Assembly: GCA_002205965.3 (NCBI GenBank)
Contig: NADL03000527.1
Coordinates: 215,725-279,724, forward strand
Length of the DNA stretch: 64,000 bases
DNA from: Kappaphycus alvarezii
Taxonomy: Eukaryota > Rhodophyta > Florideophyceae > Gigartinales > Solieriaceae
Direction of reading: 5' to 3'
Positions 1 through 64,000 of the stretch are shown one piece after another (within the stretch, counting starts at the first letter, position 1; each line of letters starts with the position of its first letter). Position numbers and translations under genes: made by a program. The notes under the pieces are model-generated. The model saw only the letters and a program-made list of their open reading frames with translations, had not been told where the DNA came from and did no database searches.

Positions 1-59
1 CTTTGGCAGATTAGGAGCACCATCCGAGAATCGCCCGAGTTGATCGAGTCACACGCTGG

Positions 60-104
60 ACGCACGAATTGCCTGCAAGTCCACGCACGAATTGCCTGCA
101 AGTC
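60..104. repeat. Two-copy tandem repeat, about 23 bp
   Basis: The unit cgcacgaattgcctgcaagt occurs twice in direct tandem with a two- or three-base linker. The rest of positions 1-551 shows no convincing gene on either strand; it is the 5' flank of the Uma2-like gene. Confidence 0.85.
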
Positions 105-551
105 GTCGACCCATTTTTCGTTGGCAAAGTGCTGGAGGAGAATTTCCTTGAATTGTTGTCTAACGTGTCCACCGCCGGAACCAACATGAACAGTTAAGAG
201 CTAACCGGATGTAGCACGTCGGCCACGTGCAGTGGGGTGCGGGCAAGGACGGTCACGGCAATAGACGACCAGATGATGCAGCGCTTCAGCGCTTTAGCTG
301 ATACAGGCGCCGGCGTATCACGCCTGCAATAGAAAAATACCTCTGCGCGATTCGAGGGATTAGAACAACAGTTTGGGGGTAAGGCGCATCTAGGGAGTCG
401 AACGCAATGGGGTGGAAGTTGAAACCTTGTGGAGGGAGTTATGCTCACAGAGATCTCCATCTGTCCTGTCGTTGGAGCATTTCCTCGAAAATCTTGAAGG
501 AATTGACTAGAAAAAACATTTTTAGTTTTGTATTGAACAGTGCAGTGTGAA

Positions 552-1868
552 ATGTCATACGAGCTACGACGGCATCGAAAGCGCAGACCGCACACAGACC
601 GCACATCGCCATCGGCAACATTCTCCTTCAACCGCGCCCATGCAGCCTCTACATCCCGACGCCTCACCGTCATCCTCCCTCAAATCCACGTCTCCGCCAC
701 CCTCACCTCCCTTGCTTCATCTCTCACACAGCTCTGCTACACCCCACCAAAGCCCGAGGACTTTCACCTCAAACCTTGCACTTGGGAGACCCTGAGCACG
801 TTACCGTCAGAACAGCGATACGAAGTTGTCGACGGCATTCTCATCCTACCGCCCGCCATGCCAAACGGCACACGCATCCACCAGAAGATCATCGCCAATC
901 TCCCTACCTTGTTCAGCCTCCTCCTCTCTCACTGCAATGTCAGTGCCGGCGTCGATGTTGAGACCTCCGCCATCGACGCAGGCCCCTCTTTCTCAGCCAC
1001 CTCTCCCCTTCGACGCTCCAGCCGCATCAGAAGCAACGACCAGAGCACCAAAGCCGACAGAACACAACACCATCATGGTCAAGATGATCTAGCCCTCAAC
1101 GTTCGCGTTCCCGACATCATGATCAAGCCCGCCAACACTGAATCCTCTTCATCCCCACCCCGCAAAAGTCGAAAGCACGTTGGCCTCAAACTTGGCGAGT
1201 GTGTCATTGTCATTGAGCTGACGAGTAATGAAACACGCAAAGTGGACATGGAAGTCAAATGGCAACAGTATTTCCACTCTGGCATTGAAATCTACATCAT
1301 CATCGATATTGCACCCCTTGGCAAACAAGGCGGTATCCCTACAGTCATCGTCGGCTCCCTCATGGAACATCATGACAGCATTCGCGCACCAACGGGATAC
1401 CCTGGCAGATATCCGCCACCAAGACAGCCAACAAAACCAAGCTACTACAAGCGCGAGTATAACGATGATGAAAGCATCGCTTTGCATGGCATCCCTGACA
1501 TTGGCTGGCCATCCCAAGTGATCACACCCAAGCTTCTCGGTGACCCAAAGGCAATAGAGCGCCTTTCCGAAAAAACGCGCCATGATAGGGAGAAAAAGAA
1601 TGAGGAGGAGAGGCAAGGGCGCTTGCAGGAAATGCGACAACGGATCGCTGTAGAAGCAAAGAATGACGCGCTGGAAGCAAAGAATGACGCGCTGGAAGCA
1701 AAGAATGACGCGCTGGAAGCAAAGAATGACGCGCTAGAAGCGGAGATTCGAAGGCTTCGTCGGGAGCGAGGATCAAGCGGCATATCAGGTACCGGTGTTG
1801 CAGAGGCGACTGGGAAGTCGAAGCCATCGATCACAAGATCACAGAAGAGAAAGCAGCGGCAGCGGTGA
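552..1868 (+). CDS. Uma2-like (DUF820) PD-(D/E)xK nuclease-fold protein with C-terminal coiled coil
   Basis: 438 codons from the first in-frame ATG at 552; the frame is open a little further upstream but only from a GTG. Residues about 65-245 carry the Uma2/DUF820 pattern: RYEVVDGILILPP near the start of the domain, a conserved His about 16 residues later (TRIHQKI), VPDI with Asp188, VIELTS with Glu222 and DMEVKWQQY with Lys236. These give the D...E...K series of the restriction-endonuclease-like fold. An inserted basic Ser-rich loop (about 140-180) is not typical of the short bacterial proteins. The C-terminus is a charged coiled coil with four exact EAKNDAL heptads, then a basic tail (KRKQRQR) that could be a nuclear signal. 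Uma2 proteins are abundant in cyanobacteria and other bacteria and occur patchily in eukaryotes; transfer is possible but cannot be shown from one sequence. Substrate and cellular role are unknown. No intron is needed. Confidence 0.75.
   Translation: MSYELRRHRKRRPHTDRTSPSATFSFNRAHAASTSRRLTVILPQIHVSATLTSLASSLTQLCYTPPKPEDFHLKPCTWETLSTLPSEQRYEVVDGILILPPAMPNGTRIHQKIIANLPTLFSLLLSHCNVSAGVDVETSAIDAGPSFSATSPLRRSSRIRSNDQSTKADRTQHHHGQDDLALNVRVPDIMIKPANTESSSSPPRKSRKHVGLKLGECVIVIELTSNETRKVDMEVKWQQYFHSGIEIYIIIDIAPLGKQGGIPTVIVGSLMEHHDSIRAPTGYPGRYPPPRQPTKPSYYKREYNDDESIALHGIPDIGWPSQVITPKLLGDPKAIERLSEKTRHDREKKNEEERQGRLQEMRQRIAVEAKNDALEAKNDALEAKNDALEAKNDALEAEIRRLRRERGSSGISGTGVAEATGKSKPSITRSQKRKQRQR
1653..1736 (+). 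repeat. Coding minisatellite, four 21-bp units (EAKNDAL heptads)
   Basis: Four consecutive near-identical 21-bp units (gaagcaaagaatgacgcgctg) encode four EAKNDAL heptads in frame within the Uma2-like gene. Unit length equals one coiled-coil heptad, so copy-number change would alter coil length without a frameshift. Confidence 0.9.
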
Positions 1869-1879
1869 GTGGAGTGCAA

Positions 1880-2500
1880 TGATTGTCATGGTGACCTCCC
1901 TCACTCCAACAACAGAACTTGGGGTGGACTATGTCGTAGAGTGTGTTGGCGCGCCGCAAAGAGTTGCCTTGCTTTGCAAGCAGCATTACTTGCTTTCGGA
2001 GCAGAGTCGCTCTCTTCGGTGCCTGCCTGATCTCACATTTGAAACAGGCATGGATATTGGCGAGTTGATGCCAACATCATTGTGATAAAAAACCGACACA
2101 ACAATGTTCCGCAACATGGTCGGTTATCATCTCCTCCAGGGGCGCACGTATCTGCAGTGAGTAAACCACGTCATAGCTCGCCATCCCCCCGTCTGGCGCT
2201 TGACATGTACCTACTTGCCGGCCCACGAGCGGGTCGCAATGACCCGGGTGCTCTCATCGATGCCCAAAAGCCTTGAACTGTGTTGATGGGACGATACTGC
2301 AACTGTGACCCGACTCTCGCTGCAGCTCGCAGCTCTCGGGAACTTCTGGTGTTCTAGTGTTGGAGTTTTCTTGGGACTTTATCCAGGGTGAGTGTAGGGA
2401 GTAGCCAGGTAGGAATTGGATGACTAAACTCTGCATGTTGCGGGGCAAGGCCTTTTACAGACGCCGCATATGTCAACCAAATCGCATAGCTAAGTTTCTT
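1880..2500. other. No gene recognised; 3' flank of Uma2 gene and edge of RT relic
   Basis: Short overlapping open frames occur on both strands but none shows family similarity. This stretch probably holds the 3' flank of the Uma2-like gene and the decayed 3' end of the minus-strand retroelement that follows. Confidence 0.5.
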
Positions 2501-2664
2501 GAACTCCGCCTTGGAACAATCACTGCGGGTCGCAATGACTGCCGTGTACTCGTCAATGATCTTGGACGTCGTCTCCGATGATGATCCCAGCGAGTCGAAA
2601 GCTAGGGGTACAAAGGTTCATCTTAGTCTTGACTGTCAAGGCAACGAGTCGCCGCGGGCGGTTG

Positions 2665-3124
2665 CTATTTGTTTGCAAAGTCTCTCATCTGTATCTCTGG
2701 GCGCAAGAAAACCGCGGGCAGTTGCCAATGTCGTAGAGAATTCGTACTCTCCTTGAATGCTAAAGTGGCGGTGGCGTCGTAGGCCACTGGAAGAGCCGTC
2801 GGTGTGCGCATGGCATCAGACCGCGGGGACACAAAGATGTCTGCGGGTCGCACGTCCAAGTAAGGGAGTAGGTACTTCGCTTCACACTGAACACTGACAC
2901 CTGCCGCCTTGAACAGCTCTCGGCCCAAGTATTCGCACCACTGCGTTATGCCGGTTGGTCCATCCGAGGCTTTTGTTGGATAGGTCTGTCGCGTGGTGGC
3001 CTAGGTGGTCCATGTGCTTATTGCATTCGGGGCACATCAACAGCGTGGTGTCGTCAAACACGCGGACTCCCTGGTGGCGATGTAGCATCACCGACCACAT
3101 CGCATCGGACGTGTGGCTGACCAC
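2665..3124 (-). pseudogene. C-terminal zinc knuckle and endonuclease-like end of ORF2 (broken)
   Basis: One frame (3124-2882) gives CPECNKHMDHLGHHATDLS then RHNAVVRIL, a Cys/His zinc cluster. The next (2928-2665) gives LDVRPADIFVSP, resembling the PD region of restriction-like endonuclease domains at the end of some non-LTR elements. The intact relative has CPTC...GHHASTCKGG...RHNRL and GIDVTIVSP in the same order. Assignment as a restriction-like endonuclease is inference from position and motif. Confidence 0.6.
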
Positions 3125-3635
3125 AGACGGATGTACTGTGAGGAAGGCTGCTGCAGACGTCTCAATTTATGCCTGACTGCGGATCCTTCGCCGGATATCC
3201 AGTTCAGAGTGCATCGTGGGGCTTGGAAACCTCGCCCATGCTTCATCTCTCCAGAACTGTTTTGCTGCTGACTCGGCCCAGGCTCGATATAATAGAGTGT
3301 GTGTATTATCGGGCTTTGCACCAAGGCTGGCTGCTGTCGGTGACTCTGGATGACCTCCATATCCATTGGAGGACGAGGATGTGTGGAGCCGTCGGGCAAA
3401 CTCAAAGAGGTGTCGGTCCGCCCCTATGTATCTATGTATGTATTTTGCGTTGGGAGTTCCGATGCACCAGGGTCGCTAAGGCTCCTCAGTTGTTCTGAGG
3501 TTATGACGCTGGCAGCAAATGCTGCAAAGTTCAGCGTTACCACAGGAGTGAAACCATGACCGCCATGGCGCTTAAATGAAGCCTCACCTGTTTCCGGACC
3601 GCGTCAGACATTTGGACATTGTTTGATCGCGCGTA

Positions 3636-4178
3636 CTACTCCATCTGCTCACTATCAAATCGTTGTGCAAGGTCACTTGTCGCGCTCTGCGGGGCTAGCT
3701 TCTCCACATGTTTTAGTTTGCATGCTGAGGCACAGACGCGGTGGAGGTGAAACCGGATTCGAGCGTCACCAATCCCGTCAATCAGAGACAACGTCTTGAT
3801 GCAATCGTCTAGTTTCCCCTTGCGAAAACCCTCCATGTACTGACGCGATCCAATCGGGGCACCTAGAAGGTCAATCTCTTCATCGGAGAAGTTCTCTCTT
3901 GCGAAGGAGCGCAAGAGTGGTGTTGGCCGGATGACAGGCTGACGTGGCCGGTATAGACCTATACGCGTTATGGCAGGGTTGAGAAAAAGGCCATGGTCGG
4001 GTCCTTTTGAAGAAAGGAAGTCAATCGCTTTTTCGAGCTCAGCATGTGTGCCGATAAGGGTACAGTCATCTGCATACCCGCGGTGTAGACCAAGTTGTGT
4101 CCGCTTCGCGATTACCTTTGCTAGCGGATGTACTCTAAGGGAAAACATCAGCATACTTGCCGAATCTCCTTGCTGCAT
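3636..4178 (-). pseudogene. RT palm fragment with YADD box (broken ORF2)
   Basis: A 180-codon open frame begins at the motif-B region (QQGDSASMLMFSLRVHPLA) and contains the catalytic YADD box (HRGYADDCTLIG), followed by LLGAPIGS, as in non-LTR reverse transcriptases. It lacks motif A and the upstream fingers, which lie in other frames. The intact relative has QQGDPLGMLLFAIALHPLAQ and WYADDGTLIVP at the same places. The catalytic Asp pair survives but the gene is clearly disrupted. Confidence 0.8.
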
Positions 4179-4244
4179 TCCTTCCTAAATGCGGATGTCT
4201 TCCGTAGACCCCGCAGGCAAGATTAATGACGGCATCTTGCGAGT

Positions 4245-5088
4245 TTACACCATGTTTAGGAAACGGCAAAGCGACGGTACCCGATATGGGAGCATGTCTA
4301 TCATGTGATGTCTCGAGAATATGATCAACGCGTTTTGAGCACCCAGTGACACTAGCGCATAGTTCTCGTCGTGTTTTTTGCTCTTGACTAATCCCCGGGC
4401 GTTAGGAACAATCGCATCCAACCCGCCGGATACTCCGTTTGGTACTTGAAGAGGCGCCAGGTACTCCCTCGTTTTGTCCAGTGCCGGGGATAGCAGCACC
4501 TTGGTTACCAAACGCCGCAGGGCCGTCCGAATTGCGATGGGGTGGATGTTCTCTGGCCGACGTTGAATCGGGAGCAGCGTAACTGAGGAGATAGGGGGAT
4601 TGTTTCTCCTGGGAGATCTCCATGGGCCAGTCTCTTCACAACTGTGGTGATGGCCAAGATGCCTGTCGTACCTGATTCGAGACACACCTTTGTGTTGGCT
4701 AGCAGTCGCAGAAGCCGCGGGGACATTCTGTCAGGCCCGGCGCGGGGTTTGGGTTCAGGCGTCGGACAGCGCTCAGAACCGCCGCCTCTGGAATGTCTGT
4801 GGGGAACAGAAGGTCTCTAGCGACTATGACCTTGACTGGCGACATTGGCGCTGGTTGCATCTTCCGCAGGTGTTCTCGAACCCGTTGGTCATTAACGTCG
4901 GCAATGCGGGACTGGTACAAGGTATATATCGCATACCCATATTGTGCATCTGTAGCTAAGTGGACTGCTCTGCGGAATTTGGGGTGATGCCTGGTGTCCT
5001 TCTGCGGTGGGCGACAACGGGCAACGGCCGAGTACCGTATGGATCTCAGAAATGCAGGTGCCACTAAGGAGCCAACGAAGGGAGTCAA
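4245..5088 (-). pseudogene. RT fingers, N-terminal part of ORF2 (broken)
   Basis: Two or three overlapping minus-strand fragments contain the pattern preceding the RT palm: a block NPNPAPGLTECPRG resembling the SSPGPDGLRPS motif of the intact relative, then IHPIAIRTALRRLVTKVL matching its LRPIAIGLAIRRLVGRLV. Frames change at least twice, so it cannot be translated as one protein. Confidence 0.7.
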
Positions 5089-5879
5089 GTTTGCATTCAG
5101 GAGTTTCCTTTGAGACGATCGGCACCGTTTTCAGCATCGGCTCATGGTTTGGATGCCCCAAACTCATTGCAACAATATAAGCGTACTGAGATGAACACGG
5201 GACTTAATATAATCTATCGCAGGTTCTGGTCCAGAGAATTTGATAAGGGGGTTCCAGAACATGAACAAACAGGCATTTGTAATTTCGCGATATTTGTATC
5301 TTGTGCAGAGCTTTACCTGGTAAAGCCAATAGAGAAGCCGTGCTCGGAACCCGTTTGATTTAGGTGAGAGTCAGGATAAGCGGTCCGCCAACCCCTACAC
5401 GCCCAAAAATCCCGAGGCTGCTGACCTGAACATCTTACATGATCGTATCGTATTTGTGTAGAGTCAGGATGAGAAACCGGTTTCTCCAGCTAAGAACGAT
5501 GCAGGCTCGCTTCAGTGCCGCATTGCCGGGCTGAGTGGTCAATGCCGATCACGATCACGCTCAAATTTTGTGGACACTAAACTTAAATTTTAATTTTACA
5601 CTTCCTGTAAAATATTAAATTTAAATTTTACTCTCTTCTCGAAGACGCCACATCAGCCTTTATTCATTTCATTTCAGGTTTTTTGCTGACATACAGCCGC
5701 GCCCCTCTACCCTCCTTACCACTTGCGGCTCAACTCAGTCGCCACTCCAAGCCATACCCCCCTGCTTGTCGGGATAACAGAGCCCGTTCATCTTGAGTCG
5801 ACCGGTTCAGTAGAACTTTGTAAAACCGATGGCTGATTCAGGCCGCTACTCGGCTGAACCCTGGTATTCATTTTACTTT

Positions 5880-6260
5880 AGGTAGACTAGCAAAGGCAGA
5901 ACTACATTGACTATAGACAACAGGGAGAGGTCTGTAGGAGACCGAAGGCCCGTGAAACAATGTAGATTCTAACGTTTCACAACCCAGCCGAGTACGGCAA
6001 CAAGGGATACTCCGATAGGAAGGAGACTTCGCCCCAATAGGATGGACCTAATAGAAGAAGCGCTACCTCTAAGGGGGGCCTAAAAGGGGCATTACATTAT
6101 TACGCTATTTGACTGTATATAATGTGGGTGGCTATGTCACTCATATACAGTATTTGAAATCTTAAACTACTATTCTGACTTGAGTCGAATCGACTGGGTC
6201 ACCTAGGATATGACTAAAACTCCCCGTTATTCTAGTCGTGAGACTCAGGAAATACAGGGA
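5880..6260 (-). repeat. Probable 3' LTR of Ty1/copia remnant
   Basis: This non-coding stretch lies just beyond the RNase H end of the minus-strand copia remnant, where its 3' LTR should be. Its part at 6140-6257 recurs at 14361-14476 with about 90% identity. The preceding 5360-5880 stretch is AT-rich and shows no gene. Confidence 0.55.
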
Positions 6261-6365
6261 TACATTGCTCTATAGGGAGCGAACAAGTTTGGTTCTTCAG
6301 GATGGTAGTCAAGGCGGAGCAGCGGTTTACCTTGGTGAAGGCATCGGCTGGGTTCGCAAATGTGC

Positions 6366-7080
6366 TCACAAACCTACATTTGAATTGTTGTTGCGATCGT
6401 AGATATGTTTAACAGCGGTGATATCTACCATAAGCCTTTTTTCTGCCGTTGAAGACCATTTTGTAATGACTTCAAAGAGGGACTTCGAATCTGTAAGCAT
6501 ATTCAAAGGGATGTCTCGGCGGAGGAATGTTTGGAGATCCATTCGAAGTGTATATGCAAATTCAAAGGCATCTGCAAATGCAAGTACTTCAGCTGCTAGA
6601 CCAGAGCGAACGACGCGATGAATTTTCTTGCTGGAGCAGTGTAGTATATGATACTTGTCCAGAGCGTCCAGTAATAAGATACCAAAACCTAGTTGAGAGG
6701 TAATATCAGCAATATTGGAGAAGGCGGCATCAGAGTATACGGTGATGCGGAGGGAGTTGCTATCCAGGCGAGGGTACGAAAGAGATATGTTAAGATGTTT
6801 TTGGACGTGCGTCACTATCTTGTTAAGGTTTGTCATTTTGTCTGAATCGAATTGATTCTATGTAGCATGGGCAGCTAAGGCGGTTTTCTGTAACTTGGGC
6901 AGCTAAGGCGACGGCACAAGAAATATCTGGGCGAGTTTGAGTGGCCCAAGCAAGGTTTGCACGGAGGGAGCGGCAGTCCTCAAACAATGAGTCTTCAGCA
7001 AGGGTGGAAAGCTTAGAGATGTATGAGCTTTGTGAGAGGACGATACTGTAGTGCAATGGGCACAAATACTGTACTGCCAT
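6366..7080 (-). pseudogene. Ty1/copia pol fragment: end of RT and RNase H
   Basis: Two frames on the minus strand join around 6830. The first carries LRANLAWATQTRPDISCAV, the Gly/Asn-x-Leu-x-Trp...TRPDI block at the end of copia RT. The second carries YSDAAFSN, KIHRVVRSGLAAEVLAFADA and MLTDSKSLFEVI, the RNase H blocks of Ty1/copia. The upstream RT, integrase and gag are separated from it by the gypsy insertion or lost. Confidence 0.85.
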
Positions 7081-7660
7081 CGGCAGAGCTAGTTTTGATG
7101 ATCTTTTTTTGATCTGATTCGCTGCTAAACAGCAGGCACTGTACTGTACTGTACAATAAGGTAAATTTTCTTTTGTCGCTCACTATTATTTTTGGTACTG
7201 TATCTTCACCCGATGGGGCTTGAGGGCTTGCAATCTGGACCACTAGGCCCCAAATGGGACCTGATATTTTCGCAAGTGAAAGGCACCTATTGGGCCAAGT
7301 GTCGACTTCACTTATCTCTAACTTGGATCTCCCTAACTTGGCTGACCCTAACCTCACTCACGCCGCCGTCCTAGATAACCCTAACCTAGTTAACTAGTAT
7401 TTATACCTACCTGGCCACTAGGGTCCCGGATTAAACAGCCACCCCGGTGTTGGCTCTGAACTTGACTCCCAGCTTCTGCCTTTGCAGAAACCTTGCCAAC
7501 GGCAAATTTGGCTATAGCCACGTTTATCCGCCCGGGTCTCCCTTTCTATTCCCCCTATCCAATATTATACCACCCCTTTTGTTTTTTGTTTGTGATATTT
7601 ACTCACACTTGGCGCCAAGGACTTCGGCGTCTATATACAAATAGGAACTTCAAGGTTGTC

Positions 7661-7672
7661 GTTGGTGACAAC
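7661..7672 (+). other. Possible gypsy primer-binding site
   Basis: A TGGTGACAAC string follows a tctatatacaaata TATA-like stretch (about 7630) in the leader of the gypsy remnant. Its position and TGG start fit a primer-binding site, but without a second LTR the boundary cannot be verified. Confidence 0.25.
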
Positions 7673-8365
7673 ATCCTTATCTCGAAAGGAGATAATCAGC
7701 ACAGCTGACCCAATACTACATCTTCTTTGTCCTGTATTACACCCCTGGTGTCTACGGTTCTTTGGAATCGACCCATACCAAGTTTCTAGCATTCCGCGGA
7801 CCACTGTCCGGCCTTACAACCCGGAGGACAAGTATACCGTCCATCCGCCCAAGGAATTACCCTCGCTCTTCCAACCCCATGTCTCCTCGCCGTCGGTGGG
7901 CTGTGCTACTGCATCGCAGGGTGCTTAAAGAGAAAGAGGGACAGCGAACACCCTGTGGGTCTTCGTTGGTGTGTCGGGTTTCCCATTGTCTGACGGTGTT
8001 CCGTTCCTAGACGAGAAGAAATGCGCACCGCGCATTGCACTACACAAATCTGGTCTCCCGACCTAGAACTTATTGGATCAACTCCGAAGTCGAAGAAGAT
8101 TTCGAATAGTCTCACCTCTGGTAACTCTACTTCCAAGTGATAGTCTCCTCCTTTCATCGTTGAGGACTGAAGACGCCCCGTTATCAACCGTTGTTAATTT
8201 CTTGGTTTCTCGTGGTCAAGCCGCCACCGGTTGATAAGGAATATTTGGAATACGAAGTAGAATGTCTTCCACTTCGTATCTATTCGTCCTCGTACTCGAG
8301 CGGGCACTGCACCAAAAGGTGTAGCCTCCTCAACAGTACCCCGTACGCAGAATCGTTCCAGGTCT

Positions 8366-8680
8366 GTGGCCGGAGACATACCATCGGTCACGGAAGCACC
8401 CCCGCAGGACATTGACTTCCGCTGCCTGGAGCATGATGCTTCTCTCCGGGAGGAGATTTGCACTTTGGTGCGCACGGAGATTGACACTGTTAAAGGAGAG
8501 GTAACTACAATTCAGGAATCTCTGAAGACGAGCGAATTCCGGTTTGATGTTGACTTTCGTCAGCAAGAAGCTCGTGTAAACAGCATTAGTGACTTAAAAG
8601 TTGTTTTAGGAACCCTGCGGGATGAGATTGCCACTCTGACGCAGGATGTTAACCGTTTGCTGGAAGACCTAGCCGTCTAA
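8366..8680 (+). pseudogene. Gypsy gag N-terminal coiled-coil region
   Basis: A 104-codon open frame, rich in Glu/Asp/Leu heptads (LREEICTLVRTEIDTVKGEV, LRDEIATLTQDVNRLLEDL), lies upstream of the capsid-like region and ends in a stop. It looks like the N-terminal coiled coil of a gypsy gag, cut by the stop at 8678-8680. Confidence 0.5.
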
Positions 8681-9129
8681 AAAGCTACGGGTATAGAAAG
8701 AGCCGAACGTATCAGCACCTGTCTAAGTCGTCTCGAGTGTGAGGCTGTTCCGGGTACCCAAACCCTCGATCTTCACCCGGAACAGGGGGTTCTCGGTATT
8801 GCCGATGTTGAAGGACCTCGTACTAATGACGACGAAGATTATGGTAAGGATGGAGATCAAAGACGCCGTGACCGTTCGCAAAGAGGAAGAAAAGCGAAGT
8901 CCTTAAACAAGAGAAAGGTCAAGAAGAACAATAGGAACTTACATAAGGATTCATCTTCGTCTGACTCTTGCTCGTTCCACGGAATTGGAAAAGATTATTC
9001 CGAAGATGCGTCTACGGATTCAGATTCGGACCTCTCTCTGGATGAAACTGGACGTCCAAAACGAAGACATGAGAAGGCGCGGGTCGCGAAGAAATCCAAG
9101 AACCGCTCGTATCGAACAAAGGTACAAAG

Positions 9130-9900
9130 GTGCAAACTGTATCAGCAACCTCTGGTAGATCCACCAGGACCCGAGTTGAACTTCGTGAAGAACCCGACCC
9201 TGGGTGGGTAGGTCTCGAGGAGTTACAGCAAACAATTCATTTGTATCGTAGGCTGCTATCTTATCGTACGTACCGCTTGAAGCGAACTTCCCACTCACTT
9301 AATTCCTCTAAGACAGGGAAAGCTCGGACGAAAGCCAGACGCATTGCCCAAAAGATTAAGAGGAAGGACTTTTTCTCTGGTGAAGACCCTATCATGGTGT
9401 TGGCTTTCCTGGCGCTGATGGTTAGGGAGTTCAACCTCCAGGGCATGACAGAAGCTCAAGCCTTTCGGGTTCTTCCCGACTTCTTAACCGGAATTGCAGA
9501 AAGTCAATTTCGTTCTGTCGCCGAAACAACTTCCCCGGAGCAGGGAGGTATCACGAGCTGGCCGGAGGCAGTCCAGTGGATGCTTCGACCCTTCGCCACT
9601 GATGATGCCATACACAATGTGGTACTCCCTCTGAGAGATGTTCACCAGCTAACCAAAGAGGGCGAACTTGACTACTATTTTGAGACTTTCTGACACCAGC
9701 AGCCGTTGCGGTAACGTTCATGACGCCCAAGAGCTTATTACGATGTACATAGACGGCCTGGACCGCAGAACCAAGGGAGTTGTCAGCCATTATCGACGCA
9801 CAAATAAGCCAGCTACCTTCATAGCTATTGTCGAGTACGCTGAGAATCAAGGCATCTCCGTCACAGCTCGCACCCAAGCGCTCCGAAAGGTCTCGATAGA
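9130..9900 (+). pseudogene. Gypsy gag capsid-like region (frameshifted)
   Basis: The frame to 9693 reads FFSGEDPIMVLAFLALMV, then LPDFLTGIAESQF and SWPEAVQWMLRPFATDD, the pattern of Ty3/gypsy capsid (F-x-G-x-x-P...). It continues in another frame from about 9700 with ELITMYIDGLDRRTKGVV. A stop or frameshift at about 9693 separates the halves. No zinc knuckle is evident downstream. Confidence 0.7.
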
Positions 9901-10756
9901 GTCCCGTCCGGTCAAACCTAGTGCCAGAATTACGGCTTCTCGATTTGATACGAAATCACCGTCAAAATACGGACTGTTGCCCTGTTATATTCTCCGTCCG
10001 CATCTCAAAATTCAACGATCGAGTATGATGCCGTTGAAAATGACTACGAGGCTCACATTATTGACCAAGCTGGTGCTTCGGATATTCCAACTTGTACGAC
10101 GGAGGAAGGAATTACTTCAATATCCGAGGAGACCACTTATGATCCCTCTCTCCTACTCTCGGATCGAGGAACTACTCCCGCACCGTGAATCCCATACGCG
10201 GACCGCCATACAAACTTCAACCGCCCTGGTTGGGGAGGGCGAACTTCGGCGCCATCACCGTCACGACTTACGAAAGAACAGCAGATAAATTGCCGCCATA
10301 GCCTCAATAGCCTCATATGCCACACATGCTATGGCCGGGGAAATATTTCCCCAGAATACATTTTACCCTTGCGGGAACTTCCGTCGATATTACGGAGCTA
10401 TGAGGCTTTGACCCCTCAAGAGAAGGCCATGGTACCGCAGACAAACTATAAGCGGGTCGCCCGGATGTTGAACTCGGAAGCCCAGCATCCCACTACGGAA
10501 CCTAGAAAGGTCGCTAGACCCCATGCTCCGGCGACGCCGATAGGTTTCATACCACCGGTTCCATCCCCGGCGGTCTCGGATAACCTTTCAAAAAAAGAGT
10601 AAAGGGAGCCTCCCATTGGGAAGAGATTGTCACATTGGACACAGTTGCAAACCAATCTGGAGCCCCACGGTCCCGCTCCCTTACTCACAGAATTGGTAGT
10701 ACTTCAGATACCACCCCGAGTCCCGAAATACAGCGGCTGGGAATCCCAAAAATTCG

Positions 10757-11008
10757 ATGAATCTTCTATCTTATGGCCCGCTCCCGGACATCTGTGATGC
10801 AAATAACAATCCGTTGAGAACACTTGGGACCATTAAGTTACCCATCCGGTTGGGAAGATATCTTGCACTGGTCATGTTCATCGTATCTGAGAAGCTCGCC
10901 GCACCAGTTATATTAGGAACGGATTTCTGCGACAGTTTTGTGGAATTCATTCGTCCCCGGGAGAAGCTCGTTGAGCTCAAAGGAGGAATTACGGTTCCAA
11001 TAGTATGA
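10757..11008 (+). pseudogene. Gypsy protease C-terminal part
   Basis: The frame encodes LRTLGTIKLPIRLG...VMFIVSEKLAAPVILGTDF, the second half of a retropepsin domain, with the usual I-L-G-x-D-F block. The catalytic DTG/DSG of the first half is not found in frame. Confidence 0.65.
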
Positions 11009-11053
11009 AGGCCTTTAAAAAGGGCACCACATAAGAGACCGCTAGCAACGGAA

Positions 11054-12480
11054 TTGGAGCCACCCTTGAAGGACGAAAGGGCATCGCCCAACATTAGGAT
11101 GTCCACCCGGTTTACTTTTCCGCCACAAAGTCAATCATTTGTACCGGTTACAACAGACCGCCACGGCCTGATAGTTGTACAACTTGACTTAAGTCTCTAC
11201 AACAAATTCGGATTGGCAGCTGGCAATGGTATTGCACAAGTGGAAGCCGAGGTCCCATTTCGGTTGTTGATCGCGAACTTCACCAAATCCCCTATAACTC
11301 TCCATCGGTTGCAAATTGTTGCTCAAGCATTACCTCATCCCTCAATAACAGTACCAAGCCAGCTAAGCTTCGGAGAGGTACTCGGTGCCACCGAGGAAAT
11401 ATCCCCAGAGTATAGTCCTGCACCAACGCCTGGTGGACACCAGCGCGCTGTGCTTAAAGAACACGAACACAAAACTCTGAATGGAGAAGCTTTAACACCC
11501 GAAAGGTCTAGAAAAGCAGTAGAAGACCTCGATTGGAGCCACATAGATCCAACACTGGCCAGTAGATTCAAAGAAATGCTGAACAAGTTCTCGAGTATGT
11601 GGGATGGTTCGCTGGGAGCAATCAATACTGTTGAACACCACATCGAATTAATTCCCGGGACTCGCCCTATCGCTCAACCGCCTTACCGGGTTGGACCCAA
11701 GGCAAGGGAATTAGAAGCAACCGAGGTACAGAGAATGTTAGAAGCAGGCGTAACTGAGCCCGCACAGTCACCATGGGCTGCACCAGTGGTGTTAATTCCT
11801 AAGCCCGATGGGACGGTTCGTTTTTGCGTCGATTTGAACGCCGTAAAATTGAAGGAAACTTACCCTTTACCAAGGATGGATGAATGTATTGACTCCTTGG
11901 GAGATGTATCAGTATTCACTGCCCTTGATTGCAACTCTGGTTACTGGAAAGTTCAAGGAGCGAAAGAGGACAGAGAAAAGACCACCTTCGTATGCAACGC
12001 AGGATTATATCGCTATAGGCGAATGCCATTCGGATTATGCAACGCACCTGCTTCCTTTCAGCGCACCCTCGACATTCTTCTCTCATCATACCGATGGCGC
12101 TCCTGCCTCTGTACCTTGGCGATGTCATCATTTTTTCCAAAAACATGGAGGAGCACATCGAACATGTCGAAGAAATTCTGTTGGTGTTGCAACATGCTGT
12201 TGTATCCCTTAAGTTAAAGAAATGCACATTTGGGTCCGATAAGGTCAAATACCTAGGACACATCATCAAGCCAGGAAGACTAAAAATAGATTCTACCAGG
12301 GTAGCCGCACTCCGACAGGTGAAGCACCCGACTAAATTTACTGAGCTTCGGAGTTTTCTCGGCCTTTGCAATGTATACCGCAGATATACCAAAGACTTTT
12401 CCAGCATCGCGGCACCACTTAACAAGCTTTTGCGAAAAGGTATGCCAACCAAGATAGAACTATTTGGTGCTACCGAATAA
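11054..12480 (+). pseudogene. Gypsy reverse transcriptase (frameshifted, catalytic site altered)
   Basis: The first frame gives HHIELIPGTRPIAQPPYR, SPWAAPVVLIPKPDGTVRFC, LPRMDECIDSLGDVSVFTAL and FGLCNAPASFQR, the standard order of Ty3/gypsy RT. Around 12105 the frame slips and continues as LYLGDVIIFSKNMEEH, then KVKYLGHIIKPG and LRSFLGLCNVYRRY. The catalytic box reads YLGD where the family has YLDD or YVDD: the first Asp of the pair is replaced by Gly, which should abolish polymerase activity independently of the frameshift. Confidence 0.85.
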
Positions 12481-12959
12481 GTCGCTTTCCGGACTTCTAT
12501 CGCCGAAATTTTTACCCAAGGTATTGGCATTGCCAAAAGCGGGACTCCCTTATTCAATAGAAACGGACGCTAGTCAATATCAAGAAGGAGTCGCCCTTTC
12601 CAAACATACCCAATGGGGGAACAGAAAACCACAGGATTCTTCTCTAGATCACTCAAGGAAGCCGAGACACGTTATCCTGTCACAGAAAAAGAATGCCTGG
12701 CCGTGGTTTGGGCGTTAACGACATTGCGACCCTACCTACAGGGGGAGAAATTCACCATCCATACGGATCATTCCTCACTCAGGTGGTTAATGAATGTCAT
12801 GATCCATCGAAACTGATTATGCGCTGGAAGCTCCGAATTTCGGAATTAGACTTTGAAGTTGTGTATAAAAAGGGAAAAGCAAATACACAAGCAGATGTAT
12901 TATCAAGACTTAGTACCATCGGTGAAACTGTTGGAGATTTTGACGAGGAAGTACCGTGA
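12464..12959 (+). pseudogene. Gypsy RNase H (frameshifted)
   Basis: Three short overlapping frames carry YSIETDASQYQEGVAL, then SLKEAETRYPVTEKECLAVV, FTIHTDHSSLRWLMN and FEVVYKKGKANTQADVLSRL. These are the Ty3/gypsy RNase H and connection blocks in correct order. At least two frameshifts break it. Confidence 0.85.
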
Positions 12960-13331
12960 TTTCTTGCAGGGGACTCTTCCGCTCTTGAGGAGGGGGAGGC
13001 TGTGGACTTGTCCGCAAAAATCGAATCAAAATACGACAATAAGGCCGGGCAGTTCACAGAGTGTGATGAAAAGAGATTTCTTTCGACACTGCAGATCAAG
13101 TACTATCCATTCAAAACGGAAGTGAAGAAGAATTTGAATGCATTTCTCCGGAAGAGCTCTCCAGAGAACAGTACAAAGACGACTTCTGCTAGAAGATCCG
13201 TTCAAGAATAAATGCTGGACACCAGCTCCCCTTCACAATGGAAGCTCCCGGGCACGAAGGATACCTCTGCCGAACAGCATTAGAATACATTCAGATGGTC
13301 GTACGCAACTCCCTTCAACAGAGGATTTTAA

Positions 13332-13371
13332 GCCTAACTTGGAATGATGCAGGCATCATTCCAAGTTAGGC
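13332..13371. repeat. Perfect 19-bp inverted repeat with 2-nt spacer
   Basis: gcctaacttggaatgatgc (13332-13350), spacer ag, then its exact reverse complement to 13371. The right arm matches the expected integrase-upstream coding sequence; the left arm is the added inverted copy. Confidence 0.95.
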
Positions 13372-13955
13372 ACTCATCCAGATGGACAGAGACTGTATTT
13401 CCCTCTGAAAAAGTCCTACTATTGGCCGTCGATGTCGATTTATTGCTATGCCGTCGTTCGCTCGTGCCCAACTTGCGCGTAAATAGAATCAAATTGCGAA
13501 AGTCTGTGAAGGAGCTAAAAATCTTTGCACCAAGGGCCCCACTGGAGTTCGTAGCAATCGACATACTCGACGAACTCATCTATACCAACAGGAGGAATTG
13601 CTTCTTGCTGGTGATCACTGATCGATATTCCAAGCTCGTACGAACCGTGCCACTCAAGAAAATCTCTGCTGCAGCAGTTGTATCCGCCTTTGTAGCACAC
13701 TAGGTTTTTGTGTACGGTCCACCCATTCAGTTATTGTCCGATAATGGTAGCCAGTTTGCTTCAATATTCTTCTTGAGCGTGTGCTCAATTCTGGGTATCA
13801 AGAACTTATTCATTACTACCTACCACCCGCAGGCAAATGGGCAAGCCGAACGTTTCAATCGTGCCATCCTTACGGCCCTCCGGCACTACGTAGCTGATCA
13901 CCCGAAGGACTGGGACCTCTTCACGGACGAGCTAACATTGCTCCGAGCCATTTGA
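13344..13955 (+). pseudogene. Gypsy integrase core (stop-containing)
   Basis: The region encodes APRAPLEFVAIDILDEL with the first core Asp, DRYSKLVRTVPLKK, a stop at about 13701, then YGPPIQLLSDNGSQFAS with the second Asp and TTYHPQANGQAERFNRAI with the Glu of the DDE triad. The zinc-binding HHCC upstream and the C-terminal domain are not intact. Confidence 0.85.
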
Positions 13956-14008
13956 TATGCTACTTCTCACGATACACTAATACCCCTTGTCCTGGTTCGA
14001 AGTTCACA

Positions 14009-14361
14009 TTAGAGGAAAAAGGGAGGTTGGCTAGAAGAGCTTAGTATTTCGGATACGCAGCCTGGAGGTAATGGTTTCCATTTCTGCCCTAGTGAGGGAT
14101 AAAGCACGCATACGTTCTGCTTGATTGGGGAGGGAAGTTTTGGCAGAAGAGAAGCGAGGGAGGGTGCCGAAGAAAAGCAGGCAAGGGACAAGACCATCTG
14201 CATTCATGGTATCGTTCATGGCTTTGACTGAAATGGAAAGAATGATATGGGGTTCTAGTTGGGGGTATTCTAGGGAGACTTTGAGGTAGATTCTGCGCAA
14301 CGGGTCGTGATATTTTCGTCAACTCCAGGAGAATTATGTCTTCCAACACCTGAGAGATCAC
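14009..14361 (-). pseudogene. Ty1/copia integrase C-terminal fragment
   Basis: Minus-strand frames encode LSISVKAMNDTMNADGLVPC, LLFFGTLPRF and LPNQAERMRALSLTRAEMET, typical of the end of copia integrase (AxxLvFGxxPR...). It is in the same orientation as the RT/RNase H piece at 6366-7080 and belongs to the same remnant, split by the gypsy element. Confidence 0.75.
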
Positions 14362-14476
14362 TCACATACAGTATTTGACAACTTAAACTACCATACTGAC
14401 TTGAGTCGATTCGACTGGGTCACCTAGGATATGACTAACACTCCCCGGTATTCTGGTCGTGAGACTCAGGAAATAC
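14361..14476. repeat. Copy of the 6140-6257 copia LTR-like sequence
   Basis: From catacagtatttga to gagactcaggaaatacag this segment matches 6140-6257 with scattered substitutions (about 90% identity). It abuts the integrase fragment directly, so the copia gag and protease have been deleted or this is an internal rearrangement. Confidence 0.8.
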
Positions 14477-14519
14477 AGTCTTCTTCAAATCCTACAGGGT
14501 GCGTTGAGATTCTCGGTCT

Positions 14520-15870
14520 GCATTGTCCGGGGAGGTAATCGCGTTTAGCGATATTTTCGATGTCGCTATTGCCGTCGAACAAGAGCAAGAGCCCGTTCTC
14601 AGCCGCCGAGTACCAGTCCATCTGCTACCCGACAGCAAAGCCGTTTTGACGTCATTTCAAAAGGCTAGCGCACCTCCGAAAAGCGCATAATTCTGGATAT
14701 TTCCCCAGCACGTGAAGGCTTCCGCGAAAAAGTCATTTCCGACATCGGGTTCGTCCGAAGTCAGCAAAATCTCACTGACGCCCAGAGCAAGCCAATGTTC
14801 GGAGCGGAGCTTCGGAATACGATTGCAAGCGGCCAACTTCAAGTTTAAACATAAAATTTTATCCATGTAGCCCGGACGTCACTTGAATTTACTCCAGAAA
14901 GAACTAGTTACAACACTTCAACTACTTCGAGCTTGGGCGTATTAGGACCATACAGCTCCAGAGATTCGTCCGTGAAGCGAATTGGAAACTTCTCGGCGCT
15001 ATGGAAGATCAGATTCCTCTTCACGTCGACCACAACTCAGTGGTCAACACGTGGCATTTCTTACTCACTTGAGTCAACTGAACCAGCCAGACACCATAAA
15101 TTACCCAGCTAATATTGCAACCGCAATGCGATGACCGTTATTCTGGTCCCTTCGCTTCCTTTCGCGGAATTTTTCTATTTCATGAGGCTTTCGAAAATTC
15201 AGGCCCCACTGTAGCCCAGGAAGCACCTCCGAGACTCGATCAAGCTTCCTAAAATGCGCGTTCGATCCTATGAAGTACGAATCGACCCTTCGCGCCAACT
15301 CTTCGCCGTACAAGCACTTTGTACCGATCACAACTGCCGCGGTACGCAATCCATTTGAGTCAGGTCAGCAAGATACGCGCCGAACGGTTGAAATAAGAAT
15401 TTAGAGCTTGATTTCCATCGCGAGCGCCAGGTCCGGAGGTAGCAACTGCTAAATCAGGATTTTTTTTGGCAGAACCGCTTCATAATCACAAGATGCAAGC
15501 GCTCAATTTGTTCATCGCCCCGCACATGTGTACTAATTTCCATAGCAGGAGTAATAACGCGAATCTTTGGCGCAGCGCCCCCGTCCGGGATAGAAATCGC
15601 AAAAGTCTGAAAAGAAACTTCTCGCGACGTGCACTTTGGTGGTGATAGGGAGAATTCGAAAATCAGAAGGTACGCGTACTTTTCATTCGCATTTGTGATG
15701 TACGCGTACACTTACCACTTTGGAAGAACTTATCTTTAACCGCAATGCCGCTCCCATACGAGACCGCATCGATTTCATACGCCATGTTGTCGTTCGCCTG
15801 ATACTCTTGCCATTCTGACAGTTCCAGATCCTCTCTCCCTCCACCGTCAACCAAGGATCCTCCATTATCG
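14520..15870 (-). pseudogene. Unidentified minus-strand coding remnant
   Basis: Several minus-strand frames have protein-like composition: LSEWQEYQANDNMAYEIDAV followed by YGSGIAVKDKFF (near 15854-15720), TFAISIPDGGAAPKIRVI (near 15606) and KLDRVSEVLPGLQWGLNF (near 15240). A GTAAGT donor lies at 15715 and a TTTTCAG acceptor ends at 15607, so a 109-bp intron is possible, but the phase does not suit the best upstream frame. I do not recognise the protein. It may be a decayed host gene or a gag-like relic. Confidence 0.35.
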
Positions 15871-15899
15871 CTTACGAGCTTCGCTTCATCCTGTAGGAC

Positions 15900-17020
15900 T
15901 CCCTAATATACTCCATAAACGTGCTGTCACTGCTCCCGAAGTTATCCGCCAGGTGAAGTTGGACCGTATTCGTATGCCCATCAAGCAAGCCCGCAGCTAT
16001 CATTATCTTCCTCCTCTCTGATGATATCCCGTCCCGCGCTGACATCTCCTCACTCGCAATTCACTGCACGCATTCAAGGAAGAAGAAAACCCCCAGTCAC
16101 CCACTTTGTAGTCTGGAACTGGCAAAAGCGCTCTGACCGAAACGAAAACGATCGCACTGGCACGCACTCATCGTCCTTTTACCTTCCCGTGTCCATCCAC
16201 CGTCGCAAGCCCCAATTGTTTGGTACTTTTAGTTTTATTTTTTGCCTTGGCCCATGTAGTTTAATTGCTTTTGGACTGTGTTTTAATTTCATAACCGCAC
16301 AAATATTAGGCCAACGTGGGGAGTTTTATTTAGCTACCCTAATACTGTATTTCTGTAGAGTACAACGCCACTGCAATGTTGGCCGTAACAACCCACGCGA
16401 CTACGAGGGATTAGTGTTGGGTGTGCGGGTACTAAAATAACAGTCGTTGCCCCTGACTGGGCTTGGATACACAGACATACAGAGGAGCATTTGCAACGTT
16501 GACCAACCCCGTTGCTACGCTGAGGATCCCGCCCCGGCCCTTCTCTAATAAACACCTCCCTTTTACTCAACTAGAGCTCTGATCTACCGCGTCGAAAACC
16601 GCCGCGCAGAACGCTGAGAGCCGAGACCGGGTCTCACGACAGTGTGACTCTAGGCACGCCTTCTACAATCGCGAGGCGCTATATAAATCATGAGTTGATT
16701 GGGGGATCGCTACAAAAAAATTAATCCCCCCTTCTAAAGGTCACTTCAGTTTCAAACATTTCCGACCCTATGTCGCTGCACGTGGACGACGTGGAACATC
16801 TTGTTAGCTCTTAGCTAGCATAATAGTGATACTCAATGCAATCAAATCTGAAAATCAAACATCAGCCATAAATCGGCAAAACTGTAGTACTGCGCAGTAC
16901 TGTTGGAGTGGAATAGTGGAAGTAGGAAGGGTGGAATACTGTCGTGGAATAAATTGGAAGGAAATGGAAAGGAGCAGAAGGAAAATTGTGAAATGCTAGC
17001 TTGGCCAGGTCCAATCAGCA
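15900..17020. other. No gene recognised
   Basis: A 139-codon plus frame at 16021-16440 has unusual composition and no motif, and I do not call it. A TATA-like ctatataaatc lies at about 16679. The short self-complementary string gtactgcgcagtac occurs near 16887, related to the CAGTACTG palindromes at 17566-17639. Confidence 0.5.
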
Positions 17021-17078
17021 TCAAAAAGCACCCTCAAGAAATTTTGGGGCGTGCAGAGCTTGGAACTTCATCAAAATA

Positions 17079-17428
17079 TTAGTTTCTGATACTGTACAGA
17101 CCGATTGAGCGCGCGGGGCGTGGACTTGCGGCGCGTGCGGCGACAGCGGCATAGGTTGGGATGGTAGCGTTTCCAGAAGGCTCAGCTGTAGGAGCATCGC
17201 CACTATCTGCGAGGACCGGCGGGGTGGCGAGGTCGGGGATGAAAGTAGTCGACAGCTTGGTAGGAAGTGCGAATTCCTGTCTCATCATCGTTTCGACGGC
17301 AGGGAAGCCGGCGTCGTCATCGAGGTCGAGTGGGCTGATGCAGGAGCGGAAGACCATGGCCAGTTTGAGGAAGGAAGTGGCGAAGGTCTCCGGGTGGAGG
17401 ATGGGGGAGGGTGTGTTGTTACGCATGA
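17079..17428 (-). pseudogene. Possible retroelement gag/ORF1 N-terminal fragment
   Basis: From ATG 17428 the minus-strand frame reads MRNNTPSPILHPETFATSF, then a Pro/Ala-rich stretch ending in IPTYAAVAARAASPRPARS. The TYAAVAA-R pattern is common near the start of non-LTR ORF1 or gag proteins in fungi. It ends at 17079 without downstream motifs. The assignment is tentative. Confidence 0.35.
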
Positions 17429-17565
17429 TGTGTTGGTCGACCAACAAGTGCAGATACCAATATAGCAGTAAAAATAATGGCATCACCACATGCATCACCA
17501 CATGTAACAAATCTGTTATGTGGCTCATGGTGGCCGGTGTCCTGTGGCCACAAATTATGGTCCCG

Positions 17566-17639
17566 AGAGCCATGTGCAGTACTGTACATGGCCACAAGTT
17601 TGGGATACGAGAGCCGTGTACAGTACTGTGCATGGCTCT
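17566..17639. repeat. Imperfect inverted repeat built on CAGTACTG palindromes
   Basis: agagccatgtgcagtactgt with acatggc pairs with 17611-17639 (gagccgtgtacagtactgtg with catggctct), about 24 of 27 positions matching, with an 18-20 nt loop. Each arm is itself nearly palindromic. Confidence 0.8.
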
Positions 17640-17775
17640 GAGCTACAAGTTGCGAGCACTGAACAACACTACAGTAGAGGCCCCTCAAAATATGCAACTA
17701 GGGGGTCTAGGGCTACTTTTTATATTTTGCTAGGAATTTAGTACCAATTTGTGCGTTTTAGAAAATTGCGGATCT

Positions 17776-17785
17776 CTATATAAAG
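17776..17785 (+). promoter_or_regulatory. TATA box of the zinc-finger transcription unit
   Basis: ctatataaag lies about 35 bp before a CAA-rich leader (gaacaacaacaacgaccac) and 380 bp before the first ATG of the zinc-finger ORF. The leader resembles a 5' untranslated region. Assignment is from sequence and position only. Confidence 0.5.
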
Positions 17786-17829
17786 GCTGGTCGACTGGGA
17801 TGTGAGCCTCGAACAACAACAACGACCAC

Positions 17830-17930
17830 AAAAAGCCAACACCCCAAAACCCAAAGCATCACCACCCCCAAGCCAACACCCCCAAACCCAAAGCCTCCCC
17901 ACCCCCAAGCCAACACCCCAAAGCACCATT
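17830..17930. repeat. C/A-rich minisatellite (CCCAAGCCAACACCC units)
   Basis: Imperfect repeats of about 25-30 bp combining agccaacacccc, aaacccaaagc and ctccccaccccca run through the leader region. In-frame stops and the lack of a start argue against coding. Confidence 0.75.
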
Positions 17931-17991
17931 ACCAAAACTACGCACTACCTCAACGTTGTCTTTTCCTGTCTTCTGTCCCCAAAGCAGTGGC

Positions 17992-18135
17992 GTCCCTTGT
18001 CTCCTTGGACTTACGGTGTGCATGCCGAAGTTCAAGGGGGCAATACCCATTATACTGCAGGTGTCCCTTGTCTCTTTGGACTTTCGGTGCTTAGCCCGAA
18101 GTTCAAGGAGGCAATACCCTCAGTGACTGCTATAC
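17992..18135. repeat. Two-copy direct repeat, about 68 bp
   Basis: gtcccttgtctccttggact...aagttcaagggggcaatacc occurs at 17992-18050 and again at 18062-18120 with about 85% identity, immediately 5' of the zinc-finger ORF. Confidence 0.85.
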
Positions 18136-18163
18136 TCTAAAAACCTTCCTGGAACTTCGAGGA

Positions 18164-18818
18164 ATGGTTGGAGGGTTAAGGAAGCCACTACGTACCCCGG
18201 AGGATCACCAAAGGTATCAGGAACTCCGTCGGAGGGAAGAAAGGAAGGCCTCGTCAATAGATCTACCGAAGGGGAGAGCTCTGCCATCACAGCTTACCCA
18301 AGGCATCCCTTATTGACGACGAGGTCGAGGAGGGGTCCGAAGAATCCGAACAGGAGGTCTCCATCCGGGTCGGGTCTCCTTCCCAAGCTTCTAGTTACTC
18401 AAGACAACCCCCTCGCTCTGCACAGCCCTCGTCTCGTCCGTCTCACCGTACAACCGCCCTTGGGTCCTCGTCCGTGGCTACTTCCTCCCAGGCCCAGGCC
18501 CGCATTGACCTTGTCTGTACCACAGCTTTCAAAGTCGCAACAGATAGGGAGAGAAGGGAGAGGAACAAGAAAGGCAAAAAGCCCAAGTTTCACTGTCGCA
18601 TCTGCGACATCGAGTTCGTCAGTTCCGGACAGAAAGCCGTCCACGAGGCTGGCGGGAGGCACCAAAGGGCAGAACAAAGTTTTAGGGAAAACAAGGATCC
18701 TCCGCGGTGTACTGATTGCGACATTACCTTCGCCCAGGAAATTGACCTAGAGACCCACCTGCGCAGCAACAAGCACCGTAGGAGAGCTTCCTTTCTCGCC
18801 GAGAAGAGACGTAATTAG
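18164..18818 (+). CDS. Protein with two C-x2-C-x12-H-x5-H zinc fingers (one frameshift)
   Basis: The best model starts at ATG 18164 (MVGGLRKPLRTPEDH), runs through a Glu/Arg-rich stretch and shifts frame near 18308 into DDEVEEGSEESEQEV. It continues through a Ser/Pro/Arg linker to two zinc fingers and a basic end at 18818. Both fingers, CRICDIEFV...HEAGGRH and CTDCDITFA...HLRSNKH, have exactly C-x2-C-x12-H-x5-H spacing. This is the U1/matrin-type spacing used for RNA, dsRNA or DNA binding. The frameshift could be real or an assembly error. The TATA box, repeat-rich leader and A-rich tail could indicate a retroposed copy or a gag-like nucleic-acid-binding protein of a non-autonomous element. 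Specific function is unknown. Confidence 0.6.
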
Positions 18819-18832
18819 AGTATCTTATTGAG

Positions 18833-18912
18833 CTAAAAAACCAAAAAAAAAAGAAAAAAAGAAGGGACAAAGAAAAAAAACAAAAGAGAGAAACAAAGAA
18901 AACAAAGAAAAT
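18833..18912 (+). repeat. A-rich tract after the zinc-finger ORF
   Basis: About 80 bases of adenine runs broken by g and c start 15 bp after the stop codon. It may be a decayed poly(A) tail of a retroposed unit or a simple repeat. Positions 18913-19560 hold no gene that I can support. Confidence 0.8.
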
Positions 18913-19154
18913 TAGAAGCCCTCGAATAGAGGTGCGAAAAGAAAATAGAACCCCTTCCAGTGCCAAACAAAAAACAGAAAGCACTATTAAAATCCAACCT
19001 AATCTAATCTCGACATGCTGCTACCTTTGGTCACCCCCGCTGCGTACTCTGGAAACTCAATTGTACCAGGAATCTCCGTATGACGCCAAACATTGTCAAT
19101 TCTACCCGCCAATTGGGGTCTACTCATACACATGCCACAATGCCCTCATTCGTC

Positions 19155-19226
19155 ACGCCGTCAGTGCAAGCGACGACTCGGATACGTCACGCCGTCAGTG
19201 CGTGCCGTATCCGAGTCGTCGGCTTG
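19155..19226. repeat. Inverted repeat with internal direct repeat
   Basis: caagcgacgactcggatacg (19167-19186) is complementary to 19206-19226 apart from one missing base. The loop repeats the string cgtcacgccgtcagtgc that precedes the left arm. It could fold into a stable hairpin. Confidence 0.85.
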
Positions 19227-19562
19227 AAACCCCGTTTGGGACGCCCCCATGATTTCTGCTGCCGTGACAAACAACATGCTCGCATTGCAGTACAGGTCGC
19301 GATGTCGCAATCCTTGTCACTCATGCATTCACTCGGCTAGTCGTCATCCGCTAACTGGCTACCAGCTCATGTAAAGGCAATCACCGCCTCGCAACCACGC
19401 TTCCACAACAGGGCCATCACACCCTTTTACCTACCAATTAGACGTTAGCCTCTAGTGAATTCACTCATCGTATTCAATCACCGTACTCAAATCGTTCTCG
19501 ATCTTCTTCACCCAAACTCTCCACGGAAGTACAAAAGGCATCTTCGTTTCGCTCCTCCTCCT

Positions 19563-20610
19563 ATGTCTGCCCCCGAACCTGCCGCGGGGGGCCTGCGCCA
19601 CCGTCGCAGGATGTGATGCGCCAAGCAGCACACGCCTCCCTCAATTTGTTCATGGACCTCGTCCAACGTCTTTCGGCAGTTACCGATCTCGCGGCCCGCG
19701 ACGCTCCTTCCACCCTCTTCGAACTGCAGCGCTCTGACTCAGCGCTATCCACGGCCTTTGGCTTCCTCCGAAGTACCGCCGAGGCCGCCAACGTCGCCAA
19801 GTTCCTGGCCCAAATCGCCGACGTCTCTCCCCCCCCGCCATGCCGCCTGCCGCACCGGATCACGCTCCCTCGCCCTATCTCGCCGCTGCTCTCCGCCAGC
19901 CAGCGCCGAAATCCCCGCCCATCCGTCTTCCGTTGCTAGGTCGCAACACACCCCCGCCCAATGTTGCTCCGCCGACCCACCCGACGCTGCAGAGGAAAAT
20001 AAACCGCATCTCCGTCCGGCTTGTCAACAACGGGCCAAAGGAGTTTGCCCTGGTCTCCACACCACGCGACCAGCGCCCACTCCGCAACGCCCTGTCCCTC
20101 CGTAAGGCCTTAACCGCTGGGGGCTTCCCTGGCTCCATCACCGTCGTCCCCACCGCCGATCCACACGCAACCTTCGTCTGCGCCGCCGCCGACTCCATCC
20201 AACATACGCAATCCACCTACGACGCTTTCCGTGGCCACTCAGAATCCTCCCTTCCCCCCATCACCGTTTCTCCCCCCTCCCCTATCATTTCTCATTGCCG
20301 TTCCATTGCAGCGGCCCAATCCCTCCTACCCACCCTCCAAGCCGAGGTCGCGCGCCTCTCCAACCCCGCCTGCGCCTGGAGATCCAAGCAATACCTCATA
20401 GAAGTGCTGCACTCCTCCATCACGGACATAACGGCCCGCTACCCTGAGCTCGCCCCACCCGCCAATCCCGCCAACCTCCCGCCGCCCAACCCGTCTCCTC
20501 CATCCCCTCCTCAAAATCCTGGTCCTGCCAAACGTCTACGTTCCTCTGGACCTGAACCAGACTCTAACATGGAGGAAGCCTCACCACCCGCGCCCTCTTC
20601 CTCGGAGTAA
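19563..20610 (+). pseudogene. Non-LTR ORF1 (two single-base frameshifts)
   Basis: The start ATG at 19563 (MSAPEPAAGG) runs into a G6 run at about 19583, after which the sensible frame (MRQAAHASLNLFMDLVQRL) is one base off. A second slip occurs in the C8 run at about 19827, after which the frame from 19840 is open to 20610. Both look like one-base deletions in homopolymers. The protein is Pro/Ala/Ser-rich, with a conserved-looking core (KINRISVRLVNNGPKEFALV, then DPHATFVCAAADSI) and an acidic tail. No zinc knuckle is seen. Its likely role is RNA binding in the retrotransposition particle; this is inferred from position. Confidence 0.65.
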
Positions 20611-20612
20611 TG
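20608..20612 (+). promoter_or_regulatory. TAATG stop-start overlap between ORF1 and ORF2
   Basis: The ORF1 stop TAA (20608-20610) shares its last A with the ORF2 ATG (20610-20612). Such TAATG overlaps support termination-reinitiation in several non-LTR retrotransposons; here that mechanism is inferred. Confidence 0.7.
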
Positions 20613-21660
20613 GCTGCCCCAACCTCTGGACTTACCCATAGATGTCCGCCTCCCTCGATTGTCTTTCCACTCCCTGTCCCTACCCTTCCCTATCTTCCAA
20701 ATTCCCTTCGCCTTCCTTTTCACTCCCTGGTGGCAAGTCTTTGCAGGCGATTCGTTGAAGCCCGCACTACACAGGCACGCACTGACAACCTCTACAAAAT
20801 CATGGCCCTTGCGAAACTGGTTCTACGCAAGAACGGCCGAGGTGAACCACGAAACCGGCATCGCCCGAGCCTAGTCGCCTCCCTCAAGCGAAGGATCAGA
20901 CTAGCACAAGAGGGGCAGTGGTCCCACCTCCTTGACGAAGCCGCTGACGCCTTTGGCGCAGTCCTCCACCGCAAAGAAATTCCCATCCGATCCCAACAAG
21001 ACCGCTGCAAGCGGGCATTGCTCAACGGTTCTCCACACAAAGCCGCCCAAGCCCTCACTGCTGCAGCCCCATCAGTCCCGCCCACCTTGGCAAATGCCGA
21101 CAAGCTCCGGTCCCTCCATCCCGCTCCTTCCAATCCCGCAAACCGATCCGACAGAGGTACCCTGCCCCCGCCGTACAAGTTCACCGAAGCCGAAGTCCGC
21201 CGCCAGCTGCGACGACTCCCGTACCACAGCAGTCCTGGCCCGGATGGACTTCGCCCCTCCATACTCAAGGCTCTTGTACACGCCCCTGGCGGGGCCGAGC
21301 CCTCGAACTCGGCCCTCAAGTGGCTCACTGCCTTCATCAACAGTCTGGTCGACGGGAATTGCCCCACTGAGACTAGTGAATATGTCGTAAGCGCTACCCT
21401 ATTGGGCCTCCCGAAAGATGAAGCATGTCGCACCCTCCGCCCCATAGCCATTGGCCTTGCCATCCGTCGACTTGTAGGGCGCCTGGTAATGAAACGAATT
21501 CGAGGTGATCAAGAGATGGCCAACTACCTGCAGCCCCATCAACTCTGTGTAGGTGTCCCGTGTGCTACAGAAGCCATCGTCCATGCCACTCGGGCACGCA
21601 TACACGAACTGCAGAACAATTACACCGCCCACGTGCTCATTCAAGTTGATGCCCGAAACG
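20610..21660 (+). pseudogene. ORF2 N-terminal part: RT fingers up to motif A (5' half)
   Basis: About 350 codons from ATG 20610. The sequence has a basic N-terminal region, a linker, then the RT entry blocks SSPGPDGLRPSILKALV, CRTLRPIAIGLAIRRLVG, LQPHQLCVGVPCATEAIV and VLIQVDARN. The last contains the motif A catalytic Asp (codon at 21648). The frame is cut in the next codon by the inserted element; a further 37 codons to the stop at 21773 are read from the insert and are not part of the protein. No endonuclease of the APE type is present upstream. Confidence 0.85.
21656..21660. repeat. Target-site duplication, left copy (aaacg)
   Basis: aaacg immediately precedes the element's TGAAACA end and is repeated right after its TGTTTCA end at 31135-31139. 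Confidence 0.85.
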
Positions 21661-21906
21661 TGAAACAGGTGAATGACCGTTGCAACCTCGGTACATGCTA
21701 TCATACTGAATGCAATACGTTGGGACGCCCAGTGTCAGATTACTTTGAATATATGTGTCCTTTGAATATTTGAATGGCTGAAGGGTCGTGATTCGATAGG
21801 TCATTGCAGCATATAAGGCTTGAATGGATGAAGGAGATGGCATGAATAGAGGATTGGAGGTATCGGTTTTCAGATGGAGTAAAGACCATGTTCCTCTGTT
21901 GTTTCA
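21661..21906 (+). repeat. LTR 1 (left terminal; chimeric subfamily A 5' part, B 3' part)
   Basis: 246 bp, TGAAACA...TGTTTCA. Its first 130 bases match the right terminal LTR (subfamily A). Its last 100 bases (from gcatataagg) are identical to the internal LTRs (subfamily B) where the right LTR differs at about eight positions. A TATA-like tataagg lies at 21812-21818. Confidence 0.85.
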
Positions 21907-21907
21907 C

Positions 21908-21922
21908 TGGTAGCATCGCAAC
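21908..21922 (+). other. Primer-binding site, unit 1 (TGGTAGCATCGCAAC)
   Basis: It starts one base after LTR 1. Eukaryotic initiator tRNA-Met ends in GCUACCA, whose complement is TGGTAGC, so this is a good candidate for initiator tRNA-Met priming. The same string follows LTR 2 and LTR 3 (entries below). Confidence 0.7.
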
Positions 21923-22443
21923 AAGTCTCGGCGAATGAGAGGTTGTCGGTAGGAGGAAAAGTCCAGGACCGGTCCATGCTGCGTGGTATGGGACGCGTAG
22001 TATGTAAAAAAAGTTATGGTCTACCGAAACTGGAGTGCCAGTTTAGGTTGCCCATCAGCGTCTGTGATGGCGTTTGTATTGGGTCTTTTTCTCAGGCTGC
22101 TCGGTCGTGGAATAGACGAGGAGGCTGCGTTGAAAAGCCCAGCGTTGAGCGAAAGGCTCAAGTTTGCAAAGACGTGGGGGTTACGTTGAAAAGCACGGCT
22201 CCAGGCAAGAGGCTCGGAGAACGTGGAAGCTACGGTTAAACGCTGTGTGTTTTCTGTCGGGACAATACAGAGTCGCATGAACCCAGCAAGTGATGAACTG
22301 CCGATTAGCAGTGGCTGGGCTGCTCAGAACAATGGCGGAGAACTTTAATTTGGCCGGATGCCATTTGAACTTGAATTGGAATGAGCCTGTGACCGGCTTG
22401 GAATGGGTCTTCGATAGGCTCTAGAGAGCTTCTCCAGCACTTA

Positions 22444-24586
22444 TTGATGTCAACAAATCGAGTGCCCGTTGGAAGAGGCATACGTTGTGCACTACAAAAA
22501 AAAAAGAAAAAAAACCAAGGACTTGGTGCAAGATATTACAAGAAAGGTATCCACACGCCTTCCGATGTTACGATGATAAGCCGCGAGGTCGGCCCTCACT
22601 GCCGAACTCACCAAAGCGTCACCATGTCCCGGGCGATGCCTACCGCCTTCCGTCATTCGTACAACGCTTTTGTTTGCCACTTTCGTCTGTTCACCACCAT
22701 AAGTGCTCAGCCCGCGTGTTTATCAGCTTCTTCAGGCGCGCCTGTTGGTAAATCCTTTCGTTCAAATCTTCTCCGTATTGACAAACGGCCCTTTTCGCGG
22801 TTTTGCTTGTTACCAATCAAGCGCGCGATTACGGTGTCTTGTACCGAACCACCCCGTGGGAAGCCGGATGCGCGACAGAACGGGCGTCTACCATCTTTCG
22901 AAGGCGCCGGCGTCAGGGTTGCTCGTGAGTTTGTGAGAGACGAAGAGGTTTTAGACAGAGTGGAATGGGACCGGGAAAAAGACCTGGATTCGCTTGCGCA
23001 AGAGCTCGTAGAACTACATGAAGAACTTCAAGACGCTTTGGCCTCAAAAAGTGAAGTTAGCATAGCGCAAGGGGAAAACGTCCGCGTAGAACATCTTGGA
23101 CATGGAGTTTACGTGCAGCATAACGTTATGGCCTTAGATCGCGACGGGCAAAAGGAATCACCACTTACTATTACCCGTGAGGAGAGCAGAAGTTGCGTAA
23201 GGCATGCATTAGACGCCTTGCAGAGTGAATTTGCTGTAGCTGTGACTGGTCAGCCAGGTATCGGAAAAACTCGAGGCTCTATGATGTATGCCATCCAGTG
23301 TCTTCTTTACCGCAAGAGTGCTGTGTTGTACGTTGGGTACAAGTCGGAGGAAATGCTGCTGTTTTTACCAAAAGAAGACGGTAAGTACCGGGTTTGGAGC
23401 GGAAACCCAGCAAAGTTTAGAGAATCAAGATTCATTAGGGAGGAACGTGTGGTAACTGTCATTGATCCTCCGGAGGAGGGACCCTACAGTTCAATGGGTA
23501 AGTGCCGAGTACTCAAATTTGTTTCGAACAATGCTGAAAACACTTCAGAAACTGGGAAAAGGACGGCATTCTGCTGGTAACGTCGATGCCTACGGAGGAA
23601 GAGGTCATCGCGATGACAAAAGTTTTGTGGGACGAAGAGAAGTCTGCACACCCATGGCAAATCGATACACTCAATACGGTGGAGGAGCAAATGGCGGAAA
23701 TTGAGAAACGAATTGAGCTCGTTGGAGCTATTCCTCGTCTTGTATTTGACTCGGGACTGTTTTTAGATGCAGTCTGTGAGCACGTACAAGGCGCTGCTGA
23801 GGCGGGAGAAAAAGTTTCTGATTTCGATCTGTACAAGGCCTTGCGTGGAAAGTACTCAACATTCCTCGCGAAGCATCCTGCTACCGCTTCGTCAAGACTT
23901 TTACTTTTGAATCCAAAGACAGTGAACCACCACACATGGAAAGAACGAAGGATGCAGCGTCCCACATTCCAGCTGACACCCATTGCGACTCTGGTTCTTC
24001 GTGACCGTCTGGAGAAAAGCATCATTGCATTGAGGACGGAAAACTTTGAGGACTTTGCTTTTGACTGGCTTTGTGAGACTGAGGGGAGAAAAGCAGAAGT
24101 TCAGTACGTTTCAGAGGGTAATCATGACACTGCGTACCAAAGAATCGCTTCAATGGACCGGAACGAGCTTCGTGTGTATCGCCCAGCTGCGGGCAACTTT
24201 CCGTTTATTGATTTTGCCACAGGTTGCAAAACTTGGTACAACGCAAGTCCATTGGGAAGGGCGTCAAAACAGTGAAAGTTGACGAAGACGGAGCGAGAAG
24301 ATTCCTTGATAATCTGGAAAGGGTATTAGTGGCGAACAATTCTTCTGGTGACATCCAAAGCATTGTAAGGCACAGCAACCCTGTGCTTACCGTCCTAACC
24401 AATGGTAACACAGAGCCAACGTTACGCGACCCGACAGCCGCGTTAAACCTTTTGGGTGCGCGAGTGATTCTGAGGGTGGTGAACGTCTCTGAGATGTCTG
24501 CAATTGGAGAGCTGTTGGATCGCATTGATCGAACGCAGGTACTCCTTAGTGAATTGGAGAAACAGGTTGCAGGAGGCCTGCGTTGA
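22444..24586 (+). pseudogene. RHS/Crinkler-like P-loop NTPase gene, copy 1 (two one-base deletions)
   Basis: The long frame from ATG 22444 has a low-complexity, basic N-terminal part whose true start is uncertain (later ATGs exist), an acidic helical region (about residues 155-205) and a Walker A motif GQPGIGKT at residues 269-276 (23248-23271). A hydrophobic strand ending in VIDPP follows, a possible Walker B. A one-base deletion near 23540 moves the rest into the frame open from about 23560; another near 24244 shifts the last 110 codons, ending at 24586. The GxPGIGKT box followed by a Tyr-containing helix is the style of RHS (retrotransposon hot spot) and Crinkler NTPases of trypanosomes, oomycetes and chytrids. 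The Crinkler LxLFLAK header is absent. The C-terminal half has repeated conserved acidic blocks (ENFEDFAFDWLC) but no motif I can assign. About 535 bp of leader separates it from the primer-binding site. Confidence 0.65.
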
Positions 24587-24758
24587 GCGCTCCCCGGTGG
24601 TGTAGTAACGAACAAGGATATGTTAACGACGTTTTGGATTTGTACTCGGTCTCGACAGGATGTGGGAATGTGATGCCCTCGAGTAGAAATGAGACTGTGC
24701 CTTTTTTTGGTGTGAGAATGAATTGACGCGGACGTCAATTGATGCGAGGTGCCTATGG

Positions 24759-25017
24759 TGAAACAGGTTTAGTGACCATTGACCTCGTCTAATGCTAGCA
24801 GGTTGCAGCCACTGGGTTCGGACGCCCCACATCCAGATGATTGTGAATTTATCCGTTTCTAATGTCACTGTCGACAGTACTTGAACGGATGAAGGGGCGT
24901 GAGGTGATAGGTCATTGCAGCATATAAGGCTTGAATGGATGAAGGAGATGGCATGAATAGAGGATTGGAGGTATCGGTTTTCAGATGGAGTAAAGACCAT
25001 GTTCCTCTGTTGTTTCA
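24759..25017 (+). repeat. LTR 2 (internal, subfamily B)
   Basis: 259 bp with the same TGAAACA/TGTTTCA termini. The first half is strongly diverged from the terminal LTRs (the string ttgacctcgtctaatgctag is absent there), while the second half is the same. Confidence 0.85.
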
Positions 25018-25018
25018 C

Positions 25019-25033
25019 TGGTAGCATCGCAAC
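25019..25033 (+). other. Primer-binding site, unit 2
   Basis: TGGTAGCATCGCAAC one base after LTR 2; identical to unit 1. Confidence 0.65.
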
Positions 25034-25554
25034 AAGTCTCGGCGAATGAGAGGTTGTCGGTAGGAGGAAAAGTCCAGGACCGGTCCATGCTGCGTGGTAT
25101 GGGACGCGTAGTATGTAAAAAAAGTTATGGTCTACCGAAACTGGAGTGCCAGTTTAGGTTGCCCATCAGCGTCTGTGATGGCGTTTGTATTGGGTCTTTT
25201 TCTCAGGCTGCTCGGTCGTGGAATAGACGAGGAGGCTGCGTTGAAAAGCCCAGCGTTGAGCGAAAGGCTCAAGTTTGCAAAGACGTGGGGGTTACGTTGA
25301 AAAGCACGGCTCCAGGCAAGAGGCTCGGAGAACGTGGAAGCTACGGTTAAACGCTGTGTGTTTTCTGTCGGGACAATACAGAGTCGCATGAACCCAGCAA
25401 GTGATGAACTGCCGATTAGCAGTGGCTGGGCTGCTCAGAACAATGGCGGAGAACTTTAATTTGGCCGGATGCCATTTGAACTTGAATTGGAATGAGCCTG
25501 TGACCGGCTTGGAATGGGTCTTCGATAGGCTCTAGAGAGCTTCTCCAGCACTTA

Positions 25555-27697
25555 TTGATGTCAACAAATCGAGTGCCCGTTGGAAGAGGCATACGTTGTG
25601 CACTACAAAAAAAAAGAAAAAAAAACCAAGGACTTGGTGCAAGATATTACAAGAAAGGTATCCACACGCCTTCCGATGTTACGATGATAAGCCGCGAGGT
25701 CGGCCCTCACTGCCGAACTCACCAAAGCGTCACCATGTCCCGGGCGATGCCTACCGCCTTCCGTCATTCGTACAACGCTTTTGTTTGCCACTTTCGTCTG
25801 TTCACCACCATAAGTGCTCAGCCCGCGTGTTTATCAGCTTCTTCAGGCGCGCCTGTTGGTAAATCCTTTCGTTCAAATCTTCTCCGTATTGACAAACGGC
25901 CCTTTTCGCGGTTTTGCTTGTTACCAATCAAGCGCGCGATTACGGTGTCTTGTACCGAACCACCCCGTGGGAAGCCGGATGCGCGACAGAACGGGCGTCT
26001 ACCATCTTTCGAAGGCGCCGGCGTCAGGGTTGCTCGTGAGTTTGTGAGAGACGAAGAGGTTTTAGACAGAGTGGAATGGGACCGGGAAAAAGACCTGGAT
26101 TCGCTTGCGCAAGAGCTCGTAGAACTACATGAAGAACTTCAAGACGCTTTGGCCTCAAAAAGTGAAGTTAGCATAGCGCAAGGGGAAAACGTCCGCGTAG
26201 AACATCTTGGACATGGAGTTTACGTGCAGCATAACGTTATGGCCTTAGATCGCGACGGGCAAAAGGAATCACCACTTACTATTACCCGTGAGGAGAGCAG
26301 AAGTTGCGTAAGGCATGCATTAGACGCCTTGCAGAGTGAATTTGCTGTAGCTGTGACTGGTCAGCCAGGTATCGGAAAAACTCGAGGCTCTATGATGTAT
26401 GCCATCCAGTGTCTTCTTTACCGCAAGAGTGCTGTGTTGTACGTTGGGTACAAGTCGGAGGAAATGCTGCTGTTTTTACCAAAAGAAGACGGTAAGTACC
26501 GGGTTTGGAGCGGAAACCCAGCAAAGTTTAGAGAATCAAGATTCATTAGGGAGGAACGTGTGGTAACTGTCATTGATCCTCCGGAGAGGGACCCTACAGT
26601 TCAATGGGTAAGTGCCGAGTACTCAAATTTGTTTCGAACAATGCTGAAAAGCATTTCAGAACTGGGAAAAGGACGGCATTCTGCTGGTAACGTCGATGCC
26701 TACGGAGGAAGAGGTCATCGCGATGACAAAAGTTTTGTGGGACGAAGAGAAGTCTGCACACCCATGGCAAATCGATACACTCAATACGGTGGAGGAGCAA
26801 ATGGCGGAAATTGAGAAAAGAATTGAGCTCGTTGGAGCTATTCCTCGTCTTGTATTTGACTCGGGACTGTTTTTAGATGCAGTCTGTGAGCACGTACAAG
26901 GCGCTGCTGAGGCGGGAGAAAAAGTTTCTGATTTCGATCTGTACAAGGCCTTGCGTGGAAAGTACTCAACATTCCTCGCGAAGCATCCTGCTTCCGCTTC
27001 GTCAAGACTTTTACTTTTGAATCCAAAGACAGTGAACCACCACACATGGAAAGAACGAAGGATGCAGCGTCCCACATTCCAGCTGACACCCATTGCGACT
27101 CTGGTTCTTCGTGACCGTCTGGAGAAAAGCATCATTGCATTGAGGACGGAAAACTTTGAGGACTTTGCTTTTGACTGGCTTTGTGAGACTGAGGGGAGAA
27201 AAGCAGAAGTTCAGTACGTTTCAGAGGGTAATCATGACACTGCGTACCAAAGAATCGCTTCAATGGACCGGAACGAGCTTCGTGTGTATCGCCCAGCTGC
27301 GGGCAACTTTCCGTTTATTGATTTTGCCACAGGTTGCAAAACTTGGTACAACGCTAAGTCCATTGGGAAGGGCGTCAAAACAGTGAAAGTTGACGAAGAC
27401 GGAGCGAGAAGATTCCTTGATAATCTGGAAAGGGTATTAGTGGCGAACAATTCTTCTGGTGACATCCAAAGCATTGTAAGGCACAGCAACCCTGTGCTTA
27501 CCGTCCTAACCAATGGTAACACAGAGCCAACGTTACGCGACCCGACAGCCGCGTTAAACCTTTTGGGTGCGCGAGTGATTCTGAGGGTGGTGAACGTCTC
27601 TGAGATGTCTGCAATTGGAGAGCTGTTGGATCGCATTGATCGAACGCAGGTACTCCTTAGTGAATTGGAGAAACAGGTTGCAGGAGGCCTGCGTTGA
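25555..27697 (+). pseudogene. RHS/Crinkler-like P-loop NTPase gene, copy 2 (two one-base deletions)
   Basis: This is nearly identical to copy 1 throughout. The first frame (25555-26814) passes the P-loop. One-base deletions near 26585 and 26655 then shift it into the frame that is open to the stop at 27697. The site broken near 24244 in copy 1 is intact here, so the C-terminal half forms a single 333-codon frame from 26696. Its lesions differ from those of copy 1 except for the neighbouring positions around 23540/26655. Confidence 0.65.
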
Positions 27698-27869
27698 GCG
27701 CTCCCCGGTGGTGTAGTAACGAACAAGGATATGTTAACGACGTTTTGGATTTGTACTCGGTCTCGACAGGATGTGGGAATGTGATGCCCTCGAGTAGAAA
27801 TGAGACTGTGCCTTTTTTTGGTGTGAGAATGAATTGACGCGGACGTCAATTGATGCGAGGTGCCTATGG

Positions 27870-28128
27870 TGAAACAGGTTTAGTGACCATTGACCTCGTC
27901 TAATGCTAGCAGGTTGCAGCCACTGGGTTCGGACGCCCCACATCCAGATGATTGTGAATTTATCCGTTTCTAATGTCACTGTCGACAGTACTTGAACGGA
28001 TGAAGGGGCGTGAGGTGATAGGTCATTGCAGCATATAAGGCTTGAATGGATGAAGGAGATGGCATGAATAGAGGATTGGAGGTATCGGTTTTCAGATGGA
28101 GTAAAGACCATGTTCCTCTGTTGTTTCA
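27870..28128 (+). repeat. LTR 3 (internal, subfamily B)
   Basis: 259 bp and, as far as I can see, identical to LTR 2. It starts after the same gcctatgg string that precedes LTR 2. Confidence 0.85.
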
Positions 28129-28129
28129 C

Positions 28130-28144
28130 TGGTAGCATCGCAAC
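28130..28144 (+). other. Primer-binding site, unit 3
   Basis: TGGTAGCATCGCAAC one base after LTR 3; identical to unit 1. Confidence 0.65.
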
Positions 28145-28666
28145 AAGTCTCGGCGAATGAGAGGTTGTCGGTAGGAGGAAAAGTCCAGGACCGGTCCATG
28201 CTGCGTGGTATGGGACGCGTAGTATGTAAAAAAAAGTTATGGTCTACCGAAACTGGAGTGCCAGTTTAGGTTGCCCATCAGCGTCTGTGATGGCGTTTGT
28301 ATTGGGTCTTTTTCTCAGGCTGCTCGGTCGTGGAATAGACGAGGAGGCTGCGTTGAAAAGCCCAGCGTTGAGCGAAAGGCTCAAGTTTGCAAAGACGTGG
28401 GGGTTACGTTGAAAAGCACGGCTCCAGGCAAGAGGCTCGGAGAACGTGGAAGCTACGGTTAAACGCTGTGTGTTTTCTGTCGGGACAATACAGAGTCGCA
28501 TGAACCCAGCAAGTGATGAACTGCCGATTAGCAGTGGCTGGGCTGCTCAGAACAATGGCGGAGAACTTTAATTTGGCCGGATGCCATTTGAACTTGAATT
28601 GGAATGAGCCTGTGACCGGCTTGGAATGGGTCTTCGATAGGCTCTAGAGAGCTTCTCCAGCACTTA

Positions 28667-30808
28667 TTGATGTCAACAAATCGAGTGCCCGTTGGAAGAG
28701 GCATACGTTGTGCACTACAAAAAAAAAGAAAAAAAAACCAAGGACTTGGTGCAAGATATTACAAGAAAGGTATCCACACGCCTTCCGATGTTACGATGAT
28801 AAGCCGCGAGGTCGGCCCTCACTGCCGAACTCACCAAAGCGTCACCATGTCCCGGGCGATGCCTACCGCCTTCCGTCATTCGTACAACGCTTTTGTTTGC
28901 CACTTTCGTCTGTTCACCACCATAAGTGCTCAGCCCGCGTGTTTATCAGCTTCTTCAGGCGCGCCTGTTGGTAAATCCTTTCGTTCAAATCTTCTCCGTA
29001 TTGACAAACGGCCCTTTTCGCGGTTTTGCTTGTTACCAATCAAGCGCGCGATTACGGTGTCTTGTACCGAACCACCCCGTGGGAAGCCGGATGCGCGACA
29101 GAACGGGCGTCTACCATCTTTCGAAGGCGCCGGCGTCAGGGTTGCTCGTGAGTTTGTGAGAGACGAAGAGGTTTTAGACAGAGTGGAATGGGACCGGGAA
29201 AAAGACCTGGATTCGCTTGCGCAAGAGCTCGTAGAACTACATGAAGAACTTCAAGACGCTTTGGCCTCAAAAAGTGAAGTTAGCATAGCGCAAGGGGAAA
29301 ACGTCCGCGTAGAACATCTTGGACATGGAGTTTACGTGCAGCATAACGTTATGGCCTTAGATCGCGACGGGCAAAAGGAATCACCACTTACTATTACCCG
29401 TGAGGAGAGCAGAAGTTGCGTAAGGCATGCATTAGACGCCTTGCAGAGTGAATTTGCTGTAGCTGTGACTGGTCAGCCAGGTATCGGAAAAACTCGAGGC
29501 TCTATGATGTATGCCATCCAGTGTCTTCTTTACCGCAAGAGTGCTGTGTTGTACGTTGGGTACAAGTCGGAGAAATGCTGCTGTTTTTACCAAAAGAAGA
29601 CGGTAAGTACCGGGTATGGAGAGGAACGACCGACGATTTCTCCCGTTCACAGTTCAAGCAGGAGCAGCGGGTAGTAGCAGTAATTGATCCTCCTGAAGAA
29701 GGGCCGTATTCGTCAATGGGTGAGTGCCGAGTACTCAAATTTGTTTCGAACAATGCTGAAAAGCATTTCAGGAACTGGGAAAAGGACGGCATTCTGCTGG
29801 TAACGTCGATGCCTACGGAGAAGAGGTCATCGCGATGACAAAAGTTTTGTGGGACGAAGAGAAGTCTGCACACCCATGGCAAATCGATAACTCAATACGG
29901 TGGAGGAGCAAATGGCGGAAATTGAGAAAAGAATTGAGCTCGTTGGAGCTATCCCGCGCCTTGTCTTCGCATCGGAATTGTTTGGACTAGCAATCAGAGG
30001 GTGCCTACAGGGTGCTGAAGTAAGTACCGAAAAGCTCACTGATTCGGACCTGTACAAGGCTCTCCGAGGGAAGTACAGACCACTTCTCGAGAAGCACCCA
30101 GCATCTGCATCGTCAAGAGTTTTCTTTTTGAGCCCAAAGACGTTGACATTCAGGACATGGAAGGAAAGATCGCGGCATCCCGCTGCTTTCCAGCTTTCCC
30201 CCATAGCAATACTTGTTCTTCGTGACCGTCTGGAGCATAGCATTGAGGTCTTGAGGAAGGACAAATTTGAAGACTTTGCGTTTGAATGGCTTTGTGAGAA
30301 ACAAGGGCGGAAAGCTGAAATTCAATACGTTTCAGATGCTGATCACAGCAGTGCATACCAAAGAATTGCTTCGATGGATGAAGAAGAGCTACGAGTATAT
30401 CGTCCTGCTGCAAATAACTTTCCATTTCTTGACTTTGCAACGAGCAAGACGACGTGGTACAATGCGAAGTCAATTAGTAAGGAGATCAAGACAGTGCCAA
30501 TTGACGAAGACGGAGCTAGAAAATTCCTGGATAACCTGAAACGAGTTTTACTTGACAAGTATTCCTGTGATGAAGTCCAAGCCATACTAAGGCGTAGCAA
30601 GCCTGTGCTAACTGCCATAACTAATCGTGACGCTCATATAAGGTTTCGCGACTCGAAAGCGGCGTTAGACTTCTTTGGCCATCGTGTGATACTAAGGGTG
30701 GAGAACGTGTCTGATATGTCTCTAGCCGGAAATCTGTTGGAAGGTATTGATCGAACGACTGCGCTTCTTGATGAATTCCAAAGGCAGCAAACAATAGATC
30801 TGGGTTGA
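28667..30808 (+). pseudogene. RHS/Crinkler-like P-loop NTPase gene, copy 3 (mosaic, three one-base deletions)
   Basis: The first 900 bp match copies 1 and 2 almost exactly. From about 29610 to 29690 the sequence diverges; 29700-29950 is again almost identical; from about 29950 to the stop at 30808 it is a clearly diverged homologue (about 75-80% at the protein level by eye). One-base deletions lie near 29572, 29818 and 29889. The C-terminal frame (29900-30808, 302 codons) is open. The mosaic pattern suggests recombination or gene conversion between two subfamilies rather than simple decay. Confidence 0.65.
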
Positions 30809-30887
30809 AAGCCTCCTGGTTGTGCGGCTGTGCCTGTTTTTAATAGAAGCATTGACGCGGACGTCAATCGATGCGGGGTGTCTATGG

Positions 30888-31134
30888 TGAAACAGGTGAA
30901 ATGACCGTTGCAACCTCGGTACATGCTATCATGCTGAATGCAATACGTTGGGACGCCCAGTGTCAGATTACTTTGAATATATGTGTCCTTTGAATATTTG
31001 AATGGCTGAAGGGTCGTGAATCGATAGGTCATTGCACCATTTAAGGCTTGAATGGATGAAGGAGATGACATCAATAGAGGATTGGAGGTATCGGTTTTCA
31101 GATGGAGTAAAGACCATGTACCTCTAATGTTTCA
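30888..31134 (+). repeat. LTR 4 (right terminal, subfamily A)
   Basis: 247 bp, ends in TGTTTCA directly before the right target duplication. It differs from LTR 1 by about nine substitutions and one indel, including tttaagg in place of the TATA-like tataagg. Confidence 0.85.
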
Positions 31135-31139
31135 AAACG
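31135..31139. repeat. Target-site duplication, right copy (aaacg)
   Basis: Five bases identical to 21656-21660. Removing the element together with one copy joins the two ORF2 halves in frame. Confidence 0.85.
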
Positions 31140-32964
31140 CCTTTAACTCAATCGAGCGTTCCAAAATTCTCTCTCAGGCAATCCGCCGCATCCCGGCGGC
31201 CGCACGATGGGTCCACTTCCTCTACGGGGCTCCTTCCCGCCTCTTCTTCGGCCGTCACCTCATATGGAGTCGAACTGGCACCCAACAGGGAGACCCCCTC
31301 GGCATGTTACTCTTTGCTATTGCCCTCCACCCCCTTGCACAAGGACTAGCATCCAATTTCCCTGCCCTCCCGCTTCACACATGGTACGCTGACGATGGAA
31401 CACTGATTGTTCCTACTTCACAAGCCCACGCCGTTCTCCACTACCTGCGCCTGAACGGCCCGAACTTCGGCTTCCATGTTAACCTCAACAAAACGTCGGC
31501 CTGGTGGCCCTCTCCCTCACCACACGCTCTCCTACGTCACCTGCCATGCGACGTTCTCGCCTCTGAAGCTATCACGGTTCTTGGTAGCCCGATTGGCACC
31601 CTGGATGCATGCACTTCCCTGGCCATCAAAGCACTGCAGAAGGCCGAGTCACTCTGGACATCCCTCACAGCCATGAACGAGCCTCGGATCTCATTCCACA
31701 CTCTCCGATTCTGTGCCTCCTCATGTCTGGTTATATACTTGTTCCGCTCAACCCCGCCGCACATTACCTTCCCACTTGCCAAAGCTTTTGACAAGGGGTT
31801 GCGAAGGGTTTTCGAGCAAGTTCACCGGAAGATGTCGGACATCGCGTGGCTACAAGCCACGCTACCATTCCGCCATGGCGGCCTCGGGCTCACCCCATGC
31901 ACTTCCGTCAACGTCATCGCATACAAGGTCTCCAATCTGACGAACATGCCACTCATTCGGCGTCTACTGCACACAAACTCCACGCATGTTGCCAGGCTTT
32001 TGGCCCCATCCTACGACACCCTGGCCACAAGTTTGAACCTCCCTGCAGAACTACGACTAGAGGCACTCTTGTCACGATCGAACCACATCGACCACAACGC
32101 CGCTCGCTCCCTCCAGGAAGAAATCACCAGTCACTTCCACCGCTCACGCCTCTCCCTACTACGCGCTTCGGCCCCTTCCACCTCTTCATCGCATTTTTTT
32201 ACGCGGCTCGCCTCGACAACCTCCTCAAAGGCTTCCGCTCCCTTCTCAACACTTCCGCTACCGTCCACTGACCTATACACCTCAGGGGAGCTATGGCGCA
32301 CGATGGTCGACCTTCGCTTAGGTAACCCAATATTCTGCGGCCTCAGGCGCTGCCCTACCTGCCTGGAAGGTAACTATACTGTTCCCCCGCTCCTGGATAC
32401 CGTGGGCCACCACGCATCCACTTGCAAAGGGGGTGTGGGTGCGGTGCGCCGTCACAACCGTCTCGGGATATTCTTTACCGGGAACTTACTAGCCCGGCCA
32501 TCTCCCTCACCGTAATTCGGGAGCGAGTCTTTGCCGCCGACCTTCACAAGAGCCCAGCCGAGCAACGCGCACTGGACCTCGTCATCGACGACCCCTTATT
32601 CGCGCCCACACTACAGGGTATTGACGTCACGATTGTCAGTCCTCACTCGGCATCATATCGCAACCAGGCAGATGGAGGTCTCTCAGCACTGACACGAGCC
32701 GAAAAGCGCAAAAGGGAACACGATGCGCTACCCTGTCGTGCCGAGGGTATGGAGCTTCTACCTATGGCCATCGACATTTACGGACAAATTGGGCAACCGT
32801 ACTCCAGGCGCTCGCTCCATGACATGAGTAACTTCACTGCTTACCGCCGAGGGAAGCATCCTATGTCTGAATTCCGGAAGCTCAAGACACGTGTCTCATT
32901 TGTTCTACAGTACACCGCAGTCATGATTAATCACCGAAGACGGAGAACGTACCCCACCACCTGA
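31135..32964 (+). pseudogene. ORF2 C-terminal part: RT palm, zinc knuckle, nuclease-like end (3' half)
   Basis: The sequence resumes in motif A with AFNSIERSKIL, then has motif B (GTQQGDPLGMLLFAIALHPL), the catalytic YADD (WYADDGTLIVP) and VLGSPIGTLD. The C-terminus carries RCPTCLEG...GHHASTCKGG and, after a one-base deletion near 32470, RDILYRELTSPAI and GIDVTIVSPHSASY, ending at 32964. The Cys/His cluster plus the following block resembles the C-terminal end of elements with a restriction-like endonuclease; no full catalytic set was confirmed. The frame upstream of 31135 belongs to the insert. Confidence 0.85.
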
Positions 32965-33144
32965 CGTCCAGACGGGGCTCTTGCCTGATCCCCCTCCAGA
33001 AGTCATGAAATAAAAGGTCTCTTTCTCTCAAACACTACCACGCACACTCTGCTGTCAACACCCACCGCATCCGGTGCACACGTTTCCACCTCTCCCATTC
33101 CGCCCGTCTGTCACAAAACTACCACATTGCAACATACCCCTTGC

Positions 33145-34385
33145 TCATGGATTCGGCGCGTCATCCAATGTCAGCACCACCTTTCCCACGCTTGTGCCAC
33201 TCTGGAAATACTTGAGCGCCTCTACGGCATCCGAAAAATGAAACTCCCGTCCCACAATCGGCTTTCCCACGTTCATTTCATCCAACGTTTTAAACCCCTT
33301 CCGAATCAGCGCCCGCTGCCCAAACAGATCCCCGACATTGAACCCGGCCACCGACTTGTTTTCGTTAATCGAGTGCACCAGGTCCAACCGTGGTCGCCAA
33401 AGCCTTCTCCACCCCAGCTTGACCAAATTACGCCACCCAGACAGCCTCCATAAACTAATCCCACCACTAGGCATCATACTCGCACTCCCCATCACAATAT
33501 ACTTTCCACCAGGATTCAACAGCGCATACCCAGGTGCAAAATACCTCCCCAACACCGAATCCACCACGACATCGACCCCCCAACGCCGCCCAACGCGCGC
33601 TCCCTCACAGTCCTCTCCAGCCCCAAGGCAGCATCATCCACGCCTCTCACCACAATCTGCTCCCTCCGAACCCCCATCTGCTCCACCAACAACCTGGCCT
33701 TATCCTCATTACCAACCGTACAAATCGGAATGCCACCAATCTCCTTCACCATAGCCACCAACTTACTGCCCACCCCCCGCAGCCGAATGAATCAACACAG
33801 CCCTCCTCTCCGACGTCAACAAGCCAGCACTCCCTTCAACCACACTCGGCATACCCCCCAACTCACAAAGCGCATACCACGCCGTAAACGCCTGTACAGG
33901 ATACGCGGCACCCTCCGCAAAGGTCCAACCGTCAGGAATGCGACGTACATACTCACCATCAATGTTCACAGCAGTGGCATAACAGCCGAATCGACGTATA
34001 GCCCATACACGATGACCAGGGCGAAAATCAGCGACCTCATTACCGACGGCATCAATGACACCAGAGACTTCGAAACCAGGGGTGAATGGAGGCTGCCCTG
34101 CAAGGTCGTATAGGCCGAGCAGGGCGAAACAGTCTGCGAAATTCATACCGATGGCGCGGGTGTGGATGCGCACCTCGTGTGGTTTCTGAGGGTGTGGATG
34201 GGTGGAATGGTGGGTTGGTTAGGGTAGAAATGTTGGATCGGGGTGCGTGGGGAAAGTGGGGTGTGATGGTTTGGACGTACCGGGGGCGGAAGAACCTCAT
34301 GTTCGAGTTTGAGGTTTGCAAAGTCGCCGTAGGCGCGGATGATGTAACGGGCAGCGGGGAGTGGGGGAGGTTGTTGTGTGCCCAT
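33145..34385 (-). CDS. VAT-1/quinone-oxidoreductase-like MDR protein (one intron, two homopolymer frameshifts)
   Basis: Exon 1 runs from ATG 34385 (MGTQQPPPLPAARYIIRAYG) to 34281 and ends in VLPPP. The intron 34280-34186 (95 bp) has GTACGT and CTCAG ends in phase 0. Exon 2 opens KPHEVRIHTRAIGMNFADC, then has PPFTPGFEVSGVIDAVG and RPGHRVWAIRRFG (GroES-like catalytic domain without zinc ligands). The Rossmann entry HSAAGG is followed by KLVAMVKEIGGIPICTVGN, and the C-terminal half runs to 33145. Frame slips at about 33770 and 33575 both sit in G6 runs and fit missing G residues; the frames on either side align well with the family. This is the only clear housekeeping gene in the window: an NAD(P)H-dependent medium-chain reductase, probably cytosolic or mitochondrial-outer-membrane-associated like VAT-1. 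The substrate is not predictable. Confidence 0.8.
34186..34280 (-). other. Intron of the VAT-1-like gene
   Basis: Donor GTACGT and acceptor CTCAG on the minus strand, phase 0, 95 bp. Splicing joins VLPPP to KPHEVRIH, matching the expected P-x-P-x-E-V-x-I run of the family. Confidence 0.8.
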
Positions 34386-34399
34386 GGAGGAGCGGGATG

Positions 34400-34690
34400 G
34401 GAGTTGGATTGGGTGGGAGGGGGGTGGGGGTGGTGGAGTGGATAGGGTGGGGAGTGGGTGATATGGGTTTTTGAGGTGGGAAATGAGAGGGGGTGGGATG
34501 ATGGGGCGTTGATTTGGGGCGATATCTGTTTATGGGGTTGGGCGGGAATGGGGTTTGATGGGGTGGTTGGTAGGGTGATCGGGGTTGGGTGGGTGTGGTG
34601 ACTTGGGTGGGCATTTTTTCTATGGTGATGAGGGTGGGGTGTGGGGACGGTGGGGGCGAAAAATTCACTCAGGATTGCGATGGGTGTTTA
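34400..34690. promoter_or_regulatory. G-rich stretch with quadruplex potential upstream of VAT-1-like gene
   Basis: The plus strand here is almost free of C for nearly 300 bases. GGGTGGGAGGGGGGTGGGGG at 34411-34430 has four G-tracts separated by single bases. The minus strand is a Pro/Thr-codon-rich open frame (34668-34297), best read as leader or promoter of the minus-strand gene. From 34700 to 35900 I see no convincing gene; CACGTGTA occurs once at 34792-34799. Confidence 0.6.
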
Positions 34691-35210
34691 TGATATTTGG
34701 GTGTCTGTGTGGTATTTTGGGTTTTGTTAAATTGATGGTGTGCGGTTTTTTTCTATGAAAGGGAATGTTATGTGATCCAGGAAGGAAAGTGCCACGTGTA
34801 TGTGATGGGACTGGGGCGTTGTGAACTGGAATAAACAGTTTTGTTGTGGTATTTGGATGTTTGGGGGGAGAAATTTGGGGGAGTAGCTGTTGAGGGCAGC
34901 ATTACAGCTGCCATCGTCTCACAATTTTACTGTAAGCTTCGGAGGGGTTGGAATTGTGCCGCCGTATTTTAGCAGGGCAAGTAGCCGTCCTTCTCCCCGA
35001 CGCGGGGGTGCAAGGAGTAACACAAGTAGTAAAGTGAGAAATCGTCCTGCTACTTTACCCCCCTACGCTATCTACATAACCATCCGCACCTTGGGCTGGG
35101 ACCCATAGTAGTCAGAGTCCCGCGACAATCCGAATTTCGCGGCTCTCCTGAGTTTGCCATTGCAAATACTCGCAGCAATGCGGATGCCCACATGAACGCT
35201 CACATGCGTT

Positions 35211-35447
35211 TTGATCAAGTCAATCGATCAGTACAAGACGGAAAACAAGAATGCGCAAATGATTTTGCAGGCCGCCCGTATAGCACTGGAGATGAATCCA
35301 GTCGGAGCGGAATCGGATAGCAACTACATAGTAATGATGATCCGTATGGGCCTACTGCCGGTTCACGTGATGTTTGATGACGAACTTCTGCGTCAACCGC
35401 ACTATCCGGTCACAATGCTCAAAAAGGTTGCTCAGTTCTACAGCTGA
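35211..35447 (+). other. Short open frame, possibly 5' part of the gag relic
   Basis: 78 codons with normal-looking composition (KNAQMILQAARIALEMNPVG) and a stop at 35445-35447. It shows no recognised motif. It may be an eroded leader or N-terminal gag segment of the element that follows. Confidence 0.2.
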
Positions 35448-35948
35448 CTGCCAATGCCTGGTAAAGTTCTCTCTGTGATTGATGATGCAGCACTGTAGGT
35501 TATTCAAAGTGTAAGTCCCCTCGTATGGCTAGCATCCGTTGCTACTGGAACGCTTGACAGCCCACGAGATTTAGCCAAATCGGTCGTCAACCGTTACAAA
35601 GCACTTTCGTCGTTAGAAGATGGTCTAAGACGCACTCCACCAGCTGGTCGTAGTGATGACAGCGGTGTCACGCCAATCGACAGCCCTCAGTGAACCGCAA
35701 CCTAATGTTACAGGGACAAGTGGCACGTAATGAAGAGGACCACTGACGTGATGGAAGACCAGGAAAAAGTCAAGATTACTACCGGGCAGCTCCTCCGACA
35801 CTAGTCACAACAGATCCAGTCACGATTAATCCAGATCAGACTGAAAGAGTTGGACGAAAATCATTTAGAAAGGAACATGATGGCGAAGTAACTCACTGCT
35901 GACTCCTGACACAAGAATAGACACAGCAGTAATATCCGTTCTAGGGAA

Positions 35949-37576
35949 GTGAACTTTCGCGGAGATCGAGACCCCGGTATACACCAGATCCGACCAATTT
36001 TTTATGCTATCCGCGACTATGAGGCTTTTGCAGTCCAGATTTGCTTGTCAGACAGACAGAAGGCTTTGTTTTTCAGTAATTTGTTCGGTGGTTCCGCTCG
36101 AGATTTCTTCTTTGCCAAAATCGACGCGACGAGAATGACGTTTCAGGAACAAGTCAAGGTGATGCTGTCGAAATTTGACTCAGATGCCCGAATAGTGGAG
36201 GAACAATCGGAATTAGAAAGCGTGACGCTGGCACGATTGATAAAGCAGACAGACACGTCAAACATCAGTGTCGGACTGGACAATCTCGTACAGCGAATCA
36301 ATTCGCTTTCGCCGCAATGTACGGAGGAATTCCGCTCAGATAGCACAAAATACGCTATTTGCGATCCCGCTTTATTCGAATATTCCATGGGCGAATAGGG
36401 CTATTAGCCTGATACGATCCTCAAATTACACGTACCACCGTTTCATTCTCGCCCTTCGCGAACGGCTCCGGTTAGATCTTGAGAACCGTCAGACGAACGC
36501 GGGAAATAGCACAAGCGACGCAGTGTTTTACCAGAAGTATGGGAGACCCCCTAAGAAGTACCGCAACACACGTGACGAACTTCGATACAAAGGTACGTCT
36601 GCTGAAAATAACCGTAAGGCTTCCGCTAAGAACCCTATCGGACGCGGCGAAAACACCTCCTCTGCCATGTTTCTGGATCTGATGAACATTTTTCAAGCTT
36701 CTACCGGACTAAGGACAAGAAACGTTACGTTCGGGAGGAAGTCGGGAAAGTCACCTCTGCAGTCATGCTTCTGCATGAGCTGTCACACACGATCGGCCAG
36801 CTCCGTCCGCGACTGAACGGGACGCATCAGATGGCCGCCAGACATCAGGTTCTGAATCTGACTCGTCTTTATTGGATGCAGCGGTGCCGATACATCACAC
36901 CACCGATGCATTGGACTCATATCAATCGGTGACAGGAGATTTTGCGACATCCAATGACGCGTTGCATATCTTCGAGGAGATTGACAAGTCAACCGCCATA
37001 AATCACCTCCATACTTTGATGGGCCCTTCAGACTCAGAGCGGGAAATCACAAAAGGTCATTGGGATGAAAATCTAACTCAGAATTTTCATTAATGCGTCG
37101 CTTTGAAGCTTCTAAAAGGCTGCGCCCAACGGGTTGGACTAACGCACATCGGAAGTCAACCCCCAGACGTAAACAACGTTCTTGGAAGTACGAGTGAAGG
37201 TATGAAACAATTGAGATCAACTTATCTCTGCGATAAATATCATTCAAACATCGCAAATCACGCCCTGCCTTCTGCGTTGAAACCGGTGCACCCACGTCAA
37301 TTATTGTTGTGAGGGAATTGCGACGGATATTCGCCAAATTGGGACGTAAGATCCCGCAGCATCGAAGTGGTTATAGAAGATTTCAGATTTGGTAATGGTG
37401 TATTCGATTCACTAGGGCAAATTGAATTACCACTCCACACTCCCGCAGGGAGCCCTATAGCTATTCTGAGGCCGGGGGTAAGTCCGACATCAGAAAATAA
37501 ATCAAAAGAGCACATACAGTGGGGGAACGTTTCATTGGCGCTCAGCAAAATAGCCCCAGATTCTACTGAATTTTAA
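35949..37576 (+). pseudogene. LTR-retrotransposon gag/protease relic
   Basis: The first frame (35949-36398) has the capsid-like pattern MNFRGDRDPG..., LFFSNLFGGSARDFFFAKID and MTFQEQVKVMLSKFDSDARI. Shifted frames follow to about 36816. Near 37367-37480 a protease-like segment reads FRFGNGVFDSLGQIELPLHT, as in retropepsin regions of copia- or gypsy-class elements. No RT or integrase remains and many stops intervene. Confidence 0.55.
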
Positions 37577-37854
37577 CCTTTTTTCGTTACTGTACAAATA
37601 TTTTCCTGCAATTTGGGGGCAGGGATTTCCGTAAGCATTGCCCCGTCCAATAATATTTGTGGATCAATTTCGTCAAAAAATGTTATTATACACCTGCGTT
37701 TGCACGCGGTTGTACCGGGCCACACTTATGATCGGGCAAAAATGGCGAGGCGTGAGGGGAAATGCTGATTGGACGGGGCCGTGACCGCGAGGGAAGGGGC
37801 GAATGCTGATTGGAGGTGGTCAGGAGGTCCCATTTGGGCATAATGATTGCCTTC

Positions 37855-37927
37855 ATCGGGGTAAGTCCAGGTACATCGGGGGTAAGTCCAGGTACATCGG
37901 GGTAAGTCCAGGTACATAAGGGGTAAG
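37855..37927. repeat. Minisatellite, about 20-bp units (gtaagtccaggtacatcggg)
   Basis: Three full units and a partial fourth occur with one-base length differences, caused by the length of the G-run. Confidence 0.9.
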
Positions 37928-38136
37928 TCCGCAGTGAGAATTAGGCTGTGCGAACGTGCACAGCCTGTAATTCAGGCTATTACGTTGTGGAAAAGTTCAA
38001 TGCTTGTCCCACCATATCCGCGTGGCAGGCTATAGGGTTTTGTTGAATAGCAGATAGAAGGTGAAAAAGTATTTAAAGAATAGTTGGTTGGGTGGGGAAG
38101 GAAGGGAAGGGGTATGGTTAAGACGTGAAATTAATA

Positions 38137-38287
38137 AGGGTTTTAGGGGTTTTTAGGGGGTTTTAGGGGATTTAGGGGTTTTTAGGGTTTTAGGGGTTTT
38201 AGGGTTTTTAGGTTTAGGGGTTTTAGGGGTTTTTGGGGTTTTAGGGTTTAGGGGTTTTTAGGGGATTAAGGGATTTAGGGGTTTTAG
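38137..38287 (+). repeat. Telomere-like degenerate TTTTAGGG(G) tract
   Basis: About 150 bp consist of T(2-5)AG(3-5) units with the G-rich strand on plus. A shorter tract (tttagggttttagggttttt) occurs at about 40322, with its duplicate at about 49813. It resembles an interstitial or subtelomeric telomere-like repeat; the host telomere sequence is unknown. Confidence 0.75.
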
Positions 38288-38289
38288 TT

Positions 38290-39830
38290 ACCGGCCTGGT
38301 GGGGATTTGGGTGGCCGAGGGGATTTGTTGCACATGTTATTTTATATGTTGCGATAAGGCTTGTATAGTCCTTGGAAGTATTCAGGAGTGCTTCATTGTC
38401 TTTCTAACAACAGTTGAAGGCATAGAAGTAAAATATTTTGGGTTATGACAATTTTTCGAAAATGTCGATTTTGCCTATTTTTGATGCGGTTGTACCGTTT
38501 TTTCTAGGAAATGGATTACAGACTATATTAACCCGTTATTATTTAAGAAATGGATGGAGTAGGCAGTGTATCACAACAATTTTATGAAAAAGTGTGCAAA
38601 GATAGCGTCATGCAGACTCGTGGTGTTGCCATGTTTTAAGGCGGTTTTGACGGTAAACTCGATTTTGTGGAGTGTTTGTTCAATTAAAGCATAATCTTGT
38701 GCTGAGGTGGTCCTTGATAGTGGTATTCAGCGTCTATATTATATTTGTGTGCTGCGATCATGGCCTACGCAGTGATATGGGTCGGGGCTACCTGATTTTC
38801 CCTACTAATCCATTTTTTGAGATTGCAGTGAAACCCGATGAAACGAACAGTTGATATTAGTAAGGTTTATGTTGGATACGCTGCAAGTCAAACTCTGCAT
38901 AAAAGTGGCCAATGCAAAAAAACTTGCTCTTTAAGCGGAATTGATGACGGCTCTGTTTGCGAACAAGTGATCCAATGTGCTCTTAGTGTGTTCTTGGGAC
39001 CTTGTAAAGTGAGCTGGATACAAAATTCGCTTTTACCGAAAAACTACGCAAGGAATCGTTAGTAGTAAGAAATTGGGTAAGGTTTCCTGAACACGAGGAT
39101 CTGCTGAATATACATAGGTGACGCACTCAAAGCATTTGTTTATAAATTGCTTCCTAACTGAGAAAAGTAAAAACTGAATACCGTCTTGCCTTTATTGAAT
39201 CCTTGAATCCATTTGGTAGAGAAATTTTAAATCTGATAAATGGAGCAGTTGGTATTAGTATGCCTTGTTTTCGGTGCGTGGAATGTAATGCTCCGGTGAT
39301 TGGTGTCGATAAAAAAATGACACAGAGCGACCTTTTTGTGTTTACTAGATCCATTTGGGGATAAATATGACTTGAAATCCGTTGGATTGCTTATATCACA
39401 AGAGTAGGAAAAGTATGATGCTGTCCGGGATGTAAGGATTTGGAGAATGTATTTGTCTTTAATCAAGTCATTGGCTGGTTCAATGCTTCCTAAATGAGAA
39501 ACGTGACGTACAAATACCTTATGGTCTTTATTCAATTTAGTTGATGCGTGTGTTTTCAGTTGCAACCTGATGAATACAGCAGATCACCTTAGTAAGTATT
39601 TGCATGGTGCTCGTAATGTGAGGTTCAGGCTAATGGTGGGGTGGGAATATATGCCTTGAAATCCGTTGGAGCGATTGTCCTCAAAATGAATTTTTAAGGG
39701 ACGCCAGTGTGAGCCTTTCGAGCATGGATGGAGAGCTTTTATCGTTCTGATGAATATCAAAGTCTTACGCGATCTAGGAGTGAGAGTCATGTTGGAAGGA
39801 GGAATTTTGCCATTTACGTTCATACGGACT
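38290..39830. other. AT-rich, gene-free stretch with degenerate repeats
   Basis: No gene can be supported. An acaatttttcgaaaa core identical to that of the promoter palindromes occurs at 38448-38462 without CACGTG arms. From about 39100 short strings recur at distances near 285-335 bp (cttgaaatccgttgga at about 39370 and 39653; gcttcctaa with tgagaaa at about 39151 and 39486), suggesting an old long-period tandem repeat. Confidence 0.5.
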
Positions 39831-40218
39831 GCTTAAGAAACATAGGACTTATGGATAAATGACATTGAGGGCCATCCGCACTTGTTTCTAACTGACATGA
39901 TGTAGCAATGGTAAAGAGATTTTTGACCTCTACAAGGCTCATAGAACTTGAGCGTCATTCTAGGCTCTATTTCTATAAAAATGATCATGAAATCTATCAC
40001 AAACGGCAGGGTTTTAGCGTATTTATTACAACAGAGAGATTGTATTTGCCATTCCTGGTCTTACTTGCAAAACAATGATCATAAAGTCTACCTTGCATGG
40101 CCTTGAAATTTCAGTTCGGAATGAGAGAATTTGGAGCGAGCCGTCATTTCTGCATATTGTGTTTTGAAAGAAATGGCAGCGAAGATCATCCGGACATATT
40201 TCTATCTGACATGATTTC

Positions 40219-40447
40219 ACCATGCAAAAGAGGTTTTGGACAACAACGACTTTCTGTGAAATACAAAGTCTTTCCCGGTTCTGTTTACATAAAAATGGCC
40301 ATAACGTCCATCATATACGGCTTTAGGGTTTTAGGGTTTTTTTCACCATGCAAAAGAGGTTTTGCACAACAACGACTTTCTGTGAAATACAAAGTCTTTC
40401 CCGGTTCTGTTTACATAAAAATGACCATAACGTCCATCATATACGGC
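40219..40447. repeat. Two-copy direct repeat, about 100 bp, around a telomere-like tract
   Basis: caccatgcaaaagaggtttt...catcatatacggc occurs at about 40219-40320 and 40345-40447 with two or three differences, separated by tttagggttttagggttttt. More diverged relatives lie upstream (about 39890-40010). The arrangement recurs at 49710-49938 in the duplicate. Confidence 0.85.
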
Positions 40448-40620
40448 GGGGGATTCGTAGTGTGTAATTTCCGGTTCTACTTCCAAAAACATGTTCATAA
40501 CGTCGAAATAAAACGGCCAGGAGCCGGCGGGTTGCAATGGAGAGAGTTCAGAGCAGGCTGCACATATAGTTCTTGGATTTAGGGGTTTTCAATTTGGGTT
40601 TCATTCTTGATTTCAGTTGC

Positions 40621-40650
40621 CACGTGTATATCACAATTTTTAGAATTACA
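40621..40650. promoter_or_regulatory. CACGTG half-palindrome with ACAATTTTT core, upstream of ParB-like gene copy 1
   Basis: gcCACGTGTA, then tatcACAATTTTTagaattaca; the right CACGTG arm is degraded. It lies about 250 bp before ATG 40876. Its duplicate is at about 50113-50142. Family description is under 58881. Confidence 0.6.
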
Positions 40651-40875
40651 ACTGTAAAATCAATAGTCAGTTACTATTTGCTTTGATTTGATTCTGCGCT
40701 TGCAATTAATTTGGGTACTTAAAGTCCAACGTTTTTCTTCCGTCTCTTCCTTCTCCCTCTCCAAACATATCCACATCTACCCTGCATCTCCACCCGCACC
40801 TATATCAGAATCAACAGATTATATTTCTCTACTAACTTAACTCGTTGCATACCTCTCTAAACATCTCTCTTCCAA

Positions 40876-43800
40876 ATGGCGCAAATGTTCCGTGCCTGTT
40901 TTAGCATCAAGCAGCTCAACATCATCTCCGATGCGATGTCAGAGAAGGCTCTTCGTCCTGTCGATAATGCCACTGTCGAAGTTATTGCGGAGGACATGAA
41001 AAGTTTTGGTTTTGACCAAGCGAAGAGAGGAACATTTATCATGGGAATCAAGACTTCGCATAGAGCTCACTTCAACGATGTCGCGCCCGGCTCTATGAAG
41101 GGAATGGTTTGGAACTTGAGCGCCAGGGAATTAGAAGCACTTCCATCCATAGATCTATGCACCTCACAAGCGGACGCCGAGTCGGATCTGAAAGAATTCA
41201 TTTTTATTGATGGCCGTCACCGACACAGGAGCATTGTTCAGGCCTTCTCCGATCGGGATGACATACTGGAAACGTACTTGTACTTTGATGTTTTCCTCAA
41301 TATACCTACAAGCCAGGCCTTAGTGATGTCTTACAACGCATCTCGCATTGCAAAATCGTCAGTTCCGTGCTTTCTCGACGAGTTGATCTGTATGAGAGGC
41401 CAGAAGTCCAAGCACGAATTACATTCTGCGATGAGGTTGTCGAAGAAACAGGTATCCGTTCTGAAGCATTTGAATGCCTGCATTACTCCCCTTTCACAGA
41501 GAGTGATCCAGCGTTGGCGCTCTTTGGGCCTCTTCTCGCTATCTAACATCATGGACAGGGGAAACAGAATGCTATGGACTCTTTGCATGCTTTTTCGCCT
41601 GGTACCATCAGATTGACGATGATGCGAAGGGGAAGAAAGAGCGCACTTTGCTCATCTCTTCACGCAGCTTCTTTGTATTCTCATTCCCGTTTGATGTTGG
41701 CTATGCAAGGATTTGTGTTCGCCGCTATTGTTGTTGTCTACCGGCAGGTTCACAAGAAAAATGGCTCCTTAAGCGCCGCGGGAGTTCTTGAAAGGGTATC
41801 CAGCAGCATTACGATCGCTATGCTGGATATACTACCGAGATGGAAAGCCGAAAACAACAGTCTATCAGATGCACAGAAAATGTTTTGGGCGCTTTTTGTG
41901 ACTTCGATTTCTTCCACTGCCCCATTTGATCAAGATTTGGAACAAGCTCATTCTAAATTTCGCGAGGTGTTGCAGGGTGTGGGTTCGGTCGAATTTGCTT
42001 GTGAAGATCTTGCACCAGCAAAACATCTATTCGACTCCATCCAGTCTCGTCTTTCCTCACCAGCTCGTGGCATGAAAATTGGGAAGGGCACAAAGAAGCC
42101 AGATGAAGCAACATCCCCCCAAAAAAGAAAATGCGAGTCGAAAGTCATGACGTATCTGACGTAATTGTTGAGGGGAAATCTCAAGAGGCTGCTGACGAAA
42201 TCACCGAAACGATCTCCGAATACATACCAAAGGGGAGTAGTCCCAACGTCATTGTTGCTCCGATCCCCCAAAACACCGTGGATACCAATCCAAAGCTCGA
42301 GGTGGTGGAACCTATTTTGAAAGTAAGGGAGAAACGCGCCTCGGTCGCAAAGGTGGTACATCTTACGTCAAAAGAAGTTATGGGGAGGGAAAAGATTCTT
42401 CAAATATCTGATGATAGCGTTGGAAGCACGGACGAGAAGTGTCTTGATGTTCGGAACGTGGAGAAAGTGAAGATGCATATGCCAGCACGTGAGGAAGCTG
42501 ATGAAGAGGTTGCAGACCGAACCGAAGACGATGCTGCAATTATGATTCTGCCTTCAAGCGCCCGCAGGCACCGAGAAAATACTCATTTAAGTGTTAGAAA
42601 GACTCGGAGTAGCGAAAGGCTGCGCTCTAAAAGGGACTTCTGCGATTCCCATCGCAGTAATGAGGTCAAGACGCAGCGCGAACAGGTCCCCTCGCAAAAG
42701 GCCAAACGAAAGAACTTCCCGGGAAAACGGGCATCTGAGCCTACCCCTCAACCGTCGAGTTCATGTGGACGTATTGATCCAGAAGTTCGACGCAAAATTG
42801 CGTGCGCCTCAAACTGTCTCGAGCTGGCTGATAAATACCTACAACAAATCGAAATCGTTCAGGTATCGCAGCATGAAGAGAGAATTCTCGAAATCGAGCC
42901 GGAACCTCTCCACAATGGAGCGAAGTGGATTGGCTTCTTCAAGTCCTATGATAACTGCTACGGACATACTGTCTCCGAAGTACTTGAAGAGATTTTCCTT
43001 AAGAACTATAACATGGAGTATGCCATAACAATGAACGAGACTGCCGTTATGTCTCCTGAGAAGTCATTTGGAAATGGAAAGCTTAAATTATACTCTCAGA
43101 CGATCGTTGTCTCGCCAGAGTTCGATGGGTCTTTGTCGAATATTGCTTCGACATGCATCTGCCACTTTTTGGTTTACGCTAATATCCTGAGATCCAAACA
43201 TCGCTTAAAATTCAGTCGTTGAGCTCCGAGGGTTTAGAAAGTGACCTTCACGCATTTCTCAAATTGGAGTTTAGCAAAATCATGCAGAGATTCCCTCGTT
43301 ATAAAATTCTCGACGTCACCGGCGAGGATACGGAGGTTCTCAAGGAATTTCTCACCGTGACCCGTCCATCATCTCCGACAGTTTTCCGAAAGGTCATGGC
43401 ATGGGTGTTCGATGGCCGGAGGTCGACATCAATTGGGGTCTTCGAGGCGTTGAGATCTATTGTCCTGAAGAAGTGCCATTGTGGTGGTCATTCGGTCCTT
43501 GGAAAACATAATGAAGGTGCTTTCAACCGCCATCCTGAAAGAGATAACCTTGACAGATCTGTTTCTGTTCCTTTTCTGATGACACTGCATCAGTCGGATA
43601 GAGTGATTTCCGAAATTGGTTTGAAGGCACATGTAAGCATTTTTCTAAGTAAGAACACCCCTACATCAGAGTCAGACTGTTACAAGAGGTTCAACGATGA
43701 TGGAACTCCGGTGGAACTTGGCGCTTTCATTTCGAAGGAGCAGGCCAGGGAAATAATCCAGCGTGGGGAAAGGCCTTTGCCATTGGTTCTTGGGCAGGCA

Positions 43801-44175
43801 TATTTAGTTGACTCAGAGAGTGGCGTCAAGGATCACAAGCATCGCCTATCGCCGTTTGAACAGCGGGAGCTGTTTGTAAGCGGTATAACAGATAAGCTGT
43901 ACTGGCTCTTTTTCCATGACGATAGCCTAGCTTCTAAATTCAACCACAACAGTGACGGCAGTTGCGTTGTCTACGAACGGCAGCTGGACCCCGCACAGCT
44001 CACGGAAATATACTCAGAAGGAACGAAAGCGCTAAAAAAGAACCACCTTGTTGTTCCGATGTTGTACCCCAAGCTATTGGAAAGGCTGTTGAAGTCCAAA
44101 CAATGCTACGAATGTCCTATATGTGGTGCTGTAGAACTACTAGTAGACTATGGAGCAAGTTACACATTCACTTAG
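40876..44175 (+). CDS. ParB-like (ParB/Srx fold) large protein, spliced, copy 1
   Basis: One gene model is favoured over the four overlapping open frames. The first exon from ATG 40876 has VDNATVEVIAEDMKSFGFD and FIFIDGRHRHRSIVQAF with Asp112, the DGxHR box of ParB/sulfiredoxin-fold proteins. A likely intron ends at CAG 41558 (CTAAC branch at 41542); donor GTATGA at 41390 gives matching phase 1, though the removed stretch still looks protein-like. The next exon (ECYGLFACFFAWYHQIDDD) joins VHKKNGSLSAAGVLERV across a 73-bp candidate intron at 41675-41747 in phase 0. Further shifts near 42110-42160 (a C6A6 run) and 43180 each fit one missing base or an unresolved intron. The middle is acidic then basic (likely disordered, nuclear). 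The C-terminal part has CHCGGH and ends near CYECPICG. Function is unknown; DNA binding is inferred from the ParB fold and basic region. Confidence 0.55.
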
Positions 44176-44292
44176 CGTGTCATCAACTTGGGAGTAAAGA
44201 ATGTAATCCGAAGCAATGGGGAGGTGCTAAAGGGTAAACAACTCGCAACCAAACAGTTAAGTTAAAAGAGCTTATTTTTCAGAGCACCATGA

Positions 44293-44327
44293 CACGTGTA
44301 TTCCAAAAAATTGCCAATTACACGTGG
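44293..44327. promoter_or_regulatory. CACGTG palindrome in the ParB-550 intergenic region, copy 1
   Basis: CACGTGTA, 19 bases, TACACGTGG. It lies 118 bp after the ParB-like gene and about 390 bp beyond the end of the convergent 550-codon gene. The duplicate is at about 53784-53818. The rest of 44180-44720 contains only a 101-codon plus frame (44324-44629) that a one-base difference breaks in copy 2, so I do not call it. Confidence 0.65.
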
Positions 44328-44720
44328 CAAAAAGGCTCCCTGTAAACAGGGGTTATGTGACGAGATATGGTAAGAAAAACCTCCTAACCGGTGGCGGTCT
44401 TGAAAACTCCTGGACTTTCATCCTTTCGCTGGGTTACATCAATGGTTTTGTGTACCAAACGGCAAAATTAGGGGTCCAGTCGTCCCCAATCGAGTTGTCG
44501 GTATCGCTGTCTAACTGTTTCAGGCATTTTTTTGCAGCACTTAGCGCAGTGAAGCAGCACGTTTCCTTGTTGAGGTGGCTCTTCGGCAACCAAGGCAACG
44601 CCTTAGATGACATTGCGCTACTCTCCTAAACCTAAAGAACTGGGGTCTCAGCTAACAAAAGTAATTTATATCGGGCAGTGAAGAGAAAAAAAGTAGAGCA
44701 ATTTAATTAGAAACTAACAG

Positions 44721-46373
44721 TTATAGCTTTTTCAATTCTTCGTCAATTTGGCGATCCATTTCTTCGTCAAAGTCCATATAACTACTCTCATCGCTCTCGG
44801 AGCTCTTTTGAGAGGAACATTCGCTCCTATTATCCTTAGGAGGACCTCGGCTTATCGCGGATTTCGTTTTCATCACAGGTTCCTTCTGAACAATTTGTTG
44901 CCTGCTTGACTGGGCATCACTCTCACCCGGTGGCGATTCGTTTTTCCTCTGAGCTGTGGTCTTAGAAACTGAACCTTTTTTGCTCGGTATAAGTTTAGGA
45001 GAGCCAGAGGTACCTGCTGTGCCTCTTTGGAAAGGTCTCTTCTTGGGGCGTATTTTCTTGAGAGTAGATTTTGCGGGTGCCGATGACTTAGTAGTCCCTT
45101 TTTCGGAAAAACTTTCCTTAGACGCTTCATGAGCAGCAGAAACTTCTCGCGAACTATTCGTAGTGTCATTTTTGGGTCCTTTACTGCTTTTGGGAACGGT
45201 GGACCCTGAGACCGGACGCGCTTTCGACGACACTTCTTTCAGCTTGGAATGGTCGTTCTCATTCCAACCGATTTTTGACCCCATAATGAACCCAGGTAAA
45301 GATGATATGATTTGTTGGAGGTTGTCCACAGCGTTCCTCTCAACGCCGGCTGCCCTTTGGTCTACTTTCAACTTCTTCATGAACGATGACCAACGATCGG
45401 AGGCATTAGAACCATGCACTGCGGATCGATATGGGCCGAGACATCCAGAAAAAATTAAAGGATTTAGGGGAAGCACGAAGCAGTCCACCACCTCATTAAA
45501 GGAGAAAACTGACGCCCCTGGCGGAGAGGAAGACTTGGGAACGTCAATATTCAAGGGGAGCGTGATTTGAAGGAATCGGCTGGATCCTTGCTCCACTTCG
45601 TAAGCTTGAAGTCCATTTGAGTCCAGGGGCTCTTCGTCAAAAACGACTCTCATGAGCTCCTTAGGGCCCTGACTGGGAAGCGTGAACCTGTAGAAACCTT
45701 CTAGGGACGGTAATATGTTCAGCAGGTCGTTCGAGTCATATCCCCTTCCCTTTGAAAGAAACTCAATCCACTTCACAAGCGATCGAGGGGTAGCGGACGG
45801 ATACCACATCACCCATTGATTTTGCGTCTTGCATCCTTTCATAGGCAGTTTGCGATCCAGTTGATCACGATTCGCCTTCGGCAATACGCACACGGTGAGA
45901 AATGCACGTGTCAGAACGAAGCGGCTCACTGCAAGAGTCCCTATCCAAATCATCGCTGCCTCCTTTCCGGGGCGAATGTCGCCGTCTTCGAATTTTTCAA
46001 TTTTTAGCATATTAAGGTTGAGTTTGAAGTTTTGCGATCCATTTTCTCCCGAATAGTCACTAAGTAAAGAGTTTTTGTTCTCGTAGCACTGGACATCCAA
46101 GCTGTACTCCGTTCGGTATGTCGTGTCCACTAGGCGGAGTTCATTTTCAGGGGATCGAGTGACGAAACCAGGTATTGAATTGGGAATTTCTTTGCCCTTT
46201 GAGAAGAATACGACGGGGATCTGTACAGCGCCAACGTTAATTTTTGGGAGATATTCAGCAAGGAGAAGGGCTTGCGGGGTGCCAGGCTCCATCATCGTGC
46301 GACTATCGTCATTGAAGAAGAGAATGCCACTCAAGCTCTTACTGTTAGAGATGTTGGTGAGTTTGGAAAACAT
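44721..46373 (-). CDS. Unrecognised 550-aa protein, family X paralogue 1, copy 1
   Basis: 550 codons from ATG 46373, no intron needed. The N-terminal two thirds share three ordered blocks with the neighbouring 407- and 391-codon proteins: AAMIWIGTLAVSRFVLTRAF (about residue 135), WVMWYPSATPRSLVKWIEFL and LPSLEGFYRFTL. This paralogue alone has a long C-terminal tail rich in Ser, Lys and Pro (KKIRPKKRPFQR) ending in an acidic segment (MDFDEEMDRQIDEELKKL), which suggests a nuclear, disordered, possibly nucleic-acid-binding tail. No catalytic motif is recognised. It is transcribed divergently from the 407-codon gene across 503 bp that contains a CACGTG palindrome, so the two are probably co-regulated. 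Confidence 0.75.
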   Translation of the reverse strand: MFSKLTNISNSKSLSGILFFNDDSRTMMEPGTPQALLLAEYLPKINVGAVQIPVVFFSKGKEIPNSIPGFVTRSPENELRLVDTTYRTEYSLDVQCYENKNSLLSDYSGENGSQNFKLNLNMLKIEKFEDGDIRPGKEAAMIWIGTLAVSRFVLTRAFLTVCVLPKANRDQLDRKLPMKGCKTQNQWVMWYPSATPRSLVKWIEFLSKGRGYDSNDLLNILPSLEGFYRFTLPSQGPKELMRVVFDEEPLDSNGLQAYEVEQGSSRFLQITLPLNIDVPKSSSPPGASVFSFNEVVDCFVLPLNPLIFSGCLGPYRSAVHGSNASDRWSSFMKKLKVDQRAAGVERNAVDNLQQIISSLPGFIMGSKIGWNENDHSKLKEVSSKARPVSGSTVPKSSKGPKNDTTNSSREVSAAHEASKESFSEKGTTKSSAPAKSTLKKIRPKKRPFQRGTAGTSGSPKLIPSKKGSVSKTTAQRKNESPPGESDAQSSRQQIVQKEPVMKTKSAISRGPPKDNRSECSSQKSSESDESSYMDFDEEMDRQIDEELKKL

Positions 46374-46403
46374 GGGGAGATGGTAAAGGAGGAGGCTGAA
46401 TGT

Positions 46404-46500
46404 AGATGGATGGTAGAGGAGGAAGATGGATGGTAGAGGAGGAAGATGGATGGTAAAGCAGAAAGATGGATGGTAAAGCAGAAGGGTGAATGTACATGGA
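46404..46500. repeat. Minisatellite upstream of family X paralogue 1
   Basis: About four units of a 19-20 bp G/A-rich repeat (agatggatggtagaggagga), just 5' of the minus-strand start codon. The duplicate is at 55894-55990. Confidence 0.85.
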
Positions 46501-46581
46501 TGGATTTTGGTAGCGATGGGACTGGGACTCGCAGTGTGTCAAGTGGAAGGATGGGCGTGGTATATATCTATTTTCAATGTC

Positions 46582-46627
46582 CACGTGTGTCCACGTGTAA
46601 TTTGAATTTTTTCGATTTACACGTGTG
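46582..46627. promoter_or_regulatory. CACGTG palindrome in divergent promoter, copy 1
   Basis: Two left arms (CACGTGTgtcCACGTGTA), a tttgaattttttcg core and a TACACGTGTG right arm. It sits about 210 bp from the 550-codon gene start and 250 bp from the 407-codon gene start, suited to control both. The duplicate is at 56072-56117. Confidence 0.7.
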
Positions 46628-46876
46628 TTCTGAATTTTTCAGAATTATGCAGAATTTACAGGTCAACCTCATCACTCTTCTCTTCCCGCCCCATTCTTAA
46701 TCAACGGCTCTTTCACACCCCGGCCACCTTTCCATACCCGCCCCCACTTACCCGTCCTCCAACTCTTATCGGCACACCCACTCATTTATCTTGGCCGACC
46801 TGCCACAATTTTTACAGAACACACGCCCACTCTTTCTTTTCACTCACCCTCTACTGAAACCTATACGCTAGCAGCA

Positions 46877-48100
46877 ATGTTTATCACCACCGAACTTGCT
46901 GGCTCCAGTGTATGTGGTATCCTTTTGTACTATTCCAATCCTTCCAGAACTCGTCCTACTCGAAACACATGGCCACTTTCTGCGGTATTAAGGGACGACA
47001 TTCGTCTATTACTCACCCACAACTGCCTACCCGAATTGATGCTTGTTTATTACAAGACAGGTCCTTCTGAAGCTCCGACAGTTGTGAATTGCCACATTTT
47101 TGTGAAGGAAGGTACAATCAATCTTCTTCTTCCAGATGGGACGTCGGCAGCCGTGGATATGGACTCGCATAAAAGCCACAATAACCGCTGCCTCTCTGCT
47201 AAATTCCCATTTAGGGAGATTCCTGTACCCACTGGAATATTAAGGGATACGAATGGGGAATCACATAGATCGGATACTGAATGGAAGGTTTCGTGGGAGC
47301 TGCTACATCCATTCTTCCATTCCTTTCGGGGAGTGGATCTGGCGAAAACTTGGATCGGATGCCTCATTCTCCACCAAGCTGCATGCCTTCAAGAGCTCTT
47401 ACGCGTCATGAAGCTTCCCTGGGATGCGCAGAATGCACTTTACCAACAAGTGGAAGCAGAAAATGGAGATGACCAAGCTATTGATGAATCTGCACCATTC
47501 ATTTGCTGGATATGGTGGTCTTTATCGAAACCAGTAGATTTAGGTGCTTTCCTCAATTGCCTTTACGATCAGGAAAAGCTATCGTTCGATTATCTGAAAG
47601 AAGTCCTCTGTGAAACACATCCATTTCGCTCGGGATTCTATCGGATTTTGCTGTCGGAAGAGGTCAAGAAGGACGATAATGACCATGATATCATGATTCT
47701 CTGGCACACAGAGTCGTTCCTTCAATATGAGATCACGGTCACTTCTGGGAGGGATGAATCGTTGGAGGCGAATAAGTTTGGGCCTAATTGTTTGAAAAGA
47801 GTCCGAATGACGCTGCAAAACGCATCTGTTATTCCTCTCCCAGCAGGACAGTCCTCTTCATACTGGGATGCCAGCCGATCACTGGGTCGGCAGACGAGTT
47901 TCCTTGTGAAAACATCGTTCCATAAGCTCCCATGCTCTTTCAGTCCTGTTAGTAACCCCTTGATGTCGCCCCAGGAGGCTGCGCTTTGGACGGACCACCG
48001 CCTTGGTCCGTCTCGGAAACTTGCCGGCCCGCTGCGACAATGTTTCGAGGCAGAGGGGCTACTGGGATTATCAATGCTATGGAAAGTAGTAGATGAGTAG
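46877..48100 (+). CDS. Unrecognised 407-aa protein, family X paralogue 2, copy 1
   Basis: 407 codons from ATG 46877, unspliced. Family X blocks: DLAKTWIGCLILHQAACLQE (about residue 155), CWIWWSLSKPVDLGAFLNCL and HPFRSGFYRILL. The N-terminus (SSVCGILLYYSN) resembles SKSLSGILFFND of the 550-codon paralogue. There is no signal peptide, transmembrane segment or known catalytic motif. It ends 24 bp before the convergent stop of the 391-codon gene. Similarity is too low to be seen without aligning the blocks, so the family is old even though the duplication is young. Confidence 0.75.
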   Translation: MFITTELAGSSVCGILLYYSNPSRTRPTRNTWPLSAVLRDDIRLLLTHNCLPELMLVYYKTGPSEAPTVVNCHIFVKEGTINLLLPDGTSAAVDMDSHKSHNNRCLSAKFPFREIPVPTGILRDTNGESHRSDTEWKVSWELLHPFFHSFRGVDLAKTWIGCLILHQAACLQELLRVMKLPWDAQNALYQQVEAENGDDQAIDESAPFICWIWWSLSKPVDLGAFLNCLYDQEKLSFDYLKEVLCETHPFRSGFYRILLSEEVKKDDNDHDIMILWHTESFLQYEITVTSGRDESLEANKFGPNCLKRVRMTLQNASVIPLPAGQSSSYWDASRSLGRQTSFLVKTSFHKLPCSFSPVSNPLMSPQEAALWTDHRLGPSRKLAGPLRQCFEAEGLLGLSMLWKVVDE

Positions 48101-48126
48101 CACAGAAACAGAATAAAATTTATTTA
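48101..48126. terminator. Overlapping bidirectional polyadenylation signals
   Basis: aataaaatttattta at 48112-48126 contains AATAAA on plus (48112-48117) and on minus, between two convergent genes whose stops are 24 bp apart. The duplicate lies at about 57601-57615. Confidence 0.6.
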
Positions 48127-49299
48127 TCTTTTCACCACTATGGTCGTTTTCACTAGTTTACGAATATCAAGGAACGAAGATAGGTTCTTTAAACCTTGGC
48201 GTACTAGGGTTTTCTGACGATTGGCGTCCACTTCTTTTGCAACATTATCGCACCATGCCTTTCTCGTCCACTGGTAGCTCTGAGACCTTACCACACCAGC
48301 CCCAATGCATGTTTCTAGAGATGAGTTAATGAAAACAAGGTTCACAGACTTATGTTCAAACGATATCTCCGCTATTTGCGTTCCTTCTACTTTCAGATGA
48401 AATGCAATAGGTACCGTCACTGAAATAGAGGCCACATCATCATAAAGAAGATCTGAAGTGTCCACAGGGTAGGGAGCGTCCGATTCGTCATCCAGGTAGA
48501 TCTTATCGTTCCCCACGACAGCTGAGTAGAAACCAGTATAATGAGGAAAAGACCGTAGCAAAGGAGTAGCAATATGAATTGGGACTCTTTTCATGGAATA
48601 GACATTTCGTATAAACTCCCTTAAATTCAGTGGCTTTGGAGTTTGCCACCACACAAAAAGGTTCCCCTCTCGATTAACTTTCGTTGGAACAAAGGCTTGC
48701 GCTTTTTTAGGACGATTCATGCATATTTCTAATAAAGCACGTGTGCTCATGTGGTGAATGACGGTTAGCGCCGCAATCCATTCCTTGGCAATCCGCTCTC
48801 CATTCAAAGAACTGTCTTGGTCATAAAATTGGCCGATATTGCTCGTCTGTAGTTTCATCATAGGGAGTTCTGAGTGATCGGAGAGTATTGGACACCTGAC
48901 GTTGTATCCAGTCGCATATGTTATCAAAAGAATTTGATGGTTGATAAGTCTGCAAGGTTCGAAGTTCAACCGCCAGTACATATGTTTGTTTTCTTTCAGG
49001 CGAAACTCTTCCCTTTGCCAGGACAAGGCACCCTCAATAATTTCGGGAGAGGCGGCGTTCGGAAAATGGACTAATGTCACCAGAGAAAGAACTCCGGTCC
49101 GATTGCGAATAAATCCTTTCAGACGAAGGCTTGGTGGCGCGAAACCCCTATATTCGGTGTTGTACTCCTCGTAGTCGAATACCACTGCCGGAAAGGTAGA
49201 TGGGTAAGGTGAGCTAGAGCGTTGGGGAATACTTTGGGACGGTTTTTCGGCTACGCAAAACATTTTCTTCGAAATGTTTATCAACTGTTGATGAGCCAT
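48124..49299 (-). CDS. Unrecognised 391-aa protein, family X paralogue 3, copy 1
   Basis: 391 codons from ATG 49299. Family X blocks: RIAKEWIAALTVIHHMSTRA (about residue 170), LFVWWQTPKPLNLREFIRNV and FPHYTGFYSAVV, then a beta-rich C-terminal half ending in basic residues (KTTIVVKR). There is no recognised domain. The segment upstream of 49320 is the duplication junction, so this copy has lost its native promoter with the CACGTG palindrome and faces repeat DNA instead. It may therefore be expressed differently from copy 2. Confidence 0.75.
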   Translation of the reverse strand: MAHQQLINISKKMFCVAEKPSQSIPQRSSSPYPSTFPAVVFDYEEYNTEYRGFAPPSLRLKGFIRNRTGVLSLVTLVHFPNAASPEIIEGALSWQREEFRLKENKHMYWRLNFEPCRLINHQILLITYATGYNVRCPILSDHSELPMMKLQTSNIGQFYDQDSSLNGERIAKEWIAALTVIHHMSTRALLEICMNRPKKAQAFVPTKVNREGNLFVWWQTPKPLNLREFIRNVYSMKRVPIHIATPLLRSFPHYTGFYSAVVGNDKIYLDDESDAPYPVDTSDLLYDDVASISVTVPIAFHLKVEGTQIAEISFEHKSVNLVFINSSLETCIGAGVVRSQSYQWTRKAWCDNVAKEVDANRQKTLVRQGLKNLSSFLDIRKLVKTTIVVKR

Positions 49300-50367
49300 A
49301 GCGGGTAAAGTGATTTTCTAGCTCAAGAAACATAGGACTTATGGATAAATGACATTGAGGGCCATCCGCACTTGTTTCTAACTGACATGATGTAGCAATG
49401 GTAAAGAGATTTTTGACCTCTACAAGGCTCATAGAACTTGAGCGTCATTCTAGGCTCTATTTCTATAAAAATGATCATGAAATCTATCACAAACGGCAGG
49501 GTTTTAGCGTATTTATTACAACAGAGAGATTGTAGTTTGCCATTCCTGGTCTTATTTGCAAAACAATGATCATAAAGTCTACCTTGCATGGCCTTGAAAT
49601 TTCAGTTCGGAATGAGAGAATTTGGAGCGAGCCGTCATTTCTGCATATTGTGTTTTGAAAGAAATGGCAGCGAAGATCATCCGGACATATTTCTATCTGA
49701 CATGATTTCACCATGCAAAAGAGGTTTTGGACAACAACGACTTTCTGTGAAATACAAAGTCTTTCCCGGTTCTGTTTACATAAAAATGGCCATAACGTCC
49801 ATCATATACGGCTTTAGGGTTTTAGGGTTTTTTTTCACCATGCAAAAGAGGTTTTGCACAACAACGACTTTCTGCGAAATACAAAGTCTTTCCCGGTTCT
49901 GTTTACATAAAAATGACCATAACGTCCATCATATACGGCGGGGGATTCGTAGTGTGTAATTTCCGGTTCTACTTCCAAAAACATGTTCATAACGTCGAAA
50001 TAAAACGGCCAGGAGCCGGCGGGTTGCAATGGAGAGAGTTCAGAGCAGGCTGCACATATAGTTCTTGGATTTAGGGGTTTTCAATTTGGGTTTCATTCTT
50101 GATTTCAGTTGCCACGTGTATATCACAATTTTTAGAATTACAACTGTAAAATCAATAGTCAGTTACTATTTGCTTTGATTTGATTCTGCGCTTGCAATTA
50201 ATTTGGGTACTTAAAGTCCAACGTTTTTCTTCCGTCTCTTCCTTCTCCCTCTCCAAACATATCCACATCTACCCTGCATCTCCACCCGCACCTATATCAG
50301 AATCAACAGATTATATTTCTCTACTAACTTAACTCGTTGCATACCTCTCTAAACATCTCTCTTCCAA

Positions 50368-53300
50368 ATGGCGCAAATGTTCCGTGCCTGTTTTAGCATC
50401 AAGCAGCTCAACATCATCTCCGATGCGATGTCAGAGAAGGCTCTTCGTCCTGTCGATAATGCCACTGTCGAAGTTATTGCGGAGGACATGAAAAGTTTTG
50501 GTTTTGACCAAGCGAAGAGAGGAACATTTATCATGGGAATCAAGACTTCGCATAGATCTCACTTCAACGATGTCGCGCCCGGCTCTATGAAGGGAATGGT
50601 TTGGAACTTGAGCGCCAGGGAATTAGAAGCACTTCCATCCATAGATCTATGCACCTCACAAGCGGACGCCGAGTCGGATCTGAAAGAATTCATTTTTATT
50701 GATGGCCGTCACCGACACAGGAGCATTGTTCAGGCCTTCTCCGATCGGGATGACATACTGGAAACGTACTTGTACTTTGATGTTTTCCTCAATATACCTA
50801 CAAGCCAGGCCTTAGTGATGTCTTACAACGCATCTCGCATTGCAAAATCGTCAGTTCCGTGCTTTCTCGACGAGTTGATCTGTATGAGAGGCCAGAAGTC
50901 CAAGCACGAATTACATTCTGCGATGAGGTTGTCGAAGAAACAGGTATCCGTTCTGAAGCATTTGAATGCCTGCATTACTCCCCTTTCACAGAGAGTGATC
51001 CAGCGTTGGCGCTCTTTGGGCCTCTTCTCGCTATCTAACATCATGGACAGGGGAAACAGAATGCTATGGACTCTTTGCATGCTTTTTCGCCTGGTACCAT
51101 CAGATTGACGATGATGCGAAGGGGAAGAAAGAGCGCACTTTGCTCATCTCTTCACGCAGCTTCTTTGTATTCTCATTCCCGTTTGATGTTGGCTATGCAA
51201 GGATTTGTGTTCGCCGCTATTGTTGTTGTCTACCGGCAGGTTCACAAGAAAAATGGCTCCTTAAGCGCCGCGGGAGTTCTTGAAAGGGTATCCAGCAGCA
51301 TTACGATCGCAATGCTGGATATACTACCGAGATGGAAAGCCGAAAACAACAGTCTATCAGATGCACAGAAAATGTTTTGGGCGCTTTTTGTGACTTCGAT
51401 TTCTTCCACTGCCCCATTTGATCAAGATTTGGAACAAGCTCATTCTAAATTTCGCGAGGTGTTGCAGGGTGTGGGTTCGGTCGAATTTGCTTGTGAAGAT
51501 CTTGCACCAGCAAAACATCTATTCGACTCCATCCAGTCTCGTCTTTCCTCACCAGCTCGTGGCATGAAAATTGGGAAGGGCACAAAGAAGCCAGATGAAG
51601 CAACATCCCCCCAAAAAAGAAAATGCGAGTCGAAAGTCATGACGTATCTGACGTAATTGTTGAGGGGAAATCTCAAGAGGCTGCTGACGAAATCACCGAA
51701 ACGATCTCCGAATACATACCAAAGGGGAGTAGTCCCAACGTCATTGTTGCTCCGATCCCCCAAAACACCGTGGATACCAATCCAAAGCTCGAGGTGGTGG
51801 AACCTATTTTGAAAGTAAGGGAGAAACGCGCCTCGGTCGCAAAGGTGGTACATCTTACGTCAAAAGAAGTTATGGGGAGGGAAAAGATTCTTCAAATATC
51901 TGATGATAGCGTTGGAAGCACGGACGAGAAGTGTCTTGATGTTCGGAACGTGGAGAAAGTGAAGATGCATATGCCAGCACGTGAGGAAGCTGATGAAGAG
52001 GTTGCAGACCGAACCGAAGACGATGCTGCAATTATGATTCTGCCTTCAAGCGCCCGCAGGCACCGAGAAAATACTCATTTAAGTGTTAGAAAGACTCGGA
52101 GTAGCGAAAGGCTGCGCTCTAAAAGGGACTTCTGCGATTCCCATCGCAGTAATGAGGTCAAGACGCAGCGCGAACAGGTCCCCTCGCAAAAGGCCAAACG
52201 AAAGAACTTCCCGGGAAAACGGGCATCTGAGCCTACCCCTCAACCGTCGAGTTCATGTGGACGTATTGATCCAGAAGTTCGACGCAAAATTGCGTGCGCC
52301 TCAAACTGTCTCGAGCTGGCTGATAAATACCTACAACAAATCGAAATCGTTCAGGTATCGCAGCATGAAGAGAGAATTCTCGAAATCGAGCCGGAACCTC
52401 TCCACAATGGAGCGAAGTGGATTGGCTTCTTCAAGTCCTATGATAACTGCTACGGACATACTGTCTCCGAAGTACTTGAAGAGATTTTCCTTAAGAACTA
52501 TAACATGGTGTATGCCATAACAATGAACGAGACTGCCGTTATGTCTCCTGAGAAGTCATTTGGAAATGGAAAGCTTAAATTATACTCTCAGACGATCGTT
52601 GTCTCGCCAGAGTTCGATGGGTCTTTGTCGAATATTGCTTCGACATGCATCTGCCACTTTTTGGTTTACGCTAATATCCTGAGATCCAAACATCGCTTAA
52701 AATTCAGTCGTTGAGCTCCGAGGGTTTAGAAAGTGACCTTCACGCATTTCTCAAATTGGAGTTTAGCAAAATCATGCAGAGATTCCCTCGTTATAAAATT
52801 CTCGACGTCACCGGCGAGGATACGGAGGTTCTCAAGGAATTTCTCACCGTGACCCGTCCATCATCTCCGACAGTTTTCCGAAAGGTCATGGCATGGGTGT
52901 TCGATGGCCGGAGGTCGACATCAATTGGGGTCTTCGAGGCGTTGAGATCTATTGTCCTGAAGAAGTGCCATTGTGGTGGTCATTCGGTCCTTGGAAAACA
53001 TAATGAAGGTGCTTTCAACCGCCATCCTGAAAGAGATAACCTTGACAGATCTGTTTCTGTTCCTTTTCTGATGACACTGCATCAGTCGGATAGAGTGATT
53101 TCCGAAATTGGTTTGAAGGCACATGTAAGCATTTTTCTAAGTAAGAACACCCCTACATCAGAGTCAGACTGTTACAAGAGGTTCAACGATGATGGAACTC
53201 CGGTGGAACTTGGCGCTTTCATTTCGAAGGAGCAGGCCAGGGAAATAATCCAGCGTGGGGAAAGGCCTTTGCCATTGGTTCTTGGGCAGGCATATTTAGT

Positions 53301-53667
53301 TGACTCAGAGAGTGGCGTCAAGGATCACAAGCATCGCCTATCGCCGTTTGAACAGCGGGAGCTGTTTGTAAGCGGTATAACAGATAAGCTGTACTGGCTC
53401 TTTTTCCATGACGATAGCCTAGCTTCTAAATTCAACCACAACAGTGACGGCAGTTGCGTTGTCTACGAACGGCAGCTGGACCCCGCACAGCTCACGGAAA
53501 TATACTCAGAAGGAACGAAAGCGCTAAAAAAGAACCACCTTGTTGTTCCGATGTTGTACCCCAAGCTATTGGAAAGGCTGTTGAAGTCCAAACAATGCTA
53601 CGAATGTCCTATATGTGGTGCTGTAGAACTACTAGTAGACTATGGAGCAAGTTACACATTCACTTAG
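50368..53667 (+). CDS. ParB-like large protein, copy 2
   Basis: This copy has the same exon structure and frame changes as copy 1. I see three substitutions: near 50557 (Ala to Ser in the frame RAHFND/RSHFND), near 51310 (silent) and near 52508 (Glu to Val in NMEYAI/NMVYAI). Conservation of the frame pattern in both copies means the frame changes predate the duplication, are introns, or are systematic base-calling errors; they are not independent random lesions. Confidence 0.55.
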
Positions 53668-54210
53668 CGTGTCATCAACTTGGGAGTAAAGAATGTAATC
53701 CGAGCAATGGGGAGGTGCTAAAGGGTAAACAACTCGCAACCAAACAGTTAAGTTAAAAGAGCTTATTTTTCAGAGCACCATGACACGTGTATTCCAAAAA
53801 ATTGCCAATTACACGTGGCAAAAAGGCTCCCTGTAAACAGGGGTTATGTGACGAGATATGGTAAGAAAAACCTCCTAACCGGTGGCGGTCTTGAAAACTC
53901 CTGGACTTCATCCTTTCGCTGGGTTACATCAATGGTTTTGTGTACCAAACGGCAAAATTAGGGGTCCAGTCGTCCCCAATCGAGTTGTCGGTATCGCTGT
54001 CTAACTGTTTCAGGCATTTTTTTGCAGCACTTAGCGCAGTGAAGCAGCACGTTTCCTTGTTGAGGTGGCTCTTCGGCAACCAAGGCAACGCCTTAGATGA
54101 CATTGCGCTACTCTCCTAAACCTAAAGAACTGGGGTCTCAGCTAACAAAAGTAATTTATATCGGGCAGTGAAGAGAAAAAAAGTAGAGCAATTTAATTAG
54201 AAACTAACAG

Positions 54211-55863
54211 TTATAGCTTTTTCAATTCTTCGTCAATTTGGCGATCCATTTCTTCGTCAAAGTCCATATAACTACTCTCATCGCTCTCGGAGCTCTTTTG
54301 AGAGGAACATTCGCTCCTATTATCCTTAGGAGGACCTCGGCTTATCGCGGATTTCGTTTTCATCACAGGTTCCTTCTGAACAATTTGTTGCCTGCTTGAC
54401 TGGGCATCACTCTCACCCGGTGGCGATTCGTTTTTCCTCTGAGCTGTGGTCTTAGAAACTGAACCTTTTTTGCTCGGTATAAGTTTAGGAGAGCCAGAGG
54501 TACCTGCTGTGCCTCTTTGGAAAGGTCTCTTCTTGGGGCGTATTTTCTTGAGAGTAGATTTTGCGGGTGCCGATGACTTAGTAGTCCCTTTTTCGGAAAA
54601 ACTTTCCTTAGACGCTTCATGAGCAGCAGAAACTTCTCGCGAACTATTCGTAGTGTCATTTTTGGGTCCTTTACTGCTTTTGGGAACGGTGGACCCTGAG
54701 ACCGGACGCGCTTTCGACGACACTTCTTTCAGCTTGGAATGGTCGTTCTCATTCCAACCGATTTTTGACCCCATAATGAACCCAGGTAAAGATGATATGA
54801 TTTGTTGGAGGTTGTCCACAGCGTTCCTCTCAACGCCGGCTGCCCTTTGGTCTACTTTCAACTTCTTCATGAACGATGACCAACGATCGGAGGCATTAGA
54901 ACCATGCACTGCGGATCGATATGGGCCGAGACATCCAGAAAAAATTAAAGGATTTAGGGGAAGCACGAAGCAGTCCACCACCTCATTAAAGGAGAAAACT
55001 GACGCCCCTGGCGGAGAGGAAGACTTGGGAACGTCAATATTCAAGGGGAGCGTGATTTGAAGGAATCGGCTGGATCCTTGCTCCACTTCGTAAGCTTGAA
55101 GTCCATTTGAGTCCAGGGGCTCTTCGTCAAAAACGACTCTCATGAGCTCCTTAGGGCCCTGACTGGGAAGCGTGAACCTGTAGAAACCTTCTAGGGACGG
55201 TAATATGTTCAGCAGGTCGTTCGAGTCATATCCCCTTCCCTTTGAAAGAAACTCAATCCACTTCACAAGCGATCGAGGGGTAGCGGACGGATACCACATC
55301 ACCCATTGATTTTGCGTCTTGCATCCTTTCATAGGCAGTTTGCGATCCAGTTGATCACGATTCGCCTTCGGCAATACGCACACGGTGAGAAATGCACGTG
55401 TCAGAACGAAGCGGCTCACTGCAAGAGTCCCTATCCAAATCATCGCTGCCTCCTTTCCGGGGCGAATGTCGCCGTCTTCGAATTTTTCAATTTTTAGCAT
55501 ATTAAGGTTGAGTTTGAAGTTTTGCGATCCATTTTCTCCCGAATAGTCACTAAGTAAAGAGTTTTTGTTCTCGTAGCACTGGACATCCAAGCTGTACTCC
55601 GTTCGGTATGTCGTGTCCACTAGGCGGAGTTCATTTTCAGGGGATCGAGTGACGAAACCAGGTATTGAATTGGGAATTTCTTTGCCCTTTGAGAAGAATA
55701 CGACGGGGATCTGTACAGCGCCAACGTTAATTTTTGGGAGATATTCAGCAAGGAGAAGGGCTTGCGGGGTGCCAGGCTCCATCATCGTGCGACTATCGTC
55801 ATTGAAGAAGAGAATGCCACTCAAGCTCTTACTGTTAGAGATGTTGGTGAGTTTGGAAAACAT
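54211..55863 (-). CDS. Family X paralogue 1, copy 2
   Basis: 550 codons, identical in translation to the gene at 44721-46373 as far as I can see, and intact. It is one of the few genes undamaged in both copies of the duplication. Confidence 0.75.
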   Translation of the reverse strand: MFSKLTNISNSKSLSGILFFNDDSRTMMEPGTPQALLLAEYLPKINVGAVQIPVVFFSKGKEIPNSIPGFVTRSPENELRLVDTTYRTEYSLDVQCYENKNSLLSDYSGENGSQNFKLNLNMLKIEKFEDGDIRPGKEAAMIWIGTLAVSRFVLTRAFLTVCVLPKANRDQLDRKLPMKGCKTQNQWVMWYPSATPRSLVKWIEFLSKGRGYDSNDLLNILPSLEGFYRFTLPSQGPKELMRVVFDEEPLDSNGLQAYEVEQGSSRFLQITLPLNIDVPKSSSPPGASVFSFNEVVDCFVLPLNPLIFSGCLGPYRSAVHGSNASDRWSSFMKKLKVDQRAAGVERNAVDNLQQIISSLPGFIMGSKIGWNENDHSKLKEVSSKARPVSGSTVPKSSKGPKNDTTNSSREVSAAHEASKESFSEKGTTKSSAPAKSTLKKIRPKKRPFQRGTAGTSGSPKLIPSKKGSVSKTTAQRKNESPPGESDAQSSRQQIVQKEPVMKTKSAISRGPPKDNRSECSSQKSSESDESSYMDFDEEMDRQIDEELKKL

Positions 55864-56366
55864 GGGGAGATGGTAAAGGAGGAGGCTGAATGTAGATGGA
55901 TGGTAGAGGAGGAAGATGGATGGTAGAGGAGGAAGATGGATGGTAAAGCAGAAAGATGGATGGTAAAGCAGAAGGGTGAATGTACATGGATGGATTTTGG
56001 TAGCGATGGGACTGGGACTCGCAGTGTGTCAAGTGGAAGGATGGGCGTGGTATATATCTATTTTCAATGTCCACGTGTGTCCACGTGTAATTTGAATTTT
56101 TTCGATTTACACGTGTGTTCTGAATTTTTCAGAATTATGCAGAATTTACAGGTCAACCTCATCACTCTTCTCTTCCCGCCCCATTCTTAATCAACGGCTC
56201 TTTCACACCCCCGGCCACCTTTCCATACCCGCCCCCACTTACCCGTCCTCCAACTCTTATCGGCACACCCACTCATTTATCTTGGCCGACCTGCCACAAT
56301 TTTTACAGAACACACGCCCACTCTTTCTTTCACTCACCCTCTACTGAAACCTATACGCTAGCAGCA

Positions 56367-57589
56367 ATGTTTATCACCACCGAACTTGCTGGCTCCAGTG
56401 TATGTGGTATCCTTTTGTACTATTCCAATCCTTCCAGAACTCGTCCTACTCGAAACACATGGCCACTTTCTGCGGTATTAAGGGACGACATTCGTCTATT
56501 ACTCACCCACAACTGCCTACCCGAATTGATGCTTGTTTATTACAAGACAGGTCCTTCTGAAGCTCCGACAGTTGTGAATTGCCACATTTTTGTGAAGGAA
56601 GGTACAATCAATCTTCTTCTTCCAGATGGGACGTCGGCAGCCGTGGATATGGACTCGCATAAAAGCCACAATAACCGCTGCCTCTCTGCTAAATTCCCAT
56701 TTAGGGAGATTCCTGTACCCACTGGAATATTAAGGGATACGAATGGGGAATCACATAGATCGGATACTGAATGGAAGGTTTCGTGGGAGCTGCTACATCC
56801 ATTCTTCCATTCCTTTCGGGGAGTGGATCTGGCGAAAACTTGGATCGGATGCCTCATTCTCCACCAAGCTGCATGCCTTCAAGAGCTCTTACGCGTCATG
56901 AAGCTTCCCTGGGATGCGCAGAATGCACTTTACCAACAAGTGGAAGCAGAAAATGGAGATGACCAAGCTATTGATGAATCTGCACCATTCATTTGCTGGA
57001 TATGGTGGTCTTTATCGAAACCAGTAGATTTAGGTGCTTTCCTCAATTGCCTTTACGATCAGGAAAAGCTATCGTTCGATTATCTGAAAGAAGTCCTCTG
57101 TGAAACACATCCATTTCGCTCGGGTTCTATCGGATTTTGCTGTCGGAAGAGGTCAAGAAGGACGATAATGACCATGATATCATGATTCTCTGGCACACAG
57201 AGTCGTTCCTTCAATATGAGATCACGGTCACTTCTGGGAGGGATGAATCGTTGGAGGCGAATAAGTTTGGGCCTAATTGTTTGAAAAGAGTCCGAATGAC
57301 GCTGCAAAACGCATCTGTTATTCCTCTCCCAGCAGGACAGTCCTCTTCATACTGGGATGCCAGCCGATCACTGGGTCGGCAGACGAGTTTCCTTGTGAAA
57401 ACATCGTTCCATAAGCTCCCATGCTCTTTCAGTCCTGTTAGTAACCCCTTGATGTCGCCCCAGGAGGCTGCGCTTTGGACGGACCACCGCCTTGGTCCGT
57501 CTCGGAAACTTGCCGGCCCGCTGCGACAATGTTTCGAGGCAGAGGGGCTACTGGGATTATCAATGCTATGGAAAGTAGTAGATGAGTAG
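56367..57589 (+). pseudogene. Family X paralogue 2, copy 2 (one-base deletion)
   Basis: Nearly identical to 46877-48100, but one base is missing near 57125 (cgggttctat against cgggattctat), inside the GFYR block. The frame ends early at 57185; the remaining 150 codons are open in the next frame. Either a young pseudogene or a sequence error. Confidence 0.7.
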
Positions 57590-57612
57590 CACAGAAACAG
57601 AATAAAATTTAT

Positions 57613-58790
57613 TTATCTTTTCACCACTATGGTCGTTTTCACTAGTTTACGAATATCAAGGAACGAAGATAGGTTCTTTAAACCTTGGCGTACTAGGGTT
57701 TTCTGACGATTGGCGTCCACTTCTTTTGCAACATTATCGCACCATGCCTTTCTCGTCCACTGGTAGCTCTGAGACCTTACCACACCAGCCCCAATGCATG
57801 TTTCTAGAGATGAGTTAATGAAAACAAGGTTCACAGACTTATGTTCAAACGATATCTCCGCTATTTGCGTTCCTTCTACTTTCAGATGAAATGCAATAGG
57901 TACCGTCACTGAAATAGAGGCCACATCATCATAAAGAAGATCTGAAGTGTCCACTATAGGGTAGGGAGCGTCCGATTCGTCATCCAGGTAGATCTTATCG
58001 TTCCCCACGACAGCTGAGTAGAAACCAGTATAATGAGGAAAAGACCGTAGCAAAGGAGTAGCAATATGAATTGGGACTCTTTTCATGGAATAGACATTTC
58101 GTATAAACTCCCTTAAATTCAGTGGCTTTGGAGTTTGCCACCACACAAAAAGGTTCCCCTCTCGATTAACTTTCGTTGGAACAAAGGCTTGCGCTTTTTT
58201 AGGACGATTCATGCATATTTCTAATAAAGCACGTGTGCTCATGTGGTGAATGACGGTTAGCGCCGCAATCCATTCCTTGGCAATCCGCTCTCCATTCAAA
58301 GAACTGTCTTGGTCATAAAATTGGCCGATATTGCTCGTCTGTAGTTTCATCATAGGGAGTTCTGAGTGATCGGAGAGTATTGGACACCTGACGTTGTATC
58401 CAGTCGCATATGTTATCAAAAGAATTTGATGGTTGATAAGTCTGCAAGGTTCGAAGTTCAACCGCCAGTACATATGTTGTTTTCTTTCAGGCGAAACTCT
58501 TCCCTTTGCCAGGACAAGGCACCCTCAATAATTTCGGGAGAGGCGGCGTTCGGAAAATGGACTAATGTCACCAGAGAAAGAACTCCGGTCCGATTGCGAA
58601 TAAATCCTTTCAGACGAAGGCTTGGTGGCGCGAAACCCCTATATTCGGTGTTGTACTCCTCGTAGTCGAATACCACTGCCGGAAAGGTAGATGGGTAAGG
58701 TGAGCTAGAGCGTTGGGGAATACTTTGAGACGGTTTTTCGGCTACGCAAAACATTTTCTTCGAAATGTTTATCAACTGTTGATGAGCCAT
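57613..58790 (-). pseudogene. Family X paralogue 3, copy 2 (one-base deletion near the start)
   Basis: Same gene as 48124-49299, with a 3-bp insertion near 57955 (adds one residue, PYPIVDT) and a missing T near 58475 that splits it into a 110-codon N-terminal frame and a 286-codon C-terminal frame. It keeps the native promoter with its palindrome at 58881-58915. The lesion may be real or an assembly error. Confidence 0.7.
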
Positions 58791-58880
58791 AGCGGGTAAA
58801 GTGATTTTCTAATTTAATAACCAGATTAGACTGCGCCACATCAGTGATCCCAAAATCCATTTCAGAGAGAGCATCTATGC

Positions 58881-58915
58881 CACGTGTAATTTACAATTTT
58901 TCGAAAAACACGTGG
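58881..58915. promoter_or_regulatory. CACGTG palindrome, best representative, upstream of family X paralogue 3 copy 2
   Basis: CACGTGTAATTT, then ACAATTTTTCGAAAAA and CACGTGG. The arms are CACGTG E-box/G-box sites, which bHLH factors of fungi bind, and the core TTTTTCGAAAAA is itself palindromic. Related copies lie at 40621, 44293, 46582, 59206, 59320 and 61764 plus duplicates. Ninety bp separate it from ATG 58790. A transcription-factor site is the simplest reading; a site for the ParB-like protein is a speculative alternative. Confidence 0.7.
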
Positions 58916-58959
58916 TGCGACGTTTTCCCATGTTCCTCACCACTTCCTAGTACGTGTGG

Positions 58960-59180
58960 CCCGACACCGCAGCCCATAGCCGGTTCGCATGCAACCTTCG
59001 TCTGCGCCGGCGCCGGCTCCCTTCTTCCAACATACACAATCAGCGTACGACGCCTTCTATTGCCACTCTGAATCTCCCTTCCACCCATCACCGTTTCTCC
59101 CCGTCCAGTGTCAGATCTCACTCCGCGCCATATACCAACCAGGCCGATGGGGGTCTCACATACGCTGGGACCCGACCTCC
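58960..59180 (+). pseudogene. Internally deleted non-LTR relic (ORF1 fragment joined to ORF2 end)
   Basis: The left part encodes SHATFVCAGAGSLLPT, matching DPHATFVCAAADSI of ORF1 at about 20160. The right part encodes SAPYTNQADGGLTYAGT, matching SASYRNQADGGLSALT of ORF2 at about 32650. The whole middle of the element is missing. It lies between two CACGTG palindromes. Confidence 0.75.
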
Positions 59181-59205
59181 ACCCGACCCCCAGGCGGAGT
59201 TTGCA

Positions 59206-59239
59206 ACGTGTAGATTACAATTTTTCGAAATACACGTGG
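59206..59239. promoter_or_regulatory. CACGTG palindrome, variant
   Basis: aCGTGTAgatt, then ACAATTTTTCGAAA and tACACGTGG; the left arm lost its first CA. Between the RT relic and the 525-codon gene, 367 bp before ATG 59606. Confidence 0.65.
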
Positions 59240-59319
59240 AAAAAGTACCACAAATAACCATAAATTGATAATGAAAAAAAGGGCAAGCCGGGAGCACGCG
59301 GCAATCACTGAACTATTGA

Positions 59320-59352
59320 CACGTGTAACTAACAATTTTTCGAAATACACGT
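59320..59352. promoter_or_regulatory. CACGTG palindrome upstream of USP-like gene
   Basis: CACGTGTAacta, then ACAATTTTTCGAAA and tACACGT, about 255 bp before ATG 59606. Confidence 0.65.
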
Positions 59353-59605
59353 AATCAGGAGGAGTATACAAATGGCACGCCTGGGAGCGATGCCGCAATT
59401 TCTAACATTTAGCCGTGTCTGTGTGTGACAACGTATTTTAATGTGTTCTGGCTAATCCCTTCCGCTTCTCCGACTAGCTCTTAGCTCTAGCTCCTACCTG
59501 CTCAACGAAGCAAAGCGCCCTTGTTACCAATATCCCTACCCACATACAGTATCTTTCGAATTGACACTGCATCCTGTAGTCTCCTCTATCATTTGCTAAG
59601 GAGGA

Positions 59606-61183
59606 ATGAAACATTTGAGAGAGGAGGAAAGCGAGGAGAAAAGGGTGGATAGGGTGCGACGAAGATTCACTTGCCGCACCTTGGGAGACAGCTTGTGGAG
59701 GTCACCCTTCCTATTTGGGCTTGTTGGGGATGAGGTGAACGAATTTATATCCAAAACACTGCGTCGAATTCCTGGTTCAAGCGAATTCGGCGACACACCT
59801 ACTGACTGTTTCTTGAGTAGTTATGCCGATCCATTTCTTCCCTCTTCACATCCAAATAGGAGGTCAACATCGCCTGAAAGAAATCATTCCACCCCTTTCA
59901 CCCGCCCTTCCCCCGACATTTCAATTAACATTGAAACCTCTGCGCCCACATCAAATCTCATGGTCAAAAGTCTTCCGCAGGACCAACGTAATTTCTTATC
60001 ATCACACTCCGAAATGGTCCCCAGCGAACAACACGAATCTGATGGCGACGAAAAGACCCCCCAAAAGCACAATCCGGTGTTTTTAAGGGCGAGAGAAAGG
60101 GGAAAAGTGGTTGCTCAACAACACGTGTGTGGTTGCGAGCCCAATCTCTGGTTCATATTCGTCCCTATGAATAGGTTGTTTTCTTGGCTCCGAAATCATG
60201 ATCGGTTTATGACTTGCGTACGCCGATGTGCTCGCAGTTGGAAGTTGCCGGAACACGTTACGGCCGGTTTCCGAGACCGCCCATTCCAAGAAACAAAGAC
60301 ACAACTGGTGGAGAGCTACATTGCCGAACAGAACAGAATTCTGCTCCTCAAGGGTTTGTCCTCATTGGAAAGTCTGGTGGGGTCAGCCGTTCTTATGATG
60401 CCCGCTCTTCCAAAATGGGAGTTTAACTCCTGTGCTGTAGACGTGACACTGGCCCTTGTGCCGGCCCTCCTCCATCGGGCGCATCATATGGGCTTATTCC
60501 CAACAAAACCAAACGGAATGACAGCAGCTGTCGACATCCTCGCGACCAAAGTACTTAGGCTGCTTCATTTCTGTGATACTCCAAATCTCTCAAGTAGGGT
60601 GAGAGAAACATGTATCGAGCTTGCTCGTGGAAATGGATGTAGCATGAATTGGACCTGGAAAGCAACGGCAAGTCAAGGTTTTCTTGAAATTCATGACGTC
60701 CTACTAGATCTATATGGGGAATTCTTTAAGGGAGATGGCCTATCATTGTTCAAAGGCTTATTTCCAGCCCGTGTTCCTGAAAGCTATCAACACAATGACA
60801 TTCATTCCTGGTTGATGTCAATTGTCTCCCAGAAGGAATGTCGTCGTGGCTTGTATGTATTTGAGCTTGCATTATCTACAGAGGAGAACAGAGATAGAGA
60901 CTATGAGAAAATTATCAAGTTTCTGGAATGCGACTGGAATGTGGGATCTCACGCTGACAATGAAGAAGTGATCAGCAGTAATGGGTCCTTAGTAGGAATC
61001 ATATCTCTTATGAAGCCCAATTTGGTCCACTTTACTGCGGGCCTGCGGATTGACGGAATTTTTTATACATACGATGGGATGAGAGATGGCAATTTATTAA
61101 GCCGTGCTAGTATTTCTTCGACCTTTGGTAGCTCTGAGGGCCATTCTGTAGATCGGTCATTAGTGCTGTATATTATCGGGTAG
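59606..61183 (+). CDS. Protein with ubiquitin-specific-protease-like C-terminal domain
   Basis: 525 codons from ATG 59606, unspliced. Residues about 14-75 (RRRFTCRTLGDSLWRSPFLF, then GDEVNEFISKTLRRIPGSS) form a module shared with the next gene. A disordered Ser/Pro-rich linker follows. The C-terminal half has FNSCAVDVTLALVPALL with Cys276 and, 199 residues later, HFTAGLRIDGIFYTYDGM with His475. The order Cys then His, and the form H-F-T-A...G-x-F-Y-x-Y-D-G, match the Cys and His boxes of peptidase C19 (USP) enzymes; the residue after NSCxxD is as in many divergent family members. A deubiquitinase or related cysteine peptidase is inferred, not proven. Two CACGTG palindromes lie upstream, tying it to the cluster. 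Confidence 0.6.
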   Translation: MKHLREEESEEKRVDRVRRRFTCRTLGDSLWRSPFLFGLVGDEVNEFISKTLRRIPGSSEFGDTPTDCFLSSYADPFLPSSHPNRRSTSPERNHSTPFTRPSPDISINIETSAPTSNLMVKSLPQDQRNFLSSHSEMVPSEQHESDGDEKTPQKHNPVFLRARERGKVVAQQHVCGCEPNLWFIFVPMNRLFSWLRNHDRFMTCVRRCARSWKLPEHVTAGFRDRPFQETKTQLVESYIAEQNRILLLKGLSSLESLVGSAVLMMPALPKWEFNSCAVDVTLALVPALLHRAHHMGLFPTKPNGMTAAVDILATKVLRLLHFCDTPNLSSRVRETCIELARGNGCSMNWTWKATASQGFLEIHDVLLDLYGEFFKGDGLSLFKGLFPARVPESYQHNDIHSWLMSIVSQKECRRGLYVFELALSTEENRDRDYEKIIKFLECDWNVGSHADNEEVISSNGSLVGIISLMKPNLVHFTAGLRIDGIFYTYDGMRDGNLLSRASISSTFGSSEGHSVDRSLVLYIIG

Positions 61184-61189
61184 GCTTTG

Positions 61190-61760
61190 ATGGCGTAGTG
61201 ATAAAGACAGAATGTGTAAAGAAATATGACAGCTTTCTAAACAAAGTTCTAAATGCTTTTTCAAATGTTTTCGACTAACGCAACAGTTTTAGAACGCCAT
61301 GAAGCGCCTGGAGTCCAGTCGACCAGATACGCTCGTAAATGCCAATTTCGATACATATTCTCTTCATGACAAGGTAGCGCATACTATTAGCTTTTTCGCC
61401 GTTCGCCTCTGTTGGTGCTGAGTGTCTCCATCGACCTGGTTGCGATATGGCGCGGAGTAAATACTGACTGAATGCTGAAAGTGGTCACATCAAGACTATA
61501 CAAAGTGGACAAAAACACCAATTTTGTCGTTTTCATCGATCAAATTTATTATATATGGGCCACGAGTGTACCTATAGGACATGGACTGTAGAACCTTGCC
61601 GACGACATTGGAAAATACCGACGACATCGACATAAAATATACAAAACTCTTACCGACGATATTGGAAAATACCGACCCATCGACACTTACCGACGACATA
61701 AGATTGCCAAAAAGTGTAATTTTATATTATGTGGATTGGTATATTCCCTCATCTCATATA
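61190..61760. other. Intergenic region with tandem repeat (ccgacgacatTggaaaatac)
   Basis: At about 61594-61700 a unit of roughly 40 bp (ccgacgacattggaaaatac plus cgacgacatcgacata) occurs two to three times. No gene is supported on either strand. Confidence 0.6.
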
Positions 61761-61763
61761 CGC

Positions 61764-61807
61764 CACGTGTAATTTACAAAAGTTATTAATACAAGTAGAT
61801 TACGTGT
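61764..61807. promoter_or_regulatory. CACGTG palindrome variant upstream of the last gene
   Basis: CACGTGTAATTTACAA, a longer AT-rich spacer, then gaTTACGTG. The right arm has TACGTG. About 355 bp before ATG 62162. Confidence 0.5.
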
Positions 61808-62161
61808 AATGTGAAAGCATAATACTGTATGTTGTTTACCCGACGGAATGGACGCATTTGTTTTTCACATTTTCACCAAAGTCTTATAAATAAAGCTCTG
61901 AATCGTACGCAGGTGTAGCAACGTTATTCCCCTTACCGTTGTCTAACGATATTTTGCCTCCTCCTTCCGCACTTTTACGGTTTGTTTCATCTAACGCCTA
62001 ACGCCCTCTTCACTCTTACAACTGGTTTCCACAACCCACACAAATCTCTGCCTTCACTAAACACCTGGCCAATCACACATCCGTTTTCCTTACTCTCTAA
62101 TTCTTCAAATATTATCTTCACCGAAACTTGCCGCACAACTGCTGTTCTTAATTCAGACGAA

Positions 62162-63996
62162 ATGAAACGCCAACAAGAAGAAAAAACAAGTCCGGAAAAG
62201 GTAGATAAAGTGCGAAGAAGGTTTACCTACCATACCCTGGGAGACAATTCGTGGAAGTCGCCGTTCCTATTCGGGCTTAGTGAGAAAGAAGTGAATGAAT
62301 TTCTGGCCAAATCACTCCCCCGTGTCACTGGGTCAAGCGATTCAACCAACAACCCAGCCGACCACTTTATGAGCTCGTATGTCGACCCCATTCATAACAA
62401 TCAAACTCTCGTCCAGAAGGAAAGCCAAGCTAAGTGTGCCCCTGGGTCTCTCTTTACGTCGCCGCCCCAGGGATTCGTTCAAAAAAATACGACAGGTGCA
62501 TCTGCAGTCGCTGACACGAAACTTGATAGGAAGCTATCAATCTCAATGGAACGTGCAATGGCAGACTCTGACATGCAGCAAACGGAGGAGCCCTCTACAC
62601 CATTTTTGCCTCAATCCGCACAGTGTGCGCAGTCAACAACTATGGCTTCACAAGCACCACACCATCAAGAGTCTCTACATCTTCATGGTAGCCCTCGGTT
62701 GCATCAAGGAAATACTGAATTGAGTACAGGAGTTGCAGGGACAGTCGCTGGAGTGCAAGAAGATGAGGAGCTGTCAACGCAAATGCCTCCAAAACTCCCA
62801 CCTTCTCCCCAGTCTCCACAATCCCCTTACAACTCTCAGCCCCAACATAGATCCTTTGAGTCTGTTGCGGAACATGAACCGGCAGACTCTGGCATGCCAC
62901 AAGTGGAGCAGTCTTCGCCACAAGTGGAGCCGTCTTCGCCAATGTCTCCCCAATTCCCGGAGGTTCAAGGATCAACACTAGTGGCTCCACTAGCACTACC
63001 CCATCCACCGTCTCCACATTCATTGTCTCCACAATCACCACAGAGCTGCAGCTATTATGAATCCCTTAACACTACTCAGCCACTTCCAAATCAATTGATC
63101 CACATGCCAGCACCGATTTCCATTGTTCAAGATGAACCTCAACCGGAATCGTCATCGAGAAATCATCGTAATGATATCTCTGATGATTCTCGAGGAGGAG
63201 ACCAACAAGCTCCTGAGGAAGAAGACATTGAAATCTTTGATTGGAATATGCCAAAGGACAATTTGAAAGACGATCATGTCCCTGCATCTGAGTTCAGATC
63301 ACGCCTCGCTTCATTCTCGGATCAGGCTTCTGAATACGAGAGTAGCGCAACTACTATCCAGCTACTTAAGCCTTGTGATGAAGAGAAGGACAGCAAAATA
63401 CGGAGTACAATTCAATCGGAGTCGATCCCATTTGAAGTAGAAGGATACAGACTACTCGATTGTTACTCTGAGGATTACTTTTTCGGGGCATGGTCACAGC
63501 GTCATGAATTCAGGGAGGGCTCGAATAACAATGTCCTGTGGTGGCTTAGAAACAAGGTCGGTATGGATCGGGTCCCGAGAGGGAATGAGATGCACGCATC
63601 ATTTGGTTCCTGGAACGACTACCGAAGATACTGCCATTCATGGTATTATATCTGACGTATGTCGAGTTGTTAGATCTCAGCTCACGTCAGAGCACATGGT
63701 CATACATCTCACCCAATACACTTGAAGGGGTCTCTGACGTGGACATCCGCAGCGCGGTGGTCAAAGACCGCTACAACGATTCGAAGACTGGATGCGACTA
63801 CATTGATTTGGAGAAAAATACCCCGCGACTTTCGTCTAGGGATCACTGCAGACTACATGACATTGTCTGTGTGGATATTTTGCACAACACCGTACACGCG
63901 TCGTTTGGAAAGAGTCGTATATGGAATTGTCGCGTTCCACAGAATGTAACTCCCGTGAAAACCGTTGAAAGAGAGAGAGATCTGCGAATCGAGTAA
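62162..63996 (+). CDS. N-terminal paralogue of the USP-like protein, probably incomplete at window edge
   Basis: The homologous start is ATG 62162 (MKRQQEEKTSPEKVDKVRRR); the frame is open upstream to 61982 but without an ATG. The N-terminal module RRRFTYHTLGDNSWKSPFLF and EVNEFLAKSLPRVTGSS is about 60% identical to that of the 525-codon protein. A long Ser/Pro/Gln-rich disordered stretch (about residues 85-330) follows, then an acidic region and a folded-looking end with CYSEDYFFGAWSQRHEF. The first frame stops at 63655; the next (63640-63996) continues with protein-like sequence (VKDRYNDSKTGCDYIDLEKN) to a stop 5 bp from the end, which fits one missing base or an unresolved intron near 63600-63650. 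No USP Cys or His box is seen here, so it may be a non-enzymatic partner with the same targeting module. Confidence 0.55.
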
Positions 63997-64000
63997 TTGC

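Follow-up and report, generated by a model that had tools for sequence, protein, structure and literature searches.

RHS-type NTPase genes inside a probable family of non-autonomous LTR retroelements in Kappaphycus alvarezii

An LTR array within a reverse transcriptase frame

The window analysed in this study is the whole 64,000-nucleotide stretch of Kappaphycus alvarezii DNA. Positions 21661-31134 of the window (9,474 bp) are occupied by an array of four long terminal repeats (LTRs) and three interiors, in which two sequence variants, A and B, are mixed. The features of the array and its flanks are listed below.

20568..21660, + strand: reverse transcriptase (RT) frame, 5' part
21656..21660, no strand: target duplication AAACG, left copy
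21661..21906, + strand: LTR 1 (outer), 246 bp, variant B to position 132 and variant A from position 149
21908..21919, + strand: primer-binding-site-like TGGTAGCATCGC, beginning 1 nt past LTR 1, the same in units 2 and 3
22393..23580, + strand: unit 1, P-loop-bearing open stretch of the RHS-family gene
23538..24275, + strand: unit 1, second open stretch in a different frame (RHSP 24.8 bits)
24212..24586, + strand: unit 1, third open stretch, C-terminal end of the gene
24722..24739, + strand: hairpin ATTGACGCGGACGTCAAT directly before LTR 2
24759..25017, + strand: LTR 2 (inner, variant A)
25504..26814, + strand: unit 2, P-loop-bearing open stretch
26648..27697, + strand: unit 2, C-terminal open stretch, variant A, with the E...D...NAK pattern (RHSP 23.7 bits)
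27833..27850, + strand: hairpin preceding LTR 3
27870..28128, + strand: LTR 3 (inner, variant A), equal to LTR 2 letter for letter
28616..29674, + strand: unit 3, P-loop-bearing open stretch, for the most part variant A
29616..30887, + strand: unit 3, part belonging to variant B, within which 29723-29952 is A-like
29891..30808, + strand: unit 3, C-terminal open stretch, variant B, without a Pfam match on its own
30851..30868, + strand: hairpin preceding LTR 4, in a block that seven other copies also have before their 3' LTR
30888..31134, + strand: LTR 4 (outer, variant B), 247 bp
31135..31139, no strand: target duplication AAACG, right copy
31140..32515, + strand: RT frame, 3' part (RVT_1; SLACS is the name given to two of the listed relatives)

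As claimed in an earlier sequence-only reading of this DNA, the array is bounded by terminal direct repeats of about 246 bp (21661-21906 and 30888-31134) with TG...CA ends and 7-bp inverted termini (TGAAACA/TGTTTCA), and by a 5-bp duplication of the target, AAACG, at 21656-21660 and 31135-31139. The outer LTRs 1 and 4 were 96% identical. The inner LTRs had 77% identity to LTR 4 and, in their final 140 bp, 95% identity to LTR 1. The inner LTRs, the broken frames of all gene copies and the missing polypurine tract had not been mentioned in that reading.

When the flanks were joined in silico without the insertion, the interrupted RT frame was restored and ran in frame through ...HVLIQVDARNAFNSIERSKIL... 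at the junction. NAFN was found by pattern scan in 21 of the 26 best RT relatives, and also occurred in two relatives that the scan had missed (P0019 and P0021). The gene disrupted by the insertion is a reverse transcriptase of the non-LTR type. A chance origin of the repeats was rejected on the basis of the restored frame and of further copies with their own 5-bp duplications.

The interiors of units 1 and 2 differed in only 13 columns. A second tandem copy, of 9.5 kb and with 99.8% identity, was also present in the window. Ordinary strand transfer was rejected as the source of the mixed LTR 1, since it predicts matching LTRs at both ends of a new copy, and since the switch between B and A (positions 133-148) precedes the TATA-like site at 152. 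The array probably arose from a B-type insertion that later recombined with A-type copies, which would have produced four shared LTRs and three interiors.

The resident gene

RHS genes have been studied mainly in trypanosomes; like Crinkler-RHS genes, they form large families whose distribution is patchy and whose origin is debated. Three copies of a GxPGIGKT NTPase had been proposed for the interior of the array. The Walker A motif (P-loop) GQPGIGKT was indeed present in each of the three units, but the gene frame was broken in every one of them. Against the Pfam model RHSP (PF07999), with a cut-off of 25 bits, the gene pieces of the window scored just under the cut-off (23.7 and 24.8 bits) or were unmatched. 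Two uninterrupted copies from elsewhere in the genome, L011 (647 aa, 26.2 bits) and L016 (627 aa, 26.4 bits), passed it, which upholds the proposed RHS membership. Among the relatives, scores of 27.6-35.2 bits were obtained for P0001, P0002, P0003, P0005, P0010 and P0013; P0009, P0014 and P0017 were under the cut-off and P0008 was unmatched. The proposed Crinkler identity was rejected, as none of the sequences scanned with Pfam (window pieces, relatives and full-length copies) matched a Crinkler model, that of the N-terminal header included.

In 12 sequences chosen for having the C-terminal part, the E and D of a nuclease-like E...D...K pattern were found in all 12 and the K in 10. The gene encodes an RHS-type P-loop NTPase with a probable C-terminal nuclease domain, for which the REase (PD-(D/E)XK) fold of NTPase-plus-REase Crinkler-RHS proteins is a candidate. 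Ratios of dN/dS were 0.20-0.36 in all six pairs among four long copies, and about 0.3 between the C-terminal halves of window variants A and B. As measured by these substitution ratios, the gene copies are under purifying selection. Such selection has also been reported for captured pepper NLR genes (in the available portion of PMC5664825), and is therefore no proof alone that the gene is of use to the element.

Copies, replication signals and missing functions

The 336-Mb genome was searched with one LTR, and 40 of 151 candidates were scored. The LTR was present at no fewer than 25 places, including the window. At 18 of the 24 other places it adjoined the RHS gene, and at the remaining six no gene was seen in the stretch examined. 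Copies at five other sites each had their own perfect 5-bp duplication: three with the gene (L011, CAGTT; L018, GTGGG; L025, CTCGG) and two solo LTRs (L029, GGGCT; L030, TGCTG). Duplications were thereby found at six distinct sites in all, the AAACG site being represented by the window, L010 and L019. No duplication could be demonstrated at L020, in which the left LTR is shortened and the flanks differ, or at the solo LTR L031; the AAAAA flanks of L026 were ambiguous in this respect. No 5' LTR was found at L015, L016, L021, L022 or L024. These independent sites support the earlier suggestion of a mobile LTR element with an RHS-family gene as its only recognisable gene.

The genomic copies do not all represent independent insertions. 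The AAACG junction was common to ten of the 25 places, including the window, and near-identical flanks at the nine others (95-99.7% identity over the stretch compared) indicate that these are copies of one event. The window insertion was probably copied together with its flanks onto other contigs, either by duplication or as separately assembled haplotypes. A left LTR of 178 bp was shared by L010, L019 and L027; splicing was considered as its origin, but there is no GT at that point, which makes it more likely that an internal deletion was propagated along with the locus.

Within copies, the two LTRs were 100% identical in L025 (no other LTR in the comparison exceeded 96.7%), 98.8% in L011 and 98.4% in L018, and the 5' LTRs of L011 and L018 were identical to each other. 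The gene of L025, the youngest copy by LTR identity, was interrupted.

The lack of gag and pol that had been read from the window was confirmed by motif scans. Four narrow patterns (CCHC, YxDD, D[ST]GA and HHCC) gave zero matches when the 9,474 bp were scanned in six frames, and no gag or pol motif was found in five other genomic copies. In addition, Pfam searches with nine of the 24 unit 2 ORFs of at least 60 aa yielded nothing at cut-off. No autonomous partner was seen among the candidates scored in the single-LTR search, and a Ty3-like element in the window was rejected as a partner, its repeats being unlike the LTRs described here.

A primer-binding site had also been proposed. The PBS-like TGGTAGCATCGC does lie 1 nt downstream of each of LTRs 1-3, and this sequence or a one-base variant directly follows the 5' LTR in four other genomic copies, but no tRNA matching it (the corresponding acceptor end would be GCGATGCTACCA) was found in the window or in the 30 loci examined. 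No polypurine tract was found before the 3' LTR in the window (11 purines in 20 positions) or in the other copies checked; its place is taken by the conserved block with the hairpin, in the window and in seven other copies. Searches for known RNAs in the leader gave one Rfam match (E 2.4) and zero at the gathering score, and the folding z-scores of the leader (-1.97 for 463 nt and -1.28 for 718 nt) led nowhere.

Interpretation and comparison with known systems

Taken together, these elements very probably form a non-autonomous LTR retroelement family, moved in trans, with the RHS-type P-loop NTPase (and its probable C-terminal nuclease domain) as the resident gene. A single transcript from a putative LTR promoter would serve as both mRNA and template, and reverse transcriptase and integrase would be supplied in trans by an autonomous element.

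It is improbable that the gene is passive freight, a host RHS gene taken up at least once by an ordinary LTR element and amplified without a role for the element, the selection observed being that on the host source genes. The broken gene copies of the window and the interrupted gene in L025, the most recent insertion seen, would fit such a history, and gene capture by LTR elements is reported to be common in plants, where captured genes can show purifying selection (available portions of PMC13317346 and PMC5664825). However, the gene was present in all 12 paired-LTR interiors examined, with an almost constant spacing to the 3' LTR (79-80 bp in eight loci), and long copies diverged by up to 29% in nucleotides, which argues for a long shared history of gene and LTR.

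Very improbable is the idea that the NTPase-nuclease is itself a mobility protein and that the direct repeats are the ends of a new type of self-moving DNA element. The RHS-type gene is the sole gene of the element, the polypurine tract is absent, and NTPase-REase proteins of prokaryotes have been tied to transposable elements (Zhang et al. 2016, as reported in the available portion of PMC5289972). Against this, the family has features that are usual for retroelements: TG...CA ends, near-identical LTR pairs within copies, solo LTRs flanked by duplications and a TGG site following the LTR. The youngest copy also has an interrupted gene. Hardly credible at all is an assembly product, in which assembly or polishing enlarged a single element and mixed further copies into it: the near-identity of units 1 and 2, the other tandem copy and the short A-like patch within B might suggest it, but arrays with shared LTRs also occurred on other contigs (L009, L012, L014, L019 and L042), and such an error would alter the local copy number and not the nature of the family.

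LARD-type elements are non-autonomous, have LTRs without gag or pol, and are presumably moved in trans; to our knowledge, LARDs and TRIMs code for nothing. TRIM elements likewise combine LTRs with a lack of gag and pol and presumed movement in trans, but their interior is described as short (available portion of PMC6934838), whereas here it holds an NTPase gene. Maize Bs1 is an LTR element with a coding cargo, in that case host-derived; it is described as holding segments of three host genes with no full-length frame (available portion of PMC13317346), in contrast to the one gene found here, which is full length in at least two copies. The RHS genes of Trypanosoma share with the present gene the Pfam family PF07999, pseudogenes and mosaic copies made by recombination, but are reported as targets of non-LTR retrotransposons (available portion of PMC7563717), whereas here the RHS gene is the cargo of an LTR element.

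The closest parallel is pepper, in which NLR genes, NTPase genes of a large family, lie within LTR elements under purifying selection, and about 72% of the retroduplicated NLRs are in elements without gag or pol (available portion of PMC5664825). The pepper NLRs are retrocopies of intron-bearing host parents; the gene described here is of RHS type and occupies each paired-LTR interior examined at near-fixed spacing. The new way of spreading claimed from the sequence was therefore new for RHS genes within the literature searched, but not as a principle, given the pepper elements. The pepper case is extended to another gene family and probably to another lineage.

The separate genomic sites of the gene-carrying element suggest how RHS genes can spread. 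A mobile LTR family that occupies independent sites, and whose sole gene is of RHS type and under purifying selection, provides a concrete route for the multiplication of RHS genes within a genome, and allows a direct test of whether RHS genes of other lineages began as, or remain, genes of mobile elements. More tentatively, and with considerable doubt, this might be a long-lived LTR family, probably present across red algae, in which the RHS-type NTPase-nuclease has replaced gag and pol and is selected as useful to the element, for instance by acting on the DNA or cDNA of competing elements, or by taking part in insertion. If so, RHS genes would in part be element genes, which would reverse the idea that RHS loci do no more than receive retroelements.

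The spread through fungal genomes that had been envisaged was not borne out, as the only relative with an organism name was from the red alga Gracilariopsis chorda. Searches of viral, prokaryote, plasmid and phage DNA for relatives led nowhere, and only weak matches were obtained with PDB sequences and PADLOC. As a hint only, from a hand count with both limits set after the data had been viewed, contigs of 2853-2959 bp accounted for 6 of the 16 sized relatives (or 6 of the 8 of at least 450 aa), as against 3 of 119 in the RT search.

Ends, insertion site and layout of the window element

The element and its inner repeats were located as follows.
21661-31134, element enclosed by direct repeats (the outer LTRs, LTR 1 and LTR 4) of 246 and 247 bp
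24759-25017, inner LTR (LTR 2)
27870-28128, inner LTR (LTR 3)

The outer repeats had 96% identity, started with TGAAACA and ended with TGTTTCA, and AAACG adjoined both of them on the outside. The direct repeats of about 246 bp with TG...CA ends, the inverted 7-bp termini and the 5-bp duplication described in the sequence-only reading were thus present. In-script joining of the flanks with a single AAACG gave an open frame running through HVLIQVDARNAFNSIERSKIL, and part of the interrupted frame downstream of the element matched RVT_1. As this joining restores a reverse transcriptase frame with NAFN, which was found in 23 of the 26 best reverse transcriptase relatives (21 by pattern, two by reading), the element was inserted in a reverse transcriptase gene. 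The SLACS protein name was attached to two of the 120 listed relatives of this gene. A 131-bp stretch next to it (20149-20275) was found again 39 kb away at 58973-59102, with 82% identity.

Successive LTR starts in the window were spaced by 3,098, 3,111 and 3,018 bp. The inner LTR type was named A, and the outer type B. The interiors of units 1 and 2 (numbered from LTR 1) had 99.7% identity; unit 3 matched them over the first 1.7 kb, LTR included, and at about 73% thereafter. Unit 3 was of A sequence up to approximately 29615 and then of B sequence, apart from an A-like patch at 29723-29952. The outer LTRs showed 10 differences, with two substitutions and one indel over the first 148 positions, and at all seven differences from position 149 onward LTR 1 agreed with A. 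The simplest history of the array is that a B insertion would have been overwritten and lengthened via recombination with A copies. Ty1 cDNA recombines into resident elements. The TATA-like site was CATATAAGG in LTRs 1-3, and LTR 4 had CATTTAAGG instead. A longer array, with at least three A-type LTRs in succession and then a B-type end, was observed on contig C312 (locus L042, 218-6691, with L017).

Copies elsewhere in the genome

The genome (336,021,096 bases, 884 contigs) was searched with LTR 1. This search gave 151 candidates, 40 of them scored, with at least 40 matches; all copy counts are lower bounds. The matches grouped into at least 25 places, including the window, and RHS-type coding sequence adjoined the LTR at 18 of the 24 others (loci L009-L012, L014-L025, L027 and L032), so that the whole-genome search bore out the proposed association. 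Such sequence was absent from the stretch examined at L013, L026, L028, L029, L030 and L031 (6/24). The LTRs of L029 and L031, with no gene in the stretch examined, were 94% alike and approximately 80-86% identical to the window B type, and represent a third LTR variant.

Perfect 5-bp duplications were observed at L018 (GTGGG), L025 (CTCGG) and L011 (CAGTT), and likewise at two solo LTRs, L029 (GGGCT) and L030 (TGCTG). The 3' end of L011 was read beyond the BLAST end, as the LTR there has a short extra repeat. The flanks of these five loci, as far as compared, differed from the window site; copies with their own independent duplications, as anticipated, therefore exist, and with AAACG the distinct insertion sites number six. 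No 5-bp duplication was seen at L020 (left LTR cut short, flanks unlike), and no matching one on the flanks of the solo LTR L031; L026 had AAAAA on its flanks but a degenerate LTR end. The 5' LTR was not found for L015, L016, L021, L022 and L024, including the extended stretches L033-L037. Within one copy, LTR pair identity was 100% in L025, 98.8% in L011 and 98.4% in L018. The L025 LTRs were at most 96.7% identical to every other LTR compared, and L011 and L018 had identical 5' LTRs.

The AAACG junction of the window was also present, on the side or sides examined, at L009, L010, L013, L015, L017, L019, L021, L023 and L027, with flanks 95.2-99.7% identical to the window over up to 3.5 kb. As they share junction and flanks, these nine loci, which vary in the number of A units, were not counted as independent insertions; they would represent one event with the window, as duplications or separately assembled haplotypes. 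In L010 (1581-1757), L019 (479-658) and L027 (3509-3685; all as oriented in the AAACG-junction comparison), the left LTR consisted of the first 178 bp alone, joined to a later part of an L020-like leader, which is probably a shared deletion.

The family is real, multi-copy and mobile, and its most likely identity is that of a non-autonomous LTR retroelement whose resident gene is of RHS type. No gag or pol patterns were found in five other copies scanned, extending the claim made for the window element. The PBS-like TGGTAGCATCGC or a one-base variant followed the 5' LTR in all four other copies inspected, and in seven further copies the 3' LTR was preceded by ATTGACGCGGACGTCAAT or a one-base variant. 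No polypurine tract was found before the 3' LTR. Where the open frame reaches the gene end, its distance to the following LTR was 79-80 bp at eight loci, 91 bp in L015 and L021, and 173 bp in the A-type units of L009 and L014.

The RHS gene and selection on its copies

GQPGIGKT was read in each of the three units, in agreement with the three GxPGIGKT NTPase copies first noticed. Two window gene pieces scored 23.7 and 24.8 bits with Pfam RHSP (PF07999; cut-off 25), and the remaining window pieces scanned had no RHSP match. All three window copies had frame shifts, in different places, which fits both decay and sequencing error. Uninterrupted copies at L011 (647 aa) and L016 (627 aa) scored 26.2 and 26.4 bits, both above the cut-off, which upheld the RHS family assignment, and 16 of 20 aligned members matched RHSP at E 0.01 or better. 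Among 12 sequences picked for having the C-terminal part, the E and D of a C-terminal E...D...NAK pattern were present in all and the K in 10, which suggests a REase-type nuclease.

The C-terminal pieces of A and B (299 codons) had 72.7% nucleotide identity, with dN 0.24 and dS 0.82 (NG86) or 0.77 (YN00, dN 0.24) and 67/52/126 differences by codon position. The N-terminal half of B is absent from the window because A replaced it. For the six pairs of four long open copies (L011, L016, and L024 and L027, both with shifted C-terminal ends), dN/dS was 0.20-0.36 and third codon positions were the most changed; selection therefore acted on copies at now separate sites. Purifying selection is consistent with a gene useful to the element, and also with repeated capture of selected host genes. 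L025 is the youngest copy by LTR identity, yet its gene is interrupted. An intact gene in cis is thus possibly dispensable, and movement may occur without one, unless the break in L025 arose afterwards or reflects an error.

Relatives, parallels and other window features

Among 18 RHS relatives, P0017 from the red alga Gracilariopsis chorda had 69% identity over 116 aa, at odds with the fungal setting initially assumed; it points to a red alga as the probable host. Contigs of 2853-2959 bp, limits set post hoc, carried 6 of the 16 RHS relatives with sized contigs and 6 of the 8 of at least 450 aa, close to the 2852-bp interior of the window element; by hand count, 3 of 119 relatives in the reverse transcriptase search lay on such contigs. 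Assemblies of repeated LTR elements often break at LTRs, so these contigs hint at similar elements in other species, the limits having been set post hoc.

An RHS gene within an LTR element was not described in any title or abstract opening among the open-licence papers listed. The nearest parallels were pepper NLR genes inside LTR elements, which are under purifying selection (PMC5664825), and plant gene capture by LTR elements (PMC13317346). In trypanosomes, RHS genes are insertion targets (PMC7563717), whereas here the RHS gene is carried between LTRs. The Crinkler-RHS concept is treated in a review (PMC5289972).

Three other features of the window were recorded.
39831-58811, a 9.5-kb stretch twice head-to-tail (99.8% identity) with several long ORFs, of which five were scanned with Pfam without a match; duplicated either very recently or by the assembly
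6137-14478, a 121-bp direct repeat (92.6%), with ends other than TG...CA, around a region that contains an ORF for a Ty3-like reverse transcriptase (11009-12217)
537-1868, an ORF that matched Uma2 (putative restriction endonuclease) at 33.7 bits, with EAKNDAL units repeated in its tail
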